Positions 1-64,000 of a stretch of DNA of 64,000 nucleotides are shown in pieces. The notes under the pieces were generated by a model. The model did not search any database and had not been told where the DNA came from. It saw nothing but the letters and a program-made list of their open reading frames with translations. Within the stretch, counting starts at the first letter, position 1; each line of letters opens with the position of its first letter. Origin of the DNA: Streptomyces alboflavus (GTDB lineage Bacteria; Actinomycetota; Actinomycetes; Streptomycetales; Streptomycetaceae); contig NZ_JNXT01000022.1 of assembly GCF_000716675.1 (NCBI RefSeq), forward strand, positions 1 through 64,000. The letters are read 5' to 3'. A program made the position numbers and the translations under genes.

Positions 1-241
1 TGGCACGCTGTTGAGTTCTCAAGGAACGGACGCTTCCTTTGTACTCACCCACAGAACATTCTCTGGGGCTTTCCTCCGGGCGCTTCCCTTCGGTGTTTCC
101 AAACTCTATCAGGTCGTTTTCGGCTCTCTGACCACGATGCTCTGTGGGCATGCAGAACCAAACCCCAAGATAGGATCCGACTCGATAGTTGCTGCCTGGC
201 CCCGACGCGGAGTGCGTCGTTCGGCGCTGGGCAGGAGTCCG
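1..241 (-). other. rRNA operon leader reading out of the window
   Basis: Read on the minus strand, this stretch resembles the Streptomyces 16S rRNA leader. It contains a CTGATAGAGTTTGGAAAC block, then GAAGGGAAGCGCCCGGAGG, then GGAAGCGTCC followed by CTTGAGAACTCAACAGCGTG and TGCCA at the window edge. In known Streptomyces rrn sets this last block lies a short way before the mature 16S 5' end. The leftward 16S gene itself is outside the window. No protein gene is credible here, although a 108-codon frame is open on the plus strand. The call rests on remembered leader sequence, not on an alignment. Confidence 0.8.
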
Positions 242-270
242 ACTCTACAACGGCGTTCGGGTCGGCGCAA
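242..270 (-). promoter_or_regulatory. Leftward rrn-type promoter
   Basis: On the minus strand a -35 TTGCGC (270-265) and a -10 TAGAGT (247-242) are separated by exactly 17 bp, a good housekeeping-sigma promoter that fires into the rRNA leader. A second TAGAGT lies downstream at 108-103 with a weak -35. Streptomyces rrn operons normally have several tandem promoters, so this fits. Bases 271-415 between this promoter and crr hold no gene; crr's own promoter must lie there, but I see no convincing hexamer pair. Confidence 0.7.
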
Positions 271-415
271 ATCGTTTGTGCAGTGCTTCTACACCTGCCA
301 ACCGGGACCTCTCATGCGGAACCGGGACTTCCTATGACTTACCCTTCTGAACAGTGCGTCGTCCAGGACAGGTAGTGACGGCGGTAACGATTCTCCACCC
401 CCTGGGAGGCTTGCC

Positions 416-865
416 ATGACCAGCGTTTCGTCCCCGCTTGCTGGACGCGCCATCGGACTCGCCGCGGTACCCGACCCCGTCTTCTCAGGCGCGATGGTCG
501 GCCCCGGCACGGCCATCGACCCTGTTCGCGAGCCCTCCGAGGCCGTCGCCCCCGTTGACGGCATCGTCGTGTCCCTGCACCCGCACGCCTTCGTCGTCGT
601 GGACGACCAGGGCCACGGCGTTCTGACGCATCTGGGCATCGACACCGTTCAGCTCAACGGCGAGGGCTTCGAGCTTCTCGTCAACAAGGGGGACACGGTG
701 CAGCGCGGTCAGACCGTCGTGCGCTGGGACCCGGCCGCTGTCGAGGCCGCCGGCAAGTCCCCCATCTGCCCCATCGTGGCGCTCGAGGCGACGAACGAAT
801 CCCTCAGCGAGCTCGTCGAGGACGGCGAGGTCAAGGCCGGCGACGCTCTCTTCAGCTGGAAGTGA
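416..865 (+). CDS. crr: PTS system glucose-type enzyme IIA
   Basis: The 149-residue EIIA-Glc family protein accepts phosphate from HPr and passes it to membrane IIBC permeases. In Streptomyces it serves sugars such as N-acetylglucosamine. The beta-sandwich motif VLTHLGIDTVQLNG carries the phosphorylated His at about residue 72, and the C-terminal GDALFSWK is typical of the family. The length matches a free-standing IIA. The ATG follows a GGGAGG ribosome site. ptsI follows 81 bp later on the same strand, so the two general PTS components probably share a transcript. No ptsH or permease gene is in the window. Confidence 0.93.
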   Translation: MTSVSSPLAGRAIGLAAVPDPVFSGAMVGPGTAIDPVREPSEAVAPVDGIVVSLHPHAFVVVDDQGHGVLTHLGIDTVQLNGEGFELLVNKGDTVQRGQTVVRWDPAAVEAAGKSPICPIVALEATNESLSELVEDGEVKAGDALFSWK

Positions 866-872
866 CGTCGGT

Positions 873-891
873 GCCGTCGGCGACCGACGGC
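873..891 (+). other. Hairpin in the crr-ptsI gap
   Basis: GCCGTCGG (873-880), a three-base CGA loop and CCGACGGC (884-891) form a perfect 8-bp stem inside the 81-bp gap between crr and ptsI. It has no T-run, so full termination is unlikely. It could act as an attenuator or stabilise the upstream message, making crr more abundant than ptsI. Function is inferred from position only. Confidence 0.5.
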
Positions 892-946
892 AAGTAGGAC
901 AACCACCGCGGCGGCTGGGCCCGTCGCACTAGCGGAGACGGGTGTA

Positions 947-2617
947 ATGGAGACAACGCTGCGAGGCGTCGGCGTGAGCCACGGGGTGGCGATCGGCGAG
1001 GTTCGGCACATGGGCACAGCGGTCCTCGAGCCGCCGGCCAAGCAGATCCCGGCGCAGGACGCGGAGCGCGAACAGGGGCGCGCCCGCAAGGCCGTCGAGG
1101 CTGTGGCCGCCGACCTCATGGCGCGCGGCAACCTGGCGGGCGGCGAGGCCCAGGCGGTGCTCGAGGCCCAGGCGATGATCGCTCAGGACCCGGAGCTCAT
1201 GGCCGACGTGGACCGACGCGTCGCCGTCGGCAGCACGGCCGAGCGCGGCATCTACGACGCGTTCTCCCACTACCGCGAGCTCCTCGCGGGCGCGGGCGAG
1301 TACATGGCCGGCCGTGTAGCGGACCTCGACGACGTGCGGAACCGCATCGTCGCGCGGCTGCTCGGCGTTCCCATGCCCGGCGTCCCGGACAGTGACGAGC
1401 CGTACGTGCTCATCGCCCGTGACCTCGCGCCCGCGGACACCGCGCTGCTCGACCCGGCGCTCGTGCTCGGCTTCGTCACCGAAGAGGGCGGGCCGACCAG
1501 CCACAGCGCGATCCTGGCGCGGGCGCTCGGTGTGCCCGCTGTCGTCGCACTGCCCGGTGCCGGTGAGCTCGCCGAGGGCACGGTCGTGGCCGTGGACGGC
1601 AGCACCGGTGAGATCTTCGTCGAGCCCAGCGCGGAGAAGCGTGCCGAGCTGGAGGCCGCCGCGGCCGCGCGCAAGGCCGCGCTCGCCGCGTCGACCGGTC
1701 CTGGCGCCACGTCGGACGGGCACAAGGTGCCGCTCCTCGCGAACGTCGGCGGTCCCGCCGACGTGCCTGCCGCAGTCGAGGCCGGTGCCGAGGGTGTCGG
1801 TCTGTTCCGTACGGAGTTCCTCTTCCTCGACGACAGCACCAAGGCGCCGACCGAGGAGAAGCAGGTCGAGGCCTACCGTCAGGTCCTCGAGGCCTTCCCC
1901 GAGGGCCGTGTCGTCGTGCGGGTGCTCGACGCCGGTGCGGACAAGCCGCTCGACTTCCTGACGCCGACCGACGAGCCGAACCCGGCGCTCGGTGTGCGCG
2001 GCCTGCGTTCGCTCCTCGACCACCCCGAGGTGCTGCGGACGCAGCTGACCGCCCTTGCCAAGGCCGCCGAGGGGCTGCCCGTCTACCTCGAGGTCATGGC
2101 GCCGATGGTCGCGGACCGCGCCGACGCCAAGGCGTTCGCCGACGCGTGCCGCGAGGCCGGGCTGCGGGCCAAGTTCGGCGCCATGGTGGAGATTCCGTCC
2201 GCCGCGCTGCGGGCCCGCTCGATCCTGCAGGAGGTCGAGTTCCTCTCGCTCGGCACCAACGACCTCGCGCAGTACACCTTCGCCGCCGACCGGCAGGTCG
2301 GTGCGGTGTCCCGGCTCCAGGATCCGTGGCAGCCCGCGCTGCTCGACCTGGTCGCGCTGTCCGCAGAGTCCGCCAAGGCCGAGGGCAAGAGCTGCGGCGT
2401 GTGCGGCGAGGCCGCGTCCGACCCGCTGCTCGCCTGTGTGCTGACCGGTCTGGGTGTCACCTCCTTGTCGATGGGGGCGGCGTCGATTCCTTACGTCCGG
2501 GCGACGCTGGCCAAGTACACGCTGGCCCAGTGCGAGCGCGCCGCGGCGGCGGCCCGTGCCGCGGACAGCGCCGAAGAGGCGCGCAAGGCGGCGCAGGCGG
2601 TGCTGTCCGGCGAGTAG
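947..2617 (+). CDS. ptsI: PTS enzyme I (PEP-protein phosphotransferase)
   Basis: Cytoplasmic enzyme that takes phosphate from phosphoenolpyruvate and passes it to HPr, the first step of sugar uptake through the PTS. It has 556 residues, normal for the family. The N-terminal HPr-binding region is followed by the active-site motif GGPTSHSAILARALG, with the phosphorylated His near residue 186. Further on are the PEP-binding barrel motifs GLFRTEFLFLD, the SLGTNDLAQY stretch and the conserved GVCGEAASDP with its Cys near residue 486. The ATG follows CGGAGACGGG. It lies downstream of crr in the same direction and ends before a strong two-way terminator. Confidence 0.96.
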   Translation: METTLRGVGVSHGVAIGEVRHMGTAVLEPPAKQIPAQDAEREQGRARKAVEAVAADLMARGNLAGGEAQAVLEAQAMIAQDPELMADVDRRVAVGSTAERGIYDAFSHYRELLAGAGEYMAGRVADLDDVRNRIVARLLGVPMPGVPDSDEPYVLIARDLAPADTALLDPALVLGFVTEEGGPTSHSAILARALGVPAVVALPGAGELAEGTVVAVDGSTGEIFVEPSAEKRAELEAAAAARKAALAASTGPGATSDGHKVPLLANVGGPADVPAAVEAGAEGVGLFRTEFLFLDDSTKAPTEEKQVEAYRQVLEAFPEGRVVVRVLDAGADKPLDFLTPTDEPNPALGVRGLRSLLDHPEVLRTQLTALAKAAEGLPVYLEVMAPMVADRADAKAFADACREAGLRAKFGAMVEIPSAALRARSILQEVEFLSLGTNDLAQYTFAADRQVGAVSRLQDPWQPALLDLVALSAESAKAEGKSCGVCGEAASDPLLACVLTGLGVTSLSMGAASIPYVRATLAKYTLAQCERAAAAARAADSAEEARKAAQAVLSGE

Positions 2618-2677
2618 TCGGCTCGGCCGTCGTGGGATGCCGTTCGGCGGCTGAACCGCGTCGGTCCCGCTGTGCGG

Positions 2678-2714
2678 AAGGGGCGCTCCACCCGTGAGGG
2701 TGGGGCGCCCCTTT
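2678..2714. terminator. Bidirectional terminator after ptsI
   Basis: A 14-bp stem, GGGGCGCTCCACCC with GGGTGGGGCGCCCC and one G-U pair, closes on a GTGA loop at 2694-2697. Flanking A and T pairs extend it. It separates convergent ptsI (ends 2617) and the leftward gene that ends at 2721, and can serve both. Confidence 0.85.
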
Positions 2715-2720
2715 CCGTGT

Positions 2721-3614
2721 TCAGTGGTGGTGTCCCCCTTCGTGAGGGTCGTCGCCGCCCAGGTCGGGGGCGGCGCAGTAGTCGACGCCGGACTCGGGGG
2801 CGATGAGGTCGCCGGAGAGTGCGTCGGTGCAGTAGGCGTCGAAGACCTCCGCGGCCGAGAGCGCGTGCAGTCGCTCGCCCTCCAGGCGCCAGCCGTGGAC
2901 GCGGTCACGGGTGCCGTCGTGGGTCCGCATCACCAGGCCGCCCGCACTCGCCGTGGCGATGCCCACCGCGAGGACCGTGGTGAACTCCAGGGCCTCCGTC
3001 TCGTCCAGTTGGGGATTGCCGTCGTCGTCGCACTCGACGTGCAGTGCGGCGAGAAGGGTCTGGCCCTCGCACGGGACGCTGCACACCAGGTGGCGGGCGA
3101 CCGGGCTGCCGCTGCTGATCGCGCGCATGAGCAGGTCGGATGCCCTGGCGAAGGCGGCGCGTCCGATGTCCACACCGCAGTCCGCGCACGCGCCGATGCG
3201 GGCCAGGAGCATGGTCCCGTACTCCCAAGTGCTCTGTCGGACCGTCTCGTCGACGAGGTCGGGGACGATGTCGGCCAGGGCCTGGCCCTCGTACGGCATC
3301 GTCGGGCCTGTGGTCGCCAGTTCCGCGGTGAAGCGGGTGCGGCTCGCGGAGGTGTCCGGGTCGAGGCCCGTCTCCGCGCAGAACTCGTCGTACGCCTCCG
3401 GGTCGAAGAGGGCGACACTGGTCAGTCTGCCCTGGGCGGACAGGGTCTTGAGCAGTGCCTCCACCTGCTGCAGATACGTCACGTGGTCGTCGAAGGTGAA
3501 GGTGCGGTAGCGGCGCATCGCCGCGAAGTCCTCGGCGTCGGCGAGCAGGCCGATGGTGCCGGCGACTTCGCGGCGCAGGGCGCGTCGCATCGTGTCGTGC
3601 TGGGTGTGTCCCAT
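2721..3614 (-). CDS. Uncharacterised protein with His-rich tail
   Basis: I do not recognise a family in this 297-residue protein. It is mostly acidic and soluble, with no membrane segment or signal peptide. It has a CADC pair near the middle, a second SVPC motif, and a C-terminal GGDDPHEGGHHH that could bind metal. The start chosen is the ATG at 3614 because AGGGGGAACC sits directly upstream. A GTG 33 bases further up (3647) is open but has no ribosome site. A possible -10 TACGGT at 3656-3651 would give a leader of about 30 bases for the chosen start. It is convergent with ptsI and has no obvious partner. Confidence 0.8.
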   Translation of the reverse strand: MGHTQHDTMRRALRREVAGTIGLLADAEDFAAMRRYRTFTFDDHVTYLQQVEALLKTLSAQGRLTSVALFDPEAYDEFCAETGLDPDTSASRTRFTAELATTGPTMPYEGQALADIVPDLVDETVRQSTWEYGTMLLARIGACADCGVDIGRAAFARASDLLMRAISSGSPVARHLVCSVPCEGQTLLAALHVECDDDGNPQLDETEALEFTTVLAVGIATASAGGLVMRTHDGTRDRVHGWRLEGERLHALSAAEVFDAYCTDALSGDLIAPESGVDYCAAPDLGGDDPHEGGHHH

Positions 3615-3693
3615 GGTTCCCCCTGCGGTCAGTCGATCAATGCTCACTCACCGTAACGGGAGGCACTGACAATGACCGCTGAGAGTGAGGGGC

Positions 3694-5676
3694 TCAGCTT
3701 CGTTCGCGGGCCAGCTGCTCGTAGAAGCGGAGGAGATCGATGTTGTCGACGGAACCCGCGTTGACCGCCTTGTCGAGCGGGGTGCCCTGGAGGAGGCGCT
3801 TGACCGGGACTTCGATGCGCTTGCCCGTGAGGGTGTGCGGGATGCCGGGGACTTCGATGACCTCGTCCGGGACGTGCCGGGGCGAGAGTTCCGCACGGAT
3901 GGTCTGCTTGATGCGGGCGCGCAGGTCGTCGTCGAGGGCGGCGCCCGGGGCGAGGTGGATGAACAGCGGCATCCAATAGCCGCCGTCGGGCTGTTCGACG
4001 CCGATGACCAGGGATTCGCGGATTTCCGGGAGGCGCTCGACGGCTTCGTAGATGTCGGCCGAACCCATGCGTACGCCCTGGCGGTTGAGCGTCGAGTCGG
4101 AGCGGCCGTGGATGACGACGGAGCCGCGTGAGGTGAGGGTGATCCAGTCGCCGTGGCGCCACACGCCGGGGTAGGTGTCGAAGTAGCTGTCGTGGTAGCG
4201 GCTGCCGTCGGGGTCGTTCCAGAAGTGGATCGGCATGGACGGCATGGGGTTGGTGACGACGAGCTCGCCGACCTCGTCGATGAGCGGCTTGCCCTGGGGG
4301 TCCCAGGCCTGCAGGTCGGTGCCCAGGCAGGGGGCCTGGAGTTCGCCGATGTGGACGGGCAGCGTCGGCACGGCCCCGGCGAAGCAGGAACAGACGTCGG
4401 TGCCTCCGCTGACGGAGGCGATCCACACTTCTCCGGAGGCGTCGGCGAACTCGTCGTGCAGCCAGCGGAATCCGTCGGGCGGCAGCGGTGATCCGGTGGT
4501 GGCGACGCACTGCACGCGCGAGAGGTCGAAGTCGCGCGCGGGGTGCACGTCCGCCTTGCGGCAGGCCATGACGTACGCGGCCGACGTCCCGAAGAGCGTC
4601 GTTCCGGTGCGCTCGGCCACCCGCCACTGGGCGGCCGTGTCGGGGTAGCCGGGGCTGCCGTCGTACAGGACGATCGTCGTGCCCGTGAGCAGGCCGGAGA
4701 CGAGGAAGTTCCACATCATCCAGCCGGTGGAGGTGTACCAGAAGAACCGGTCGTCGGGGCCGAGGTCGCAGTGCAGGCCGACCTGCTTGAGGTGCTCGAC
4801 GAGGATGCCGCCCTGGGACTGGACGATCGCCTTGGGCAGGCCGGTCGTGCCGGAGGAGTAGAGCACCCACAGGGGGTGGTCGAACGGCACGGCTTCGAAG
4901 ACGGGGGCCGTGTCGGCCGAGGTGAGCGCGGACCATTCCAGGGCGCCCTCGGGGGCCGGAGTGCCGAGCTGGGGGATGTGCACGACGGCGCGCACGGTGG
5001 GCAGTTCGCGGCGCAGTTCGGCGACGGTGTCGCGGCGGTCGTGCTCCTTGCCGCCGTAGCGGTAGCCGTCGACGGTGAAGAGCACGACCGGTTCCACCTG
5101 CTGGAAGCGGTCGAGGACGCTGCGGGCGCCGAAGTCGGGCGCGCAGGAGGTCCAGACGGCGCCGACGGCGGCGGTGGCGAGGAGGGCGACGACGGCCTCG
5201 GGGATGTTCGGTACGTAGCCGCTGACGCGGTCTCCGGGGCGCACGCCGAGGCCACGCAGCTCCGCAGCCAGGGAGCCCACTTGGCGGCGCAGTTCGGACC
5301 AGGTGAGGGGCGTCGGGCCGTGCGACTCGTCGACGTGCAGGATGGCCGGGGTTTCGGCGCGCGCGGGGTCCTCGCCGGCGCGCAGGGCGTGCTCGGCGTA
5401 GTTGAGGGTGGCGCCCGGGAACCACTCGGCGCCCGGCATGGAGCGGTCGCCGAGCACGCGCGTGTAGGGCGTGCTGAAGCGCACGTCGAACCATTCGGTG
5501 ACGGCTTTCCAGAAGGTGTCGAGCTCGTCGACGGACCAGCGGTGCAGGGCCTCGTATCCCCCTGCGGCGGGCGCTCCGTGGTGCTCGGCCGCCCATGCCT
5601 GGAAGCGCGTGACCTGTGCGCCGGCGATCCGCTGCTGGTCCGGCTGCCAGAGCGGCGAGGGGTTCGCTGAGGACAT
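3694..5676 (-). CDS. Acetoacetyl-CoA synthetase
   Basis: ANL-superfamily ligase of 660 residues that activates acetoacetate with ATP and CoA, for use in ketone or short-chain acid metabolism. The order is the N-terminal ACAS domain (FQAWAAEHHG onward), the AMP-binding loop VLYSSGTTGLPKA, the adenylate motif around YHDSYFDTYPGVWRHGDW, and the C-terminal Lys motif PHTLTGKRIEVPVKRLLQG, the usual acetylation target. The ATG at 5676 begins MSSANPSPLW. The frame is open far upstream, but that extension is Arg/Pro-rich shadow sequence. It is transcribed divergently from the GH31 gene across a 341-bp gap with a large palindrome. Acetoacetate is the most likely substrate; a related branched acid cannot be excluded. 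Confidence 0.92.
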   Translation of the reverse strand: MSSANPSPLWQPDQQRIAGAQVTRFQAWAAEHHGAPAAGGYEALHRWSVDELDTFWKAVTEWFDVRFSTPYTRVLGDRSMPGAEWFPGATLNYAEHALRAGEDPARAETPAILHVDESHGPTPLTWSELRRQVGSLAAELRGLGVRPGDRVSGYVPNIPEAVVALLATAAVGAVWTSCAPDFGARSVLDRFQQVEPVVLFTVDGYRYGGKEHDRRDTVAELRRELPTVRAVVHIPQLGTPAPEGALEWSALTSADTAPVFEAVPFDHPLWVLYSSGTTGLPKAIVQSQGGILVEHLKQVGLHCDLGPDDRFFWYTSTGWMMWNFLVSGLLTGTTIVLYDGSPGYPDTAAQWRVAERTGTTLFGTSAAYVMACRKADVHPARDFDLSRVQCVATTGSPLPPDGFRWLHDEFADASGEVWIASVSGGTDVCSCFAGAVPTLPVHIGELQAPCLGTDLQAWDPQGKPLIDEVGELVVTNPMPSMPIHFWNDPDGSRYHDSYFDTYPGVWRHGDWITLTSRGSVVIHGRSDSTLNRQGVRMGSADIYEAVERLPEIRESLVIGVEQPDGGYWMPLFIHLAPGAALDDDLRARIKQTIRAELSPRHVPDEVIEVPGIPHTLTGKRIEVPVKRLLQGTPLDKAVNAGSVDNIDLLRFYEQLARERS

Positions 5677-5821
5677 GGGGCTGCTCCTGGGCTGTGCGCG
5701 TCGTGGGCGGCTGTCGTGCGCACGGGCTGGGTGTGCGCGTGACACGGCTGACACGGACGATGCCACGTGATCGACTTCCGCACCAGGGTGTCCCGGCACA
5801 GAGGCGTCGGTGTCCGTGTGG

Positions 5822-5849
5822 GGCGATGCGCTACGTAATGCGCATCGCC
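5822..5849. promoter_or_regulatory. Perfect inverted repeat in divergent gap
   Basis: GGCGATGCGC (5822-5831) and GCGCATCGCC (5840-5849) are perfect 10-bp arms around TACGTAAT. The element sits in the 341-bp gap (5677-6017) between acetoacetyl-CoA synthetase and the GH31 gene. No gene is credible in the gap. There is also a short direct repeat of TGACACGG at 5743 and 5753. The palindrome is well placed to be an operator controlling one or both genes. No regulator gene lies next to it. Confidence 0.6.
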
Positions 5850-6017
5850 GACTCCGGAGAGGCGTGGTGGTGCGCTCCTGGGAGTGCCTCGCGGGCTGTT
5901 TCCGCAAGGGGCTCGCTGTGTGTCTACGGAGAGGGTTGGTAACGCTAGTCGGCGCACGGGATGAACGGCAGTTGAACGCGGTACTCCCGCTCCGCCTTCG
6001 ATGGCAGGGTGAGCAGC

Positions 6018-8375
6018 ATGAACGGTCGTGACCTGGTGCGTTCGGTGAAGGCGGTCGGCCTGTCCGACACGGCCCAGAGGTTGCGCATGGTGCGCTCGGC
6101 GTGGCGGCGGCGCCGGACCGACGCGACGGGGCTGCCGACCCGGGGCGCCGAGCGGGCCCGGACGCCCGGTCCCGTGACCCTCGTGGAGCCCGGTCCCGGC
6201 GGTGGCGTGGTGCGGTTCGCACGGTCCGAGCTGCGGGTGCGGGTCACGTTGGGCGGGGCGGTGTTCTGGGGCTGGGACGGGGCCGAGCCCGACCCGTCCT
6301 ACGCCTTGGCGGGAGGCAGCCCCGAGGCGGATCCGCGGGCCGTTCTTGAGCCCGACAAGGCGGGTGGCTGGCGGGTGGTCTCGGAGCGGGCGACGGTGGT
6401 CGTGTCGCGGCACGGCGCGGTGGAGCTGCACACTCCCGGCGGGGTGATGCTGCGGCGCGATCTGCCGCCGCGCTGGTGGGAGCCGGTGGGCGGCGGGGCG
6501 GCCCGTTGGGTGCAGCGGTCGGAGGTGGCCCCGGACGCGCGGTTCTTCGGTCTGGGCGGCCGGGCGGCCGGGCCGCGACTGCGGAATGGAACGTACCGGT
6601 TGTGGAACACCGATCCCGGGGGTTCCTTCGAGCCCGGGGACGATCCGCTGTACATCACGATGCCGGTGCAGTGGGTGGTCGCCGACGTCGGCACCCATCT
6701 GGTCTTCCACGACAACACGTGGGACGGCTCGGTGACCGTGCGCGAGGGCGAGGAGGGGGCCGGCTCCGGGCACGACAGGGCGGGGACGTGCGAGGTCCGC
6801 ATGGACGGTGGCCCGCTGCGCTGCTGGGTCATGGTGGGCACCCCCGCGCGCGTGCTGCACTCCTGGGCCGCCCTCACCGGTGCGCCCGCGGTGCCGCCGA
6901 CGTGGGCGCTCGGCCACCATCACGCGCGGTGGGGCTTCGGCAGTGAGCAGGAGGTGCGACGGATCGTCGCGGGCTACCAGGAGCGCGGTCTGCCCCTGGA
7001 CGCCGTGCACTTGGACATCGACCACTTCGACGCCCACCAGGTGTTCACGGTCGACGAGGAGCGCTTCCCGTCCCTGCCGAAGCTGGCCGGTGAGCTGCGC
7101 GGCGCGGGCATCCGGCTGGTGTCGATCGTGGATCCCGCGGTGAAGGCCGGTCCTGGCAACGCCGTGTACGACGGCGGGGCGGCCGCTGACGCGTTCGTGC
7201 GCGACGCGGCGGGGCGGACCGTACGGGGCTTGGTGTGGCCCGGTGAGGCGGTGTTCCCGGACTTCACGGCCGGGCGGGTGCGCAAGTGGTGGGGCGGTCT
7301 CTACGACGAGCGTCTCGCGCAGGGTTTCGCGGGGTTCTGGCACGACATGAACGAGCCGGTGTCGTTCGCGTCCTTCGGGGAGACCACTCTCCCCCGCTCG
7401 GCCCGGCACGCCCTGGAGGGCCGCGGTGGCGACCATCAGGAGGCGCACAACGTGTACGCCTTGGGCATGGCCCGCGCGGGCTACGAGGGCATGCGCGAAC
7501 TGCGGCCCGGGGAGCGGCCGTTCCTCTTCTCCCGCTCCGGGTGGGCGGGGATGCAGCGCTACGGCGGGACCTGGTCGGGCGATGTGGCCAGCACGTGGCC
7601 GGGGCTGCGGGCCTCGCTCGCGCTGGTGCTGGGGCTCGGCCTGTGCGGGGTGCCGTACTCGGGCCCCGATGTCGGCGGTTTCGACGGCAGTCCGTCGCCC
7701 GAGCTGTATCTGCGGTGGTTCCAACTCGGTTCGTATCTTCCGCTGTTCCGTACGCATGCGGCGCTGCACGCCGGTCGCAGGGAGCCCTGGGAGTTCGGCC
7801 CCGAGGTCTTGGAGCACGCGCGCGTGGCGCTCGTCGAGCGCGAACGCCTGCTGCCGTACTTCGTGACGCTCGCGCACTTGGCGCGGCTCACCGGCGCGCC
7901 GTACGCGCGTCCCTTGTGGTGGGGGTCCCCGGAGGACAGGTCGCTGCGGGACTGCGAGGACGCGTTCCTGCTCGGGGACTGTCTGCTGGTCGCGCCCGTG
8001 CTGCGGGAAGGGGCCACCCAGCGGGCTGTGCGGCTCCCGCCGGGCCGGTGGTACGACACGGTCACCGAGCGGGTGTACGAAGGCCCGGGACGGGCCTTGC
8101 TCGACGCTCCGCTGTCCCGCATACCGGTCCTCGCGCGTGCGGGCGCGGTGCTGCCGGTCCGCGGGGAGGACGGGCAGCTCGCTCTGGAGGTGTGGGCGCC
8201 CGCGAAGGGGCGTTCCGGCAGCGGTCTGGTGATCGCGGACGCCGGTGACGGGTGGGAGGAGCCGGAGCTCCAGCGCTTCAGTGTGCGCTGGAGCGGTGAG
8301 CGGCTCGTGGTCGAGAAGGAGGGCGACGAGCCAGGGGCCGTGGTGGAGTACGCGGTGCGGGTGCGCGGCGTGTGA
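6018..8375 (+). CDS. GH31 family glycoside hydrolase (alpha-glucosidase type)
   Basis: A 785-residue retaining glycosidase, probably hydrolysing alpha-glucosides. No signal peptide is visible, so it probably acts in the cytoplasm. It has an N-terminal beta domain (GLGGRAAGPRLRNGTYRLWN), the barrel with the nucleophile Asp in FWHDMNEP near residue 443, and the acid/base Asp in GTWSGDVAS near 522. The stretch PYSGPDVGGFDGSPSPELYLRW is the usual downstream signature, followed by C-terminal beta domains. The ATG at 6018 is preferred over the in-frame GTG at 6009 because GCAGGG sits just before. Substrate could also be an alpha-xyloside; the sequence alone does not decide. Confidence 0.92.
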   Translation: MNGRDLVRSVKAVGLSDTAQRLRMVRSAWRRRRTDATGLPTRGAERARTPGPVTLVEPGPGGGVVRFARSELRVRVTLGGAVFWGWDGAEPDPSYALAGGSPEADPRAVLEPDKAGGWRVVSERATVVVSRHGAVELHTPGGVMLRRDLPPRWWEPVGGGAARWVQRSEVAPDARFFGLGGRAAGPRLRNGTYRLWNTDPGGSFEPGDDPLYITMPVQWVVADVGTHLVFHDNTWDGSVTVREGEEGAGSGHDRAGTCEVRMDGGPLRCWVMVGTPARVLHSWAALTGAPAVPPTWALGHHHARWGFGSEQEVRRIVAGYQERGLPLDAVHLDIDHFDAHQVFTVDEERFPSLPKLAGELRGAGIRLVSIVDPAVKAGPGNAVYDGGAAADAFVRDAAGRTVRGLVWPGEAVFPDFTAGRVRKWWGGLYDERLAQGFAGFWHDMNEPVSFASFGETTLPRSARHALEGRGGDHQEAHNVYALGMARAGYEGMRELRPGERPFLFSRSGWAGMQRYGGTWSGDVASTWPGLRASLALVLGLGLCGVPYSGPDVGGFDGSPSPELYLRWFQLGSYLPLFRTHAALHAGRREPWEFGPEVLEHARVALVERERLLPYFVTLAHLARLTGAPYARPLWWGSPEDRSLRDCEDAFLLGDCLLVAPVLREGATQRAVRLPPGRWYDTVTERVYEGPGRALLDAPLSRIPVLARAGAVLPVRGEDGQLALEVWAPAKGRSGSGLVIADAGDGWEEPELQRFSVRWSGERLVVEKEGDEPGAVVEYAVRVRGV

Positions 8376-8453
8376 GGCGGGGCCTCGTGTCACGCCGCCG
8401 CGTACGGCGCCCCCTGCGGCCATGACGGCCACCGCTGGGCGGCGCCCTCGGTC

Positions 8454-8987
8454 TCAGATGTAGCGCCCTTCGAACCACGCCCGCACCACCGACGTGTGCA
8501 GGGGGAAGGCGAGTTCGGCGGGCCGGTGCAGGAGGTCCCAGCCCTCGGTCTCGTCCGTGGGCGACGACTGCGGCAGGTCGGCCGCCGGGCGTTCCGGCAG
8601 CAGCCCGAAGAGGAGCAGGTGACCGTCGGGCGAGCTGAGCACCTCGACGATGCGCACGTCGTGGCTCGCCGCGCTGATGCCGGTCTCTTCCTTGAGCTCC
8701 CGGACGACGGCGTGCCGCCAGTCCTCCCGGTGGTCCACGTAACCGCCGGGCAGGGCGGTGCCTCCCCGCGCGGGGGCGATGGACCGGGTCACGACGACGA
8801 GGCCGGTGCCCTTCGTGTCGTACACCGGTTGGAGGGCGATCGCGACGGGCAGCGGATTCCGGTAGGCCACTGTCTGGCAGTCCGGGCAGGTGCGGGGCCA
8901 GCCCGTGACATGGTCTCCGTAGAGCGCGCCGCAACTGGCGCAGTGGGAGTCCGGGGCCGGTTCGGTGGGGTGCGGGGATGGGGACAC
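8454..8987 (-). CDS. NUDIX hydrolase with N-terminal zinc ribbon
   Basis: Cytoplasmic pyrophosphohydrolase of about 177 residues. The N-terminal HCASCGALYG ... CPDCQTVAYRNP is a four-cysteine zinc ribbon like that in NudC/ADP-ribose-type enzymes. The NUDIX box follows as GGYVDHREDWRHAVVRELKEETGI, with the two essential acidic turns (REL-EE). The substrate is unknown; nucleotide sugars, NADH or ADP-ribose are options. The start is placed at GTG 8987, where a -10 element lies six bases upstream and no ribosome site exists, so the message is probably leaderless. The frame is open up to 9209, but that would run into the divergent peptidase gene. Confidence 0.85.
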   Translation of the reverse strand: MSPSPHPTEPAPDSHCASCGALYGDHVTGWPRTCPDCQTVAYRNPLPVAIALQPVYDTKGTGLVVVTRSIAPARGGTALPGGYVDHREDWRHAVVRELKEETGISAASHDVRIVEVLSSPDGHLLLFGLLPERPAADLPQSSPTDETEGWDLLHRPAELAFPLHTSVVRAWFEGRYI

Positions 8988-8993
8988 GCGCGG

Positions 8994-9023
8994 ACTGTAT
9001 CCGATCTCGACGCGGCGGTCTTC
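8994..9023 (-). promoter_or_regulatory. Promoter for leaderless NUDIX gene
   Basis: On the minus strand a -10 TACAGT (8999-8994) is preceded after 18 bp by GAAGAC (9023-9018), a weak -35. The start GTG begins six bases after the -10, so transcription would begin at or beside the start codon. Confidence 0.6.
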
Positions 9024-9057
9024 CGTGGAGCGCCAACCTCCTGATAGATGCGGGTAC

Positions 9058-9870
9058 ATGACACGATTCGCCCCAGCACTGCGGAAACTCACCGTTGCCG
9101 CCGCCACCCTGCTCGCCGTGGCCACAGCCCCGTCGCCCGCCCAGGCGGCCACCGAGCCGCAGGCCCCGAAGGGCTTCGTCGCGTTGAGCGACGTGGACCC
9201 GACGATCATCCAGGAGATGCGCTACATCACCCCGCACAACTTCGTGGGGGACCGCATCGACGGCTACCGCAAGCCGATGTGCATCCTCACCGAACCTGCG
9301 GCGAAGGCGCTGCGCAAGGCCCAGCGCGGCCTGCTGCGCGCGGGCTACTCCCTGAAGGTGTACGACTGCTACCGGCCACAGCGGGCGGTCGACCAGTTCG
9401 TGCGGTGGGGCGAGGACCTCGGCGACGAGCGCATGAAGGCCGAGTTCTACCCCCGGGTCGCCAAATCGAGGCTCTTCGAAGACGGCTACATCGCCAAGAA
9501 GTCGGGGCACAGCAGAGGCTCCACGGTCGACCTCACGATCGTGCGACTGCCGGCCAAGCCGACGCGGCCGTACGTCCCCGGTGAGCCGCTCAAGCCCTGT
9601 TACGCGCCCCGTAGTGAGCGATTCCCCGACAACTCCGTCGACATGGGCACCGGGTACGACTGCATGGACACGCTGTCCCACACCGACGACCCTCGCGTGA
9701 GCGCCAAGCAGCGCGCGAACAGGGACCGGCTGCGCGGCGCCCTGGCCAAGACGGGGTTCGTCAACTTGCCGGAAGAGTGGTGGCACTTCACGTACAAGCC
9801 CGAACCGTTCCCCGACACCTACTTCGACTTCCCGGTGTCGCGCCGGGTGCTGCCCGTGGCACACTTCTGA
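9058..9870 (+). CDS. Secreted D-alanyl-D-alanine dipeptidase (VanX-like, M15D)
   Basis: A 270-residue zinc peptidase predicted to cleave D-Ala-D-Ala outside the membrane. It has a Sec signal peptide (MTRFAPALRKLTVAAATLLA ... PAQA, residues 1 to about 30). The mature part has YDCYRPQRAVDQFV, the metal motif SGHSRGSTVD with His near residue 151, and the catalytic EEWWHF. No vanH, vanA or vanRS genes flank it, so cell-wall recycling or remodelling is likelier than glycopeptide resistance. The ATG at 9058 has no ribosome site. A TAGATG lies seven bases upstream, suggesting this gene too is leaderless. Confidence 0.9.
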   Translation: MTRFAPALRKLTVAAATLLAVATAPSPAQAATEPQAPKGFVALSDVDPTIIQEMRYITPHNFVGDRIDGYRKPMCILTEPAAKALRKAQRGLLRAGYSLKVYDCYRPQRAVDQFVRWGEDLGDERMKAEFYPRVAKSRLFEDGYIAKKSGHSRGSTVDLTIVRLPAKPTRPYVPGEPLKPCYAPRSERFPDNSVDMGTGYDCMDTLSHTDDPRVSAKQRANRDRLRGALAKTGFVNLPEEWWHFTYKPEPFPDTYFDFPVSRRVLPVAHF

Positions 9871-9902
9871 CGTTCCGTCAGATCCAGGGTGCGGGAGGGG
9901 CC

Positions 9903-10358
9903 ATGTCGCGAGTGCGTACGCCCGTGGTGACGCGGTGGTTCGACGGGGAGGGGGAGGACTTCCGGCTGCTCGGCACGCGGTGCGCGCGGTGCGCGGCCGT
10001 CTTCTTCCCGCGCGAGGACGGCTTCTGCCGCAATCCGGGCTGCGCCGGGGGCGAGTTGGTCGAGACGGCGCTGTCGCGGCGCGGGCAGGTGTGGTCGTAC
10101 ACCGACGGGCGCTACCGCCCGCCCGCGCCGTACCTCTCGGACCCGGAACTTCCCTGGGAGCCCTACACGTTGATCGCTGTGGAGCTCGCGGCGGAACGCA
10201 TGGTGGTGCTCGGGCAGGCGGCTCCCGGAGTGACCGTCGCCGACCTGGAGGTCGGCATGGAGATGGAGGTCGTCCCCGGCGTGCTCGGCACGGACCCCGA
10301 GAGCCCGTCGACGACGTGGACGACGTGGAACTGGCGGCCGGTGGGGGTGACGGCATGA
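9903..10358 (+). CDS. DUF35-type zinc-ribbon OB-fold protein
   Basis: A 151-residue accessory protein of the DUF35 (ChsH2-C/SCP-2 partner) type. The N-terminal rubredoxin-like ribbon is CARCAAVFFPREDGFCRNPGC. The OB-fold domain follows (VWSYTDGRYRPP ... MVVLGQAAPG). Such proteins form a complex with thiolase-fold enzymes and are thought to help shuttle acyl-CoA. The stop codon overlaps the start of the thiolase gene in ATGA, which argues for equimolar translation and a stable complex. GGGAGGGG precedes the ATG. The frame is open from 9777, inside the peptidase gene, but that start has no support. Confidence 0.88.
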   Translation: MSRVRTPVVTRWFDGEGEDFRLLGTRCARCAAVFFPREDGFCRNPGCAGGELVETALSRRGQVWSYTDGRYRPPAPYLSDPELPWEPYTLIAVELAAERMVVLGQAAPGVTVADLEVGMEMEVVPGVLGTDPESPSTTWTTWNWRPVGVTA

Positions 10359-11545
10359 GCGGCGACGTGGCGGTGCTCGGCGTGGGCATGCACCCCTGGG
10401 GCAAGTGGGGACGCGGCTTCGTCGAGTACGGGACGGTGGCGGCGCGGGCGGCGCTCGCCGACGCCGGAGTCGACTGGCGGGACGTCACGTCCGTAGTCGG
10501 CGCGGACACCGTGCGGGGCGGCTATCCCGGGTATGTGGCGGGGGCGACCTTCGCGAAGGCGCTCGGCTGGCAGGGCGCGCGCGTGGCGAGCGTGTACGCG
10601 GCGTGCGCATCGGGGGCCCAGGCGATCGGCACGGCGCGCGCCCAGCTGCTCGCGGGCCTCGCCGACGTGGTGCTCGTGGTCGGCGCCGACGCCGCCCCGA
10701 AGGGCTTCTTCCGGCCCGCCGGGGGCGATCGGCCCGACGACCCCGACTGGCTGCGCTTCCGCGTCCTCGGCGCCACGAACCCGGCGTACTTCGCGCTGTA
10801 CGCCCGCCGCCGCATGGCCGTGCACGGCGACACCCTGGACGACTTCGCCCACGTCAAGGTCAAGAACGCGGCCCTGGGGTCGCTCAACCCTCACGCGCGC
10901 TACCGCAAGGCCGTCACGCCCGAAGAGGTCGCGGGTTCCGCCGTCGTCGCCGATCCACTGCGGCTGCTCGACATCTGCGCGACCTCGGACGGCGCCGCGG
11001 CGCTCGTGCTGTCCACCCTGGAGTTCGCCCGGCGGCACAGCACGGCCGCCCCGGTGCGTATCCGCGCGGTGTCCACCGTCACTCCGACGTACCCGAACAC
11101 GGTCCTGGACCTGCCGGACATCGCCACGGACTCCGCAGCGGCCGTGCGCCCCACCGAGCGCCCGTTCCGCGCGTCCGTCGCGCACGCCGCGTACGAGGAA
11201 GCGGGCATCGCCCCGGAGGACCTCTCCCTGGCGGAGGTGTACGACCTGTCGACGGCCCTGGAGCTCCAGTGGTACGAGGACCTCGGGCTGTGCGGCGAGG
11301 GCGAGGGAGCCAAGCTCCTGCGGGACGGCGCGACCGCGCTCGGCGGGCGCATACCCGTGAACACCAGCGGCGGCCTCGCCTCCTTCGGAGAGGCCGTCCC
11401 GGCCCAGGCCATCGCTCAGGTCTGCGAGCTGACCTGGCAGCTGCGGGGGACGGCGGGCGCGCGGCAGGTCGAGGGCGCGCGGGTGGGGATCACCGCGAAC
11501 CAAGGGCTGTTCGGGCACGGCTCGTCCGTGGTGGCGGTGCGCTGA
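10355..11545 (+). CDS. Thiolase-family enzyme, SCP-x type
   Basis: A 396-residue condensing or thiolytic enzyme of the lipid-transfer/SCP-x thiolase group. The nucleophile region is SVYAACASGAQAIGTA with Cys near residue 84. The C-terminal half has AEVYDLSTALELQWYEDLG and NTSGGLASFGEAVPAQ, typical of this non-canonical group, in which the usual second Cys is absent. ANQGLFGHGSSV near the end is also typical. It is coupled by a 4-bp overlap to the upstream DUF35 gene. Possible roles are side-chain degradation of sterols or other branched acyl-CoAs. No acyl-CoA dehydrogenase or hydratase lies beside it, so the substrate is open. Confidence 0.9.
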   Translation: MSGDVAVLGVGMHPWGKWGRGFVEYGTVAARAALADAGVDWRDVTSVVGADTVRGGYPGYVAGATFAKALGWQGARVASVYAACASGAQAIGTARAQLLAGLADVVLVVGADAAPKGFFRPAGGDRPDDPDWLRFRVLGATNPAYFALYARRRMAVHGDTLDDFAHVKVKNAALGSLNPHARYRKAVTPEEVAGSAVVADPLRLLDICATSDGAAALVLSTLEFARRHSTAAPVRIRAVSTVTPTYPNTVLDLPDIATDSAAAVRPTERPFRASVAHAAYEEAGIAPEDLSLAEVYDLSTALELQWYEDLGLCGEGEGAKLLRDGATALGGRIPVNTSGGLASFGEAVPAQAIAQVCELTWQLRGTAGARQVEGARVGITANQGLFGHGSSVVAVR

Positions 11546-11591
11546 CGCCCGCGCGGGCACCTCGGCGGGGCATCGCGCGGGGGCCCGGGAG

Positions 11592-11620
11592 GGGGCGCCC
11601 GGCGGGTTTCCGGGCGTCCC
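11592..11620 (+). terminator. Probable terminator after the thiolase gene
   Basis: GGGGCGCCCGG (11592-11602) pairs with CCGGGCGTCCC (11610-11620), with one G-U, around a CGGGTTT loop. It begins 46 bases after the thiolase stop. There is no T-tract, as is common in this lineage. Confidence 0.6.
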
Positions 11621-11637
11621 GCTCGGAAGGCGTCGCG

Positions 11638-11649
11638 CCGGTTAACCGG
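11638..11649. promoter_or_regulatory. CCGGTTAACCGG palindrome upstream of glpF
   Basis: A perfect 12-bp palindrome with an AT-rich centre lies about 310 bp before glpF. A TTGACG at 11664 could be a -35, but I see no matching -10. The rest of the 415-bp gap (11546-11960) has only the terminator above and the glpF ribosome site; the short open frames there look random. Streptomyces glycerol genes are controlled by the IclR-type GylR, but no such gene is adjacent here. Confidence 0.4.
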
Positions 11650-11960
11650 TGGCGTCCGCGACCTTGACGCTCCATCACCACCGGTGAACACTTCCCGGTG
11701 TCAGTCGGCATCGCCGCTCTTCGGCACTCCGCCGCTCAGGGCCCGTGCGCTCCATGGCTCCACGCAACGAGCCAGTTCAACGGGCATCCCCCATGGGCGA
11801 TTCGACTGTGACGGCACGCTCGTCACCGAGGCCGGGCGGGGCGCGGGACTCCCCTGCCTTCGGCTGACGCGGCTGGCGCTGGCCGGGCAGTAGTCGTGGG
11901 AAACGAACCCTGCACGGAGTACCGGGGCCCACCACCCCGGGCGAAGGCCTAGGAGCCGCC

Positions 11961-12713
11961 ATGTACTCGAATGGGGACATCTTCGTCGGTGAGATCATCG
12001 GCACCGCGATTCTGATTCTCTTCGGCGCCGGCGTGTGCGCCGCCGTCACCCTCAACCACTCGAAGGCCAAGGCCTCCGGGTGGATCGTCATCGCGTTCGG
12101 CTGGGGCTTCGGCGTGATGGCGGGCGCGTACACCGCCGCACCGCTGTCCGGCGGCCACCTCAACCCGGCCGTCACCCTCGGCATCGCCGTCGACACCGAC
12201 AAGTGGGACAAGGTCTGGATCTACCTGGCGGGGCAGATGATCGGCGCCATGCTGGGCGCCGTCCTCGCGTACCTGGTCTATCTCGCGCAGTTCAACGCCA
12301 ACGTGACCCACGGGACCAAGGGCGCGCCGGGCACGGGCAGCCCCACGCCGACCCTCGGCATCTTCTCCACCATCCCGGAGATCAGGAACCCGGTGGCGAA
12401 CCTGCTGACCGAGATCATCGGCACCGTCGGCCTGGTCCTGCCCATCCTCGCCTTCGGGCTCACCAAGGGCCTCGGCACCTCCGGCACCCAGATCCTGATC
12501 GTCGCGTTCCTCGTCGTCGGCATCGGCCTCTCGCTCGGCGGGCCCACCGGCTACGCCATCAACCCCGCGCGTGACCTCGGTCCGCGCATCGTGCACCACT
12601 TCCTGCCCATCCCGAACAAGGGCACGTCCGACTGGAGTTACGCCTGGGTGCCGGTCGCCGGACCGCTGATCGGCGGGCTCCTCGCGGGACTCATCTACAA
12701 CGCCGCCTTCTGA
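11961..12713 (+). CDS. glpF: Glycerol uptake facilitator (aquaglyceroporin)
   Basis: A 250-residue MIP-family channel for glycerol diffusion. Both half-helix signatures are present: [11 protein letters not shown] in the first half and [12 protein letters not shown] in the second. The Asp after the second NPAR is the residue that marks glycerol rather than water channels. About six hydrophobic helices alternate with the two re-entrant loops. The ATG follows TAGGAG. glpK begins 24 bp after the stop, so the pair forms one transcript that imports glycerol and traps it as glycerol 3-phosphate. Confidence 0.93.
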
Positions 12714-12737
12714 GCAGCCTTCCTCCAAGGGGTAGCC

Positions 12738-14258
12738 ATGACGGACAGCTCCGAGAAATTCGTCGCCGCAATCGACCAGGGCACCACCTCGAGCCGCTGC
12801 ATCATCTTCAACCGGGACGGCGCGATCGTCGCCGTCGACCAGCGTGAGCACCGGCAGATCTTTCCCAAGCCCGGCTGGGTGGAGCACGACGCCACCGAGA
12901 TCTGGTCCAAGGTGCAGGCGGTGGTCGCGGGCGCCATCGCCAAGGCCGGGCTGCGCGCGGACCAGCTGAGCGCGCTCGGCATCACCAACCAGCGCGAGAC
13001 GACAGTCCTGTGGGACCGCGCCACGGGCAAGCCGGTGCACAACGCGATCGTCTGGCAGGACACCCGGACGTCGGCGCTCTGCAACGACCTGGGCGGCGCC
13101 GACGGCCAGGACCGCTTCCGCGAGCAGACCGGGCTGCCGCTGGCGAGCTACTTCTCCGGGCCGAAGGCGGCCTGGCTGCTCGACAACGTCCCCGGTCTTC
13201 GGGCGCGCGCCGAGCGCGGCGACATCGCCTTCGGCACCATCGACTCCTGGCTCATCTGGAACCTCACCGGCGGCACCGACGGCGGTGTGCACGTCACCGA
13301 CGTCACCAACGCCGGACGCACGATGCTGATGAACCTGGAGACCCTGCAGTGGGACTCCTCGATCCTGTCGGCGATGAACGTCCCCGAGAGCGTCCTGCCG
13401 GAGATCAGGTCATCGGCCGAGTGCTACGGGACGGCCGTCGGGCAGCTCGCGGGCGTGCCCGTCGCCTCCGCGCTCGGCGACCAGCAGGCGGCGATCTTCG
13501 GACAGGCATGCTACGACACCGGGACGGCCAAGAACACCTACGGGACGGGCAGCTTCCTGCTGCTCAACACCGGCAACCGGCCCGTGCCGTCCAAGAGCGG
13601 CCTGCTCACGACCATGGGCTACAAGATCGGCTCCGAGGCTCCCGTGTACTGCCTGGAGGGCTCCATCGCGATCACCGGAGCCCTGGTGCAGTGGTTCCGC
13701 GACCAGCTCGGGATCATCCGCAGCGCCGACGAGATCGAGTCCCTGGCCGCGAGTGTGGACGACAACGGCGGCGCGTACATCGTGCCCGCGTTCTCCGGCC
13801 TCTTCGCGCCGTACTGGCGCTCCGACGCGCGCGGTGTCGTCACCGGCCTCACGCGCTACGTCACCAAGGCCCACCTGGCGCGTGCGGTCCTGGAGGCGAC
13901 GAGCTGGCAGACCCGTGAGGTCGTCGACGCGATGTACCAGGACTCCGGGGTGCGCATCACCACCTTGAAGGTGGACGGCGGCATGACCAAGAACAATCTG
14001 TTGATGCAGCACCAGGCCGACGTCCTCGGTGTGCCCGTGATCCGGCCGCGGGTGTCCGAGACGACGTGCCTGGGCGCCGCGTACGCCGCCGGGCTCGCGA
14101 CGGGCGTGTGGAACGACCTGGACGAGCTGAAGGCCCACTGGCAGCGCGACGCCGAGTGGACGCCGCAGATGGCGGACACCGAGCGCGAACGCGAGTACCG
14201 CAACTGGCGCAAGGCGGTCGAGCGCAGCTTCGGCTGGCACGACGACGGCGAGGGCTGA
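12738..14258 (+). CDS. glpK: Glycerol kinase
   Basis: A 506-residue FGGY kinase that phosphorylates glycerol with ATP to sn-glycerol 3-phosphate. The N-terminal phosphate-binding [14 protein letters not shown] is intact. [27 protein letters not shown] carries substrate-contact residues, and the C-terminal signature appears as [14 protein letters not shown]. Length is normal. It follows glpF with AAGGGG as ribosome site. No glycerol 3-phosphate dehydrogenase (glpD) gene is in the window, so the product must be used by an enzyme encoded elsewhere. Streptomyces often have more than one glpK; this may be a second copy. Confidence 0.96.
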
Positions 14259-14305
14259 GACGCCTGCCGAGGGGCCTTCACCCCGGCTCAGGCGTGCCCG
14301 GTGCG

Positions 14306-14339
14306 CGGCCCGTACCCCGGTCGGCGAGGGTACGGGCCG
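14306..14339. terminator. Bidirectional terminator between glpK and cvnD
   Basis: CGGCCCGTACCC (14306-14317) and GGGTACGGGCCG (14328-14339) form a perfect 12-bp stem with a 10-base loop. It lies between convergent glpK (ends 14258) and cvnD (ends 14369). Confidence 0.8.
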
Positions 14340-14368
14340 TCCCGGACGCCGTCCGGGCGGTCGTCGCG

Positions 14369-14974
14369 TCAGGTCGCGACCGGCTGCCTGGCAGCCGCAC
14401 CAATCGCCATCGCGTGCTCGACCACGTCGATCAGGACCTCCTTGACCGACTCCTTCTCGCGGGCGTCGCACAACACCACAGGTGTGCTCTCGTCGAGGTC
14501 CAGGGCGTGGCGGACGGCGTCGGACGGGTAACGCGTCGCGCCCTCGAAGCAGTTGACGCCGACGACGAAGGGTATGGAGCGGCGCTCGAAGTAGTCGACG
14601 GCGGCGAAGCAGTCCTCCAGGCGGCGGGTGTCGGCGAGCACGACGGCCCCGAGCGCCCCGGTCGCCAGCTCGTCCCACAGGAACCAGAAGCGGTCCTGGC
14701 CCGGGGTGCCGAAGAGGTAGAGGACCAGGTCCTCGCGCAGGGTGATCCGGCCGAAGTCCATGGCCACGGTGGTGGTGTGCTTGCCCGGGACGCCGTCGGT
14801 GTCGTCGACGGGCCGTCCGGCCTCGCTGAGGGCTTCCTCCGTACGCAGAGGCTTGATCTCGCTGACCGCGCCGACGAGGGTCGTCTTGCCGACGCCGAAA
14901 CCGCCCGCGACCAGGATCTTCAGCGTGACCGGCTCGACAGGGGCCGTACCGCGCTCAGAACGCTTGAAGATCAT
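14369..14974 (-). CDS. cvnD: Conservon GTP-binding protein CvnD
   Basis: A 201-residue small G protein of the conservon type, the output switch of CvnA-CvnD sensory complexes at the membrane. Walker A is AGGFGVGKTT; the switch II region is LFGTPGQDRFWFLWDE with DxxG replaced by GTPG as is typical; NCFEG takes the place of NKxD. The ATG at 14974 is preferred: the in-frame ATG at 14992 overlaps the AGGAGA that serves as its ribosome site. In usual conservons cvnD follows cvnC directly. Here a 3.65-kb enzyme gene lies between them, and cvnD begins 42 bp after that gene's stop. Confidence 0.9.
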   Translation of the reverse strand: MIFKRSERGTAPVEPVTLKILVAGGFGVGKTTLVGAVSEIKPLRTEEALSEAGRPVDDTDGVPGKHTTTVAMDFGRITLREDLVLYLFGTPGQDRFWFLWDELATGALGAVVLADTRRLEDCFAAVDYFERRSIPFVVGVNCFEGATRYPSDAVRHALDLDESTPVVLCDAREKESVKEVLIDVVEHAMAIGAAARQPVAT

Positions 14975-15016
14975 TGCTCTCGTCTCCTGCATCAGTCATC
15001 AGTGGTGTCGCGTGCG

Positions 15017-18000
15017 TCAGTTGGGGTGAGGTGCTTCGGGGGCGGCCGCGGGGCCGGATGGTTCGTGGGCCGGCGGCCCGTACCCGCCGCCTCCGGGGGT
15101 TTCGATCACGAGTACGTCGCCGGGGCCCGCGTCGGCGGAGTCGCTGCCGTCGAGCCGTACGACGCTGCCGTCGGCGCGCTCCACGCGTCCTGAGCCGAGC
15201 GCGCCCGGCTCGCCGCCCGCCATCCCGTAGGGCGGCACCACGCGGTGCTGGGACAGCGTGGAGACGGTCATGGGCTCGCGGAAGCGGATGCGGCGCACGG
15301 CGCCGTTCCCGCCCCGCCAGCGGCCGTCGCCGCCGCTGCCGGCGCGGACCGCGAACTCCTCCAGGACGACGGGCAGCCGCCATTCGAGGACTTCGGGGTC
15401 GGTGAGCCGCGAGTTGGTCATGTGGGTCTGCACGACGGACGCGCCGTGGAAGCCGTCGCCCGCGCCGGAGCCGGAGGCCACGGTCTCGTAGTACTGGTAC
15501 CGGTCGTTGCCGAAGGTGACGTTGTTCATGGTGCCGGAGCCCTCGGCCTGTACGCGCAGCGCTCCGTAGAGGGCGCCGGTGATGGCCTGCGAGGTCTCCA
15601 CATTGCCCGCGACGACGGCCGCGGGCGGCTCTGGCGACAGGAAGGTCCCCGTCGGCACGATGATCCGCAGAGGACGCAGACAGCCGTCGTTCAGGGGGAT
15701 GTCGTCGGCGACCAGGGTGCGGAAGACGTACAGGACGGCGGCGTTGACCACGGCGAAGGGGGCGTTGAAATTGGTGGTCAGCTGCGGTGACGTACCGGTG
15801 AAGTCGATGGTCGCCGTGCGTTGTTCGGGGTCTACGGAGACGCGCACCCGGATCACGGCACCGGAGTCGGTCTCGTAGGAGAACTCGCCCTCCTCCAGGG
15901 TGTCGATGACGCGGCGCACGGAGTCCTCGGCGTTGTCCTGGACGTGCCGCATGTAGGCCTGGACGACGTCGAGCCCGAAGTCGCCGATCATGCGGGCCAC
16001 TTCGTCGACGCCCTTCTGGTTGGCAGCGATCTGGGCGCGCAGGTCGGCGAGGTTCGTGGCGGGGTTGCGGGAGGGGTAGCGGGTCTCCGTCAGCAGGCTC
16101 AGGGTCTCGGCCTCGCGGAAGCGTCCGGCCTCCACGAGCAGCCAGTTGTCGAAGAGGATGCCCTCCTCGTCGATGGTGCGGCTGTGCGCGGGCATCGAGC
16201 CGGGCGCGATGCCGCCGATCTCCGCGTGGTGGCCGCGCGAGGCCACGTAGAAGAGGATCCGCTCCCCGGGGGTGTCGAAGACGGGGGTGATGACGGTGAC
16301 GTCCGGGAGGTGCGTGCCTCCGTGGTACGGGTCGTTGACCGCGTAGGCGTCGCCCGGCCGCATGGTGGTGCCGCGGCGGCGGATGACCTCCTTGACGCTG
16401 GTGCCCATGGAGCCGAGGTGGACGGGGATGTGTGGGGCGTTGGCGACGAGGTTGCCGTCCGGGTCGAACAGGGCGCAGGAGAAGTCGAGCCGCTCCTTGA
16501 TGTTCACCGACTGGGCGGTGGACTCCAGGCGGGCGCCCATCTGCTCGGCGATGGACATGAAGAGGTTGTTGAAGACTTCGAGGAGGACCGGGTCGGCTTC
16601 CGTCGTGGCGTCGGAACTCGCGGGCGCCGCCACCCGTTCCATGACCAGGTGCCCGTCGTCGGTCATGGCCGCGCCCCAGCCCTCGTCGACGACCGTGGTG
16701 GCGCTGGACTCCGTGATGATCGCGGGTCCGGTGACCCGCTCCCCGGGCGGGAGTTCCTCGCGCCGGTGCAGGGGCACCTCACGCCAGGAGCCGCCCGTGT
16801 GCAGGCGCACGGTCCGCGTGCTGCCGTGCGCGGTGGTCGGGCCGAGCAGCGACAGGTCCGGGGGTTCGGTGCGGCCGGTGGCCTCCACGGAGAGGGCTTC
16901 GACGACGACAGGGCGGTCCAGGGTGAAGGAGTAGGTGGCGCGGTGCTGTTCTTCGAAGGCGCGGGTCATGGCGGCGGGGTCGGTCAGCTCGACGGTGAGG
17001 GTGGTGTCGGTGCCGTCGTAGCGCAGGTGGGCCCGGCGGGTGACATGGACGCGGTCGGCCGGCACGTCCTCGGCGGCGAGCTGGGCGCGGGCGGCGGTCT
17101 CCAGGTCGTCGGCGATCTTGTGGACCTGGGGCATCGCGGAGGCCTCCAGGGGCGCTTCCACGGACTGTTCGCGCATGGCCGTCGTGTCGGCGAGGCCGAT
17201 GCCGAGCGCGGACAGGACACCCGCCATGGGCGGTACGAGGACGGTGCGGATGCCGAGCGAGTCGGCCACCATGCAGGCGTGCTGGCCGCCCGCGCCGCCG
17301 AACGTCGTCAGGGCGTAGCGCGTGACGTCGTGGCCCTTCTGGACCGAGATGCGCTTGACGGCGGCGGCGATGTTGGCGACGGCGATCTGGAGGTAGCCCT
17401 CGGCGACCTGCTCCGGGGTGCGGTCGTCCCCGGTCCGCTCGGTGATCTCCCGCGCGAGTTCGGTGAACCTGCGGCGGACGAGCGCGTCGTCGAGCGGCTG
17501 GTCGCCGTCGGGGCCGAACACCCGGGGGAAGTGGGCCGCCTGGATGCGGCCGAGGGCGACGTTGGCGTCGGTGACGGTCAGGGGCCCGCCGCCGCGGTAG
17601 CTCGCGGGTCCTGGAGCCGCGCCCGCCGAGTCGGGACCCACGCGGTAGCGGCTGCCGTCGAAGTGGAGCACGGAGCCGCCGCCCGCGGCGACGGTGTGGA
17701 TGTCGAGCATGGGGGCGCGCAGGCGTACGCCCGCGATCTGCGTCGTGAAGACCCGCTCGTACTCCCCGGCGTAGTGCGACACGTCCGTCGACGTGCCGCC
17801 CATGTCGAAGCCGATGACCCGGTCGAACCCGGCGAGCCTCGACATGCGGGCCATCCCCACGATGCCGCCGGCGGGCCCGGAGAGGACGGCGTCCTTGCCG
17901 CGGAACTGTCCGGCGTCCGCGAGTCCGCCGTTGGACTGCATGAACATCAGCCGCACGCCCTGGAGTTCGGCGGCGACGTGCTGGACGTAGCGCCGCAGGA

Positions 18001-18667
18001 CGGGCGACAGATACGCGTCGACGACCGCGGTGTCGCCGCGCGGGACCAGCTTCATCAGGGGGCTGACCTCGCTGGAGAGCGAGACCTGCGGGAATCCGGC
18101 GCGGCGCGCGAGGTCACCGGCCGCCTGCTCGTGGGCCGGGTACAGATGGCTGTGCACGCACACGACGGCGACGGCGCGGATGCCGTCGGCGTAGGCCTCC
18201 CGCAGGGCTTCGGCGAGGCCGTCGAGGTCGGGGGCGCGCAGGACCTCGCCGTCGGCGCCGACCCGCTCGTCGTACTCGATGACGCGGTCGTAGAGCTCTT
18301 CGGGGAGAACGATGTCACGGGCGAAGATCCGGGGGCGGTTCTGGAAGGCGATGCGCAGCGCGTCCCGGAAGCCGCGGGTGATGACGAGGGCGGTGGGCTC
18401 GCCCTTGCGCTCCAGGAGGGCGTTGGTGGCGACGGTGGTGCCCATGCGGACGGAGTCGATGCGTACGTCGTCGGCTCCGCTCGTGGGGTCGGCACCCTGC
18501 TCGCCCGCCCGGGTGAGGAGTTCCCGGATGCCCGCGACCGCCGCGTCGGCATAGCGCGCGGGGTTGTCCGACAGGAGCTTGTGGGTGAGCAGTCCGCCGT
18601 CCGGGCGGCGCCCGACGACGTCCGTGAACGTACCGCCCCTGTCGACCCAGAACTGCCAGCCTGTCAC
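15017..18667 (-). CDS. Fused HyuA-HyuB protein (5-oxoprolinase/hydantoinase)
   Basis: A 1216-residue ATP-dependent amidohydrolase with both halves in one chain, the arrangement of eukaryotic and some bacterial 5-oxoprolinases. The first ~690 residues are HyuA: ASKHA phosphate motif [11 protein letters not shown] near residue 8, [16 protein letters not shown] near 290 and [18 protein letters not shown]. The remainder is Hyu[41 protein letters not shown] and the C-terminal ETPGGGGYG. The likely reaction is opening of 5-oxoproline or a hydantoin ring with ATP. It lies between cvnC (25 bp) and cvnD (42 bp) on the same strand, so it should be co-transcribed with the conservon. A second, unrelated 5-oxoprolinase set (pxpABC) lies near 44-47 kb. 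Confidence 0.92.
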
Positions 18668-18692
18668 GTCTCAATCCCCGCTTTCGCGCTGT

Positions 18693-19094
18693 TCAGAGCG
18701 CCCGGAGGCCGTTGATCACGTCGCGCAGAATACTCTCGTCCGGCAGCTCGGCGGGGGGTACGGGGCGGGTCACGTGCACCAGTTGGTCGTCCACCAGGTC
18801 ACCGATGAGGACGCGGATCACGCCGATCGGAAGGTCCAGTTCCGCCGCGAGTTCCGCGACGGACTGCGGGGTGTCGCGGCACAGGCCGACGATGTCCACG
18901 TGCTCCGGGGACAGCGTCTGGTCGGCCTCCGTCTCCTCGGCGTGCGACTCCGCGATCACGACCGCGATCAGGTCGAGGCGGTGCTGGGCGGGGCTGGTGG
19001 TACGGCCCCGTGTCATGGCGTACGGGCGCACCACCGGACCGGCGTCGTCGTCGAACCAGTGAGGCATAGCGGCCTGACCGTCGTCGTCGCTCAT
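18693..19094 (-). CDS. cvnC: Conservon DUF742 protein CvnC
   Basis: A 133-residue DUF742 protein. The core RPYAMTRGRT, then HRLDLIAVV and a winged-helix-like part LCRDTPQSVAELAAELDLPIGVIRVLIGDLVDDQLV, is characteristic. Its role in the conservon is not well defined; it is thought to assemble with the CvnA kinase, CvnB and CvnD at the membrane. It starts nine bp after the cvnB stop. The downstream gene on the same strand is the HyuAB enzyme, not cvnD as expected. Confidence 0.92.
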   Translation of the reverse strand: MSDDDGQAAMPHWFDDDAGPVVRPYAMTRGRTTSPAQHRLDLIAVVIAESHAEETEADQTLSPEHVDIVGLCRDTPQSVAELAAELDLPIGVIRVLIGDLVDDQLVHVTRPVPPAELPDESILRDVINGLRAL

Positions 19095-19103
19095 GCCCTC
19101 CCA

Positions 19104-19544
19104 CTACCCTCCCGTGGGCAGGTCCGTGCGCGGCGCCGAACCCAAGTGCACACCCACCCTCTTGACCAGCAGCGTCATCTCGTACGCCACCAGGCCGACG
19201 TCGGAGTCGGCGTCCGCGAGGACGGCGAGACAGCTGCCGTCACCCGCCGCCGTGACGAAGAGGAAGGCGTCGTCCAGCTCGACCACCGTCTGGCGGACCT
19301 TGCCCGCGTCGAAGTGGCGCCCCACGCCCTTGGCCAGGCTGTGGAATCCGGACGCGACGGCGGCAAGGTGCTCGCTGTCCTCGCGGGTCAGGTTCTTCGA
19401 CACGCCCGTGGGCAGGCCGTCCCCGGAGAGCACGAGTGCTTTGCGGATGCTGGCGACGCGCTCCACCAAGTCGTCGAGGAGCCAGTTCAGCTCCCCCGAT
19501 CCCCCGGTCGCGGTGGTGCGTGCGTCGGCCTTCGGTGCGGTCAT
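19104..19544 (-). CDS. cvnB: Conservon roadblock/LC7 protein CvnB
   Basis: A 146-residue roadblock/LC7 fold protein related to MglB, which acts as regulator or GTPase-activating partner of small G proteins such as CvnD. The domain begins ELNWLLDDLVERVASIRKALVLSGDGLP and continues with HLAAVASGFHSLAKGVG and the strand AFLFVTAAGDGSCLAVLAD. Its ATG overlaps the cvnA stop by four bases (ATGA), so the two are translationally coupled. Confidence 0.93.
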   Translation of the reverse strand: MTAPKADARTTATGGSGELNWLLDDLVERVASIRKALVLSGDGLPTGVSKNLTREDSEHLAAVASGFHSLAKGVGRHFDAGKVRQTVVELDDAFLFVTAAGDGSCLAVLADADSDVGLVAYEMTLLVKRVGVHLGSAPRTDLPTGG

Positions 19545-22500
19545 CGACCGTCCCCCTCAGATGTCGTTCCTGGTGCTGCGCCGTCCGGGACGTCGTCGCC
19601 CACGGCGTTCTCTTCACGGCCGCGCTGCCAGCCGCGCTGGAGCGAAGCCATTCGGCTGCGTACCTCGTCGGCGTCGCGCTCCTCAGCTCCGGCCCTGGCC
19701 GGGGTCGTGTCCAGCTCTGTGCGGCGGTCCGGGCTGTCCTTCAGCTGCGGGGCGAGGTTCGCCTGGCGGACCCTGCGGGGCAGCCCGCCGGCGGCCGGCG
19801 CGCCCTGATCGTTGCCCGCCGTCCGGGGCGGCGTGTCCGTGCTGCCTGCGGCCCGGTCCATGGGTCCTCTGTCCGTCCTTGCCGCCCGGTCCGCACCGGG
19901 CGCTGTCTCGGTGCGGGTGGTGGCACGCGGCGCGTCCGTCATCGGGCGGCGGCGGGGCAGGAGCGGCTGCGGGTCGGACGGGGTGTCCGGGCCGAGGGGG
20001 CGCGGGGGTGTGAGGTCGGGCCAGCCCGCGTCCGTCCTGGGGCGGCGCGGCAGGTCGACACCCGCGCCGCCGTTGGCGTCCGTGGTGTCCCGGGGGGCGC
20101 GCGCCGGGGTGCCGAGGCCGTCCCGTACGCGCTTGTCGAGTGCCCCGCGCGCGGGGCCGACGTCGGACCGGGTGTCGGTCGGTGCCTGGCCCAGGGGCCG
20201 GGATTCCCGGGCGGGGCCGCGGCCGGGCCACCCCGTGCCGGTGTCGCGGCGGGCGTTGTCGCTGTCCGGGTCGGCGGTGTCGGTGTCGCGGGCAGGGCCG
20301 ACGTCCGTGTCACGGGTGCGGGCGGGGCCCACGCGGCGGCCGTGCGAGGAGACCAGCTTCGGGGTGCGGCGGCGTGCCAGGGGCACGGTGCCGCCCGGGG
20401 CGGGCTCGTCGTCGAGGGGCTCGTCGGGGTGCAGGGCGTCGTGGCCCGCCGAGTCGGCGGCGCGGACGGGCTCGCCGAGGTCGGGCTCGCGGGCGTCGCG
20501 GGCCTGCTGGTGCTGCTCCCCGGCGGTCTCGCCGACGCGGCGGCGCGGGCGGAAGAGGCCGCCGCGCTCGCTGTCCTCGTCCTCCAGGGCACCCGGGAAG
20601 CCGTCGAGTCCCGCCATGCCGACGGGCGCCTCCAGCTCGACCGGTCCGTCCAGGAGGGACGCGGGCAGACCGGGCAGTTCGACGGGCGTCTGGGCGAGGG
20701 CGGCGTCGCGGTCGTGCGTGGTACCGCCCACGGCCTTCTGCGGCTGCGGCCGGTCGAGGCGGAAGCCGACGCCTCCGGTGTCGGGCACGTCGTCGGTGAG
20801 CAGCGACTCCGGTATGAACACGACGGCGGTGGTGCCGCCGTACGGGGAGGGCTGCAGCGAGACGCGGACGCGCTGGCGCTGGGCCAGGCGGCTGACCACG
20901 AAGAGGCCGAGGCGGTCGGTGTCGGACAGCTCGAACTCGGGGGTCTCGGCGAGGCGGAGGTTGGCGTCGAGGAGGACTTCGGAGGCCATGCCGAGGCCGC
21001 GGTCGTGGATCTCCAGGGTGAAGCCGTTCGCGACGTGCTCGCCGAGGACCTGCACCGCGGTGTGCGGGGGCGAGAACACCGTGGCGTTCTCCAGGAGTTC
21101 GGCCAGCAGGTGCGTGAGGTCGGCGACCGCGGGGCCGGTGACGGCGATGCGCGGCAGTCGGCGCACCTCGATGCGTTCGTAGTCCTCGACCTCGGCGACG
21201 GCGGCGCGGACGACGTCCATGAGCTGGACGGGCTTGCGCCACTGCCGGGACGGGGCGGCGCCGGAGAGGATGACGAGGCCCTCGGCGTGCCGCCGCATGC
21301 GGGTGGTGAGGTGGTCGAGGCGGAAGAGGTCGGCGAGCTCGTCGGTGTCCTCGGTGCGGCGCTCCATGGTGTCGAGGAGCGTGAGCTGCTTGTGCAGCAG
21401 GACCTGGCTGCGGCGAGCGAGGTTGACGAACACCTCCGAGACGCCGCGCCGCAGGTCGGCCTGCTTGACGGTGGCCTCGACCGCGGCGCGCTGCAAGGTG
21501 TTGAGGGCCTGGCCGACCTGGCCGATCTCGTCCTTGTCGTAGGTCAGGCGCGGCGCCTCGGTCTCCACGTCGACCTGCTCGCCCGCCGCGAGACGGCGCA
21601 GCAGTCCGGGCAACCGGACGCCGGAGGCCTCGTGGGCCTCCAGGCGCAGGCGGCGCAGGTCGCGGATGAGGCTGCGGCCGATGCGTACGGAGAGGAAGAG
21701 GGACAGGAGCACGGCGAGCAGGCCGAGCACACCGGCGACGGCCAGTTGCACGATGACGGTGATGGCCTGGGGGCGGGCGCGGTCGCGCAGCCGGTCGACG
21801 GCGTCGTCGGTGCGGTCGGCGAGGCCGGTGAGGACCTTGTCCGACTCGCGGTCCCAGTCGCTGGACGTGACCGCGCGGGGGGTGCCCCCGCCGGAGTCCA
21901 TCAGCAACTGTTCGGCGTCGCGCAGACGGCTCGTCTCGGCGCCGTTCAAGTAGCGCTCGAAGCGGGCCCGCTCGTTGTCCGGGAGCTGGGTGAGGCTGTT
22001 GTCGAGGAGCACACCGCGCTGCGCCACGAGGTCGGAGACCTGGCGGATCTCGCTCTTGGTGACGGTGCCCGCGACCAGGGCGGAACCGATCAACGCGTCT
22101 TCACGGGAGAGCAGTTCACGGACCTGGCCGACGCCGACGAGCGCACGCCCCTCCGCGGTGACGCCCACGTCGTCGAGAGCGTTCAGCGTCATCAGGAAGC
22201 CGAAGCAGGGGTCGGTCAGGCGCGTGTACATCTTCAGCGCCTTGTCCCGGCTGATCGTGCCTTCCTCGACCGTGCGGCGCAGCGCGTCGAGTCCCTTGAA
22301 GGAGTCGAGGGCGACGCTCAGGCGCTCCTCCGACTGACCGTCGAGGGCCTCACGGGCGTCGGACTTCCGGGCCTTGGACTCGATCTTGGCGACGAGCCTG
22401 TCGGTGGCCCCTCGGCTGCGGCGCAGCGCGGCGAGCGCGTCCGACGCACGGGGGTCGGCCAGATAGACGAGGGTCTGGCGCCGCTCCTCCTGCACCACTT

Positions 22501-22678
22501 CGACGGTGTCCTGGAGCGGTCTTGCCAGGTCGTCGAGGATGTACGCCGTGTCGATGAGCTTGTTCGCCTCGCGCCCCGTGAGGAAGGTGGCAAAGCCCCA
22601 GATCGCCGTGAGGGACACGAGCGGCACGAGCAGCAATGCCACGATCTTCCGGCGGATTGACTTCCCGCGAAAGCGCAT
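19541..22678 (-). CDS. cvnA: Conservon sensor histidine-kinase-like protein CvnA
   Basis: A 1045-residue membrane sensor. One transmembrane helix is at about residues 13-32, followed by an extracytoplasmic nitrate/nitrite-sensor-type helical domain. A second helix (VAGVLGLLAVLLSLFLSV) leads into a HAMP-like linker. The helical LFRLDHLTTRMRRHAEGL segment and the ATPase lid (HLLAELLENATVFSPP, DRGLGMASEVL) follow. The last ~330 residues are a disordered Arg/Pro/Asp-rich tail (MDRAAGSTDTPPRTAG-like). The ATG at 22678 has GGGGGAGG just upstream; the frame runs further up but without support. Signal input is unknown. Confidence 0.92.
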   Translation of the reverse strand: MRFRGKSIRRKIVALLLVPLVSLTAIWGFATFLTGREANKLIDTAYILDDLARPLQDTVEVVQEERRQTLVYLADPRASDALAALRRSRGATDRLVAKIESKARKSDAREALDGQSEERLSVALDSFKGLDALRRTVEEGTISRDKALKMYTRLTDPCFGFLMTLNALDDVGVTAEGRALVGVGQVRELLSREDALIGSALVAGTVTKSEIRQVSDLVAQRGVLLDNSLTQLPDNERARFERYLNGAETSRLRDAEQLLMDSGGGTPRAVTSSDWDRESDKVLTGLADRTDDAVDRLRDRARPQAITVIVQLAVAGVLGLLAVLLSLFLSVRIGRSLIRDLRRLRLEAHEASGVRLPGLLRRLAAGEQVDVETEAPRLTYDKDEIGQVGQALNTLQRAAVEATVKQADLRRGVSEVFVNLARRSQVLLHKQLTLLDTMERRTEDTDELADLFRLDHLTTRMRRHAEGLVILSGAAPSRQWRKPVQLMDVVRAAVAEVEDYERIEVRRLPRIAVTGPAVADLTHLLAELLENATVFSPPHTAVQVLGEHVANGFTLEIHDRGLGMASEVLLDANLRLAETPEFELSDTDRLGLFVVSRLAQRQRVRVSLQPSPYGGTTAVVFIPESLLTDDVPDTGGVGFRLDRPQPQKAVGGTTHDRDAALAQTPVELPGLPASLLDGPVELEAPVGMAGLDGFPGALEDEDSERGGLFRPRRRVGETAGEQHQQARDAREPDLGEPVRAADSAGHDALHPDEPLDDEPAPGGTVPLARRRTPKLVSSHGRRVGPARTRDTDVGPARDTDTADPDSDNARRDTGTGWPGRGPARESRPLGQAPTDTRSDVGPARGALDKRVRDGLGTPARAPRDTTDANGGAGVDLPRRPRTDAGWPDLTPPRPLGPDTPSDPQPLLPRRRPMTDAPRATTRTETAPGADRAARTDRGPMDRAAGSTDTPPRTAGNDQGAPAAGGLPRRVRQANLAPQLKDSPDRRTELDTTPARAGAEERDADEVRSRMASLQRGWQRGREENAVGDDVPDGAAPGTTSEGDGR

Positions 22679-22844
22679 GGCCTCCCCCAGATCGGGCCCC
22701 TCACAGCCGCGCTTCGACCAGGGGCACGCATGTGCGTCAACAAACGGCGCGAGCCTACTACTGAGACACGTGCAACTCGAAGGGACGTCCGGACGCTTTT
22801 CAGCCGTGACGCGAAAAGGGCATCCATAGTTGTCCGCCCATTGG

Positions 22845-22876
22845 GGGAGATTGTCTCCCGCATGTGCCACATGCGG
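22845..22876. promoter_or_regulatory. Two adjacent palindromes upstream of cvnA
   Basis: GGGAGA-TTG-TCTCCC (22845-22859) directly abuts a perfect 19-bp palindrome, CCGCATGTG-C-CACATGCGG (22858-22876). They lie about 180 bp before cvnA and 390 bp before the rightward membrane-protein gene, in a 589-bp gap (22679-23267). The gap has no credible gene; open frames through it are Arg/Gly-rich shadows. The pair is a strong candidate operator for the conservon or the divergent gene. Confidence 0.6.
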
Positions 22877-23267
22877 ACCGAGCCCATCACCCGTACTGGC
22901 AGGCCCAGTTGGCCTGAACTGTTCGCCGAGCGGAACCGATCGCACCGAAAGGGGATCTCTCATCCCGGGGGATCCGTCGTCGGGAGCGGGAATCTTCCGT
23001 GGCGCCCATTCGTCGATCAGTACGAGAGCGGATGCGCACGGGGGCCGAGTGGGGCGGGCGCCGGAAGGTGCGGGGGCGCAAGAGCAGACGAAGCAGACAG
23101 GGGCGGGGACCGCGGACGGCTGCACGGCCGGGCCCTGGCAGCACGGCGTAAAGCAGCGTAAAACGGGCAGCAAGCGGAGAGTCGGACATGAGAGCTCTCG
23201 ATCGGCCGGCCGCCAGGCACGGGCAGGACGGCGGCTGGGGCAGGACAGCGGGGGGAGTGACGAGTTG

Positions 23268-24056
23268 ATGGGTACGACAGAGCGCCGGCGGGCGTCGGCG
23301 GGCAGGACGTCCGAGAAGTCCGCGAGCACCGAAGCGGCGGAGAAGGACAAGGAGTCGACGGGTCGGCGGGCAGCCGGGGCGGCTTCCGCCACACGGCTCG
23401 CGGAGAGAACGAGCGACGACTCCCGGGGCGGCCGCGCCAGAGCGGCCGAGGGGCGCGGGCAGTCGAAGGGTTCGGGGCGGCGTGCCGAGGCCAAGACTCT
23501 GGAGCGGCGCGCCGAGCCGAGGGGCGCGGATCGGACCGCGGGGTCCGGGAGTTCGGACGGCCGCGAGTTCGGGGAGGGTCGTGGTCCTACGGACGGGCGT
23601 GACTCGGCGGAGGTGCGGGAGCGGCAGGGTCACTTCGAGGCGCTGGACGACGGGGAGTACACGGAGCGGCGGCCGCTGTGGGTGGACGAGCCCGCGCGTC
23701 GGCCGCGGCTGCCCGACCCCGTCCGCAAGGCGGCCGTGCGGGCCGTACTCATCGTGTCCTTGACGCTCATCCAGGCGATGACGGCGTTCTTCTGCACGAT
23801 GGCCGAGTCCTGGCTGGCCTTCCCCATGGTGCTGAGCAGCGTGGCCAGCACGGTCGTGGCGACGTGGGGCGTGTGCGACGTCTGGGTGACCCGCCAGGTG
23901 TGGAACCAGCGCAACGGCGTGGTGTCTATGCCCAGCAGCACGGCACGCAGACTCCGGCGCGAGCGCCGACGCGCCCGCCGCCAGGCACGCGTCGCCGGCC
24001 GCGCCAAGGAGGGCATACGGAGCCCGGGCGGACAGGGGCAGCTGTCGCACTCCTGA
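23268..24056 (+). CDS. Membrane protein with long disordered N-terminus
   Basis: A protein of about 262 residues that I cannot assign. The first ~150 residues are a highly charged, Arg/Glu/Gly/Ser-rich disordered region. Two hydrophobic helices follow (VRAVLIVSLTLIQAMTAFF and FPMVLSSVASTVVATWGV), then a basic RRLRRERRRARRQARV tail. The ATG at 23268 follows GGGGGAG. It is divergent from the conservon and could be a membrane accessory. The composition of the N-terminal part is biased enough that the true start could be later. Confidence 0.7.
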   Translation: MGTTERRRASAGRTSEKSASTEAAEKDKESTGRRAAGAASATRLAERTSDDSRGGRARAAEGRGQSKGSGRRAEAKTLERRAEPRGADRTAGSGSSDGREFGEGRGPTDGRDSAEVRERQGHFEALDDGEYTERRPLWVDEPARRPRLPDPVRKAAVRAVLIVSLTLIQAMTAFFCTMAESWLAFPMVLSSVASTVVATWGVCDVWVTRQVWNQRNGVVSMPSSTARRLRRERRRARRQARVAGRAKEGIRSPGGQGQLSHS

Positions 24057-24128
24057 GCGCGCCGAATCGGCGAGTCGGCGAGTCGGCGACAAAGGGTCGG
24101 GGACTGTTGGCGGCGGGTGGGGCCGCGG

Positions 24129-25529
24129 TCAGGCAGCTGTTGTCTGTCGGGCCCGCAGCTCTCGTCGCGTTCTCATGAACGGGCGGGCGCAGTTGACCGC
24201 GAGCGCGGCCGTCACCCGGCCCGCGTGTTCGTACAGCGCGAGGAAACCGCCGTCGTCCGGACTGCCCTCCGCGATCCGTACGGTGGCGTCGGCGGGGCGG
24301 TGTCCAGCGAACTGGATGCGGGAGCCGTACTGGTCGGACCAGAAGTACGGCAGCGCGGTGACGAACTCCACGGTGCGGGCGGCGAGCAGGTTACGGACGG
24401 CGACGCGGGGTTGCTCCGTCGCACTCGTCCAGTGTTCGGAACGAACGCCGCCCACGCGGGCGACGTCTCCCACGGCGACCACCTGCGGGAGCGAGGTGAC
24501 GCAGCCGTCGTCGCACAGGACGCCGTCGCCCACGGCGAGCGAAGTGCCGGAGAGCCAGCCGGTGTTGGGGGTGGCGCCGATGCCGACGACGACCACGTCG
24601 GCGGGGAGGACGCGGCCGTCGGACAGCTCGACCGCGGTGACGTGGCCGGAGGTGCCGGGCCGGGGGTTTCCCGGGGCGGTGGCGCCGGACGGGGCGGCGG
24701 GGGCCATGCGGTGCAGGCCTGCCACGCCCGTGCCGGTGAGCAGGCGGGCGCCGCCCTTTCGGTGCAGGTCGGCGCAGAACAGGGCCATGTCCGGGCCGAG
24801 TTGCGGAATCAGGGGCAGAGGGGCGGCCTCGACGACGGTGACGTCATGGCCGAGGGCGACGCACGACGACGCGGTCTCGGCGCCGATGAAGCCACCGCCG
24901 ATCACCACGACTCGACGGGGGCCACGGGCCAGGTCGGCGCGCAGGGCATGGGCGTCGGCGAGCGTACGCAAGGTGTGGACGCCCGCGGGCTGAGGGCCCG
25001 GCAGGCGGCGGGCCGACGCTCCGGTCGCGAGGACGACGCCGTCGGTGACGACCGTGCGGCCGTCGTCGAGGAGGACGGCGCGGCCGTGCTGATCGAGGCC
25101 GGTCGCGTGGACGCCGAGCAGCCATTCGGCGGCCAGGTCCGCGATCTCCTCGGGGTCGGTGAGGGCGAGTGGGTCGGTTGGGGCGGATTCGTATGCTGCG
25201 GGGGATGTGGGGGTGTTGCCAGTCGTGGGGTCGGACTTCGCGGCCGCGCCCGGGACGGTGCCAGGCCCGGGGCCGGTGGCGCCGTCCGTGGCGCTGGTCG
25301 CGGGCGTGGCCGTGCCCGTGCCCGTGCCCGTGCCCGGGGCGCTGTACGCGGCCCTGGCAGTGGCTGTGTCCGCAGCCGTGAGGAATGACTTGGAGAGGGG
25401 TGGGCGGTCGTACGGCAGGTGGGGTTCGGCGCCGACGATCACGAGGCGGCCGTCGAAGCCCTGGGCGCGCAGCTCGCGGGCCGCGTAGAGACCGGCGAGG
25501 GAGGCGCCCACGACGGTGACGGTGTTCAT
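24129..25529 (-). CDS. FAD-dependent ferredoxin reductase with low-complexity insert
   Basis: A 466-residue NAD(P)H reductase of the rubredoxin/ferredoxin-reductase group. The FAD site is TVVGASLAGLYAARELR, followed by PYDRPPLSKSFLT. The NAD site is VVVIGGGFIGAETASSCVALG. Later ADVVVVGIGATPNTGWL and VAVGDVAR are typical. Between residues ~53 and ~115 sits a Gly/Thr/Pro/Ala-rich insertion (GTGTGTATPATSATDG ...) not usual in the family. A second softer insert near residue 280 reads APSGATAPGNPRPG. It overlaps the upstream Rieske ferredoxin gene by ATGA. The pair probably supplies electrons to the Rieske oxygenase at 32529-33647, by analogy with other ring-hydroxylase systems. Confidence 0.88.
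   Translation of the reverse strand: MNTVTVVGASLAGLYAARELRAQGFDGRLVIVGAEPHLPYDRPPLSKSFLTAADTATARAAYSAPGTGTGTGTATPATSATDGATGPGPGTVPGAAAKSDPTTGNTPTSPAAYESAPTDPLALTDPEEIADLAAEWLLGVHATGLDQHGRAVLLDDGRTVVTDGVVLATGASARRLPGPQPAGVHTLRTLADAHALRADLARGPRRVVVIGGGFIGAETASSCVALGHDVTVVEAAPLPLIPQLGPDMALFCADLHRKGGARLLTGTGVAGLHRMAPAAPSGATAPGNPRPGTSGHVTAVELSDGRVLPADVVVVGIGATPNTGWLSGTSLAVGDGVLCDDGCVTSLPQVVAVGDVARVGGVRSEHWTSATEQPRVAVRNLLAARTVEFVTALPYFWSDQYGSRIQFAGHRPADATVRIAEGSPDDGGFLALYEHAGRVTAALAVNCARPFMRTRRELRARQTTAA
25311..25334. repeat. (CGTGCC)4 hexamer repeat inside the reductase gene
   Basis: Four perfect tandem copies of CGTGCC encode the Gly-Thr run of the reductase insert. Because the unit is six bases, copy-number changes keep the frame. 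Confidence 0.9.
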
Positions 25530-25990
25530 GCGGCGGACCCCTCACCGGTCAACGAGCCTCGCCCGGGGCCGGAGGCGGCGAGGGAGGCGGGGGCGGAGGC
25601 CGCGAGGGAAGCGGCGGACAAGGAGGCGGCGGCCGCGAGGGGCGCGGAGGCCGGGAGGGGAGCAGCGGCCGGGACGGGGGTCGCGGCCGGGTCGGTCAGG
25701 TGGACATGGATGGTTCCGTCGACCACGCTCACGCGGTGGGTGCGCACCGCGCGGCGGGCCGGCAGACACGTCGGCTCTCCGGTCCGGAGATCGAATGAGG
25801 CGGCGTGCAGCGGGCATTCGACCAGACAGCCCTCCAGCCAGCCCTCGGAGAGGGAGGCGTCCTGGTGACTGCAGGTGTCGTCGACGGCGTACAGCGCGCC
25901 GTCGGCGTTGAACACCGCGACGGGGGGTGTGGTGTCGAGACGGACGGACTCGCCCGCAGGGAGGTCTTCAAGGCGGCAGACGGGAATCAC
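25526..25990 (-). CDS. Rieske [2Fe-2S] ferredoxin with Ala-rich tail
   Basis: A 154-residue protein. Residues 1 to ~100 are a small Rieske domain: cluster ligands DTCSHQDASLSEG (CxH) and VECPLHAASFDLRTGEP (CxxH). The last ~50 residues are an Ala/Ser/Pro-rich tail with no known function. It would carry electrons from the adjacent reductase to an oxygenase. The GTG at 25990 begins VIPVCRLEDLPAGE and follows AGGAGG by four bases. A start further up (26092) would add non-Rieske sequence. The stop overlaps the reductase start, so the two are made together. Confidence 0.88.
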   Translation of the reverse strand: MIPVCRLEDLPAGESVRLDTTPPVAVFNADGALYAVDDTCSHQDASLSEGWLEGCLVECPLHAASFDLRTGEPTCLPARRAVRTHRVSVVDGTIHVHLTDPAATPVPAAAPLPASAPLAAAASLSAASLAASAPASLAASGPGRGSLTGEGSAA

Positions 25991-26002
25991 GGGCCCTCCT
26001 CT

Positions 26003-26037
26003 GGATCTGTCGGCCCGGTGGGATCTGTCGGCACGGT
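26003..26037. repeat. 18-bp tandem repeat in front of the Rieske gene
   Basis: GGATCTGTCGGCCCGGT (26003-26019) is repeated at 26021-26037 with one change. The copies start 13 bp before the Rieske ferredoxin start codon, so they would lie in its leader or promoter. They could be protein sites or a slippage product. Confidence 0.6.
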
Positions 26038-26083
26038 CCGGGACCGTTCGGGCCAAGGACTCTTCGGTAGCATGAAGTTTCAT

Positions 26084-26105
26084 ATGGCGCACCAGAGAGC
26101 GCTAT
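26084..26105. promoter_or_regulatory. Candidate IclR operator between reductase operon and iclR
   Basis: ATGGCGC (26084-26090) and GCGCTAT (26099-26105) form a near-perfect inverted repeat with an 8-base spacer. The right arm contains CGCTATG (26100-26106), which recurs inverted (CATAGCG) twice before the betaine operon. It lies in the 204-bp divergent gap between the Rieske/reductase operon and the IclR gene. Confidence 0.5.
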
Positions 26106-26194
26106 GCGCAACAGAATCCGGTGGGATGCCCATCGCGTCAAGGGGCTCCCTGGGACGCGGCTCCGAGAGGCCGCCGAGTGGTGAGAGTTGAGAT

Positions 26195-27082
26195 ATGACC
26201 CGCACGCGGAAACAGCCTGGCCAGAACGAGGAGCCGCACCAGGGAGCAGCCCAGGAGGAGCGCCGGGAAGGGCGCGAGGAAGAACCCGGGAAGCCCCGGG
26301 AGGCACGTGAGCCACAGGCCAAGGCTCCCGCCGGTTCGGTGCAGTCCGTCGACCGCGCGGTGAGCGTCCTCGAGATCCTCGCCCGGCACGGCGAGGCCGG
26401 GGTGACGGAGATCGCCGACGAGCTGGGGGTGCACAAGTCGACGGCGTTCCGGCTGCTCGGCGTGCTGGAGAACCGCGGTCTCGTCGGGCAGGCGAAGGAC
26501 CGCGGCAAGTACTTCCTCGGCGCGGGCGTCCTGCGCCTCGCCGGGGCGGCGGCGGTACGGATGGACATCTCCCAGGAGGGCGGTCCGGTCTGCCGCGAGC
26601 TGGCCGACGAGCTGGGCGAGACGGTCAACATCGCCGTCCTCGACGACGACGCCGCGGTCAACATCATGCAGGCCCGCGGGCCCGCGTCCGTGACCGCCCA
26701 GAACTGGCTCGGCCGGCGCACCCCGCTGCACGCCACCTCCAGCGGGAAGGTCCTGCTCGCGCACCTGCCGACGACCCTGCGCGAGGGCCAGATCGCCCGC
26801 ACGCTGCCCCGCATCACCGAGCACACGGTGACCGGAACGGTGGCGCTGCGCCGCGACCTGGAGGCCGTCGTCCAGCAGGGCTTCGCCATCGCCGTGGAGG
26901 AGCTCGAGGTCGGGCTCGCCGCCGTGGCCGCCCCGGTGCGGGCGCACGACGGCAAGGTCATCGGGGCCCTGAGCGCTTCCGGGCCGGTGTACCGGCTGAC
27001 GGAGGACCGGCTCACCGAGCTGGCCAAGCGCACGGTCGCGGCGGCGGTGGAGCTGTCGCGGCGGATGGGCTACGGCTTCTGA
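26195..27082 (+). CDS. IclR-family transcriptional regulator
   Basis: A 295-residue regulator. A disordered charged N-terminus of ~45 residues precedes the winged helix-turn-helix (VQSVDRAVSVLEILARHGEAGVTEIADELGVHKSTAFRLLGVLENRGLV). The C-terminal effector domain follows (WLGRRTPLHATSSGKVLLAHLP and EELEVGLAAVAAPV). It lies between the divergent ferredoxin/reductase operon and the co-directional betaine operon, so it is the likely local regulator of both, probably responding to betaine, dimethylglycine, sarcosine or formaldehyde. The repeated CGCTATG motif on both sides supports that. Whether it activates or represses cannot be seen. Confidence 0.92.
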   Translation: MTRTRKQPGQNEEPHQGAAQEERREGREEEPGKPREAREPQAKAPAGSVQSVDRAVSVLEILARHGEAGVTEIADELGVHKSTAFRLLGVLENRGLVGQAKDRGKYFLGAGVLRLAGAAAVRMDISQEGGPVCRELADELGETVNIAVLDDDAAVNIMQARGPASVTAQNWLGRRTPLHATSSGKVLLAHLPTTLREGQIARTLPRITEHTVTGTVALRRDLEAVVQQGFAIAVEELEVGLAAVAAPVRAHDGKVIGALSASGPVYRLTEDRLTELAKRTVAAAVELSRRMGYGF

Positions 27083-27385
27083 CGGCCGCGGGGTAGAGGG
27101 CCGTGCAGGGGCGCGGCCCACCCCCGTCCGCCCACGCGCGGGCCACCCCCCTCCGCCCCACGGTCCGCCGCGCGCCCCGGCCGTCCTCCTTGCCGCCGTC
27201 TCGCGGCGCGCCCCCGCCCGGTGCCGGACGCCACGCCCACGCCCGCACACCGCGCTGCCGCGCCGCACACCGCACACCGCGCCACACACCGCGCCGCAGC
27301 GCGCCTCCCGCCGCCTGGCCGATGCCGAGCGGGGCCGAACCGGGCCTGGCCGACGCCGAGCCGGGCCGGGCAGGGCCCACGCCGG

Positions 27386-27420
27386 GCCGAGCCGAGCCGA
27401 GCCGAGCCGAGCCGAGCCGC
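27386..27420. repeat. GCCGA pentamer repeat
   Basis: Six GCCGA units and one GCCGC lie in tandem in the 525-bp gap (27083-27607) between the IclR gene and the betaine operon. The first ~350 bp of the gap is strongly C-rich on the plus strand, and its long minus-strand frame is low-complexity Arg/Gly/Ala sequence, so I count it as non-coding. Confidence 0.85.
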
Positions 27421-27479
27421 CCAAGCGGGACACCCCCGCACGCCTGCCCGCACCCCCGCCAGACCCGTTTCGCGACACC

Positions 27480-31260
<3,781 letters not shown>

Positions 31261-31265
31261 CCGTC

Positions 31266-32453
31266 GTGTCTCCCACCACCCCCACCTACGACGTGATCGT
31301 GATCGGCCTCGGCGGCATGGGCAGCGCCGCCGCCCACCATCTGTCCGCGCGCGGAGCCCGCGTCCTCGGCCTGGAGAAGTTCGGCCCCGTGCACCAGCGG
31401 GGCTCCAGCCACGGAGGCTCCCGGGTCACGCGCCAGTCGTACTTCGAGGACCCCGCGTACGTACCGCTGCTGCTGCGCGCGTACGAGCTCTACGACAAGC
31501 TCGAACAGGACACCGGCCGTGACATCGCCACCCTGTGCGGCGGCGTGATGGTCGGCAGCCCGGACGGGCGGGTGGTCTCCGGGGCGCGGCTCTCCGCCGA
31601 GACCTGGGGGCTTCCGCACGAGATGCTGGACGCCCGCGAGATCCGCCGCCGATTCCCGACACTGACGCCGCGCGACGACGAAGTGGCACTCTACGAAGAG
31701 CGCGCGGGTCTCGTCCGGCCGGAGAACACGGTCGCCGCGCATCTGCAGCTCGCCACCCGCCAGGGCGCGGACCTGCACTTCGAGGAACCGGTGACCCGCT
31801 GGGAGCCGTACCGGGACGGCGTGCGCGTGCACACGGCCGACGACACGTACACCGCCGGGCAGTTGGTGATCTGTCCGGGCGCATGGGCGCCGGGGCTGCT
31901 CGCGGACCTGGGGGTGCCGTTCACCATCGAGCGGCAGATCATGTACTGGTTCCAGCCGACGGGAGGTGTCGGCCCGTTCCTGCCGGAGCACCATCCGATC
32001 TACGTGTGGGAGGACCGGGCAGGCGTCCAGGTCTACGGCTTCCCTTCGATCGACGGCCCCGACCTAGGAGTGAAGGTCGCGTTCTTCCGCAACGGCCATG
32101 TGTGCACTCCGGAGACCATCGACCGGACGGTCCATCCGCACGAGGGCGCGGCGATGGCCGAGCACATGGCGCGGCACATACCGCTGCTCCCCGGGCGCCT
32201 GTTGAAGGCCTCCACCTGTATGTACACGACGACGCCCGACGAGCACTTCGTCATCACGCGCCATCCGGCGCACCCGGAGTCGGTGACGGTGGCGTGCGGC
32301 TTCTCCGGGCACGGCTTCAAGTTCGTGCCGGTGGTCGGCGAGATCGTCGCCGACCTGGCGCTCGACGGCACCACGGAACACCCCATCGAGCTGTTCGACC
32401 CCCGCCGGATCACCGGACCGCTGGATCCGGCGCCCGCCACGGCACCGGTCTGA
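31266..32453 (+). CDS. Monomeric sarcosine oxidase-like enzyme
   Basis: A 395-residue FAD enzyme of the MSOX/N-methyltryptophan oxidase family. It would oxidise sarcosine to glycine, formaldehyde and hydrogen peroxide. The FAD site is [19 protein letters not shown]. The covalent-flavin Cys of the family is present in [13 protein letters not shown], and [15 protein letters not shown] follows as in MSOX. The GTG at 31266 is chosen because GGAGGTGA (31253-31260) is an ideal ribosome site five bases upstream. A GTG at 31257 lies inside that site. No catalase gene lies nearby for the peroxide. Confidence 0.9.
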
Positions 32454-32528
32454 CCGAAACCCGCGCCCTCCGGGGCGCACGTCGAAACGAACCGCGCCCG
32501 CCGCGGCGCCCGTCTGAGGAGTACGGAC

Positions 32529-33647
32529 GTGACGACAGAGGTCTCCGCGAGCCTCATCGCGACGCTGCCCGGCCACTACTACACCGACCCCGGTGTCTTC
32601 CTCCAGGAGCAGGAGCGCCTGTTCGAGGCCCTGTGGTGCTGCGCCGTGCGCGCCGCCGACCTCGACCGTCCCGGCGCGTACCGCACGGTCCAGGTCGGCC
32701 GGGAGAGCGTCCTGGTCACCCGCGCCCGCGACGGCGGCCTGCGCGCCTTCCTGAACGTGTGCCGCCACCGCGGCGCCCGCCTGTGCGCGGACGAGGCGGG
32801 CCAGGTCCGGCGCAGCCTCCAGTGCCCGTACCACGCCTGGACGTACGACCTGGAAGGACGGCTGATCGCGGCGCCGAACCTGACGCGGATGCCGGACGTC
32901 GACCGGTCCGCGTACGGCCTGGTCGAGGTCGCGCTGCGGGAGTGGCTCGGCTACGCCTGGGTGTGCCTGGCCGACGCACCGCCGTCCTTCGAGGACACGG
33001 TGATCGGCGAGGCCAGGGAGCGTCTGGGCGACCCCGCGTCGATCGAGCGCTACCGCACCCAGGACCTGGCGCTCGGCCATCGCGTCCGCTACGAGGTGCG
33101 CGCCAACTGGAAGTTGATCGTCGAGAACTTCATGGAGTGCTACCACTGCGCGACCATCCACCCCGAGCTGACGGACGTCCTGCCGGAGTTCGCCGACGGC
33201 TTCGCGGCGCAGTACTACGTAGGGCACGGCGCCGCCTTCGGGGATGACGTCAGCGGCTTCACCGTGGACGGTTCCCCGGGCTTCGGGCGGCTGCCCGACG
33301 TCGCCGACGACCAGGACCGCCGCTACTACGCCATCACCGTCAAGCCGGCCGTGTTCGTCAACCTCGTCCCGGACCACGTGATCCTGCACCGCATGTTCCC
33401 GCTGGCCGTGGACCGCACGGTCGTCGAGTGCGACTGGCTGTACGCACCCGACGTCGTCGCCTCCGGAGCGGATCTGTCGAAGTCGGTCGAGCTGTTCCAC
33501 CGGGTCAACGAGCAGGACTTCGCCGCGTGCGAGCGCACCCAGCCCGCGATGGGCTCACGCGCGTACCGGCAGGGCGGCGTCCTTGTGCCGACCGAGCATC
33601 ACATCGGGGTGTTCCACCACTGGCTCATCCGGCGGCTGGCTTCTTGA
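32529..33647 (+). CDS. GbcA-like Rieske oxygenase (glycine betaine demethylase)
   Basis: A 372-residue Rieske non-haem iron oxygenase. The [2Fe-2S] ligands are in NVCRHRGARLC (CxH) and QCPYHAWTYDLEGRL (CxxH). The mononuclear iron site is NFMECYHCATIHPEL. The sequence and the neighbours (dimethylglycine oxidase, sarcosine oxidase) point to glycine betaine as substrate, with dimethylglycine and formaldehyde as products. Stachydrine or carnitine relatives are alternatives. The start is GTG with GAGGAG upstream. No GbcB reductase follows; the Rieske ferredoxin and FAD reductase at 24.1-26 kb may serve. Its 3' end overlaps the convergent SMC-like gene by 23 bp. Confidence 0.87.
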   Translation: MTTEVSASLIATLPGHYYTDPGVFLQEQERLFEALWCCAVRAADLDRPGAYRTVQVGRESVLVTRARDGGLRAFLNVCRHRGARLCADEAGQVRRSLQCPYHAWTYDLEGRLIAAPNLTRMPDVDRSAYGLVEVALREWLGYAWVCLADAPPSFEDTVIGEARERLGDPASIERYRTQDLALGHRVRYEVRANWKLIVENFMECYHCATIHPELTDVLPEFADGFAAQYYVGHGAAFGDDVSGFTVDGSPGFGRLPDVADDQDRRYYAITVKPAVFVNLVPDHVILHRMFPLAVDRTVVECDWLYAPDVVASGADLSKSVELFHRVNEQDFAACERTQPAMGSRAYRQGGVLVPTEHHIGVFHHWLIRRLAS

Positions 33648-36600
33648 ACATCCGTGTCGCCGTGATCTCCCCGTGCACCGTCTCCTCGGCCGGGGCCTGC
33701 TGCTCCTGCGGCAGACCCGGCCGCAGGTGCTCCTCGACACTGATGTACTTCAGGCCCGCGCGCAGGTCCGCGTCGTTGCGCAACCGGATGACCAGGGGGA
33801 ACTCCGCGAGCGCCGTCGTGTCGAACAGGCCGGTGGTGTAGAGCAGCTGGACGCCGAGGGCGTCCGAGACGGCCCGCTGGAGCTCCAGGAGGTACGTGGC
33901 GTTGGCGCGGCCGATGGGGTTGTCGAGGAACAGCGTGCCCGCGTGCCGGTGCTTGTCGCGGCCCCGGTCGTTCGAACGCAGGGCGGCCATCGTGCAGTAC
34001 AGGGCGATGGCGGCGGTCAGGAGCTGGCCTCCGGAGAACACGTCTCCCATCTGCCCCACCGGGACGCGTTCGGCGCGCAGGACGGCGTCCGGCTTGAGGA
34101 TCTCCACAGCGATGCCGCGCGGTTCGAGGGCGGCCTGAACTCCCCTGAGCAGCAGGGACATGCCGTCCCTGCGCAGGTCGGAGTTCTTCTTCACGGCCGC
34201 GCGGGTGGCCTCGTCGATGACCTCGCCCAGGCGCTCGGTGAGTGTCGCCTGGTCGGGCTCCTCGAAGCGGACCCGCAGGAACTCCTGGCCCGACCACTCC
34301 CCCAGGCCCTCGGGAAGCCGGGACAGGCGCTGGGCGGAGCGGAGCGTGGCGAGGGCCGACTCGACGAGGCCGCGCAGCCGGTCGACGATGCTGTCGCGGT
34401 TGCGCTCCAGCTGCTCCAGCTCGTCGGTGAGCACGCGCAGGCGGGGCGCGAAGGCGTCCGCCCACTTCTTGGCGTGCTCGGGCAGGGCGGAGGCGGGCAG
34501 TTCGCGGATCTGCTGCCGGGCGGGGGTGCGGACCTGCTCGTAGCGGGTGGAGTTGGCGTGCCGGACGAGGACGTCGCTGGCCTCGCGCACGGCCGACTCG
34601 GCAGCGGACAGGTCGGCGGCGCAGCCGCGCAGGGAGCGGCGGGTCTCGGCGGCGGCCTGGCGGGCCTCCTCCAGGGTGCCGGGGTGCGGCGCGGGCTGCT
34701 CGTCGTCCTCGGTGTCGTGGTGCTCGCGCAGCAGGTCGCGCAGGAGCGCCGCCGTCTCGTCGAACCCGCCGGCCGCGTCCTCGGTGGCGCGGTGCGTGTG
34801 CAGGAGAGCGGCGTGCGCCTCCTTGGCCCGGCTCAAGGCCTCCGTGTGGGTGGCCAGTTCGGTCGTGGCGGTGCGCAGCAGGGTCTGGGCCTGCTCGGCG
34901 TCGGCCGGGACGAGCTCTTCGGGGAGGTCGGTGTGCGCCTCGCCGTCCTCGGGGGCGTGCCGCTCGGCCTCGCCGCGCAGTCGGCCGAGCTGTTCGCTGG
35001 CGGTGGCGGCGCGGGACTCGATGAGCTGGACCTGGGCCTCCGCGCGGGCGGCGGCGGCCTGCCGGGAGGGTCCGTCGGCGCCGTCGGTGCCTTCGAGGAG
35101 CTGGGCCGCGCGGGTGCGCACCTTGTTGCTGAGCCGGTCGAGCTCGGCGAGCGCGGCGCTCTCGTCGCTCTCCGCGCGGGCCTGTTCGGCGCGCAGGTCG
35201 GCGCCGACACCGACCTTCTCGTACAGCTGCGAGGCCGCGCGGTAGGCCTCGCGGAGGGCGGGCAGCGAGGTCTTGGGGGCGTCCTGGTCCAGGGGTACGT
35301 CCTCGGGGGCGCCGGCGATCTCGGCGCGCTCGGCGCGCAGGGCGCGCGCGGTGCGGCGGGCGTCGTCGGCCGTGCGCTGGGCGGCGCGGCGGTCTTCGTC
35401 GGCGGCGCGGGCGCGGTCCAGACAGGACTGGGCGCGGGCCTCCGACTCGACGGCGTCGTCGGCCAGTTCGCGCAGCTTGGTCTGCCAGCCCGCGCGCTCG
35501 CGCAGGCGGAACGCGAGCCCGGCGAGCGCGTCGGCGGCGCGGCGGGCGCGCTGGGCGCCCTCCTGGCGCTCGTCGCGCACGCGGGCGGCGTCGGCCGCGA
35601 CCTCGTCGGCCTCGGCGCGCGCGGTGCGCGCCTCGGCCAGCTCGGCCTCCGCCTCCTCGGCGAAGGCGCGCGCGTCCCGGGCGGCGGTGGCCAGCTCGGC
35701 GAGGCGCCCCGCGGGGCAGCCGGAGCGCCAGGAGGCGAGCCGCGCGGCCAGCTCCCGGTCCTTGGCGAGGCGCAGGGCGAGCGCCCGGATCTCCTCGTCG
35801 CGCAGGGTGGTGCGCGCCCGCAGGGCCTGCCGCTCCTCGTCGGCGGCGTGCTCGTCGTGCATGGCGGGGTTCGGCGGTACGAGGAAGACGGCGCCGGAGT
35901 CGTCGGCGGCGCTGTCGGCGTGCGGCACCGGGGCGAGCAGCGCGGCGGCGGTGCCGACGGCGACCGTGGAGCGCGGGAGCAGCGCGGCGCCGGTGAGCGC
36001 TTCGCGCGCGCGGGCGTGCGTGTCCGGATCGGTGATGACGACGCCGTCGACCAGCTCGGGGCGTGCGGCGAGCACGCGCGCGTGGTCCGCGGGGTCGACG
36101 GCCTGGGCCAGATAGCGCCATCCCGGGAGGGCCGGAATGCCGTGCTCCCCGAGGAACTCGACGGTGGCGAGGACGTCGGGCCCGGGCGGCAGCAGCCCGC
36201 CGTCGCCGAGCGCGCCGAGGATGCGGGAGTCGTCGGCGGCGGCGGTCCGCAGCTCGAACAACTGCCGTTCGGCGGCGGCCACCCCGTCGTCGAGGAGGGT
36301 CTTCAGGTCGTCGGCGCCGCGGTCGAGCTCCGTGGCGGTGAGGCCGGGGGCGACCGGGGCGAGGGTCTGTCCGGCGGCGGTCGGCGTGGCGGCGCCGGGC
36401 GCGGGGCCGTCGTGGGCGCCGCCCTCGGTGCTCGCGCCACCGCCCGGAGCGCCGTGCGCCCCCTCGGCACCGCGCGACCCCGGAGCGGCGGCCTCCGCCT
36501 CGTCGTCGGCGCCCTCGCCCACCCCGGCCCCGGCGTGCCGGGGCTGGGGCACCCCGTGCCCGATCCCGCCGGATGCGCCCGGCAGGCCAAGGAGTTCGGC

Positions 36601-38421
36601 GACGCGCTCGTCCTGCGCGAGGGAGTCTGCGGTGCGGCTCTCCGCATCGTACGCCTGCTCGGCGGCCGTCGCCGCGTCCTCCGCGCGGGCCGCCGTCAGC
36701 TCGGCGCGGGCCTCGGCGGCGGCGGCCTCCTTGGCCTGGTCGGCGGCCCGGCGTGCGGACTCGCGGGCCTCGTCCCAGGCGGCGACGGCCGTCTTCTCGG
36801 CGTCGCTCGCGGCGAGCGCGGCGCGGGCCGGGTCGGCGTCGGGGGTGCTGTCGTCGAGCCAGCCCGCGCGGACCGCCTCGGCGGTCTCCTGCTCGACCTC
36901 GGTGAGGCGCTGGCGCAGGTGCCCGGCCTCGCTGCGGGCGCGCTGCGCCTCGGTCGCGGCGGTGGTGGCGTCGCGGTGCGACGCCTCGCCGGTCTCCTGG
37001 AGGGCGGCGGAGCGCTCTTCCTCCTCGTTGGCGTGCGACTCGGCGCCCTCGGCGGCGGTGTGCAGGGCGCGGACGAGGTCGGCGGCGGCCTTCGCGCGGG
37101 CGGCGAGCGCGGGGGCGGCGTCCCGCTCGGCCTCGCGGATGGCGACGGCCACGCGCGCGGAGCGGTCGGCGGCGGCGCGGTGGCGCAGGACGGCCTCGGC
37201 GGCCTGCCAGGCGGAGTGCAGGGTGCGGGCGTCGGCCAGCTCACGGCGCTGGGCGGCGGCGGCCTTCTCGGCGACGGTGAGGGCCAGGGAGGCGTGCCGA
37301 TAGGCGAGTTCGGCGGCGATGAGGGCGGAGCGGCCGCGGGCCTGCTCGGCGGCCGTGACGGTGTGGGCGGCGGCGGTGACCTGCTCGGCCAGTTCGGCGG
37401 CGCGGCCCCGCTCCTCGACGGCGCGGGCCGACAGGCGGCGGGCGAGAGTGCGGGTGCGGCGTTCGGCGCCCGCGTGCACGTCACGCGCGCGTGCCCGGGT
37501 GTCCGCGGCGTCGACGATACGTCCGAGGAGGTCCACGGAGCCCGCGGTGAAGTCGCGCTCGGCGATCAGCTCGGCGCGCCGGCCCAGCTTGTTGCCGAAG
37601 CCGTGCACCAGGTCGGCGAGGCCGTCCGTGTCCCGGGTGTCGGTGACGGCGCGCAGCAGCAGGTCGGTGAAGTCGGAGTCCTTCTTGACGGCGAAGAGGC
37701 CCGCGGCCTCGCCCTCGTCGGCGTTCATCTCGCGCTGGTAGCGGAACAGTTCGGGGTCGAGGCCGAGGTCCCCGAGGTGTTCGTTCCAGCGGTCGTGGAT
37801 GTCCTCCCAGTGCACTTCGAGGTGCGGGTAGGCCTTCGTGGCCTCCATGAGGGCGTCCCGGAAGCCCTTCATGGTGCGCCGCCGCCCCTGTGCGCCCGAC
37901 GCGCCCTCGACGGAGGGGCGCACGGCGGTGGACTCGGCGACCGGCAGCGAGTCCAGGCTGAGCCCGGGTCCTGGCCGGAAGGAGTACCAGGCCTCCGCGA
38001 ACTTCCGCGGGTCGTTGGAGACCTGCCGTCCGCGCCACTCGCTGACCTTGCCGACGACGACGCACTCGCCGGTGAGCGTGTGCTGCCACTCCAGGGCGAC
38101 GTGTCCGCAGTCGTCGGCCAGGAGGAACTTGCGCAGCACACCGGAGCTCGCGCCACCCAGCGTGTTCCGGTGGCCCGGCAGCATCACCGAGAAGATCAGC
38201 TTGAGCAGGACGGACTTGCCGCCGCCGTTCTCCAGGAAGAGCACCCCCGCGGGCGCCGGGCGGCGCGGCGGGCCGACGGGCTCCTCCTCGAAGAACTCCG
38301 CCTGCGCGGGCGCGGGGTCGGGCACCACGTCGCCGACGCCGCGCAGGTCCAGCACGGTGTCGGCGTAGCGCGCACCGGCGGGGCCGATGGAGTAGAGGCG
38401 GACCCGGGACAGCTCGTACAT
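33625..38421 (-). CDS. SMC/MukB-like coiled-coil ATPase
   Basis: A 1598-residue head-coil-hinge-coil-head ATPase. The N-terminal head has Walker A FLENGGGKSVLL at about residues 63-73. Long Ala/Glu/Arg coiled coils span ~300-620 and ~850-1350. A hinge-like globular part is preceded by a Gly/Ala-rich loop of ~80 residues (GGIGHGVPQPRHAGAGVGEG ...). The C-terminal head has the signature FSGGQLLTAAIAL near 1462 and Walker B GTLFLDNPIGRAN near 1500. The residue after the Walker B Asp is Asn, not the usual catalytic Glu. The protein resembles MukB/MksB/JetC rather than housekeeping Smc. It follows genes for MukE-like and kleisin-like proteins. Function is inferred: DNA loop extrusion, plasmid or phage defence, or chromosome organisation. 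Confidence 0.85.
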   Translation of the reverse strand: MYELSRVRLYSIGPAGARYADTVLDLRGVGDVVPDPAPAQAEFFEEEPVGPPRRPAPAGVLFLENGGGKSVLLKLIFSVMLPGHRNTLGGASSGVLRKFLLADDCGHVALEWQHTLTGECVVVGKVSEWRGRQVSNDPRKFAEAWYSFRPGPGLSLDSLPVAESTAVRPSVEGASGAQGRRRTMKGFRDALMEATKAYPHLEVHWEDIHDRWNEHLGDLGLDPELFRYQREMNADEGEAAGLFAVKKDSDFTDLLLRAVTDTRDTDGLADLVHGFGNKLGRRAELIAERDFTAGSVDLLGRIVDAADTRARARDVHAGAERRTRTLARRLSARAVEERGRAAELAEQVTAAAHTVTAAEQARGRSALIAAELAYRHASLALTVAEKAAAAQRRELADARTLHSAWQAAEAVLRHRAAADRSARVAVAIREAERDAAPALAARAKAAADLVRALHTAAEGAESHANEEEERSAALQETGEASHRDATTAATEAQRARSEAGHLRQRLTEVEQETAEAVRAGWLDDSTPDADPARAALAASDAEKTAVAAWDEARESARRAADQAKEAAAAEARAELTAARAEDAATAAEQAYDAESRTADSLAQDERVAELLGLPGASGGIGHGVPQPRHAGAGVGEGADDEAEAAAPGSRGAEGAHGAPGGGASTEGGAHDGPAPGAATPTAAGQTLAPVAPGLTATELDRGADDLKTLLDDGVAAAERQLFELRTAAADDSRILGALGDGGLLPPGPDVLATVEFLGEHGIPALPGWRYLAQAVDPADHARVLAARPELVDGVVITDPDTHARAREALTGAALLPRSTVAVGTAAALLAPVPHADSAADDSGAVFLVPPNPAMHDEHAADEERQALRARTTLRDEEIRALALRLAKDRELAARLASWRSGCPAGRLAELATAARDARAFAEEAEAELAEARTARAEADEVAADAARVRDERQEGAQRARRAADALAGLAFRLRERAGWQTKLRELADDAVESEARAQSCLDRARAADEDRRAAQRTADDARRTARALRAERAEIAGAPEDVPLDQDAPKTSLPALREAYRAASQLYEKVGVGADLRAEQARAESDESAALAELDRLSNKVRTRAAQLLEGTDGADGPSRQAAAARAEAQVQLIESRAATASEQLGRLRGEAERHAPEDGEAHTDLPEELVPADAEQAQTLLRTATTELATHTEALSRAKEAHAALLHTHRATEDAAGGFDETAALLRDLLREHHDTEDDEQPAPHPGTLEEARQAAAETRRSLRGCAADLSAAESAVREASDVLVRHANSTRYEQVRTPARQQIRELPASALPEHAKKWADAFAPRLRVLTDELEQLERNRDSIVDRLRGLVESALATLRSAQRLSRLPEGLGEWSGQEFLRVRFEEPDQATLTERLGEVIDEATRAAVKKNSDLRRDGMSLLLRGVQAALEPRGIAVEILKPDAVLRAERVPVGQMGDVFSGGQLLTAAIALYCTMAALRSNDRGRDKHRHAGTLFLDNPIGRANATYLLELQRAVSDALGVQLLYTTGLFDTTALAEFPLVIRLRNDADLRAGLKYISVEEHLRPGLPQEQQAPAEETVHGEITATRMFKKPAAG

Positions 38422-38521
38422 GGCGGCGGACTCTCGTCGTAAGTCGTGCGGGACGAAGAAACGGAACGTGGCGGAACGTCGGTGGACGCGGGCGGGGCGG
38501 CCGGATGCCGTCCCGTGCAGG

Positions 38522-39418
38522 TCAGGAGTGGAACGGCAGGCCTGCGTCGGCCGCCAGCTCCAGGTCGTCGGTGTCGTCGGGGGGCAGCAGCGTCGCGGAG
38601 CCGTCGGTGACGGGCACGACGCCGAGCTCCAGGAGTTCGGCCATGGCGGCGGTGCCCGCCATGTCGCGGACCTGGAGCTGATAGCGCGCGGTGGTGCGGT
38701 AGGTGCCGCCGGAGTCGTCGCCCGTGCGCTGGAGGAAGCCGGAGTCGGTGAGGAACGCGGCGGCCTTGCCCACGATGCCGGTGGTCGACCCGGCGAGCCT
38801 GCGCGCGTCCTTGGTGGCGCCGGTGGAGCTGCGGCGCGCCCAGATCCGCCAGGCGGACTCGAGCCCCGGCGCGTCCGACGCCGGGTCGGTGTTCTCGCCC
38901 TGCTCCTCGGCGCGCTCCTCCAGGCGTCGGCAGGCCTGTCGTACGAAGGCGTCGACGCCGTTGACCGTGACGCGGCCGATGTACCCGTCGTCGGCCAGGT
39001 CCTCGGGGCGCGGGAAGGCCATGGCGGCGACGGCGAGGTGGGCGAGGCCGTGCAGGAAGCGGTCGGTGGAGTCGGCGGCGGCACGGCGTGCGTAGTCGCC
39101 CATGCGGACGGCGAAAACGGAGTCCTCGGCGGCGGTCACGGCCATCCCCGCGCGCGGGGACACCTCCAGGACGACGAGTCCGAGCCCGGCGGCGACGGCG
39201 TCGGCGAGGCGGGCGAAGGGCGGGTCCTCGCGGTACCTGCGGAGCAGTTCGCCGTACTCCTGGTCGCGGGCGGGCTGGAGCTTGGGCTGGAGTCCGAACG
39301 CGACGAGGCGGGCCGCGTCGGCGGCGTCGGCCGGGGTGACGGCGGCGCCCGCGGGCGCCGGGGCCGCGGCGGCGTCCGGCTCGCCCCACGCGGTGTGCTC
39401 TGCGGGGTGATCGGTCAC
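38522..39418 (-). CDS. MukE/JetB-like winged-helix protein
   Basis: A 298-residue protein I assign mainly by position. The middle has long helices (ELLRRYREDPPFARLADAVAAGLGLVVLE) and the C-terminal third looks like a winged helix: FLTDSGFLQRTGDDSGGTYRTTARYQLQVRD. In MukBEF, Mks and Wadjet operons a small winged-helix protein (MukE, JetB) sits between kleisin and ATPase genes, as here. The GTG start at 39418 has AAGGAG eight bases before. The first ~30 residues are Ala/Pro-rich and probably disordered. The gap to the ATPase gene is 100 bp. The family name is an inference from fold hints and gene order. Confidence 0.65.
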   Translation of the reverse strand: MTDHPAEHTAWGEPDAAAAPAPAGAAVTPADAADAARLVAFGLQPKLQPARDQEYGELLRRYREDPPFARLADAVAAGLGLVVLEVSPRAGMAVTAAEDSVFAVRMGDYARRAAADSTDRFLHGLAHLAVAAMAFPRPEDLADDGYIGRVTVNGVDAFVRQACRRLEERAEEQGENTDPASDAPGLESAWRIWARRSSTGATKDARRLAGSTTGIVGKAAAFLTDSGFLQRTGDDSGGTYRTTARYQLQVRDMAGTAAMAELLELGVVPVTDGSATLLPPDDTDDLELAADAGLPFHS

Positions 39419-39557
39419 GGCTGGGGCTCCTTGGTGCGGTCGGTCGGTCGTACGGGGTGCGGGGGCGTGCTGGTGGCCACCTGAGCGTGCCGCGGGGGCG
39501 CGCCGACGGTCCCCGGAGAGTGCGGCCGGCGTCGTGCGGGCTGCGGGGGCGCCGTCA

Positions 39558-41084
39558 TCAGGCCGCCTCCGTCCGGTCGGCCGCCATCCCCACCGCGTCC
39601 AGGAGCGCCGTGCCGACGATGAGGTCTGCGCCGCCGAACTCCGGGTCGTCGAGGTCGGTGCCGTCGTCCACGGCGAAGAGGAGCTGCTGCTCGCCCTGGC
39701 GGTAGGCCGTGCCGACGGGCGGGCTCGCGGCGTGGACGGCGAGGAGGGCGACCAGGTAGGGCAGTTCGGGGTCCTGGCGGCGGGCGTCGGCGAGCAGCCC
39801 GGAGAGCCTGCGGGGCGCGTCGTGCGGCAGCGCGAGCAGTTCCATGGCGCTCGCCAGCTGCTCCTCGCTGAAGCGGCTGTCGTCGGGCGTGGCGATGAGG
39901 TCGGGCTCGGGCATCTCCGCGCCCAGGTGCTCGCGCTCCTGCGGCGGCGTGAGCAGTATGTCGACGAGGTCGCCGACCCGCACCGACACCGGCGTGCGCA
40001 GGCCCGTCCCGCGCGCGAAGAAGGCGTCCGTCACGCGGATCGCCTGCTCGGCGGGGAGTGGCAGGATCGGGGCGACCAACTGGCCGTACAGGTCGAGTCC
40101 CGTGCGCGCGGTGGGGGTGGCGAAGGCCTGCCGGTCCTGCTCGGCGCGGAACAGGGGGCCCGCTTCGAGGAGGCGGGACTGGAGCTGGGTGTGGCGGCGG
40201 ATGCAGTCCTTGACGATGTCGACGAGCTCGGCGGCGCGGCGCTTCTGCTCGGGGTCCTCGGACTCGTCGCGTGCCTTGCGGATGTTCGTCAGGATCGCGT
40301 TCTCGTGGCGGTACCGGTCGGCCACGTGGTCCAGGGCCTCGGCGATCATGTCCGGCACGGACTGGAGCCAGTCCACCGCGCGGACGTTGCGCCGGGTCGC
40401 GTCGAGGGCCCTGCGGAGGGTTTCCGAGTACTGCACGGTGCGGTACCGCGCCTGTTCGGCGGCGAGCTGCGCGTCGGCGAGGCGGCCGCGGCTGATCAGG
40501 ACCTCCAGCTTCACCTCGGCGGCGATCTGGGCGCTGGTGACGTCGGTGTCGAGGGCGCCCACGAGGACGTTCACGGCCTCGTCGGTGGTGCGCAGACAGA
40601 CACCGCCGCCGTAGCCGGGGACCTCCTCGATCAGCTTGAAGTCGTAGTCCCTGCGGACGTAGGTGCCGTCCGGGTCGAAGGTGCCGTAGACCGCGCGGAA
40701 GCCGCGGTCGACGCTGCCCACGTTGATCAGGTTCTCCAGGACCCAGCGGGCGACGCGCTCGTGCTCGGCGGTGGGGCGGCGCGGGGCCTGGGCGGCGACG
40801 CGGGGCAGCAGCCGGGAGACGACCTGGTCGTGGTCGGCGCCCGTGTCGAAGTCCATGTTCAGCGTGACGAGGTCGATGGCGGACAGGGCCACCTCCGCCA
40901 TCGCGTACACCGAATACTCCCCCGCGAGGTTCGCCTTGCGGGCGTCCAGGTCGTGCAGCGGCGCCGTGCACGCGAGCGCGCGCAGGCGCCGTGCCAGGCC
41001 CTCGTCGGCGGCCGGGCCCGGCGCGGGCCGCGGCCCCGCGCTGAGCTGGGACGGAACGGAGTCCGGTACGGCAGGCGAAGTCAC
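39558..41084 (-). CDS. MukF-like kleisin candidate
   Basis: A 508-residue, mostly helical protein. It begins with a winged-helix-like part (LACTAPLHDLDARKANLAGEY ... VARWVLENLINVG) followed by DGTYVRRDYDFKLIEE. A long helical middle contains QYSETLRRALDATRRNVRAVDW and TQLQSRLLEAG. The C-terminal third is a smaller domain. This layout and first place in the operon match MukF/MksF/JetA kleisins, but similarity to MukF itself is too low to see by eye. The GTG at 41084 is chosen because a -10 TAGTCT lies seven bases upstream with no ribosome site, so it is probably leaderless. The frame continues upstream into antisense of gntR. Confidence 0.65.
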   Translation of the reverse strand: MTSPAVPDSVPSQLSAGPRPAPGPAADEGLARRLRALACTAPLHDLDARKANLAGEYSVYAMAEVALSAIDLVTLNMDFDTGADHDQVVSRLLPRVAAQAPRRPTAEHERVARWVLENLINVGSVDRGFRAVYGTFDPDGTYVRRDYDFKLIEEVPGYGGGVCLRTTDEAVNVLVGALDTDVTSAQIAAEVKLEVLISRGRLADAQLAAEQARYRTVQYSETLRRALDATRRNVRAVDWLQSVPDMIAEALDHVADRYRHENAILTNIRKARDESEDPEQKRRAAELVDIVKDCIRRHTQLQSRLLEAGPLFRAEQDRQAFATPTARTGLDLYGQLVAPILPLPAEQAIRVTDAFFARGTGLRTPVSVRVGDLVDILLTPPQEREHLGAEMPEPDLIATPDDSRFSEEQLASAMELLALPHDAPRRLSGLLADARRQDPELPYLVALLAVHAASPPVGTAYRQGEQQLLFAVDDGTDLDDPEFGGADLIVGTALLDAVGMAADRTEAA

Positions 41085-41091
41085 GGTGCAC

Positions 41092-41122
41092 AGACTAGGT
41101 CCTCGGTCTGACAACGGTCGAA
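41092..41122 (-). promoter_or_regulatory. Promoter for the SMC operon
   Basis: On the minus strand a -10 TAGTCT (41097-41092) is followed by seven bases and the GTG start of the kleisin-like gene. A weak -35 TTCGAC (41122-41117) lies 19 bp upstream. This supports a leaderless operon separate from the gntR gene, which ends 80 bp upstream. Confidence 0.5.
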
Positions 41123-41164
41123 ACGACGCAGATGCCCCGCCGCTCCGACCTGCCCCGAGGGGGC

Positions 41165-41869
41165 TCAGCCCGCCCCGGCCCCGCCCGCCGCGACCCGCCG
41201 CGCGTACGTGTCGACGAGCCCCTGCAGCGAGTCGTCCAGGTAGATCCCGAGCAGCCGCTCGGCCTTCGGGCCGAGGCCGGACTGAAGCGCGTCCAGAATC
41301 TCCTGGTTGCGCACCAAATAGGGCTCGTGGAGGCGGCGCGGGTCGTCCACGACGTGGAAGGCGAGCCGCAGTTCGGCGAAGACGCTGCGCATCAGCTCGT
41401 CGGTGCGGGCGCTCCCGGCGAGCGCGACGAGCTCGCGGTGGAAGTGGATGTTGGCCGTGGAGACGCCCTTCCAGTCCCGGCGGCTCGCCGCCGCCCTGCC
41501 CTCGGCGACGGCCGCGGCGAGCGCGTCGACGGCGTACGGCGGGCGGCCGAGGCCGTGCACGACGGCGCACTCCACCAGGCGCCGGGTGCGGTAGATGTCC
41601 TCGACGTCCTCGACGGTCAGGACCCGTACGAAGACACCGCGGTTGAGTTCGTGGACGAGCAGCCGCTCGTGGGTGAGGAGCCGGAAGGCCTCACGGAGGG
41701 TGTTGCGGGAGACGCCGAGCGCGCCGCCGATGCTGTCCTCCGACAGCCGGGTGCCGGGTGGGAAGTACCCCTCTGCGATGCGGCTCCGGAGGATGTCCGC
41801 GACCCGCTCCGCGGTGCTCGTGCGTCCCAGAAGCGCGCGGTCGTCGGCGAGACCGGTCAGTTCAGCCAT
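41165..41869 (-). CDS. GntR-family regulator (FadR/FCD subgroup)
   Basis: A 234-residue regulator. The N-terminal winged helix is TAERVADILRSRIAEGYFPPGTRLSEDSIGGALGVSRNTLREAFRLLTHERLL. The C-terminal FCD ligand domain has FHRELVALAGS and the helices typical of metal-assisted carboxylate binding. It is divergent from the MFS-DUF1445-pxpABC operon across a 210-bp gap with a palindrome, so it most likely controls that operon and itself. A carboxylic-acid effector such as 5-oxoproline or glutamate would fit. It is on the same strand as the SMC operon but need not control it. Confidence 0.9.
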   Translation of the reverse strand: MAELTGLADDRALLGRTSTAERVADILRSRIAEGYFPPGTRLSEDSIGGALGVSRNTLREAFRLLTHERLLVHELNRGVFVRVLTVEDVEDIYRTRRLVECAVVHGLGRPPYAVDALAAAVAEGRAAASRRDWKGVSTANIHFHRELVALAGSARTDELMRSVFAELRLAFHVVDDPRRLHEPYLVRNQEILDALQSGLGPKAERLLGIYLDDSLQGLVDTYARRVAAGGAGAG

Positions 41870-41934
41870 GATCAGCCATCCCCTCAGCCATGCCCGGATT
41901 CAATCGCAGATACAAGAACGAGACAACATGGGTA

Positions 41935-41964
41935 TTGAGGGATCGTTGAACAATCCTCTACGTT
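41935..41964 (+). promoter_or_regulatory. Promoter and operator for the MFS-pxp operon
   Basis: A -35 TTGAGG (41935-41940), an 18-bp spacer and a -10 TACGTT (41959-41964) form a good promoter for the operon starting at 42080. Within the spacer, TTGAACAA (41945-41952) forms a TTG-N2-CAA dyad, flanked by imperfect arms GAGGGATCG and CAATCCTC. A GntR dimer bound there would block the promoter. Confidence 0.6.
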
Positions 41965-42079
41965 GTCCGGCAGGCGTCACCCCGCCCCCGTCCCCAGAGG
42001 GCACCGGCCACGCGCCGGTCAGCACACCCCGCTCCTCAGAAGCACCCTCCAGCTCCGCCGACTCCTCTGTGAGGTGCCC

Positions 42080-43381
42080 ATGAGCACGACTCCCCCGCCC
42101 TCCGCGACAGAGCTGGACGACCAGCCACGCGGGGCTCAACCACCCGACGACGACGGCGCGTTCGGCTGGCTGCGCGCGCTCGGCCCGCGCGGCCGCCGCG
42201 CCTTCGCCGGTGCCTTCGGCGGGTACGCGCTCGACTCCTACGACTACTTCACACTGCCGCTCAGCATGGTCGCGCTCTCGGCCTACTTCGGCCTCAACAG
42301 CGGCCAGACCGGTCTGTTCACGACCGTCACGCTGGTCGTCTCCGCGGTGGGCGGCGCCGTCGCGGGCGTGGTCGCGGACCGCATCGGCCGGGTGAAGGCC
42401 CTGATGATCACCGTGATCACGTACGCGGTGTTCACCGTGGCCTGCGGCTTCGCGCCCAACTACGAGACCCTGCTGGTCTTCCGCGCCCTCCAGGGCCTCG
42501 GTTTCGGCGGCGAGTGGGCGGTCGGCGCGATCCTGGTCGCCGAGTACGCGACCGCCAAGAACCGCGGCCGTACGCTCGGCGCGATCCAGAGCTCCTGGGC
42601 CGTCGGCTGGGGGCTCGCGGCGATCGTCTACACGCTGGTCTTCCAGTTCATGGACGACGACATCGCCTGGCGCGTCATGTTCTTCACCGGGGCGCTTCCC
42701 GCCCTCCTTGTGATCTACGTACGCCGGAACGTGCACGACGCCCCCGAGGCGGCGGCCCAGCGCGAACAGAGCACGGAGAAGGGCTCGTTCACGGCGATCT
42801 TCAAGCCGGGTCTGCTGCGCATCACCCTGTTCGCGGTGCTGCTGTCCACGGGTGTCCAGGGCGGCTACTACACGCTCGCCACCTGGGTGCCCACGTACCT
42901 CAAGGAGGACCGCGGGCTCACGGTCGTCGGCACGGGCGGGTACCTGACGTTCCTGATATCCGGTGCCTTCATCGGCTATCTGACGGGCGGATATCTCACC
43001 GACAAGCTGGGCCGCAAGCGCAACATCACGCTGTTCGCGTTCCTGTCCGCGGCCAGCATCGCGGCCTACACGAACATCCCGGACGACGCCAACGGCCTTC
43101 TCCTTGTGCTCGGTTTCCCGCTGGGCTTCTGCATGTCGGCGATCTTCAGCGGCTTCGGTTCCTTCCTGAGCGAGCTGTACCCGGCCGCCGTGCGCGGCAC
43201 GGGGCAGGGCTTCACGTACAACACCGGTCGCGCGGTGGGTGCGGTGTTCCCCACGACGGTCGGTTTCCTGGCCGACAGCTGGGGTGTCGGCGGAGCGCTC
43301 ATCTTCGGAGCGTTCGGTTACGCGCTCGCCGTGATCGCCCTGTTCGGGCTGCCCGAGACACGGGGAAGGGAGCTGCTGTGA
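42080..43381 (+). CDS. MFS transporter (carboxylate/sialate-type)
   Basis: A 433-residue major facilitator with about 12 hydrophobic helices. Motif A of the first half is [14 protein letters not shown]; the second half has [29 protein letters not shown] is typical of the metabolite:H+ symporter group that carries organic acids. The ATG at 42080 follows GTGAGGTG. It is the first gene of an operon with a DUF1445 protein and pxpABC, so uptake of 5-oxoproline, glutamate or a related acid is the natural role. The substrate is inferred from neighbours only. Confidence 0.88.
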
Positions 43382-44160
43382 GCCCCGAGACCATGAGCCC
43401 CGAAGAGGCGCGTGCGGCGTTCCGCTCGGGCCACAGCGTGCCGACGACCGGCTGGGCGCCCGGACGCACCCAGGCGAACCTGGTGTCCGTCCCCGCCGAT
43501 TGGGCGTACGACATGCTCCTGTTCTGCCAGCGGAACCCGAAGCCCTGCCCGGTCCTCGACGTGACCGACGCGGGCTCCTGGACCACGCCACTGGCCCCGG
43601 GGGCCGATCTGCGCACGGATCTGCCGCGCTACCGCGTGTGGGAGGACGGCGAGCTGGTCGACGAGCCCACCGACGTGGTCGGGCACTGGCGCGGCGATCT
43701 GGTGTCGTTCCTCATCGGCTGCAGCTTCACCTTCGAGTGGTCGCTCGCGGCGGCCGGCGTGCCGCTGCGCCATGTCGCGCAGGGCCGCAACGTCGCCATG
43801 TACGTCACCGACCGCCAGTGCCGTGCCGCCGGGCGGCTGCGCGGCCCCCTGGTGGTGTCGATGCGCCCGGTGCCGCCCGGCGACCTGGCCACCGCGATCC
43901 AGGAGACCTCCGTGCTGCCCGCGGTGCACGGCGCGCCGGTCCACTGCGGCGACCCGGCGGGCCTCGGCATCGCGGACCTCGCCGAGCCCGACTTCGGCGA
44001 CCCGGTGGACGCCGAGCCCGACGACATCCCGGTGTTCTGGGCGTGCGGGGTGACACCGCAGGCGGCCGTGATGGCGTCGCGGCCGCCGTTCGCGATCACG
44101 CACGCGCCGGGCCGGATGTTCATCACCGACGCGCGCGACGAGCAGTACCGCGTCGCCTGA
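43378..44160 (+). CDS. DUF1445 family protein (putative hydro-lyase / D-glutamate cyclase-like)
   Basis: A 260-residue DUF1445 protein. Conserved blocks are AHRAAFRSG-like near the start ([19 protein letters not shown]), [55 protein letters not shown] and the end [11 protein letters not shown]. Annotators call it a putative hydro-lyase. The same domain forms part of animal D-glutamate cyclase, which makes 5-oxo-D-proline. Its place before pxpABC fits a job in feeding or draining 5-oxoproline. The GTG overlaps the MFS stop in GTGA and GGAAGGG lies before it; an ATG at 43393 is an alternative start. The reaction is not proven. Confidence 0.85.
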
Positions 44161-44272
44161 CCGACGCACCCGCGCCCCGGGCACGGCCCCGCGCGCGGGA
44201 CACGGAACCCCACCGCGCGGGGGCCCGACCACCCCCGCGCGGAGCACACGAACTCACGGGAGCGATACGCAC

Positions 44273-45037
44273 ATGACCTGGGCCTCGATCGACCTCAACG
44301 CCGACCTGGGCGAGGGCTTCGGGCGGTGGCGGCTCACCGATGACGAGGAGCTGCTGTCCGTCGTCACCAGCGCCAATGTGGCCTGCGGCTTCCACGCGGG
44401 CGACGCGGCCACCATGCGGCGCGTGTGCGAGCGCGCGGCGGAGCGGGGGGTGCGGATCGGCGCCCAGGTGTCGTACCGCGACCTGGCGGGGTTCGGGCGG
44501 CGCGCGATGGACGTGCCGGCCGCCGAGCTCGCGGCCGAAGTGGCGTACCAGATCGGTGCCCTGGAGGTGTTCGCGCGCGCGGCGGATGCCCGTGTGGCGT
44601 ACGTGAAGCCGCACGGCGCGCTGTACAACCGCGTGGTGCACGACGTCGAGCAGGCGTCCGCCGTCGTGGACGGCGTGCTGCTCGCCGACGCCGCTCTGCC
44701 CGTCCTCGGCCTTCCCGGGTCGCGTCTCCTGGAGGCGGCGGAGAAGGCCGGACTCCCGGTCGTCACGGAGGCGTTCGCGGACCGGGCGTACACCGATGAG
44801 GGCACCCTGGTGCCGCGCGGCACCGACGGCGCCGTCGTCACGGAGGCGGACGCCGTCGTCGAACGGTCCCTCGGCATCGCCCGGTTCGGCACCGTCACCT
44901 CGCACGGCGGGCGGCGCATCGACGTCCGGGCGCGCTCCCTGTGCCTGCACGGCGACACCCCCGGAGCGGTGGAGCTCGCGCGGCATGTCAGGGCACGCCT
45001 CGAAACGGCGGGCGTCCGGGTGGAGGCGTTCGCATGA
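44273..45037 (+). CDS. pxpA: 5-oxoprolinase subunit A (LamB/YcsF family)
   Basis: A 254-residue LamB/YcsF protein. It opens with the family signature IDLNADLGEGFGRWRLTDDEELL, then SANVACGFHAGDAATM, and YVKPHGALYNRVV. In bacteria PxpA works with PxpB and PxpC to hydrolyse 5-oxoproline to glutamate using ATP. GGGAG precedes the ATG. A 112-bp gap separates it from the DUF1445 gene, so a secondary promoter is possible, though no convincing one is seen. Its stop overlaps the start of pxpB. Confidence 0.92.
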   Translation: MTWASIDLNADLGEGFGRWRLTDDEELLSVVTSANVACGFHAGDAATMRRVCERAAERGVRIGAQVSYRDLAGFGRRAMDVPAAELAAEVAYQIGALEVFARAADARVAYVKPHGALYNRVVHDVEQASAVVDGVLLADAALPVLGLPGSRLLEAAEKAGLPVVTEAFADRAYTDEGTLVPRGTDGAVVTEADAVVERSLGIARFGTVTSHGGRRIDVRARSLCLHGDTPGAVELARHVRARLETAGVRVEAFA

Positions 45038-45765
45038 GCACCCGCCCGACGGCACCGGCACCGGCACCGGCAGCATCGCCGCCGCTGCCCGCGCCGACTC
45101 CGCGGCCGGTGCCGACGACGAACGTCCTGCCCATGAAGGTCCTGCCCATGGGCGAGCGCGCGCTGCTCGTCGAACTCGCCGACGGATCGGCCGCCGCGGC
45201 CCTGCACGCCGAACTGCTGCGCCGCCGCGCGGCCGGAGACCTCGTCGTACGCGAGATCGTGCCCGCGGCCCGCACGGTGCTCCTGGACGGCCTCGAAGGA
45301 CCGGACGGGCCCGACACCCCGCTCCGGCTCGCCGCGCGCCTGCCCACCTGGGAGATCCCGCCGCTGCCCGCGCGCGCGGATGACGTCCTGGAGATCCCGG
45401 TGCGCTACGAAGGGCCGGACCTGGCGGACGTGGCGGCGCTGTGGGGCGTGCCGGTGCGGGACGTGGCGCGGATCCACTCGGCGGCCGAGTTCCGCGTCGC
45501 CTTCTGCGGGTTCGCGCCCGGTTTCGGCTATCTGACGGGCCTCGGCGGGGTGCCGGACGTGCCGCGCAGGGCGACGCCGCGGACGGCGGTGCCCGCGGGC
45601 TCCGTCGGCCTCGCCGGGCCGTACACGGGCGTCTACCCGCGCTCCTCGCCCGGCGGCTGGCAGCTGATCGGGTCAACGGACGCCGTGCTGTGGGACCACG
45701 CGCGCGTACCGGCGGCGCTCCTGTCGCCGGGCGCGCGGGTCCGCTTCGTGCCGGAGGGCCGATGA
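45034..45765 (+). CDS. pxpB: 5-oxoprolinase subunit B
   Basis: A 243-residue KipI-type protein with an unusual ~35-residue Pro/Ala/Thr-rich N-terminal extension before LPMGERALLVELAD. The conserved catalytic-complex motifs are FCGFAPGFGYLTGL, RATPRTAVPAGSVGLAG and YPRSSPGGWQLIG. It pairs with PxpC. The ATG at 45034 overlaps the pxpA stop (ATGA). An internal ATG near residue 34 (MKVLPMGERALL) would give the usual family length, so the extension may not be translated. Confidence 0.9.
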   Translation: MSTRPTAPAPAPAASPPLPAPTPRPVPTTNVLPMKVLPMGERALLVELADGSAAAALHAELLRRRAAGDLVVREIVPAARTVLLDGLEGPDGPDTPLRLAARLPTWEIPPLPARADDVLEIPVRYEGPDLADVAALWGVPVRDVARIHSAAEFRVAFCGFAPGFGYLTGLGGVPDVPRRATPRTAVPAGSVGLAGPYTGVYPRSSPGGWQLIGSTDAVLWDHARVPAALLSPGARVRFVPEGR

Positions 45766-46649
45766 CCGACCGGGCCTTCGCGGTCGTACGGGCCGGGGCG
45801 CTCACCACGGTGCAGGACGAGGGCCGTCCCGGGCACGCCCACCTCGGGGTGCCCCGCTCCGGAGCCCTCGACCGGCCCGCCGCCGCCCTGGTGAACCGTC
45901 TCGTCGGCAATCCGGCCGGCGCGGCCGTCCTGGAGACCACCCTCAACGGCTGTGCGCTGCGGCCCCGTTGCGACGTCACGGTCGCCGTGGGCGGTGCGCC
46001 CTGCCGGGTGACGGTCGACGGGCGCGCGGTGGCCTGGGGCACGCCGGTGCGGGTGCCCGCCGGTGCTCTCCTGGAGGTGGGTCCCGCTGTCTCCGGAGTA
46101 CGCGGTTACGTCGCCCTCGGTGGTGGCGTGGCCGTCGAGCCGGTCCTCGGCAGCCGCTCCACCGACCTGCTGTCCGGGCTCGGTCCGCCCCCGCTGACGG
46201 ACGGCGCGGTGCTTCCGCTGGGTGCCGCACCCGTCGCCCCCGCGCGCGTGGACACCGTTCCGCAGCCGGGCCCGCCGCGCGAGCTGATCCTGCGGGTGAC
46301 ACCGGGGCCTCGCACCGACTGGTTCACGGCCACGGCCCTGCGGACGCTCACCACGCGCGCGTACCGCGTGTCCTCGGCGAGCAACCGCATCGGCCTGCGC
46401 ACGGACGGGCCACCCCTGGAGCGCGCGGTGAGCGGCGAACTGCCCAGCGAGGGCATGGTCCTGGGCGCGATCCAAGTGCCGCCGGACGGCAGGCCCGTGG
46501 TGTTCCTCGCCGATCATCCGACGACGGGCGGCTACCCGGTCGTGGGCGTCGTCAGGGAGCGCGACCTCGCGGCGGCGGCGCAGGCGGTGCCGGGGACGGT
46601 GGTGCGGTTCGTGGGGGTGGGGGGCTGGCCTGGGGCGCGGGGCGGGTGA
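45762..46649 (+). CDS. pxpC: 5-oxoprolinase subunit C (biotin-dependent carboxylase-like)
   Basis: A 295-residue KipA/allophanate-hydrolase-subunit-2 type protein. Features include LTTVQDEGRPGHAHLGVPRSGALD, AAVLETTLNG, VRGYVALGGGVAVEPVLGSRSTDLL and SNRIGLRTDGPPL. With PxpA and PxpB it should complete ATP-dependent 5-oxoproline hydrolysis. It overlaps pxpB by four bases. It is convergent with the SGNH hydrolase gene, and the 132-bp gap holds a tandem repeat rather than a clean terminator. Confidence 0.92.
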   Translation: MTDRAFAVVRAGALTTVQDEGRPGHAHLGVPRSGALDRPAAALVNRLVGNPAGAAVLETTLNGCALRPRCDVTVAVGGAPCRVTVDGRAVAWGTPVRVPAGALLEVGPAVSGVRGYVALGGGVAVEPVLGSRSTDLLSGLGPPPLTDGAVLPLGAAPVAPARVDTVPQPGPPRELILRVTPGPRTDWFTATALRTLTTRAYRVSSASNRIGLRTDGPPLERAVSGELPSEGMVLGAIQVPPDGRPVVFLADHPTTGGYPVVGVVRERDLAAAAQAVPGTVVRFVGVGGWPGARGG

Positions 46650-46705
46650 GAGGCCGGTGAGGGGCGGTGCGAGCGCGGCGCGGGCGCGTGCTGCTGGGAC
46701 GCGGT

Positions 46706-46767
46706 GCGGCGCGGCCCGGATGCGGTGAGGCGCGGGCGCGGCGCGGCCCGGGCGCGGTGAGACGCGG
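46706..46767. repeat. 32-bp tandem repeat after pxpC
   Basis: A 30-base GC-rich unit at 46706-46735 recurs at 46738-46767 with three differences; both copies begin GCGGCGCGGCCCGG. The repeats fill most of the convergent gap and may stand in for a terminator. Confidence 0.75.
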
Positions 46768-46781
46768 CGGCACGGCGCTGG

Positions 46782-47639
46782 CTACGCCGCCTCCACCTGC
46801 CGCTCCGCGGTCCCGAGGCCCGCGAGTGCCGCCGCCGCGGCGTGCGCGTCCCGCACGTCGAGCCCGCCGCTCGTGCCCCGCACCTGGTGCCGTACCTCCT
46901 CCACGGCGAGGCCGAGCAGCTGCGGCAGCAGGTCGGTGCAGCGCCGGGCGATCCAGCCGGTGCCGGCCGTGGCCAGCCACAGCAGGCTCGCCGACGCGGC
47001 GGGCGGCGGCAGTTCGGGCTCGACGGCGGGAGCGGGGCCGGGCGCCAGGCCCGCCGCGGCGAGCAGTGCGTGGAAGCGGGCGGCGAACACCCGGTGCCCG
47101 CGCTCTCCGGGGTGCAGCCGGTCCGCGCTCCACAGGGCGCGGTCGGCGACCCACTCCTCGTCGGCGGCGTGCAGGTGGACGGCGCCGTGGCGTTCGGACA
47201 GGGCGTGCACGACGGCGTTGACCGCGCGCTGCCGTCGGGCCAGGGGGCGGCCGAGCGCGCCGGGCAGGCCCAGCATGGCGCCGGGGTCGGGCATGCAGGC
47301 GGTGAGCAGGACGGCGCCGTCAGCCGTGACGGCGCCGTACACCTCGTCGAGGCGCACGGCGACAGCACGGATGTCGAAGGTGCGGCGCAGGGTGTCGTTG
47401 ACGCCGACGACGACAGACACGACGTCGGGTCGCAGGGCGACCGCCCGGGGCGTCTGGCGGGCGTGCACGTCGCAGGTCTGGGCGCCGCTGACGGCCAGGT
47501 TGTGGAATTCCACGGGCCGTTGGGGCGTCCCGAGGCCCGCGGCGAGCAGCGCCGCCCAGCCCCGCCACGCACCGTCCACGGGGTCCCCCACACCCTGCGT
47601 GAGCGAGTCCCCGAGCGCCACGAACGTCACCGGCCTCAT
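46782..47639 (-). CDS. SGNH/GDSL-family hydrolase
   Basis: A 285-residue esterase-type protein. Block I is [14 protein letters not shown] with the nucleophile Ser near residue 12; block III is VVVGVND; block V is [14 protein letters not shown] with the catalytic Asp and His. No signal peptide is present. The ~90-residue C-terminal part is helical and not usual for the fold. It overlaps the upstream glycosyltransferase stop by four bases. The operon suggests it removes an acyl group from a glycan or glycolipid built by the two glycosyltransferases, but the substrate is unknown. Confidence 0.9.
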
Positions 47640-49111
47640 CCGTCACCGCCCCCGTCCGGCCCGGCGCCGGGCCCCACCACGAGGCGCAGCGCCGGTGCGC
47701 CGTCCCTGGCCGGTGCCGCGTCCCCATCGACAGCGGCCACCACCCGCGTGGCACCCCGCACGGAACCGAAACCGGATCCGGAGCCGGGGCTGGAGCCGGA
47801 GCCGGAGTTTGAACCGAAACCGAAACCGAAACCGGATCCGAGGCCGAGGCCGGGGCCGAAACCGGAGCCAGAACTGGAACCCAAGCCGGAGGCGGATCCA
47901 AGCCCATGGCCGACAGCAGCCGCCCCAACCCCCACTTCCGCCCCATGAGCAGCCAGGAACGCCCGCACAGACACGTCCCACCCGAAGCACTCCGCACGCG
48001 CGCGTGCCATCGCCCGGCGGATGTGCTCCGGGCGTTCGAGAACTGCCCGCACGGCGTGGGCGAACGTACGGGGCGTGTCGGCGGCGGCAGCCCCCGCGCC
48101 GCCCACGATCTCCGGCAGCGCGGACGAGGCGCTGGCCACGACCGGGGTGCCGCAGGCGAGGGCTTCGAGCGCGGCCAGACCGAAGGTCTCGCAAGGGCCC
48201 GGGGCCAGGCACACGTCGGCCGCGGCCTGGAGGGCCCCGAGTGCGGCGCGATCCGCGACATGGCCGAGGAAGGTCACCGGAAGCCGCCGCTCCCGTGCCC
48301 GCTGTTCGAGCCGGGCGCGCAACGGACCATCGCCCGCGACGACGAGCACGGCCGGTACGCCACGCCCCCGCAGGGTCTCCAGGGTGTCGAGCGCCATGCC
48401 GGGGCGCTTCTCGACGGAGAGGCGGGAGCAGAGCACCAGGAGCACGTCGTCGTCCCTGCGCGCGTAGCGCTGCCGTGTCCGCCGGTCCCAGAGCCCCGGG
48501 TGGCGGTCGGCCAGATCGACGCCCAGGGGGGCGCGTACGACGTTGCCCGCCCCGACGCGTACGAACTCGCGCTCCGCCCAGGCCGTGGTGCACACCACGC
48601 GCGCGTAGGCGTGCGCGGTACGGGTGTTGAGGGCGTCGGCCGCGCGGCGCGCCAGGCCCGGCGGCAGCCCCCAGGTGCGCATCACGGCGTCCGCCGCCTC
48701 GTGGGAGACCATCACGGCCGGGACGCGGGCGCGGCGCGCCCACTCGCCGGTCCAGCGCAGGGAGGTGCGGTCGGAGACCTCGAGGCGGTCGGGGGCGAGG
48801 CGCTCCAGGAGGCGGGTGAGGCGCCGCCGGTCGGCGATGACGCGGTAGCCGCCGGTGCCGGGCAGCTCGGGTCCGGGCACGGTGATGACGAGTCCCTGTT
48901 CCGTGCGGACGGTGTCGGCGCGCTCCCCGGGGACGATCAGGACGGGGTCGTGGCCCGCGGCGAGGTAGCCGCGGCCCAGTTCCCGCAGGGCGGTGCGCAG
49001 TCCGCCCGACGAGGGCGTGACGAAGTTGGCGAGGCGCACGATGCGCAGTGGCCCGGCGGTGCGCGCGGCTCGTGCCGTGGCGAGGGGGTTCATGCCCAGG
49101 GCCGCGCTCAT
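47636..49111 (-). CDS. Glycosyltransferase family 4 enzyme with Gly/Ser-rich tail
   Basis: A 491-residue GT-B glycosyltransferase. The N-terminal acceptor domain begins [23 protein letters not shown]; the donor domain has [12 protein letters not shown] and the nucleotide-binding [24 protein letters not shown]. Residues ~406-449 are a repetitive Gly/Ser/Phe/Leu tract ([20 protein letters not shown]), after which ~40 more residues follow. The tract is encoded by hexamer repeats. The ATG at 49111 overlaps the upstream gene's stop. It probably modifies a lipid or cell-surface acceptor; sugar and acceptor are unknown. Confidence 0.88.
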
Positions 49112-50238
49112 GCCGCCACCGCCGTGCGCTCGGCGAGCACTTCTTCGTAGTGCGCGATCAGCTGGTCCCCGATGGCGTCCCAGGTCCGTCCCTGGACGGC
49201 GGCGCGCCCGGCGACCCCGTACGCGGCCCGCAGCGCCGGGTCGGCGGCCATGACCCACACCGCGTCCCGCACGGCGGCGGCGTCACCGGGCGGGATGAGG
49301 ATCCCGGTGCTCCCGGGGACCACCAGGTCGAGCGGTCCGCCGACGGCGGGAGCGACGACGGGAACGCCGCTGGCCATGGCCTCCTGCACGGTCTGGCAGA
49401 AGGTCTCCAGGGGCCCGGTGTGCACGAAGACGTCCAAGGAGGCGAAGATCCGGGCGAGTTCGTCGCCGGTGCGGCGGCCGAGAAGCGCGGCCCCGGGCAG
49501 CGCCGTGCGCAGGGCGCCCGCGCTCGGCCCGTCGCCCACGACGACGACCCGGACACCGTCGAGGCCGCACACCTGCGCCAGGAGTTCGACGTGCTTCTCA
49601 GGGGCGAGCCGCCCTACGTAGCCGATGATCAGTTCGCCGTCGGGGGCGAGTGCGCGGCGCAGGGCGGGGTCGCGCAGCGTCGGCCTGAAGCGTTCGGTGT
49701 CCACGCCGCGCGGCCACATCCGCACCCGGGGCACGCCGTGCGCGACCAGGTCGGTGAGGGCCGCCGTGGAGGGCGCGAGGGTGCGGTCGGCGGCGGCGTG
49801 CACCGCGCGGATGCGCCGCCACGCGGTGGCCTCGCCCCGGCCCATGTACGTCCGCGCGTAGCCACCGATGTCGGTCTGGTAGACGGCGACGGTGGGCAGG
49901 TGCTTGCGGGTCGCCGCGGCCATGCCGCGCGCGCCGAGCACGAACGGGCTGGCCAGGTGGACCAGGTCGGCTTGGTGCGCGCTCAGCGCCGCCGCCAGCC
50001 GTCGACTCGGCAACGCGACCCTGACCTGCGGATATCCGGGGAGCGGCAGCGAGGGTACGCGGACGACGGGGCACGGGGAGAGAGGGTCGGCGTCGGTGTC
50101 GGTCCCCGCCGCGGTGGCGGGGGCGACGACGAGGGGCTCGTGACCGCGCGCGACGAGCTGCCGGGCGGTCTGCAGGGCGCAGTGCGACACGCCGTTGATG
50201 TCGGGCGGGAAGGATTCGGTGACGATGACGACACGCAT
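49108..50238 (-). CDS. Glycosyltransferase family 4 enzyme (PimB-like)
   Basis: A 376-residue retaining GT-B enzyme. The start MRVVIVTESFPPDINGVSH is typical of the mannosyl- and glucuronosyl-diacylglycerol group, including PimB/MgtA in actinobacteria. IGYVGRLAPEKHVELLAQV and FVHTGPLETFCQTVQEAMASGVPVVAPA hold the donor-site Glu. It begins the three-gene unit with the second glycosyltransferase and the SGNH hydrolase, each joined by ATGA overlaps. A membrane glycolipid or phosphatidylinositol mannoside is a reasonable product; the sequence does not fix it. Confidence 0.9.
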   Translation of the reverse strand: MRVVIVTESFPPDINGVSHCALQTARQLVARGHEPLVVAPATAAGTDTDADPLSPCPVVRVPSLPLPGYPQVRVALPSRRLAAALSAHQADLVHLASPFVLGARGMAAATRKHLPTVAVYQTDIGGYARTYMGRGEATAWRRIRAVHAAADRTLAPSTAALTDLVAHGVPRVRMWPRGVDTERFRPTLRDPALRRALAPDGELIIGYVGRLAPEKHVELLAQVCGLDGVRVVVVGDGPSAGALRTALPGAALLGRRTGDELARIFASLDVFVHTGPLETFCQTVQEAMASGVPVVAPAVGGPLDLVVPGSTGILIPPGDAAAVRDAVWVMAADPALRAAYGVAGRAAVQGRTWDAIGDQLIAHYEEVLAERTAVAA

Positions 50239-50529
50239 ACCCGTGTTGTCGTCAGGCGGGGCGTGCCCACGTCAACGTGGATCTTTCCTGATGAGGAACG
50301 TCCCATGAGCGTTGCGCTCCACGGGATCCGGCCATTTCGCCGCAGGCGGGGCGTTACGCACCGGGCGGGGGCGGTCGGCTGGGCCTTCGGGGGCGGGGCT
50401 TGCCCACGTGTGGAGAGTGCGGCACCGGCTGCGATCCCGGCTCGTGCGGGGGCATGGTCCCGGCTGTGCGGTGGCGTGGAGGGCAAGCGAGCGTCCAGAG
50501 GCCCTGCGCCGGGCAGAGGCCTGGCTCAC

Positions 50530-50570
50530 GGCGGGCGGCGGGCGGCGGGCGGCGGGCGGCGGGCGGCGGG
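50530..50570. repeat. GCGGGCG heptamer repeat
   Basis: Five perfect tandem GCGGGCG units and a partial sixth lie in the 632-bp gap (50239-50870) between the glycosyltransferase operon and the HEAT gene. The gap has no credible gene; its frames are Arg/Gly/Pro-rich. Divergence is likely only for the leftward glycosyltransferase operon, whose promoter I cannot place. Confidence 0.85.
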
Positions 50571-50612
50571 GAAGGCTCACTTCACGAACGCCCGGCCTGC
50601 CGAGAGGCACAT

Positions 50613-50734
50613 CCGGAGCCCGTCCGAGGCGTGACCAGGCCCGACCCGAGCCCGCCCTGGGCCTCCAAGCCCGCCCGGGGCCCGTCCAAGTCCATCCGGA
50701 TCCCGTCCGAGGCCACCCGGGACCTGTCCGAGGC
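50613..50734. repeat. 21-bp minisatellite, four copies
   Basis: Four copies of an 18-base core, CCGG-R-N-CCYGTCCRAGKC, lie at 50613, 50675, 50696 and 50717. The last three have an exact 21-bp period. They follow the heptamer repeat in the same gap. The period is a multiple of three, but neither strand gives a convincing protein. Confidence 0.8.
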
Positions 50735-50870
50735 CCACCCGCATCCAGCACCGCCGACATCCACGTCACCCGGCAGTCCGCGACGTCCACGCCCCCCCGG
50801 CCATCCGCACAGCACCGCCCGAACACCACCCGAACACCGCCGACAGCACCTCCCCACCGCGCCCCGAGGC

Positions 50871-52289
50871 TCACACGGCAGGCGCGTCCGGCCCGATCCG
50901 GCTCCGTACCGCCGACTGCACGTCGTCTTCCTCGGCGGGATCAGCGGCGAGCCGACGGAGGCGGTTGACCACGCGGGCGTCACCGGTCTCGGCGTGGCGT
51001 GCGGCGACTTCGCGGGTGGACTCCTCGCAGTCCCACAGGCACTCGACGGCGAAGCCCGCGGCGAAGGAGGGGTCGGTGGCGGCGAGCGCGCGGGCGGCGC
51101 GGCCCCTGAGGTGGGAGGAGGCGGTCTCGCGGTAGACGTGGCGCAGGACGGGCGCCGCGCAGCCGATGCCGAGGCGGCCCGCGCCGTCGACGAGCGGCCA
51201 CAGGGTCGGCGCGTCCGGGCCTTCGCCGCGCACCGCCTCGCGCAGCGCGGCGAGCACCAGCTGGCTGTCCTGGGCGCCGCCTCTGCAGGCGAGCACGCGT
51301 CCGGCGGCCGCGCCGAGCGCGTCGGGGCGCCCGGCCCACTGCCGGGCCCGTTCGACGGCGGCGACGGAGCGCATCCGCTCGAACGTCTCGGCCGCGATGT
51401 CGGCGACGGCGCGCGACGGGCTCTGCGCCGCTTCCTCCAGGAGGTCGAGCACGCCGGGATCGTTGGCGTCGGCCAGGTAGCACAGGGCCGTGCCGCGTTC
51501 GGCGTCCGCGCCGTGGCGGGCGGCCTCGAGGATCTCGGCGCGGTCCTCGGGCCCGGCGACGGCGGTCAGACAGCGGGCGGCCGGCACATGCAGGGCGGCG
51601 CCGCGCTCCAGTCCTTCCTGGGCCCAGGCGAGCACGGCCCGCACGCTCCAGCCGGGGCGCGGCCCCGCGGGTGCGAGCTGGCGCTGCCAGCGGTCGAAGG
51701 AGCCGCGCTCGGCGGCGGCGCGCACGCGGCCGCCGATCTCGGGCCGCGGATCCTCCGCCCACAGGCGCCAGGGCCGGGGCTCGAAGGCGTCGCGCACGGC
51801 CTCGGTGAGGGCGGCCTCGCCCTCGGCGTCGGCGGGGAAGCGGGCCAGTACGGGAACGGCGAGGGCGCGCAGGCCCGCGTCGTCGTCCCGCAGGGCGAGC
51901 TCGTCCAGGGCCCAGGCCCAGTTCGCCCCGTACTCGGCGTAGCTGCGCAGCAGGCGCAGGGCGTCCAGCCTGTCGTACGAGGCGAGGTGGCCGAGGACGG
52001 ACAGCGCGAGCCCGGTGCGTGAGTCGTCCGGGTCGAGCGTGTCGTCGGGGTCGAAGAGATGGCGCTGGATCGCGCCGAGCCCGCCGTTCAGATCGAGGTA
52101 GAGCCGCGCGTAGTACAGCGAGCGGTTCTCCACCTGCCAGTCGTGCCGCGGGTCGTGCAGCACACAGTGGTCGAGGGCGGAGAGCGCCTCGGACCGAGGG
52201 GCGGTGAGTGCGTGCAGGGTGCCGTCGCCGCGGCCCCGCTGCAGCAGGCCGAGCAGCGTACCGCTGGGCGCTATGACCGGTTCGAACAT
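50871..52289 (-). CDS. HEAT-repeat protein
   Basis: A 472-residue protein built of helical repeats. Segments such as SRTGLALSVLGHLASYDRLDALRLLRSYAEYG, LRALAVPVLARFPADAEGEAALTEAV and SHLRGRAARALAATDPSFAAGF are HEAT-like. It is cytoplasmic with no enzyme motif, so a scaffold role is likely. The start chosen is MFEPVIAP at 52289 with GAGG nine bases upstream; a GTG at 52304 is open. It lies on the same strand as the ankyrin gene, 299 bp downstream of it. That gap has no credible gene or clear promoter. Confidence 0.85.
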   Translation of the reverse strand: MFEPVIAPSGTLLGLLQRGRGDGTLHALTAPRSEALSALDHCVLHDPRHDWQVENRSLYYARLYLDLNGGLGAIQRHLFDPDDTLDPDDSRTGLALSVLGHLASYDRLDALRLLRSYAEYGANWAWALDELALRDDDAGLRALAVPVLARFPADAEGEAALTEAVRDAFEPRPWRLWAEDPRPEIGGRVRAAAERGSFDRWQRQLAPAGPRPGWSVRAVLAWAQEGLERGAALHVPAARCLTAVAGPEDRAEILEAARHGADAERGTALCYLADANDPGVLDLLEEAAQSPSRAVADIAAETFERMRSVAAVERARQWAGRPDALGAAAGRVLACRGGAQDSQLVLAALREAVRGEGPDAPTLWPLVDGAGRLGIGCAAPVLRHVYRETASSHLRGRAARALAATDPSFAAGFAVECLWDCEESTREVAARHAETGDARVVNRLRRLAADPAEEDDVQSAVRSRIGPDAPAV

Positions 52290-52588
52290 GGGAAACAGCC
52301 TCACATCAAGCGTCGACGCAACCGGGAATCCGCACTACCTGGCCGCGCGCCAACACGTCGGGCCGCCCCACGTCTCTTGCTTGCTGAAGACCATCTTCCT
52401 CTGCCTCTCGTCGGTGACCCGGAGGGTCCCGGACGCCATGTCCGGGGTCGGGCCGCTCACGGTCCGCGCGCTGCGGCAACACCTGCCCCGACGTCGCGTC
52501 CGTGAATCACGTCGTCATGATGACCCAGCGGTTCTGCCCGCCGCGACCACATTTCCGGCGCCCCCGTGCTGCCGGACCGCCTACCCGC

Positions 52589-53008
52589 TCAGGCGGCGCC
52601 GAACAGTGCGAGCAGTTCGCTCTTCTCGAACATGCGCGCGGTGTCGATCGCCGAGGGCGTGCCGGCGGCCGGATCGGCGCCCCCGTCGAGCAGCGCCCTG
52701 ATCACGTCGTCGGAGCCCTTGAAGACGGCGCCCGCGAGCGGCGTCTGGCCCTTGTCGTTGACGCGTCCCGGGTCCGCGCCGCGCTCGATCAGGGCGCGCA
52801 CGGTCGCCGCGTGGCCGTGGTAGGCGGCGAGCATGACGAGCGAGTCGCCGCTGTCGTTGGTGAGGTCCGCGGACACGCCCGCGTCGACGTACGCGGCGAG
52901 CGCGTCGGTGTCACCGGCCCGGGCGAGGTCGAAGATCTTGCCCGCGAGGGCCACGACTTCCGGGTCGGGAACGGCCGCGCTCCCCGTCTCGGGGACTTCA
53001 TCGCTCAC
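52589..53008 (-). CDS. Ankyrin-repeat protein
   Basis: A 139-residue protein with about three ankyrin repeats: GDTDALAAYVDAGVSADLTNDSG, DSLVMLAAYHGHAATVRALIERGADPGRVNDKG and QTPLAGAVFKGSDDVIRALLDGGADP. Such small ankyrin proteins usually mediate protein contacts; the partner is unknown. The start is GTG with a weak AAGG site. It is divergent from smeA across a 361-bp gap with an AT-rich palindrome. Confidence 0.9.
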   Translation of the reverse strand: MSDEVPETGSAAVPDPEVVALAGKIFDLARAGDTDALAAYVDAGVSADLTNDSGDSLVMLAAYHGHAATVRALIERGADPGRVNDKGQTPLAGAVFKGSDDVIRALLDGGADPAAGTPSAIDTARMFEKSELLALFGAA

Positions 53009-53263
53009 AGTGACGATCGCCTTTCGTGTTCCGCGTGCACAGGGCCGAAACGAATGCGCGGCCGGTCCGGATCGTTCCCGGTGTCCCAGCCGTGCAGCCG
53101 TACGAGTGAATCGACAGGGTACTGCCCGTCACGGCACATGACCGACCGCGCACACGGCAAAGATCACGTCGGGTGACGCCCCTCCCCGGACGCCCACCCC
53201 GACCCCCCGCTTCGAAACCGCCTCCGAGGTGCACAGTCGGCCCATCAGGCCGCCGCCGTTCGA

Positions 53264-53284
53264 GGTAAATATCGGAAATTTACC
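53264..53284. promoter_or_regulatory. AT-rich palindrome upstream of smeA
   Basis: GGTAAAT (53264-53270) and ATTTACC (53278-53284) flank ATCGGAA. The 21 bases pair around a central G with one mismatch, and are AT-rich in a very GC-rich genome. It lies ~86 bp before smeA, followed by an AT-rich stretch with TTGCAC at 53290 and GATACAT near 53308 that could be promoter elements. The rest of the 361-bp gap (53009-53369) shows no gene. A sporulation regulator site is a good guess. Confidence 0.55.
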
Positions 53285-53369
53285 CCATTTGCACCCTTTA
53301 TCGTATGGATACATGCTGTGAGCCTGGAAGAACTCATGGTGACTGTCCCCATCGACCAGGAGAAACCTC

Positions 53370-53564
53370 ATGATCCTGTCCATCTCAGGTGTCGTGCTGC
53401 TCGGAGTCATCGTCTTCCTCTTCTTCCGCAAAGACGGGCTGAAGGCCTCGCACGCGCTGGTGTGCGCGCTCTTCGGCTTCTACCTCGCGGGCACCGCCAT
53501 CGCCCCGAGCATCAAGGCCGGAGGCGCGAGCCTCGCGAGCCTGCTCGGCGGCATCAAGTTCTGA
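53370..53564 (+). CDS. smeA: Small membrane protein SmeA
   Basis: A 64-residue protein with two hydrophobic helices (ISGVVLLGVIVFLFF and ALVCALFGFYLAGTAI) and a short C-terminal segment. In S. coelicolor SmeA is a sporulation-specific small membrane protein needed to place the FtsK-like SffA at division septa. The size, hydrophobic pattern and the following FtsK-like gene match. AGGAGA lies just before the ATG. sffA begins 46 bp after the stop. The identification rests on that conserved pairing and on memory of the family. Confidence 0.85.
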   Translation: MILSISGVVLLGVIVFLFFRKDGLKASHALVCALFGFYLAGTAIAPSIKAGGASLASLLGGIKF

Positions 53565-53610
53565 CGGTTTCCGACGGTTCACCGCTCACCACCACCCCCA
53601 GGAGAACGAC

Positions 53611-55182
53611 GTGGCTCGGCGCCCTCTCCCCCGCATCCTGAGCAACGGCACCGCCCAGATCGCCCGGGGCCGGGAGCACATCGCGCGCAGTCGCGAACTC
53701 GCCCGGTCGGCCGCCGACAGTGCCACCGACGTCCTCCACCCGCTGATCACGATCACCCGCGGGCTGCGCCGCCTCGCCGGAGCCGGGCGGCGCAAGTGGT
53801 CCGAGACCCCCAAGGACCGCAGGGGCCCCCTGCTGTTCCTGGTGGCCTCCGTGGTCCTCGTCGTGGCGCTCATTCCCTACGGTCCGCTGCTCGCCGCCAT
53901 CAGCCTGATGGCGGCCGCCGCCTGGACCGGCCGTGAGCGCACCGCGCCGGCCCCCTCCGGCCCGGACGACGCCCAGGTCCAGCGGTTGCAGTCGCTCTAC
54001 GAAGCACTCGTGCCGTACTTCTCCGTCCCCGACGACCCGAGCCCGCTGTTCGCGCACGGCGGCGAGTGGGACAAGGCCTTCAGCGACTACGCGTTCGACG
54101 ACGACGGCCGGGTCTCCCACCTGGTGCTGCGCTATCCCGCGTACTTCACCGACGGCGAGGCCGAATCCCGCGCGCGCATCGAGCAGTTGCTGCACGCCAA
54201 GTCGGGGCGTGGCCGGGAGTACCACTTCACGTGGGACGAGGAGGGCAACACCCTCACCGTGACCGTGCTGCCGCCGCTGCCCACCGACATCGCGGCCCAG
54301 CGCTTCGTCACCGCCCCCGGCGAGACCGTGCTCGGCTTCACCGACCCCTCCGCCGTACAGCGCACCCTGCCCGTGGCGGACGGCGACGAGCAGCGCGACG
54401 TACCGCCCGTCGTGTGGCGCACCGGCGGCCGGTCCACCGAACCCCATCTTCTGGTCCTCGGCCACCCCGGCAGCGGCACCACCACGCTCCTGCGGTCGGT
54501 GGCCCTGCAGGCGCTCCAGTACGGCGACGTCGTCATCATCGAGGGCAGCGGCACCGGCGACTTCGCGTGCCTGACGGGGCGCGACGGCGTCCTCGCCGTC
54601 GAGTGCGGACTCGCCGGGGCGCTCGCCAGCCTGGAGTGGGCCGCGCACGAGACGGAGCGGCGGCTCATCGCCGCGAACCGCGCCCGGCAGGCGGGCCACC
54701 CCCCGCCGGACGACATCAAGCGGCCCCTGTGGATCCTCCTCGACCGCCCCAGCACCCTCGGCCACCTGGCCGCAGCCGACGGCCACCGCGATCCGCAGAC
54801 GCTGCTCCAGGTACCGCTGCGGCACGGGCGCGCCGCGGGCGTCACCGTCGTCGTCGCCGACCAGCTCGACAGCGCGGACGCCCTCACCGACGCCGTGTGC
54901 CAGCACACCCGCGCGCGCGTGGTGCTCGGTCCGGCCACGCCGGGACAGATCGAGGAGGTCCTGGGCGCGCGGCCGCACACGACCCCCACGGCGGACATGC
55001 CGCCCGGGCGCGGCTACGCCCGCCTCGGCACAGGACCCGTGCTCCGCCTCCAGGTCCCGGCGACCCCCGACCCGTACGACGACGCCACGAGCGACGCGCA
55101 CCGGCGGGCCGTCCTCGACCTGCTCCCGGCCCGCACGACACCGGCGGACGCGGCCCTCGCCCCGGCGGTCGCCGAGGGCTGA
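53611..55182 (+). CDS. sffA: SpoIIIE/FtsK-like protein SffA with degenerate Walker A
   Basis: A 523-residue septal protein of the FtsK/SpoIIIE superfamily. Two hydrophobic helices (LLFLVASVVLVVALIPY and the next) at ~73-105 follow a basic N-terminus. The motor domain has VLGHPGSGTTTLLRSVALQ where canonical Walker A would have Lys: position ~290 is Thr, so the motif lacks its catalytic Lys. The Walker B strand RPLWILLDRP has Asp near 378 but no following Glu. In S. coelicolor SffA acts in chromosome segregation into spores. ATP hydrolysis by this copy is doubtful. GTG start, AGGAGA upstream. Confidence 0.87.
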   Translation: MARRPLPRILSNGTAQIARGREHIARSRELARSAADSATDVLHPLITITRGLRRLAGAGRRKWSETPKDRRGPLLFLVASVVLVVALIPYGPLLAAISLMAAAAWTGRERTAPAPSGPDDAQVQRLQSLYEALVPYFSVPDDPSPLFAHGGEWDKAFSDYAFDDDGRVSHLVLRYPAYFTDGEAESRARIEQLLHAKSGRGREYHFTWDEEGNTLTVTVLPPLPTDIAAQRFVTAPGETVLGFTDPSAVQRTLPVADGDEQRDVPPVVWRTGGRSTEPHLLVLGHPGSGTTTLLRSVALQALQYGDVVIIEGSGTGDFACLTGRDGVLAVECGLAGALASLEWAAHETERRLIAANRARQAGHPPPDDIKRPLWILLDRPSTLGHLAAADGHRDPQTLLQVPLRHGRAAGVTVVVADQLDSADALTDAVCQHTRARVVLGPATPGQIEEVLGARPHTTPTADMPPGRGYARLGTGPVLRLQVPATPDPYDDATSDAHRRAVLDLLPARTTPADAALAPAVAEG

Positions 55183-55210
55183 GCACACCGGACGGCACCC
55201 TCGCGCGCCC

Positions 55211-56716
55211 TCACGCCACGAATGTGTGCGGCCCCTCCGCCCCGGAGCCCGCGCCCGACCCGGACTCCACCAGGCGGGCGGCCGCCGCGAGCCGCACCGC
55301 CGCCTCCTCGGCGACGGCACCGCCCACGGTGAACGGCAGGCGTACGTAGCCCTCGAAGGCGCCGTCCACGCCGAAGCGGGGGCCCGACGGCACGCGCACG
55401 CCCACGCGTTCACCGACCTCGGCGATGCGCGAGCCGGAGAGCCCACCGGTGCGCACCCACAACGTCAGGCCGCCGCGCGGCACTTCGAACTCCCAGCCGG
55501 GCAACTCGCGGCGCACGGCGGCGACCAGGGCGTCGCGGTTGTCGCGGGCCTGCTCCCTGCGCACGTCCACGGCCTGCTGCCAGCCCCCGGTGCTGAGCAG
55601 CCAGTTGAGGGCCAGCTGCTCCAGGACGGGGGTGCCGAGGTCGGCGTACGCGCGCGCGGCGACCAGGCTGCGGATCACGTCGGGCGCGGCGCGCACCCAG
55701 CCGACGCGCATGCCCGCCCAGAAGGCCTTGCTCGCCGAGCCGACGGTGATGACGGTGGAGCCCGCGGGGTCGAAACCGCAGACCGGGCGCGGCATGTCGA
55801 GGCCCTCGTCAAGACGCAGCTCGCTCATGGTCTCGTCGACGACGAGGACGGTGCCGGCGTGCCGGGCGGCGTCGACCAGGCGGCGGCGCTGGTCCTCGTC
55901 GGCGAGCGCTCCGGTGGGGTTGTGGAAGTCGGCGACGACGTACGCGAGCCGGGGCGCGGCGTCGCGCAGGACCTGGCGCCAGCGGTCCATGTCCCAGCCG
56001 CCGAGGCCCTCGGCCATCGCCACGGGCACCAGGCGCGCGCCGGCCTCGCGCATCAGCTGGAGGATGTTGGCGTAGCTGGGCGACTCGACGGCGATCCGCT
56101 CGCCGCGGCCCGCGAAGAGGTGACAGATCGCGTCGATGGCGCCCATGGCGCCGGTGGTGACCATGATCTGTTCCGGCATGGTCGGTATGCCGCGCGCGGT
56201 GTAGCGCTCCGCGAGCATGGCGCGCAGGGCGGGTAGTCCGGCCGGGTAGTCGCCGTGGGTGTGGGCGTAGGGCGGGAGCTCTTCGAGGGCGCCCTGGACG
56301 GAGCGGGTGAGCCAGGGCTCGGGTGCGGGCAGGGCCGCGCAGCCCAGGTCAATCATGGAGCCGAGCGCCTCGGGGGGCAGCGGTTCGAGGCCGCGCGCGG
56401 GCAGCGGGTTGCCGGCCGGGACGGCGGTCCAGCTGCCCGCTCCCCTGCGGGACTCCAGGAAGCCCTCGGTGCGCAGCGCTTCGTAGGCGGCGGCGACGGT
56501 GGTCCGGCTGACGGCGAGCGCGACGGCCAGCTCGCGCTCGGCGGGCAGACGGGCCGCCACGGGAACGCGTCCTTCAAGGACGAGGAGGCGGATACCGTCG
56601 GCGAGGGCGCGATAGGCGGGCGGGCGACGGGTGCCCGCGCTCGCGGGGCGCGCCTGCTGGGAGGTGAGGAGCCGGGCGAGCTGGGTCGAGCCCACCGCTG
56701 ATGTCCACTGAGGCAT
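55211..56716 (-). CDS. MocR-type regulator (GntR helix fused to aminotransferase)
   Basis: A 501-residue regulator. The N-terminal winged helix (ALADGIRLLVLEGRVPVAARLPAERELAVALAVSRTTVAAAYEALRTEGFL) is joined to a fold-type I aminotransferase domain. That domain has the PLP motif VGSASKAFWAGMRVGW with the Lys, and FHNPTG. MocR proteins sense PLP or a PLP adduct. It is divergent from a YczE-family membrane protein, a pairing also seen in Bacillus (YczR-YczE), which suggests it controls that gene. The ATG has GAAGGTGG upstream. Confidence 0.93.
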   Translation of the reverse strand: MPQWTSAVGSTQLARLLTSQQARPASAGTRRPPAYRALADGIRLLVLEGRVPVAARLPAERELAVALAVSRTTVAAAYEALRTEGFLESRRGAGSWTAVPAGNPLPARGLEPLPPEALGSMIDLGCAALPAPEPWLTRSVQGALEELPPYAHTHGDYPAGLPALRAMLAERYTARGIPTMPEQIMVTTGAMGAIDAICHLFAGRGERIAVESPSYANILQLMREAGARLVPVAMAEGLGGWDMDRWRQVLRDAAPRLAYVVADFHNPTGALADEDQRRRLVDAARHAGTVLVVDETMSELRLDEGLDMPRPVCGFDPAGSTVITVGSASKAFWAGMRVGWVRAAPDVIRSLVAARAYADLGTPVLEQLALNWLLSTGGWQQAVDVRREQARDNRDALVAAVRRELPGWEFEVPRGGLTLWVRTGGLSGSRIAEVGERVGVRVPSGPRFGVDGAFEGYVRLPFTVGGAVAEEAAVRLAAAARLVESGSGAGSGAEGPHTFVA

Positions 56717-56814
56717 GATCCCAGTCCACCTTCGTCGAATTGGCCATGGTTGGCGTCCGCCACCAAGCCACAGAGTGTCATGCGTCAGGCCACTACCACC
56801 ATGGGGGGCTTCTC

Positions 56815-57504
56815 TTGTCCAGGGCGAAATCAGGTCGGCCCACTACGGGAACGCGCGCCGAGCGCCATCTCACGCGACGACTGTTCCAGCTGTACGTCGG
56901 TCTGGCGCTGTACGGCGCCAGCTCCGCGCTCCTGGTGCGCTCGGGTCTCGGCCTGGAGCCGTGGAACGTGCTGCACCAGGGCATCGCCGAGCGCACGGGG
57001 ATGTCGATCGGCGTCGTGACCATCTTCGTGGGCGCCGCCGTGCTGCTCCTGTGGATCCCCCTGCGCCAGCGCCCGGGCCTCGGCACGGTGTCGAACGTCT
57101 TCGTCGTCGGCCTCGCGATGGACGGCACCCTGGCCCTCGTGCCGGACGCGCACGCCCTGGGCATCCGCGTGCCGCTCCTGGTGGCGGGGATCGCGCTCAA
57201 CGGCGTGGCGACGGGCCTCTACATCGCGGCCAGGTTCGGTCCCGGGCCGCGCGACGGCCTGATGACGGGTCTCAACGAGCGCACCGGCCGCTCGATCCGC
57301 CAGATGCGCACCCTCGTGGAGGTGGCGGTCGTCGTCACCGGCTTCGTGCTCGGCGGCACCGTGGGCGTGGGCACGGTCCTCTACGCCCTGTGCATCGGCC
57401 CGCTCGCCCAGTTCTTCCTGCGCTTCTTCGCCGTCCCCGCGTCCACCACGGGCCGCGTCGTGGCCTCCGGAGAGCCATCGGAGCAGGCGATACTGCAGCG
57501 GTGA
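56815..57504 (+). CDS. YczE/YitT-like membrane protein
   Basis: A 229-residue integral membrane protein with about five to six helices (QLYVGLALYGASSALLV, VVTIFVGAAVLLLWIPL, LLVAGIALNGVATGLYIAA and others). GLGLEPWNVLHQG is the family signature. The function is unknown; MocR-linked YczE proteins have been proposed to transport a pyridoxal-related compound. The start is uncertain: I choose TTG at 56815 because GGGGGG lies six bases upstream. The frame is open from 56740. The gap to MocR carries repeats of TTGGC (56740 and 56750) that may be the MocR site. Confidence 0.85.
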   Translation: MSRAKSGRPTTGTRAERHLTRRLFQLYVGLALYGASSALLVRSGLGLEPWNVLHQGIAERTGMSIGVVTIFVGAAVLLLWIPLRQRPGLGTVSNVFVVGLAMDGTLALVPDAHALGIRVPLLVAGIALNGVATGLYIAARFGPGPRDGLMTGLNERTGRSIRQMRTLVEVAVVVTGFVLGGTVGVGTVLYALCIGPLAQFFLRFFAVPASTTGRVVASGEPSEQAILQR

Positions 57505-58268
57505 CCCCGCGCGTACGCCACCCCTACCTCGACCACCCCGGCCCGCTCGCGTTCGCCCACCGCGGCGGCGCGGCCGACGGCCTGGAGAACACCGCGGCCG
57601 CCTTCCGCCGCGCCGTGGACGCCGGCTACCGCTATATCGAGACCGATGTGCACGCCACGGCGGACGGCAGGCTGGCCGCGTTCCACGACGCGACGCTCGA
57701 CCGGGTCACGGACGCGTCGGGCCGGATCGCGGACCTCCCCTGGAGCGCGGTGAGCCACGCGCGCGTGGCGGGCAGCGAACCGGTCCCCCTCTTCGAAGAG
57801 CTGCTGGAAGCCTTCCCCGACGTCCGCTGGAACGTGGACGTCAAGGCGGAGCCCGCCCTCCTGCCGCTCCTGGAGCTGATCGAGCGGACCCGTGCCTGGG
57901 ACCGGGTGTGCGTCGGCTCGTTCTCGGAGGGCCGGGTCGCACGCGCCCAGCGCCTGGCGGGGCCGCGCCTCGCCACGTCGTTCGGCACGCGCGGCGTCCT
58001 CGGGCTTCGGCTGCGCTCCCTGGGGGTGCCGACGACACCGCGGGTCTCCGCGGTGTGCGCCCAGGTGCCGGAGGCGCAGTCAGGGGTCCGGGTGGTCGAC
58101 CACCGCTTCGTCCGCACCGCCCACGCGCGCGGGCTCCAGGTCCACGTGTGGACGATCAACGACGCCGACCGCATGCACGCCCTGCTCGACCTGGGCGTCG
58201 ACGGCATCATGACGGACCACATCGAGACGCTGCGCGACGTGCTCAAGGACCGGGGCACCTGGGTCTGA
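57501..58268 (+). CDS. Glycerophosphodiester phosphodiesterase
   Basis: A 255-residue GDPD-family barrel. The catalytic start is FAHRGGAADGLENTAAAFRRAVDAGYRYIETDVHATADGRLAAFHD, which holds both catalytic His and the metal Glu/Asp pair. WNVDVKAEP and VHVWTINDADRM are typical later motifs. It would release glycerol 3-phosphate from glycerophosphodiesters. No signal peptide, so it is cytoplasmic. The GTG overlaps the stop of the YczE gene (GTGA); there is no good ribosome site, so coupling is likely. Confidence 0.92.
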   Translation: MTPRVRHPYLDHPGPLAFAHRGGAADGLENTAAAFRRAVDAGYRYIETDVHATADGRLAAFHDATLDRVTDASGRIADLPWSAVSHARVAGSEPVPLFEELLEAFPDVRWNVDVKAEPALLPLLELIERTRAWDRVCVGSFSEGRVARAQRLAGPRLATSFGTRGVLGLRLRSLGVPTTPRVSAVCAQVPEAQSGVRVVDHRFVRTAHARGLQVHVWTINDADRMHALLDLGVDGIMTDHIETLRDVLKDRGTWV

Positions 58269-58506
58269 CGGGCACCCCGGGGAAAAAGAAGGAAAAGCAG
58301 CCGAGCGCTTCCGCGTACGCGTACGACGACCGGCGCAGGCCACCGCCCAGGCCGCCCCTCTGCGGGCTGACGTACCAGCTCACAGGGTCGCGGCCGGGCG
58401 CGATCCGGCCCCTGGCGGTGTTCCCCGCGCGCGGCCGCGGGCCGCTCGCGCGGGTTCCGGTACGGCGCGCGACGCACGACCCGAGCCGTTTCGGACCCGG
58501 CCGGAT

Positions 58507-58536
58507 TTAGCAACCAGCGGCGAAGGCCGGTAGTGT
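58507..58536 (+). promoter_or_regulatory. Housekeeping-type promoter upstream of rbpA
   Basis: A -35 TTAGCA (58507-58512), an 18-bp spacer and -10 TAGTGT (58531-58536). It lies about 230 bp before rbpA and upstream of the sigmaR site. The 498-bp gap between the phosphodiesterase gene and rbpA (58269-58766) holds no gene; only this and the next promoter are clear. Confidence 0.5.
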
Positions 58537-58678
58537 ACGCGTTTGGCCTGCCAGGCGGACCGTTACTGCGCGCTGAGGATTCAGAAACGCTGGGTGACAT
58601 CTGCTGCCAGATGTGACAAACCGGGCGCTGGTGGGTACAACAAGGGGCGGCATACGACGGCGACGCATGACCCTGAAC

Positions 58679-58705
58679 GGGAATCTTTACCGCCGACCGG
58701 ACGTT
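58679..58705 (+). promoter_or_regulatory. SigmaR-type promoter of rbpA
   Basis: GGGAAT (58679-58684), an 18-base spacer and GTT (58703-58705) match the sigmaR consensus GGAAT-N18-GTT exactly. In S. coelicolor rbpA is a sigmaR target induced by thiol-oxidising stress. The transcript would start about 55 bases before the ATG. Confidence 0.88.
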
Positions 58706-58766
58706 GACCGGATGACGACGACAGCGACACCTGTCCTGTGGGCGACAAGCCCGGGAGGCACGATTC

Positions 58767-59141
58767 ATGAGTGAGCGAGCTCTTCGCGGCACGCGCCTCG
58801 TGGTGACCAGCTACGAGACCGACCGCGGCATCGACCTGGCCCCGCGCCAGGCCGTGGAGTACGCATGCCAGAACGGACATCGCTTTGAGATGCCGTTCTC
58901 GGTGGAGGCGGAGATCCCGCCCGAGTGGGAGTGCAAGGTCTGCGGGGCCCAGGCACTTCTCGTGGACGGCGACGGACCTGAGGAGAAGAAGGGCAAGCCC
59001 GCGCGTACGCACTGGGACATGCTCATGGAGCGCCGCACTCGAGAAGAGCTCGAGGAGGTGCTTGAGGAGCGCCTGGCGGTTCTCAGGTCCGGTGCGATGA
59101 ATATTGCGGTGCATCCGCGTGACAGCCGCAAGTCCGCGTAA
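58767..59141 (+). CDS. rbpA: RNA polymerase-binding protein RbpA
   Basis: The 124-residue actinobacterial RNA polymerase accessory protein stabilises promoter complexes of the principal sigma factor. The zinc fold uses C34, H38, C56 and C59 (YACQNGHRF and WECKVCG). The basic linker is GKPARTH, and the C-terminal sigma-binding helices are WDMLMERRTREELEEVLEERL. All expected residues are present. GGGAGG lies before the ATG. It is transcribed alone from two promoters and stopped by a very strong terminator. Confidence 0.97.
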   Translation: MSERALRGTRLVVTSYETDRGIDLAPRQAVEYACQNGHRFEMPFSVEAEIPPEWECKVCGAQALLVDGDGPEEKKGKPARTHWDMLMERRTREELEEVLEERLAVLRSGAMNIAVHPRDSRKSA

Positions 59142-59165
59142 GCGCGCGGACCGCGGAGCGGATTG

Positions 59166-59213
59166 ACGACGAGGGCGGGCCCGCTGCTTCGGCAGCGGGC
59201 CCGCCCTCGTCGT
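59166..59213 (+). terminator. Strong terminator of rbpA
   Basis: A perfect 22-bp stem (59166-59187 with 59192-59213) closes on a TTCG tetraloop. It begins 24 bases after the rbpA stop. No T-tract follows, as is usual here. Confidence 0.92.
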
Positions 59214-59250
59214 GGTCGTGGGTACCGGTGCCCTCGCGGGGCGCCCCAGG

Positions 59251-59425
59251 CCCGCCCCTTCTCCGAAACCGGGGGCTGCCGCCCCCTGGACCCCCGCTGT
59301 CGCCGCTTCGCGGCTCGTCCTCAATCGCCGGACGGGCTAGATCATGTGCGGCTGTATTTCAGCCCCTCCGGCGTTTGAGGAGCGGGGGTCTGGGGGCAGC
59401 GCCCCCAGTTACGGGAAGGGGCGGG
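59251..59425. repeat. 175-bp intergenic inverted-repeat element
   Basis: Outer arms starting CCCGCCCCTT and containing GACCCCCGCT pair with the right end across ~45 bases. Inner arms TCCTCAATCGCCGGACGGGC (from 59319) and GCCCCTCCGGCGTTTGAGGA also pair. From memory, close relatives of the CCTCAAnCGCCGGACGGGCT core are dispersed between genes in many Streptomyces genomes. It fills the gap between convergent rbpA and fxsA, with no gene inside. Confidence 0.8.
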
Positions 59426-59453
59426 ATTGGGGAGCCCCCGGCAGGGCCCCACC

Positions 59454-60044
59454 TCAGCGCGGCAGCTGCGGACCCTCCGGCCCGGACCCGGGCGACGACC
59501 CCGAAGGCCCGTCCTCACGGATCACCTCACCCTGGACCACCTTCCCGTCAGGGTGCTGCATCCGAGCCTGCTGGAAGGCGTCCCCCAACCCCCCGGGCGC
59601 CGCGGCAGCGGCCGCACGGACCTTGCGCTCGAAGGCACGCTCGGCACTGCGGCTGAGCACCTTCTGCAGCGGCGGCACGAGCAGCAGCAGCCCGACGGCG
59701 TCGGAGATGAGTCCGGGCAGGATCAGGAAGAGCCCACCGAGCATCGTGAGCGCACTGCCACCCCCGGAGTCGGGCGTCGCCGCAACGCCCCGCTGCTGCT
59801 GTTGCACCGCCTCGCTGAGGTTCTTGAAGGCGCGCCGCCCGGCCCGCTTGATGACGAAGGAGCCGAGCACAAGCCCGCCCAGGAGGAGCAGGAAGACGGT
59901 CAGGCCGCTGGTGGCCCCGGCGACGACGGTCAGCAGCCAGATCTCCAGGACCAGCCAGGCGGCGAGTCCGAGCGGCAGGAACCTGAGGACGCGCGAGCGC
60001 CGGGGCCGGGCGGGCTGGGTGGGAGGCGGTGCGCCAGTCGTCAT
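59454..60044 (-). CDS. fxsA: FxsA-family membrane protein
   Basis: A 196-residue integral membrane protein. Helices are LPLGLAAWLVLEIWLLTVVAG, GLTVFLLLLGGLVLGSFVI and LGGLFLILPGLISDAVGLLLLVPPL. The last motif, with GLISD and PP, is the FxsA signature. E. coli FxsA affects phage exclusion when overproduced; its role in actinobacteria is unknown. The C-terminus is soluble and acidic. It lies downstream of the polyprenol-phosphate mannose synthase gene on the same strand. Confidence 0.9.
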   Translation of the reverse strand: MTTGAPPPTQPARPRRSRVLRFLPLGLAAWLVLEIWLLTVVAGATSGLTVFLLLLGGLVLGSFVIKRAGRRAFKNLSEAVQQQQRGVAATPDSGGGSALTMLGGLFLILPGLISDAVGLLLLVPPLQKVLSRSAERAFERKVRAAAAAAPGGLGDAFQQARMQHPDGKVVQGEVIREDGPSGSSPGSGPEGPQLPR

Positions 60045-60100
60045 GCTCCCAGTGTGCCTGGGCGCGGCTCAGACCGGCATAAGGGGGTGATCAACAACGC

Positions 60101-60167
60101 GCGGATCAAGGAGTGCGGGATCAAGCGGCTCAAGGAGCGCGGGCTCAAGGAGTGCGGGATCAAGGAG
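60101..60167. repeat. 15-bp tandem repeats spanning the dpm 3' end
   Basis: Units of GCGGGMTCAAGGAG-type sequence occur about four times from 60101 to 60167 with small changes. The last unit contains the dpm stop codon on the minus strand, so the array looks like repeated copies of that gene's 3' end. It fills most of the 115-bp gap to fxsA. Confidence 0.75.
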
Positions 60168-60954
60168 AGGGTTTGCGGCCCAGGACCTTGCCGACCCGCT
60201 CCCCCACGCCCCACGCCGTGACCCGCCACAGCGCCTCGGCGACGATGTCGCGGCTCATCTTGCTGTCGCCCAGCTCCCGCTCGACGAAGGTGATGGGCAC
60301 CTCCACGACGTGGTAGCCGGCCTTGATGGCACGGCGGGCCAGGTCGACCTGGAAGCAGTAGCCCTGGGAGGCCACGTCGCCGAGGCCGAGGCCCTTGAGG
60401 GTCTCGCTGCGGAAGGCGCGGAAGCCGCCGGTCACGTCGCGGATCGGCACGTCGAGGAGCAGCCGCGAGTACGTGCTGCCGCCGCGGGAGAGGAACTCGC
60501 GGGACCGGGGCCAGTTCACGACTCGCCCGCCGGGCACCCAGCGCGAGCCGAGCACGAGGTCGGCGCCCTTGAGGGCGGTGAGCAGGCGCGGCAGTTCCTC
60601 GGGCTGGTGGGAGCCGTCGGCGTCCATCTCGACGAGGACTCCGTAGCCGTGCTCCAGGCCCCAGGAGAAGCCCGCGAGGTAGGCGGCGCCGAGGCCTTCC
60701 TTGCCCTTGCGGTGCAGGACGTGGACCTGGTCGTCGTCGGCCGCGAGCTCGTCGGCGATCTTCCCGGTGCCGTCGGGGCTGTTGTCGTCGGCGACGAGGA
60801 CGTGCGCCTGCGGCACGGCGGTGCGCACCCGGCCGACGATCGCCTGGATGTTCTCCGCCTCGTTGTAGGTCGGGATGATCACCAAGGCCTCGCCGAGCGG
60901 GCCGAACTGCCGCTCCGCGTCCGCTGCTTCGCTGATCCCGCCGCCGTTGCTCAC
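60160..60954 (-). CDS. dpm: Polyprenol monophosphomannose synthase
   Basis: A 264-residue GT2 enzyme that transfers mannose from GDP-mannose to polyprenyl phosphate, the donor for protein O-mannosylation and lipoglycans. LVIIPTYNEAENI opens the domain; VLVADDNSPDGT and the metal site VLVEMDADGSHQPEELPRLL follow, then GSRWVPGGRVVNWP. There is no fused Lnt domain, unlike mycobacterial Ppm1. The GTG at 60954 follows AAGGGG by five bases; the frame runs up to 61107 without support. A -10-like TATGGT lies upstream on the minus strand. Confidence 0.93.
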   Translation of the reverse strand: MSNGGGISEAADAERQFGPLGEALVIIPTYNEAENIQAIVGRVRTAVPQAHVLVADDNSPDGTGKIADELAADDDQVHVLHRKGKEGLGAAYLAGFSWGLEHGYGVLVEMDADGSHQPEELPRLLTALKGADLVLGSRWVPGGRVVNWPRSREFLSRGGSTYSRLLLDVPIRDVTGGFRAFRSETLKGLGLGDVASQGYCFQVDLARRAIKAGYHVVEVPITFVERELGDSKMSRDIVAEALWRVTAWGVGERVGKVLGRKPSP

Positions 60955-61317
60955 TACTGCCCCTTCGTTCGTACGCAGGGAACCACCATAGTGGCCCGGG
61001 CCTGGGGTGTTGCGACGCCACGGACCCTGGGCCCGGCAAGGACACGGCGGGCGGGGCGCCGGTGTCCGGAGCGCGACTTTCGTCCCCCTGTCGACGAAGA
61101 GGATCACGCAGGAGCGATCCTGCGGATCGGGCCCGGCGCCCTTCGGGCCGGCCTGGGACCCGCTGGCTGCGGATCGACCGAGAGCCGTTGTCTACTGAGC
61201 GGCCGGGCCCTACCCGGGTCGCACCTCCCCCGAGCTCCTGGGAGCAGGAGGGACGACCCCCTTCCGGCGGATGCGTTCCCGCGCCTGAGCGTCGTGGGCG
61301 CTGGACCTGGCTCCCGG

Positions 61318-61346
61318 TGGCGGTGCGCCGGGGTGGCGCACCGCCA
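61318..61346. other. 12-bp hairpin in the dpm-amidohydrolase gap
   Basis: TGGCGGTGCGCC (61318-61329), loop GGGGT, and GGCGCACCGCCA (61335-61346) pair perfectly. It lies in the 600-bp gap (60955-61554) upstream of dpm and downstream of the amidohydrolase gene, both on the minus strand. It may terminate that transcript. Apart from this and the next repeat I see no feature in the gap. Confidence 0.55.
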
Positions 61347-61451
61347 TGATCCAGCGGCGGTCGACGGCTGTGTGCGGGTTCGCCGGTCGGACGTCCTGTG
61401 GTGGACGCGGCCGAAACTACCCGCCGACGGCCGCCGTCTGTCAATAGCCCT

Positions 61452-61486
61452 CTGACCTGCGCCTTCTCCGCAGATCAGCAGGTCAG
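61452..61486. other. CTGACCTGC inverted repeat after the amidohydrolase
   Basis: CTGACCTGC (61452-61460) and GCAGGTCAG (61478-61486) are perfect 9-bp arms with a 17-base loop, about 70 bases after the amidohydrolase stop. Terminator or operator; not decidable. Confidence 0.45.
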
Positions 61487-61554
61487 TGGCGAGGCGCCGC
61501 AGGTCGCGCGACGCGCCGTGTGGCCCCGTTCGGAGCCGCGCCGCACCGCTGACG

Positions 61555-63189
61555 TCACTCGTTGGGCCGTACGAACACCGACTGTCCGCCCACCACGGTC
61601 CGCAGGCAGCGGGGCAGTTCGGCGCCGGGGCCGAGGTCCGGAAGGCCGGGGGTGCCGGAGCGCGGGTCGGTGGACCAGCGGGCGACCCGGTCGTCGGGGG
61701 CCTGGACGACGAGTTCGCCGGTCTGCCACACGGCGTAGTCGGCGGGGGCGCCGGGCACCAGGACGCCCGCGTCGTCGCGGCCGATGGCCCGCCAGCCGCC
61801 GCGCGTGTGCGCCGTGAAGGCGGCGCGCACGGACACCCGGTGCTCGGGCGTGCGGTGGAAGGCGGCGGCCCGGACGGTGCCCCAGGGGTCCAGGGGGGTC
61901 ACGGGGCTGTCGGAGCCGAAGGCGAGCGGGACACCGGCGCGCAGGAGGGCCGCGTACGGGTTGAGGGTCCGGGCGCGTTCGGCGCCGAGGCGCTGGACGT
62001 ACATGCCGTCCTCGCCGCCCCACAGGGCGTCGAAGGCGGGCTGCACGGACGCGGTGAGGCCGAACTCGGCGAACGCGGCGACCGTCTCGGGGGTGAGCAT
62101 CTCGACGTGCTCGACGCGGTGCCGCGCGGCCCGCACCCGGGCCAGGCCGACCTTCTCGGCGGCGGCGCGCATCCCGTCCACGACGGCGCCGACGGCGGCG
62201 TCCCCGATGGCGTGGAACCCGGCCTGGATCCCCGCCTCCGCGCAGGCCACCACGTGCGCGGCGACGTCGGCCGCGGTCAGGTAGGCGTTGCCGACGGCGG
62301 CCTCGTCGGCGTAGGGCTCGCACAGCCACGCCGTGTGCGAGCCGAGCGCGCCGTCCACGAAGTGGTCACCCGCGGCACCGGTCGCGCCCAGCTCGCGCGC
62401 GCGGGCGACGCCCTCGGCGCCCTGCTCGGCCCAGTAGCCCACGACCCGGGGCCCGGCCACCTGCTCGGCGAGGCGGAGCAGCGAGGTGAAGTCGTCCTCG
62501 CCGGAGATCGCGGGGCCCGCGCACTCGTGTACCGAGCCGATGCCGAGCGAGGCGGCGCGGTGGAGCGCGGCGCGCTGGGCGTCGGCCCGCTGCCGGGGCG
62601 TCACGGCAGCGTGGGCGGCGGTGCGCACGGCGTGGTGGGCGTCGGCGGTCAGCGGCGCGTCGGCGTGGAACCCGGCGGCGTCGGCGACCCCGGGGACGAG
62701 GTCGAGGAGCGCGGTGCTGGCGACGGCGGAGTGCACGTCGATGCGGGACAGGTAGAGCGGGCGGCCGCCGGTGGCCTCGTCGAGTTCCGCGCGGGTGGGC
62801 GGACGGCCGCCGGGCCAGCGTGCGGCGTCCCAGCCGTGGCCGAGCAGCACTCGGTCGTGCGGGTGCGCGGCAGCGTGTTCGCGTACGAGAACGAGCGCGT
62901 CGTCGAGGCTCCGGGCGCGGGACAGATCGAGTCCCGTGAGCGTGAGCCCGGTGGACGTCGTGTGCACATGGGCGTCGGTGAACGCCGGGGTGACCAGGTT
63001 GCCTTCGAGGTCGACGATCTCGTCGACACCGTCGGCGAAGCCGTCGGCGGCGCCCTCGGAGCCGACCCAGGCGATATGCCCGCGCTCGACGACCATCGCG
63101 GTCGCGAAGGGGTCGGCGGGGCTGTGGACTTCGCCGCCGCGCAGCAGAACGGTGCGATGCCCGGTTTCGGGGGTGATGGGCTCACTCAT
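61555..63189 (-). CDS. YtcJ-like amidohydrolase
   Basis: A 544-residue metal-dependent amidohydrolase of the YtcJ/ExeM group. The N-terminal beta domain leads to LVTPAFTDAHVHTTSTG, which has the HxH metal ligands. The barrel has GFHAIGDAAVGAVVDGM and RHRVEHVEML with further His ligands, then FGSDSPVTPLDPWGTVRAA with the catalytic Asp. The substrate is unknown; N-substituted formamides and other amides are known for relatives. The ATG at 63189 begins MSEPITPETG. The Lrp gene lies 123 bp upstream on the same strand. Confidence 0.9.
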   Translation of the reverse strand: MSEPITPETGHRTVLLRGGEVHSPADPFATAMVVERGHIAWVGSEGAADGFADGVDEIVDLEGNLVTPAFTDAHVHTTSTGLTLTGLDLSRARSLDDALVLVREHAAAHPHDRVLLGHGWDAARWPGGRPPTRAELDEATGGRPLYLSRIDVHSAVASTALLDLVPGVADAAGFHADAPLTADAHHAVRTAAHAAVTPRQRADAQRAALHRAASLGIGSVHECAGPAISGEDDFTSLLRLAEQVAGPRVVGYWAEQGAEGVARARELGATGAAGDHFVDGALGSHTAWLCEPYADEAAVGNAYLTAADVAAHVVACAEAGIQAGFHAIGDAAVGAVVDGMRAAAEKVGLARVRAARHRVEHVEMLTPETVAAFAEFGLTASVQPAFDALWGGEDGMYVQRLGAERARTLNPYAALLRAGVPLAFGSDSPVTPLDPWGTVRAAAFHRTPEHRVSVRAAFTAHTRGGWRAIGRDDAGVLVPGAPADYAVWQTGELVVQAPDDRVARWSTDPRSGTPGLPDLGPGAELPRCLRTVVGGQSVFVRPNE

Positions 63190-63312
63190 GCGGAACAGTC
63201 TCGCGCCTGCGCGCGGGGCTCCGGTTCGCGGGGTCGCCCCGGCGCCCCGGGCACGACCGGGGCCGGACCGCACAGGGGCGCGGCGGGCCGCGGGCCTGGC
63301 CCCGGGCGGGGG

Positions 63313-63753
63313 TCAGACCTGCGGCGGCCGCGACTCGTACGGCGTCGAGAGGACCACCGTCGTATGCGTGGAGACCCCGGCGAGCGTGCGCAGCCTCGCC
63401 AGCAGGTTCTCCAGTTCGTGCGGGGTCGCCACGCGCACCTTGAGCAGGTAGTTCTCGGCGCCCGCGACGCTGTGGCAGGCCTCGATCTCGGGTACCCCGG
63501 CGAGCCGCTCGGCGATGTCGTCGGGGGCGCTGGGGTCGAACGGCTTCACCGCGATGAAGGCCGTGAGCGGCAGGCCGACCGCTTCGGGGTCCACTACGGC
63601 GGCGTACCCGCGGATCACTCCTCGCTGCTCCAGCCTGCGCACCCGCTGGTGCACCGCTGACGTGGACAGACCCGTGGCCTTGCCCAGGTCGGTGTAGCTC
63701 ATCCGCCCGTCCTTGACGAGCAGCTGCACGATCTGTCGGTCCAGCTCCTCCAT
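63313..63753 (-). CDS. Lrp/AsnC-family regulator
   Basis: A 146-residue feast/famine regulator. The helix-turn-helix is LVKDGRMSYTDLGKATGLSTSAVHQRVRRLEQRGVIRGYAAVV. The RAM domain follows (LPLTAFIAVKP, ACHSVAGAENYLLKVRVATPHELENLLARL). It is upstream of and parallel to the amidohydrolase gene and may control it along with itself; an amino acid effector is likely. The ATG has no ribosome site, and a -10 lies six bases upstream, so the message is probably leaderless. The last 247 bases of the window (63754-64000) hold only its promoter and no credible gene. Confidence 0.92.
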   Translation of the reverse strand: MEELDRQIVQLLVKDGRMSYTDLGKATGLSTSAVHQRVRRLEQRGVIRGYAAVVDPEAVGLPLTAFIAVKPFDPSAPDDIAERLAGVPEIEACHSVAGAENYLLKVRVATPHELENLLARLRTLAGVSTHTTVVLSTPYESRPPQV

Positions 63754-63759
63754 GCGCCG

Positions 63760-63765
63760 AACCTA
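63760..63765 (-). promoter_or_regulatory. -10 element of the leaderless lrp gene
   Basis: TAGGTT on the minus strand (63765-63760) ends six bases before the ATG at 63753. The -35 region (ATCGGT, 17 bp upstream) is weak. A dyad-like GGTATCGG...AGGATCAAG upstream may be an Lrp site. Confidence 0.55.
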
Positions 63766-64000
63766 CAGGCCTCTTGATCCTCACCGATACCTGAGGGACC
63801 GCAAGGGATGAGGCAGAACGCGCGCCCCTGCCCCGGCAGGCCCACGCCGTCCGGCGCGCAGGCACCCCTCCCCGCCCCCGGAGGGCACACACCCCGCGCC
63901 GACGCCCCGGCGGCCACCCCGCGCGCAACGGCATCTCCATCTGGCATGTGACGAACACCACAGACATATGGCCGTGTCCGTCGGGCAGGAGCGATTACCT

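What the first reader, a model, noticed from the sequence alone, without database searches (positions are those of the whole stretch)
33625..41084. SMC-kleisin-like operon without a nuclease gene
Seen: a 1598-residue SMC-type ATPase follows a winged-helix protein and a long helical protein, all on one strand. Known: MukBEF, MksBEF(G) and Wadjet JetABCD have this layout, and defence forms add a nuclease with a Toprim fold. Inference: this is a Mks/Wadjet-related complex in which the nuclease is absent or supplied elsewhere. No Toprim or DUF2399/DUF3322-type gene lies within the flanking genes (gbcA on one side, gntR on the other). It may be a chromosome-organising complex or a new defence or plasmid-control variant.
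Basis: partly seen in the sequence, partly recalled or inferred. Interest (0 to 1): 0.75.

Follow-up and report, generated by a model that had tools for sequence, protein, structure and literature searches.

The report
Nuclease-free Wadjet SMC complex in Streptomyces
Nearly every Streptomyces genome sampled carries the three motor genes of an anti-plasmid "Wadjet" machine without its DNA-cutting gene, which suggests that a defence machine was turned into a second, so far unstudied, chromosome-folding machine.

Summary
The three genes are real: minus strand, kleisin-like 508 aa (41084-39558), KITE-like 298 aa (39418-38522), SMC ATPase 1598 aa (38421-33625). PADLOC models file the first and third as Wadjet type III JetA and JetC; AlphaFold models of the first two match MukBEF/MukEF and JetABC chains. 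No JetD nuclease lies beside them, and neither Pfam JetD_C nor a type III JetD profile matches elsewhere in this genome. The set is not sporadic: JetA matches 193 of 199 Streptomyces genomes, and the three genes are intact in 16 of 16 loci opened, among recurring neighbour genes and under purifying selection. More distant sets found by their JetA alone have JetD directly after JetC in 11 of 12 cases. Frankia sets (8 of 8 with enough flank) and the twelfth case, of a Pseudonocardiaceae-like lineage, also lack JetD. ATPase motifs are intact. Most likely this is a type III JetABC motor that lost JetD and serves the host as a second, loop-extruding chromosome complex beside Smc, parallel to what a review says of MksBEF in Pseudomonas aeruginosa. 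That function is inferred, not shown. Three Streptomyces chromosome papers searched by term show no mention of it.

The parts
39558..41084 (-). jetA-like gene, kleisin, 508 aa, GTG start (the open frame runs on upstream to 41570)
38522..39418 (-). jetB-like gene, KITE (tandem winged helix), 298 aa, GTG start
33625..38421 (-). jetC-like gene, SMC ATPase, 1598 aa, ATG start
   Evidence: PADLOC JetC3 PDLC00588 1399 bits; Walker A residues 64-71, signature 1462-1468, Walker B 1497-1504
36325..36564 (-). codes for JetC residues 620-699: low-complexity linker, longer in Streptomyces copies (the alignment segment measured is residues 620-720)
   Evidence: 44-129 residues in 16 Streptomyces copies against 24-43 in 20 full-length copies with JetD
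41165..41869 (-). gntR-family-type regulator gene, recurring upstream neighbour (not part of the complex; name by resemblance)
   Evidence: cluster c5, found in 11 of 16 Streptomyces loci
   Evidence: cluster c33, shared with L119; in most relatives c10 and c6 follow jetC, and their counterparts in this window lie at 19541-24056

Best explanation
This is a Wadjet type III JetABC motor that lost the JetD nuclease and was kept as a core, vertically inherited component of the Streptomyces chromosome. Inferred mechanism: JetC dimers held by the JetA kleisin and the JetB KITE hydrolyse ATP and extrude DNA loops, as proposed for Wadjet and MukBEF. Without JetD, completed or stalled extrusion does not lead to cleavage, so the activity compacts or organises chromosomal DNA beside Smc. 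Shown here: gene content, predicted folds, intact ATPase motifs, absence of detectable JetD, genus-wide conservation, purifying selection. Inferred: loss rather than never having had JetD, loop extrusion, and the chromosome as its substrate.
For: JetA and JetC match type III models; kleisin and KITE folds. JetA matches 193 of 199 Streptomyces genomes, 192 of 194 good ones. A type III JetD profile matches 18 of 199, four of them only partially (E 1.1e-6 to 7.2e-5), and not this genome; JetD_C of any Wadjet type matches 24 of 199. Type III JetD goes with extra JetA matches: 13 of 16 genomes with two or more JetA matches, 5 of 177 with one, 0 of 6 with none. JetD follows JetC in 0 of 16 Streptomyces core sets and in 11 of 12 distant sets that were found by JetA alone and reach far enough downstream. 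Neighbouring gene families recur among the 16 core loci. dN/dS is well under 1 for all three genes. Walker A is exact in 29 of 29 and signature and Walker B in 26 of 26 rows without JetD that cover them. One JetA and one JetB column that are conserved with JetD changed in the JetD-less set. The genome has its own Smc (909 bits). Precedent: review PMC10586767 says that P. [quoted passage not shown]
Against: No functional, expression or contact-map data. In Corynebacterium glutamicum the related MksBEFG, which has its nuclease, does not fold the chromosome (PMC7083940, passages). A nuclease unrelated to JetD acting from elsewhere is not excluded, and the JetD profile scored only 10 candidates per genome. 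In Frankiaceae only 19 of 35 genomes have a match, so it is dispensable there, and one Frankia copy has a split jetC (L057). A few listed core JetA matches carry a stop inside the match (G087, G074, G083; G529, G517); I did not follow these up.
Confidence: 0.6

Rival explanations
1. Nuclease-free silencing of foreign circular DNA: JetABC extrudes and compacts plasmids or phage circles and blocks their expression or partition without cutting, as proposed for eukaryotic Smc5/6 on viral DNA.
For: The motor is intact and belongs with a plasmid-sensing family; review PMC10586767 describes the proposed Smc5/6 restriction by entrapment and compaction (passages).
Against: Near-fixation in the genus, recurring neighbours and low dN/dS are unusual for defence genes.
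Confidence: 0.2
2. Complete Wadjet in trans: the complex still cuts plasmids but recruits a nuclease encoded elsewhere.
For: In JetD-bearing relatives the nuclease is a separate gene, and JetABC lost almost no conserved position along with JetD.
Against: Neither JetD_C nor the type III JetD profile matches in this genome; in the stretches fetched, no neighbouring gene family other than JetA, JetB and JetC occurs in all 16 Streptomyces loci.
Confidence: 0.13
3. Counter-defence or self-protection: the chromosomal JetABC interferes with incoming mobile JetABCD systems, for example by mixed complexes that do not cut.
For: Type III JetD occurs in 13 genomes that have two or more JetA matches, and complete sets occur on plasmids.
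Against: The listed second JetA copies are 30-56% identical to the core one, which makes mixed complexes doubtful; most genomes with the core set have no type III JetD.
Confidence: 0.05
4. A decaying remnant of a defence system.
For: JetD is absent; in some Frankia copies jetC is split or short (L057, L059).
Against: Three single open frames in 16 of 16 Streptomyces loci opened, and purifying selection.
Confidence: 0.02

Closest known systems
Wadjet type III (JetABCD)
   Same: JetA3 and JetC3 models, gene order A-B-C on one strand, KITE JetB, ATPase motifs
   Different: no JetD; present in nearly all Streptomyces sampled instead of sporadically
[quoted passage not shown] passages)
   Same: works-like parallel: SMC, kleisin and KITE without the nuclease
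   Different: no Pfam or NCBIfam match to a Muk or Mks family here, so the two seem to come from different Wadjet branches; no chromosome role has been tested here
MukBEF
   Same: chains of MukBEF and MukEF entries are among the best fold matches for JetA and JetB
   Different: no sequence-level match to a solved MukBEF chain
Smc-ScpAB
   Same: general SMC-kleisin-KITE plan
   Different: a separate Smc is encoded at G000:C19:56848-60450; JetC is not among the SMC_prok_B matches; ScpA and ScpB were not searched for
MksBEFG / JetABCD of Corynebacterium glutamicum (PMC10123090, PMC7083940)
   Same: actinobacterial MukB-like SMC complex beside Smc-ScpAB
   Different: it has the MksG nuclease, acts on plasmids and does not fold the chromosome, according to those papers (passages)

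Membership tests
Wadjet type III | JetA3 kleisin | tested here: met
   PDLC00567, E 8e-187, nearly full length; MukF-like model
Wadjet type III | JetB KITE subunit | tested here: met
Wadjet type III | JetC3 SMC ATPase with intact motifs | tested here: met
   PDLC00588, 1399 bits; motifs
Wadjet type III | JetD Toprim nuclease beside JetC | tested here: not met
   0 JetD hits in the window, 0 in the genome with PF09983 and with profile A1
Wadjet type III | plasmid restriction | not testable with these tools
   needs an experiment
MksBEF/MukBEF condensin | sequence match to a Muk or Mks family profile | tested here: not met
   no such match in Pfam or NCBIfam for any of the three proteins
MksBEF/MukBEF condensin | SMC, kleisin and KITE without nuclease | tested here: met
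MksBEF/MukBEF condensin | chromosome organisation in vivo | not testable with these tools
   needs Hi-C or microscopy of mutants
Smc-ScpAB | SMC_prok_B profile | tested here: not met
   JetC is not among the 8 matches in the genome; the match over the cut-off is on contig C19

The most novel reading that the evidence does not exclude
Streptomyces has a second condensin, descended from Wadjet type III by loss of the nuclease and conserved across the genus, that helps to fold or segregate its chromosome (linear according to the Streptomyces papers, not tested here); similar nuclease loss happened more than once in Actinomycetes (Streptomyces, Frankia, a Pseudonocardiaceae-like lineage), so defence SMC complexes are repeatedly turned into chromosome complexes.
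Probability: 0.5. Interest if true: 0.85.

Novelty: new variant of a known kind. Interest (0 to 1): 0.7.

Why it matters
Three Streptomyces chromosome papers that I searched by term discuss Smc but, in the passages shown, name no second SMC complex in Streptomyces. A nearly universal second complex would have to be counted in every Hi-C or smc-deletion experiment in the genus. JetD-less and JetD-bearing relatives in one genus give a natural comparison for the open question of how a shape-sensing anti-plasmid machine and a chromosome-folding machine turn into each other.

Tried and rejected
The frame 39415-41091 was first scanned as JetA by mistake; it is a wrong frame (arginine- and proline-rich). 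The scans were repeated with 39558-41084 (then 14, 15 and 104). The sequence search of solved structures found no SMC, kleisin or KITE chain for A2, A3 or JetC, so the fold evidence rests on AlphaFold models and on recalled chain identities within MukBEF, MukEF and JetABC entries. The type III JetD profile did match MksG 8b7f (E 0.0019) and JetD 7til (E 0.034).

Lost JetD-binding site: only one JetA column (171, I to V) and one JetB column (94) conserved with JetD changed in the JetD-less set, so no lost interface can be named. The JetB N-terminus is longer in the Streptomyces core copies, but no JetD-contact motif is visible to me in either set.

A biased count corrected: 24 fetched sets have JetD after JetC, but 13 of them (L061, L068, L069, L108-L117) were fetched because a JetD search had hit there, so they are no test. 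Only the 12 found by JetA alone are counted as evidence (11 with JetD, L107 without).

The evolutionary count is unsettled. On JetA+JetB, Streptomyces and Frankia JetD-less rows form one side of a branch at 88/72 with L107 separate. On JetA+B+C, Frankia instead groups with the JetD-bearing clade plus L107, support 93. In both, well-supported branches force at least two changes. Upstream glycosyltransferase-type genes shared by L107 and Frankia (about 30-36% identity for the larger one) hint at a common locus but are weak.

I thought chromosomal position would separate the two kinds; it does not well (median 1.37 Mb from a contig end for 22 core copies, 1.31 Mb for 12 others), although two complete systems lie within 0.1 Mb of an end. 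One of those 12 (G550, L099) is a degenerate JetA without B, C or D in the stretch.

Absences in the class-wide searches are lower bounds, because only 3-5 candidates per genome were scored; the protein search lists many Pseudonocardiaceae relatives that those samples mostly missed. A link to chromosome linearity in Frankia was looked for in papers and not followed (listing only). The neighbour tables rest on a simple GC-frame gene caller of my own, which missed genes in lower-GC islands.

Full report
What is there. On the minus strand three genes follow one another: 41084-39558 (508 aa), 39418-38522 (298 aa) and 38421-33625 (1598 aa). PADLOC models call the first JetA3 (E 8e-187, residues 24-506) and the third JetC3 (1399 bits); the second has no profile match. 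Pfam gives nothing over its cut-offs and NCBIfam nothing for the three.

The nuclease is missing. JetD_C has no match in the genome, and a profile of eight type III JetD proteins (A1) has none (10 of 117 first-look candidates scored). That profile is a fair probe: it matches solved MksG and JetD chains, and its rows share the E-N and D-x-D residues expected of a Toprim domain (motif recalled). tblastn with three JetD proteins hits none of the JetD-less loci among the 33 sequences searched; L107 and L118-L126 were tested by blastp of their open frames only.

Conservation. JetA matches 193 of 199 Streptomyces genomes, 192 of 194 good ones; core copies listed there and are 84-94% identical to this one, apart from itself. 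The weakest of the 193, G121 (E 1.5e-70), has a core-type JetB at 80% identity. None of the six without JetA has JetB either; four of these are assemblies of 790 contigs or more. JetA, JetB and JetC are each single open frames in 16 of 16 Streptomyces loci opened. Gene families recur around them: a gntR-type regulator in 11 of 16 loci, a LamB/YcsF-type gene in 10, and a sensor-kinase-type gene after jetC in 11 (names by resemblance). In this window a betaine/sarcosine-type cluster sits between jetC and that kinase. Pairwise dN/dS against 15 relatives is 0.09-0.17 for JetA, 0.08-0.25 for JetB and 0.18-0.32 for JetC.

Contrast with complete systems. Other, more distant JetABC sets exist, most of them in Streptomyces. 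Of those found by JetA similarity alone with the far side of JetC covered, 11 of 12 have JetD directly after JetC: L050, L052, L053, L080, L081, L095-L098, L100 and L101; the exception is L107. L051, L102 and L103 are cut off by contig ends and L099 is a degenerate JetA; three of the five plasmid hits (H3-H5) were not opened. Thirteen more sets with JetD (L061, L068, L069, L108-L117) were fetched because a JetD search hit there, so they do not count as a test. Two complete sets are on plasmids, of a Rhodococcus and a Streptomyces; in the first the record names the gene JetD. JetA and JetD identities correlate across 23 sets (r 0.857, 0 of 2000 permutations as high), so JetD has travelled with its motor. 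In the genus, type III JetD goes with extra JetA matches: 13 of 16 genomes with two or more, 5 of 177 with one, 0 of 6 with none; four of the five are partial matches. JetD_C of any Wadjet type matches 24 of 199.

Other JetD-less lineages. In the family called f18, which holds Frankia and Parafrankia (names), 19 of 35 genomes have a relative. Eight such loci with at least 1.5 kb beyond JetC have no JetD (L054, L056-L059, L071, L072, L075); L055, L060, L074, L077 and L079 end too early to tell. One further genome, G632, has JetABC followed by gap, pgk, tpiA and secG-type genes (L107). Its closest named relatives are Prauserella, Amycolatopsis and other Pseudonocardiaceae, whose neighbourhoods I could not open. 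Well-supported branches need at least two changes between the states. Because the most distant sets carry JetD in the same place, loss is the simpler reading, but the trees are unrooted and a gain is not formally excluded.

The motor is intact. Walker A reads NGGGKS in 29 of 29 rows without JetD that cover it, the signature FSGGQ in 26 of 26 and Walker B LDN in 26 of 26 (L051, whose JetD state is unknown, is among the 29). The residue after the Walker B aspartate is Asn in all 50 rows that cover it, with or without JetD, where canonical SMC proteins have Glu (recalled), so it is a trait of this JetC family and not of the nuclease-free copies. The Streptomyces JetC linker at residues 620-720 is longer: 44-129 residues against 24-43 with JetD.

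Interpretation. A motor kept intact and under purifying selection across a genus that also has Smc looks like a housekeeping complex. [quoted passage not shown] Against this, the nuclease-bearing MksBEFG of Corynebacterium does not fold the chromosome (PMC7083940, passages). Loop extrusion and action on the chromosome are inferred.

Prior notice. Paper searches on Wadjet with Streptomyces, MksB with Streptomyces, JetABC/JetD/orphan, MksBEF without MksG, Wadjet with lack of JetD or domestication and a second condensin in Streptomyces list no paper that, by title or start of abstract, reports this complex. They cover open-licence PMC papers only. A survey of actinobacterial defence systems reports Wadjet in 42% of Actinobacteria and enriched towards Streptomyces chromosome ends (PMC10482375, passages). 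Three Streptomyces chromosome papers were searched by term, and the passages shown name no second SMC complex in Streptomyces (PMC8410849, PMC8410768, PMC13121528). PADLOC already holds models that match JetA and JetC, so the parts are catalogued; the nearly fixed, nuclease-free state in Streptomyces is what appears unreported.

Noticed in passing
window 14369-22636: A conservon-like gene set (sensor kinase, 146 aa, 124 aa and a 201 aa GTP-binding-type protein) is interrupted by a 1216 aa hydantoinase/oxoprolinase-type gene at 15017-18667; names by resemblance, recalled.
   Followed up: partly
window 24129-33647: A betaine/sarcosine-catabolism-type cluster lies between jetC and the neighbours (c10, c6) that follow jetC in most relatives; one other locus (L119) shares three of its gene families.
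   Followed up: partly
L107 10029-13438: In G632 JetABC lies directly upstream of gap, pgk, tpiA and secG-type genes, a glycolysis core cluster.
   Followed up: partly
L057 5421-9052 and L059 12479-16018: jetC is split into two overlapping frames in the Frankia copy L057 and is short (1179 aa) in L059; decay or assembly error, left as found.
   Followed up: no
L109, L110 (G090, G151): Type III JetD matches lie near both ends of the chromosome contig in these two genomes, as if the systems sat in terminal repeats.
   Followed up: no
L082 1-1485: An IMG/VR viral contig begins inside a core-type jetA (87% identity); probably host DNA at the edge of a called prophage.
   Followed up: no
JetC residues 1497-1504 (window) and relatives that cover it: The residue after the Walker B aspartate is Asn in all 50 rows that cover it, with or without JetD, where canonical SMC has Glu (recalled).
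   Followed up: partly
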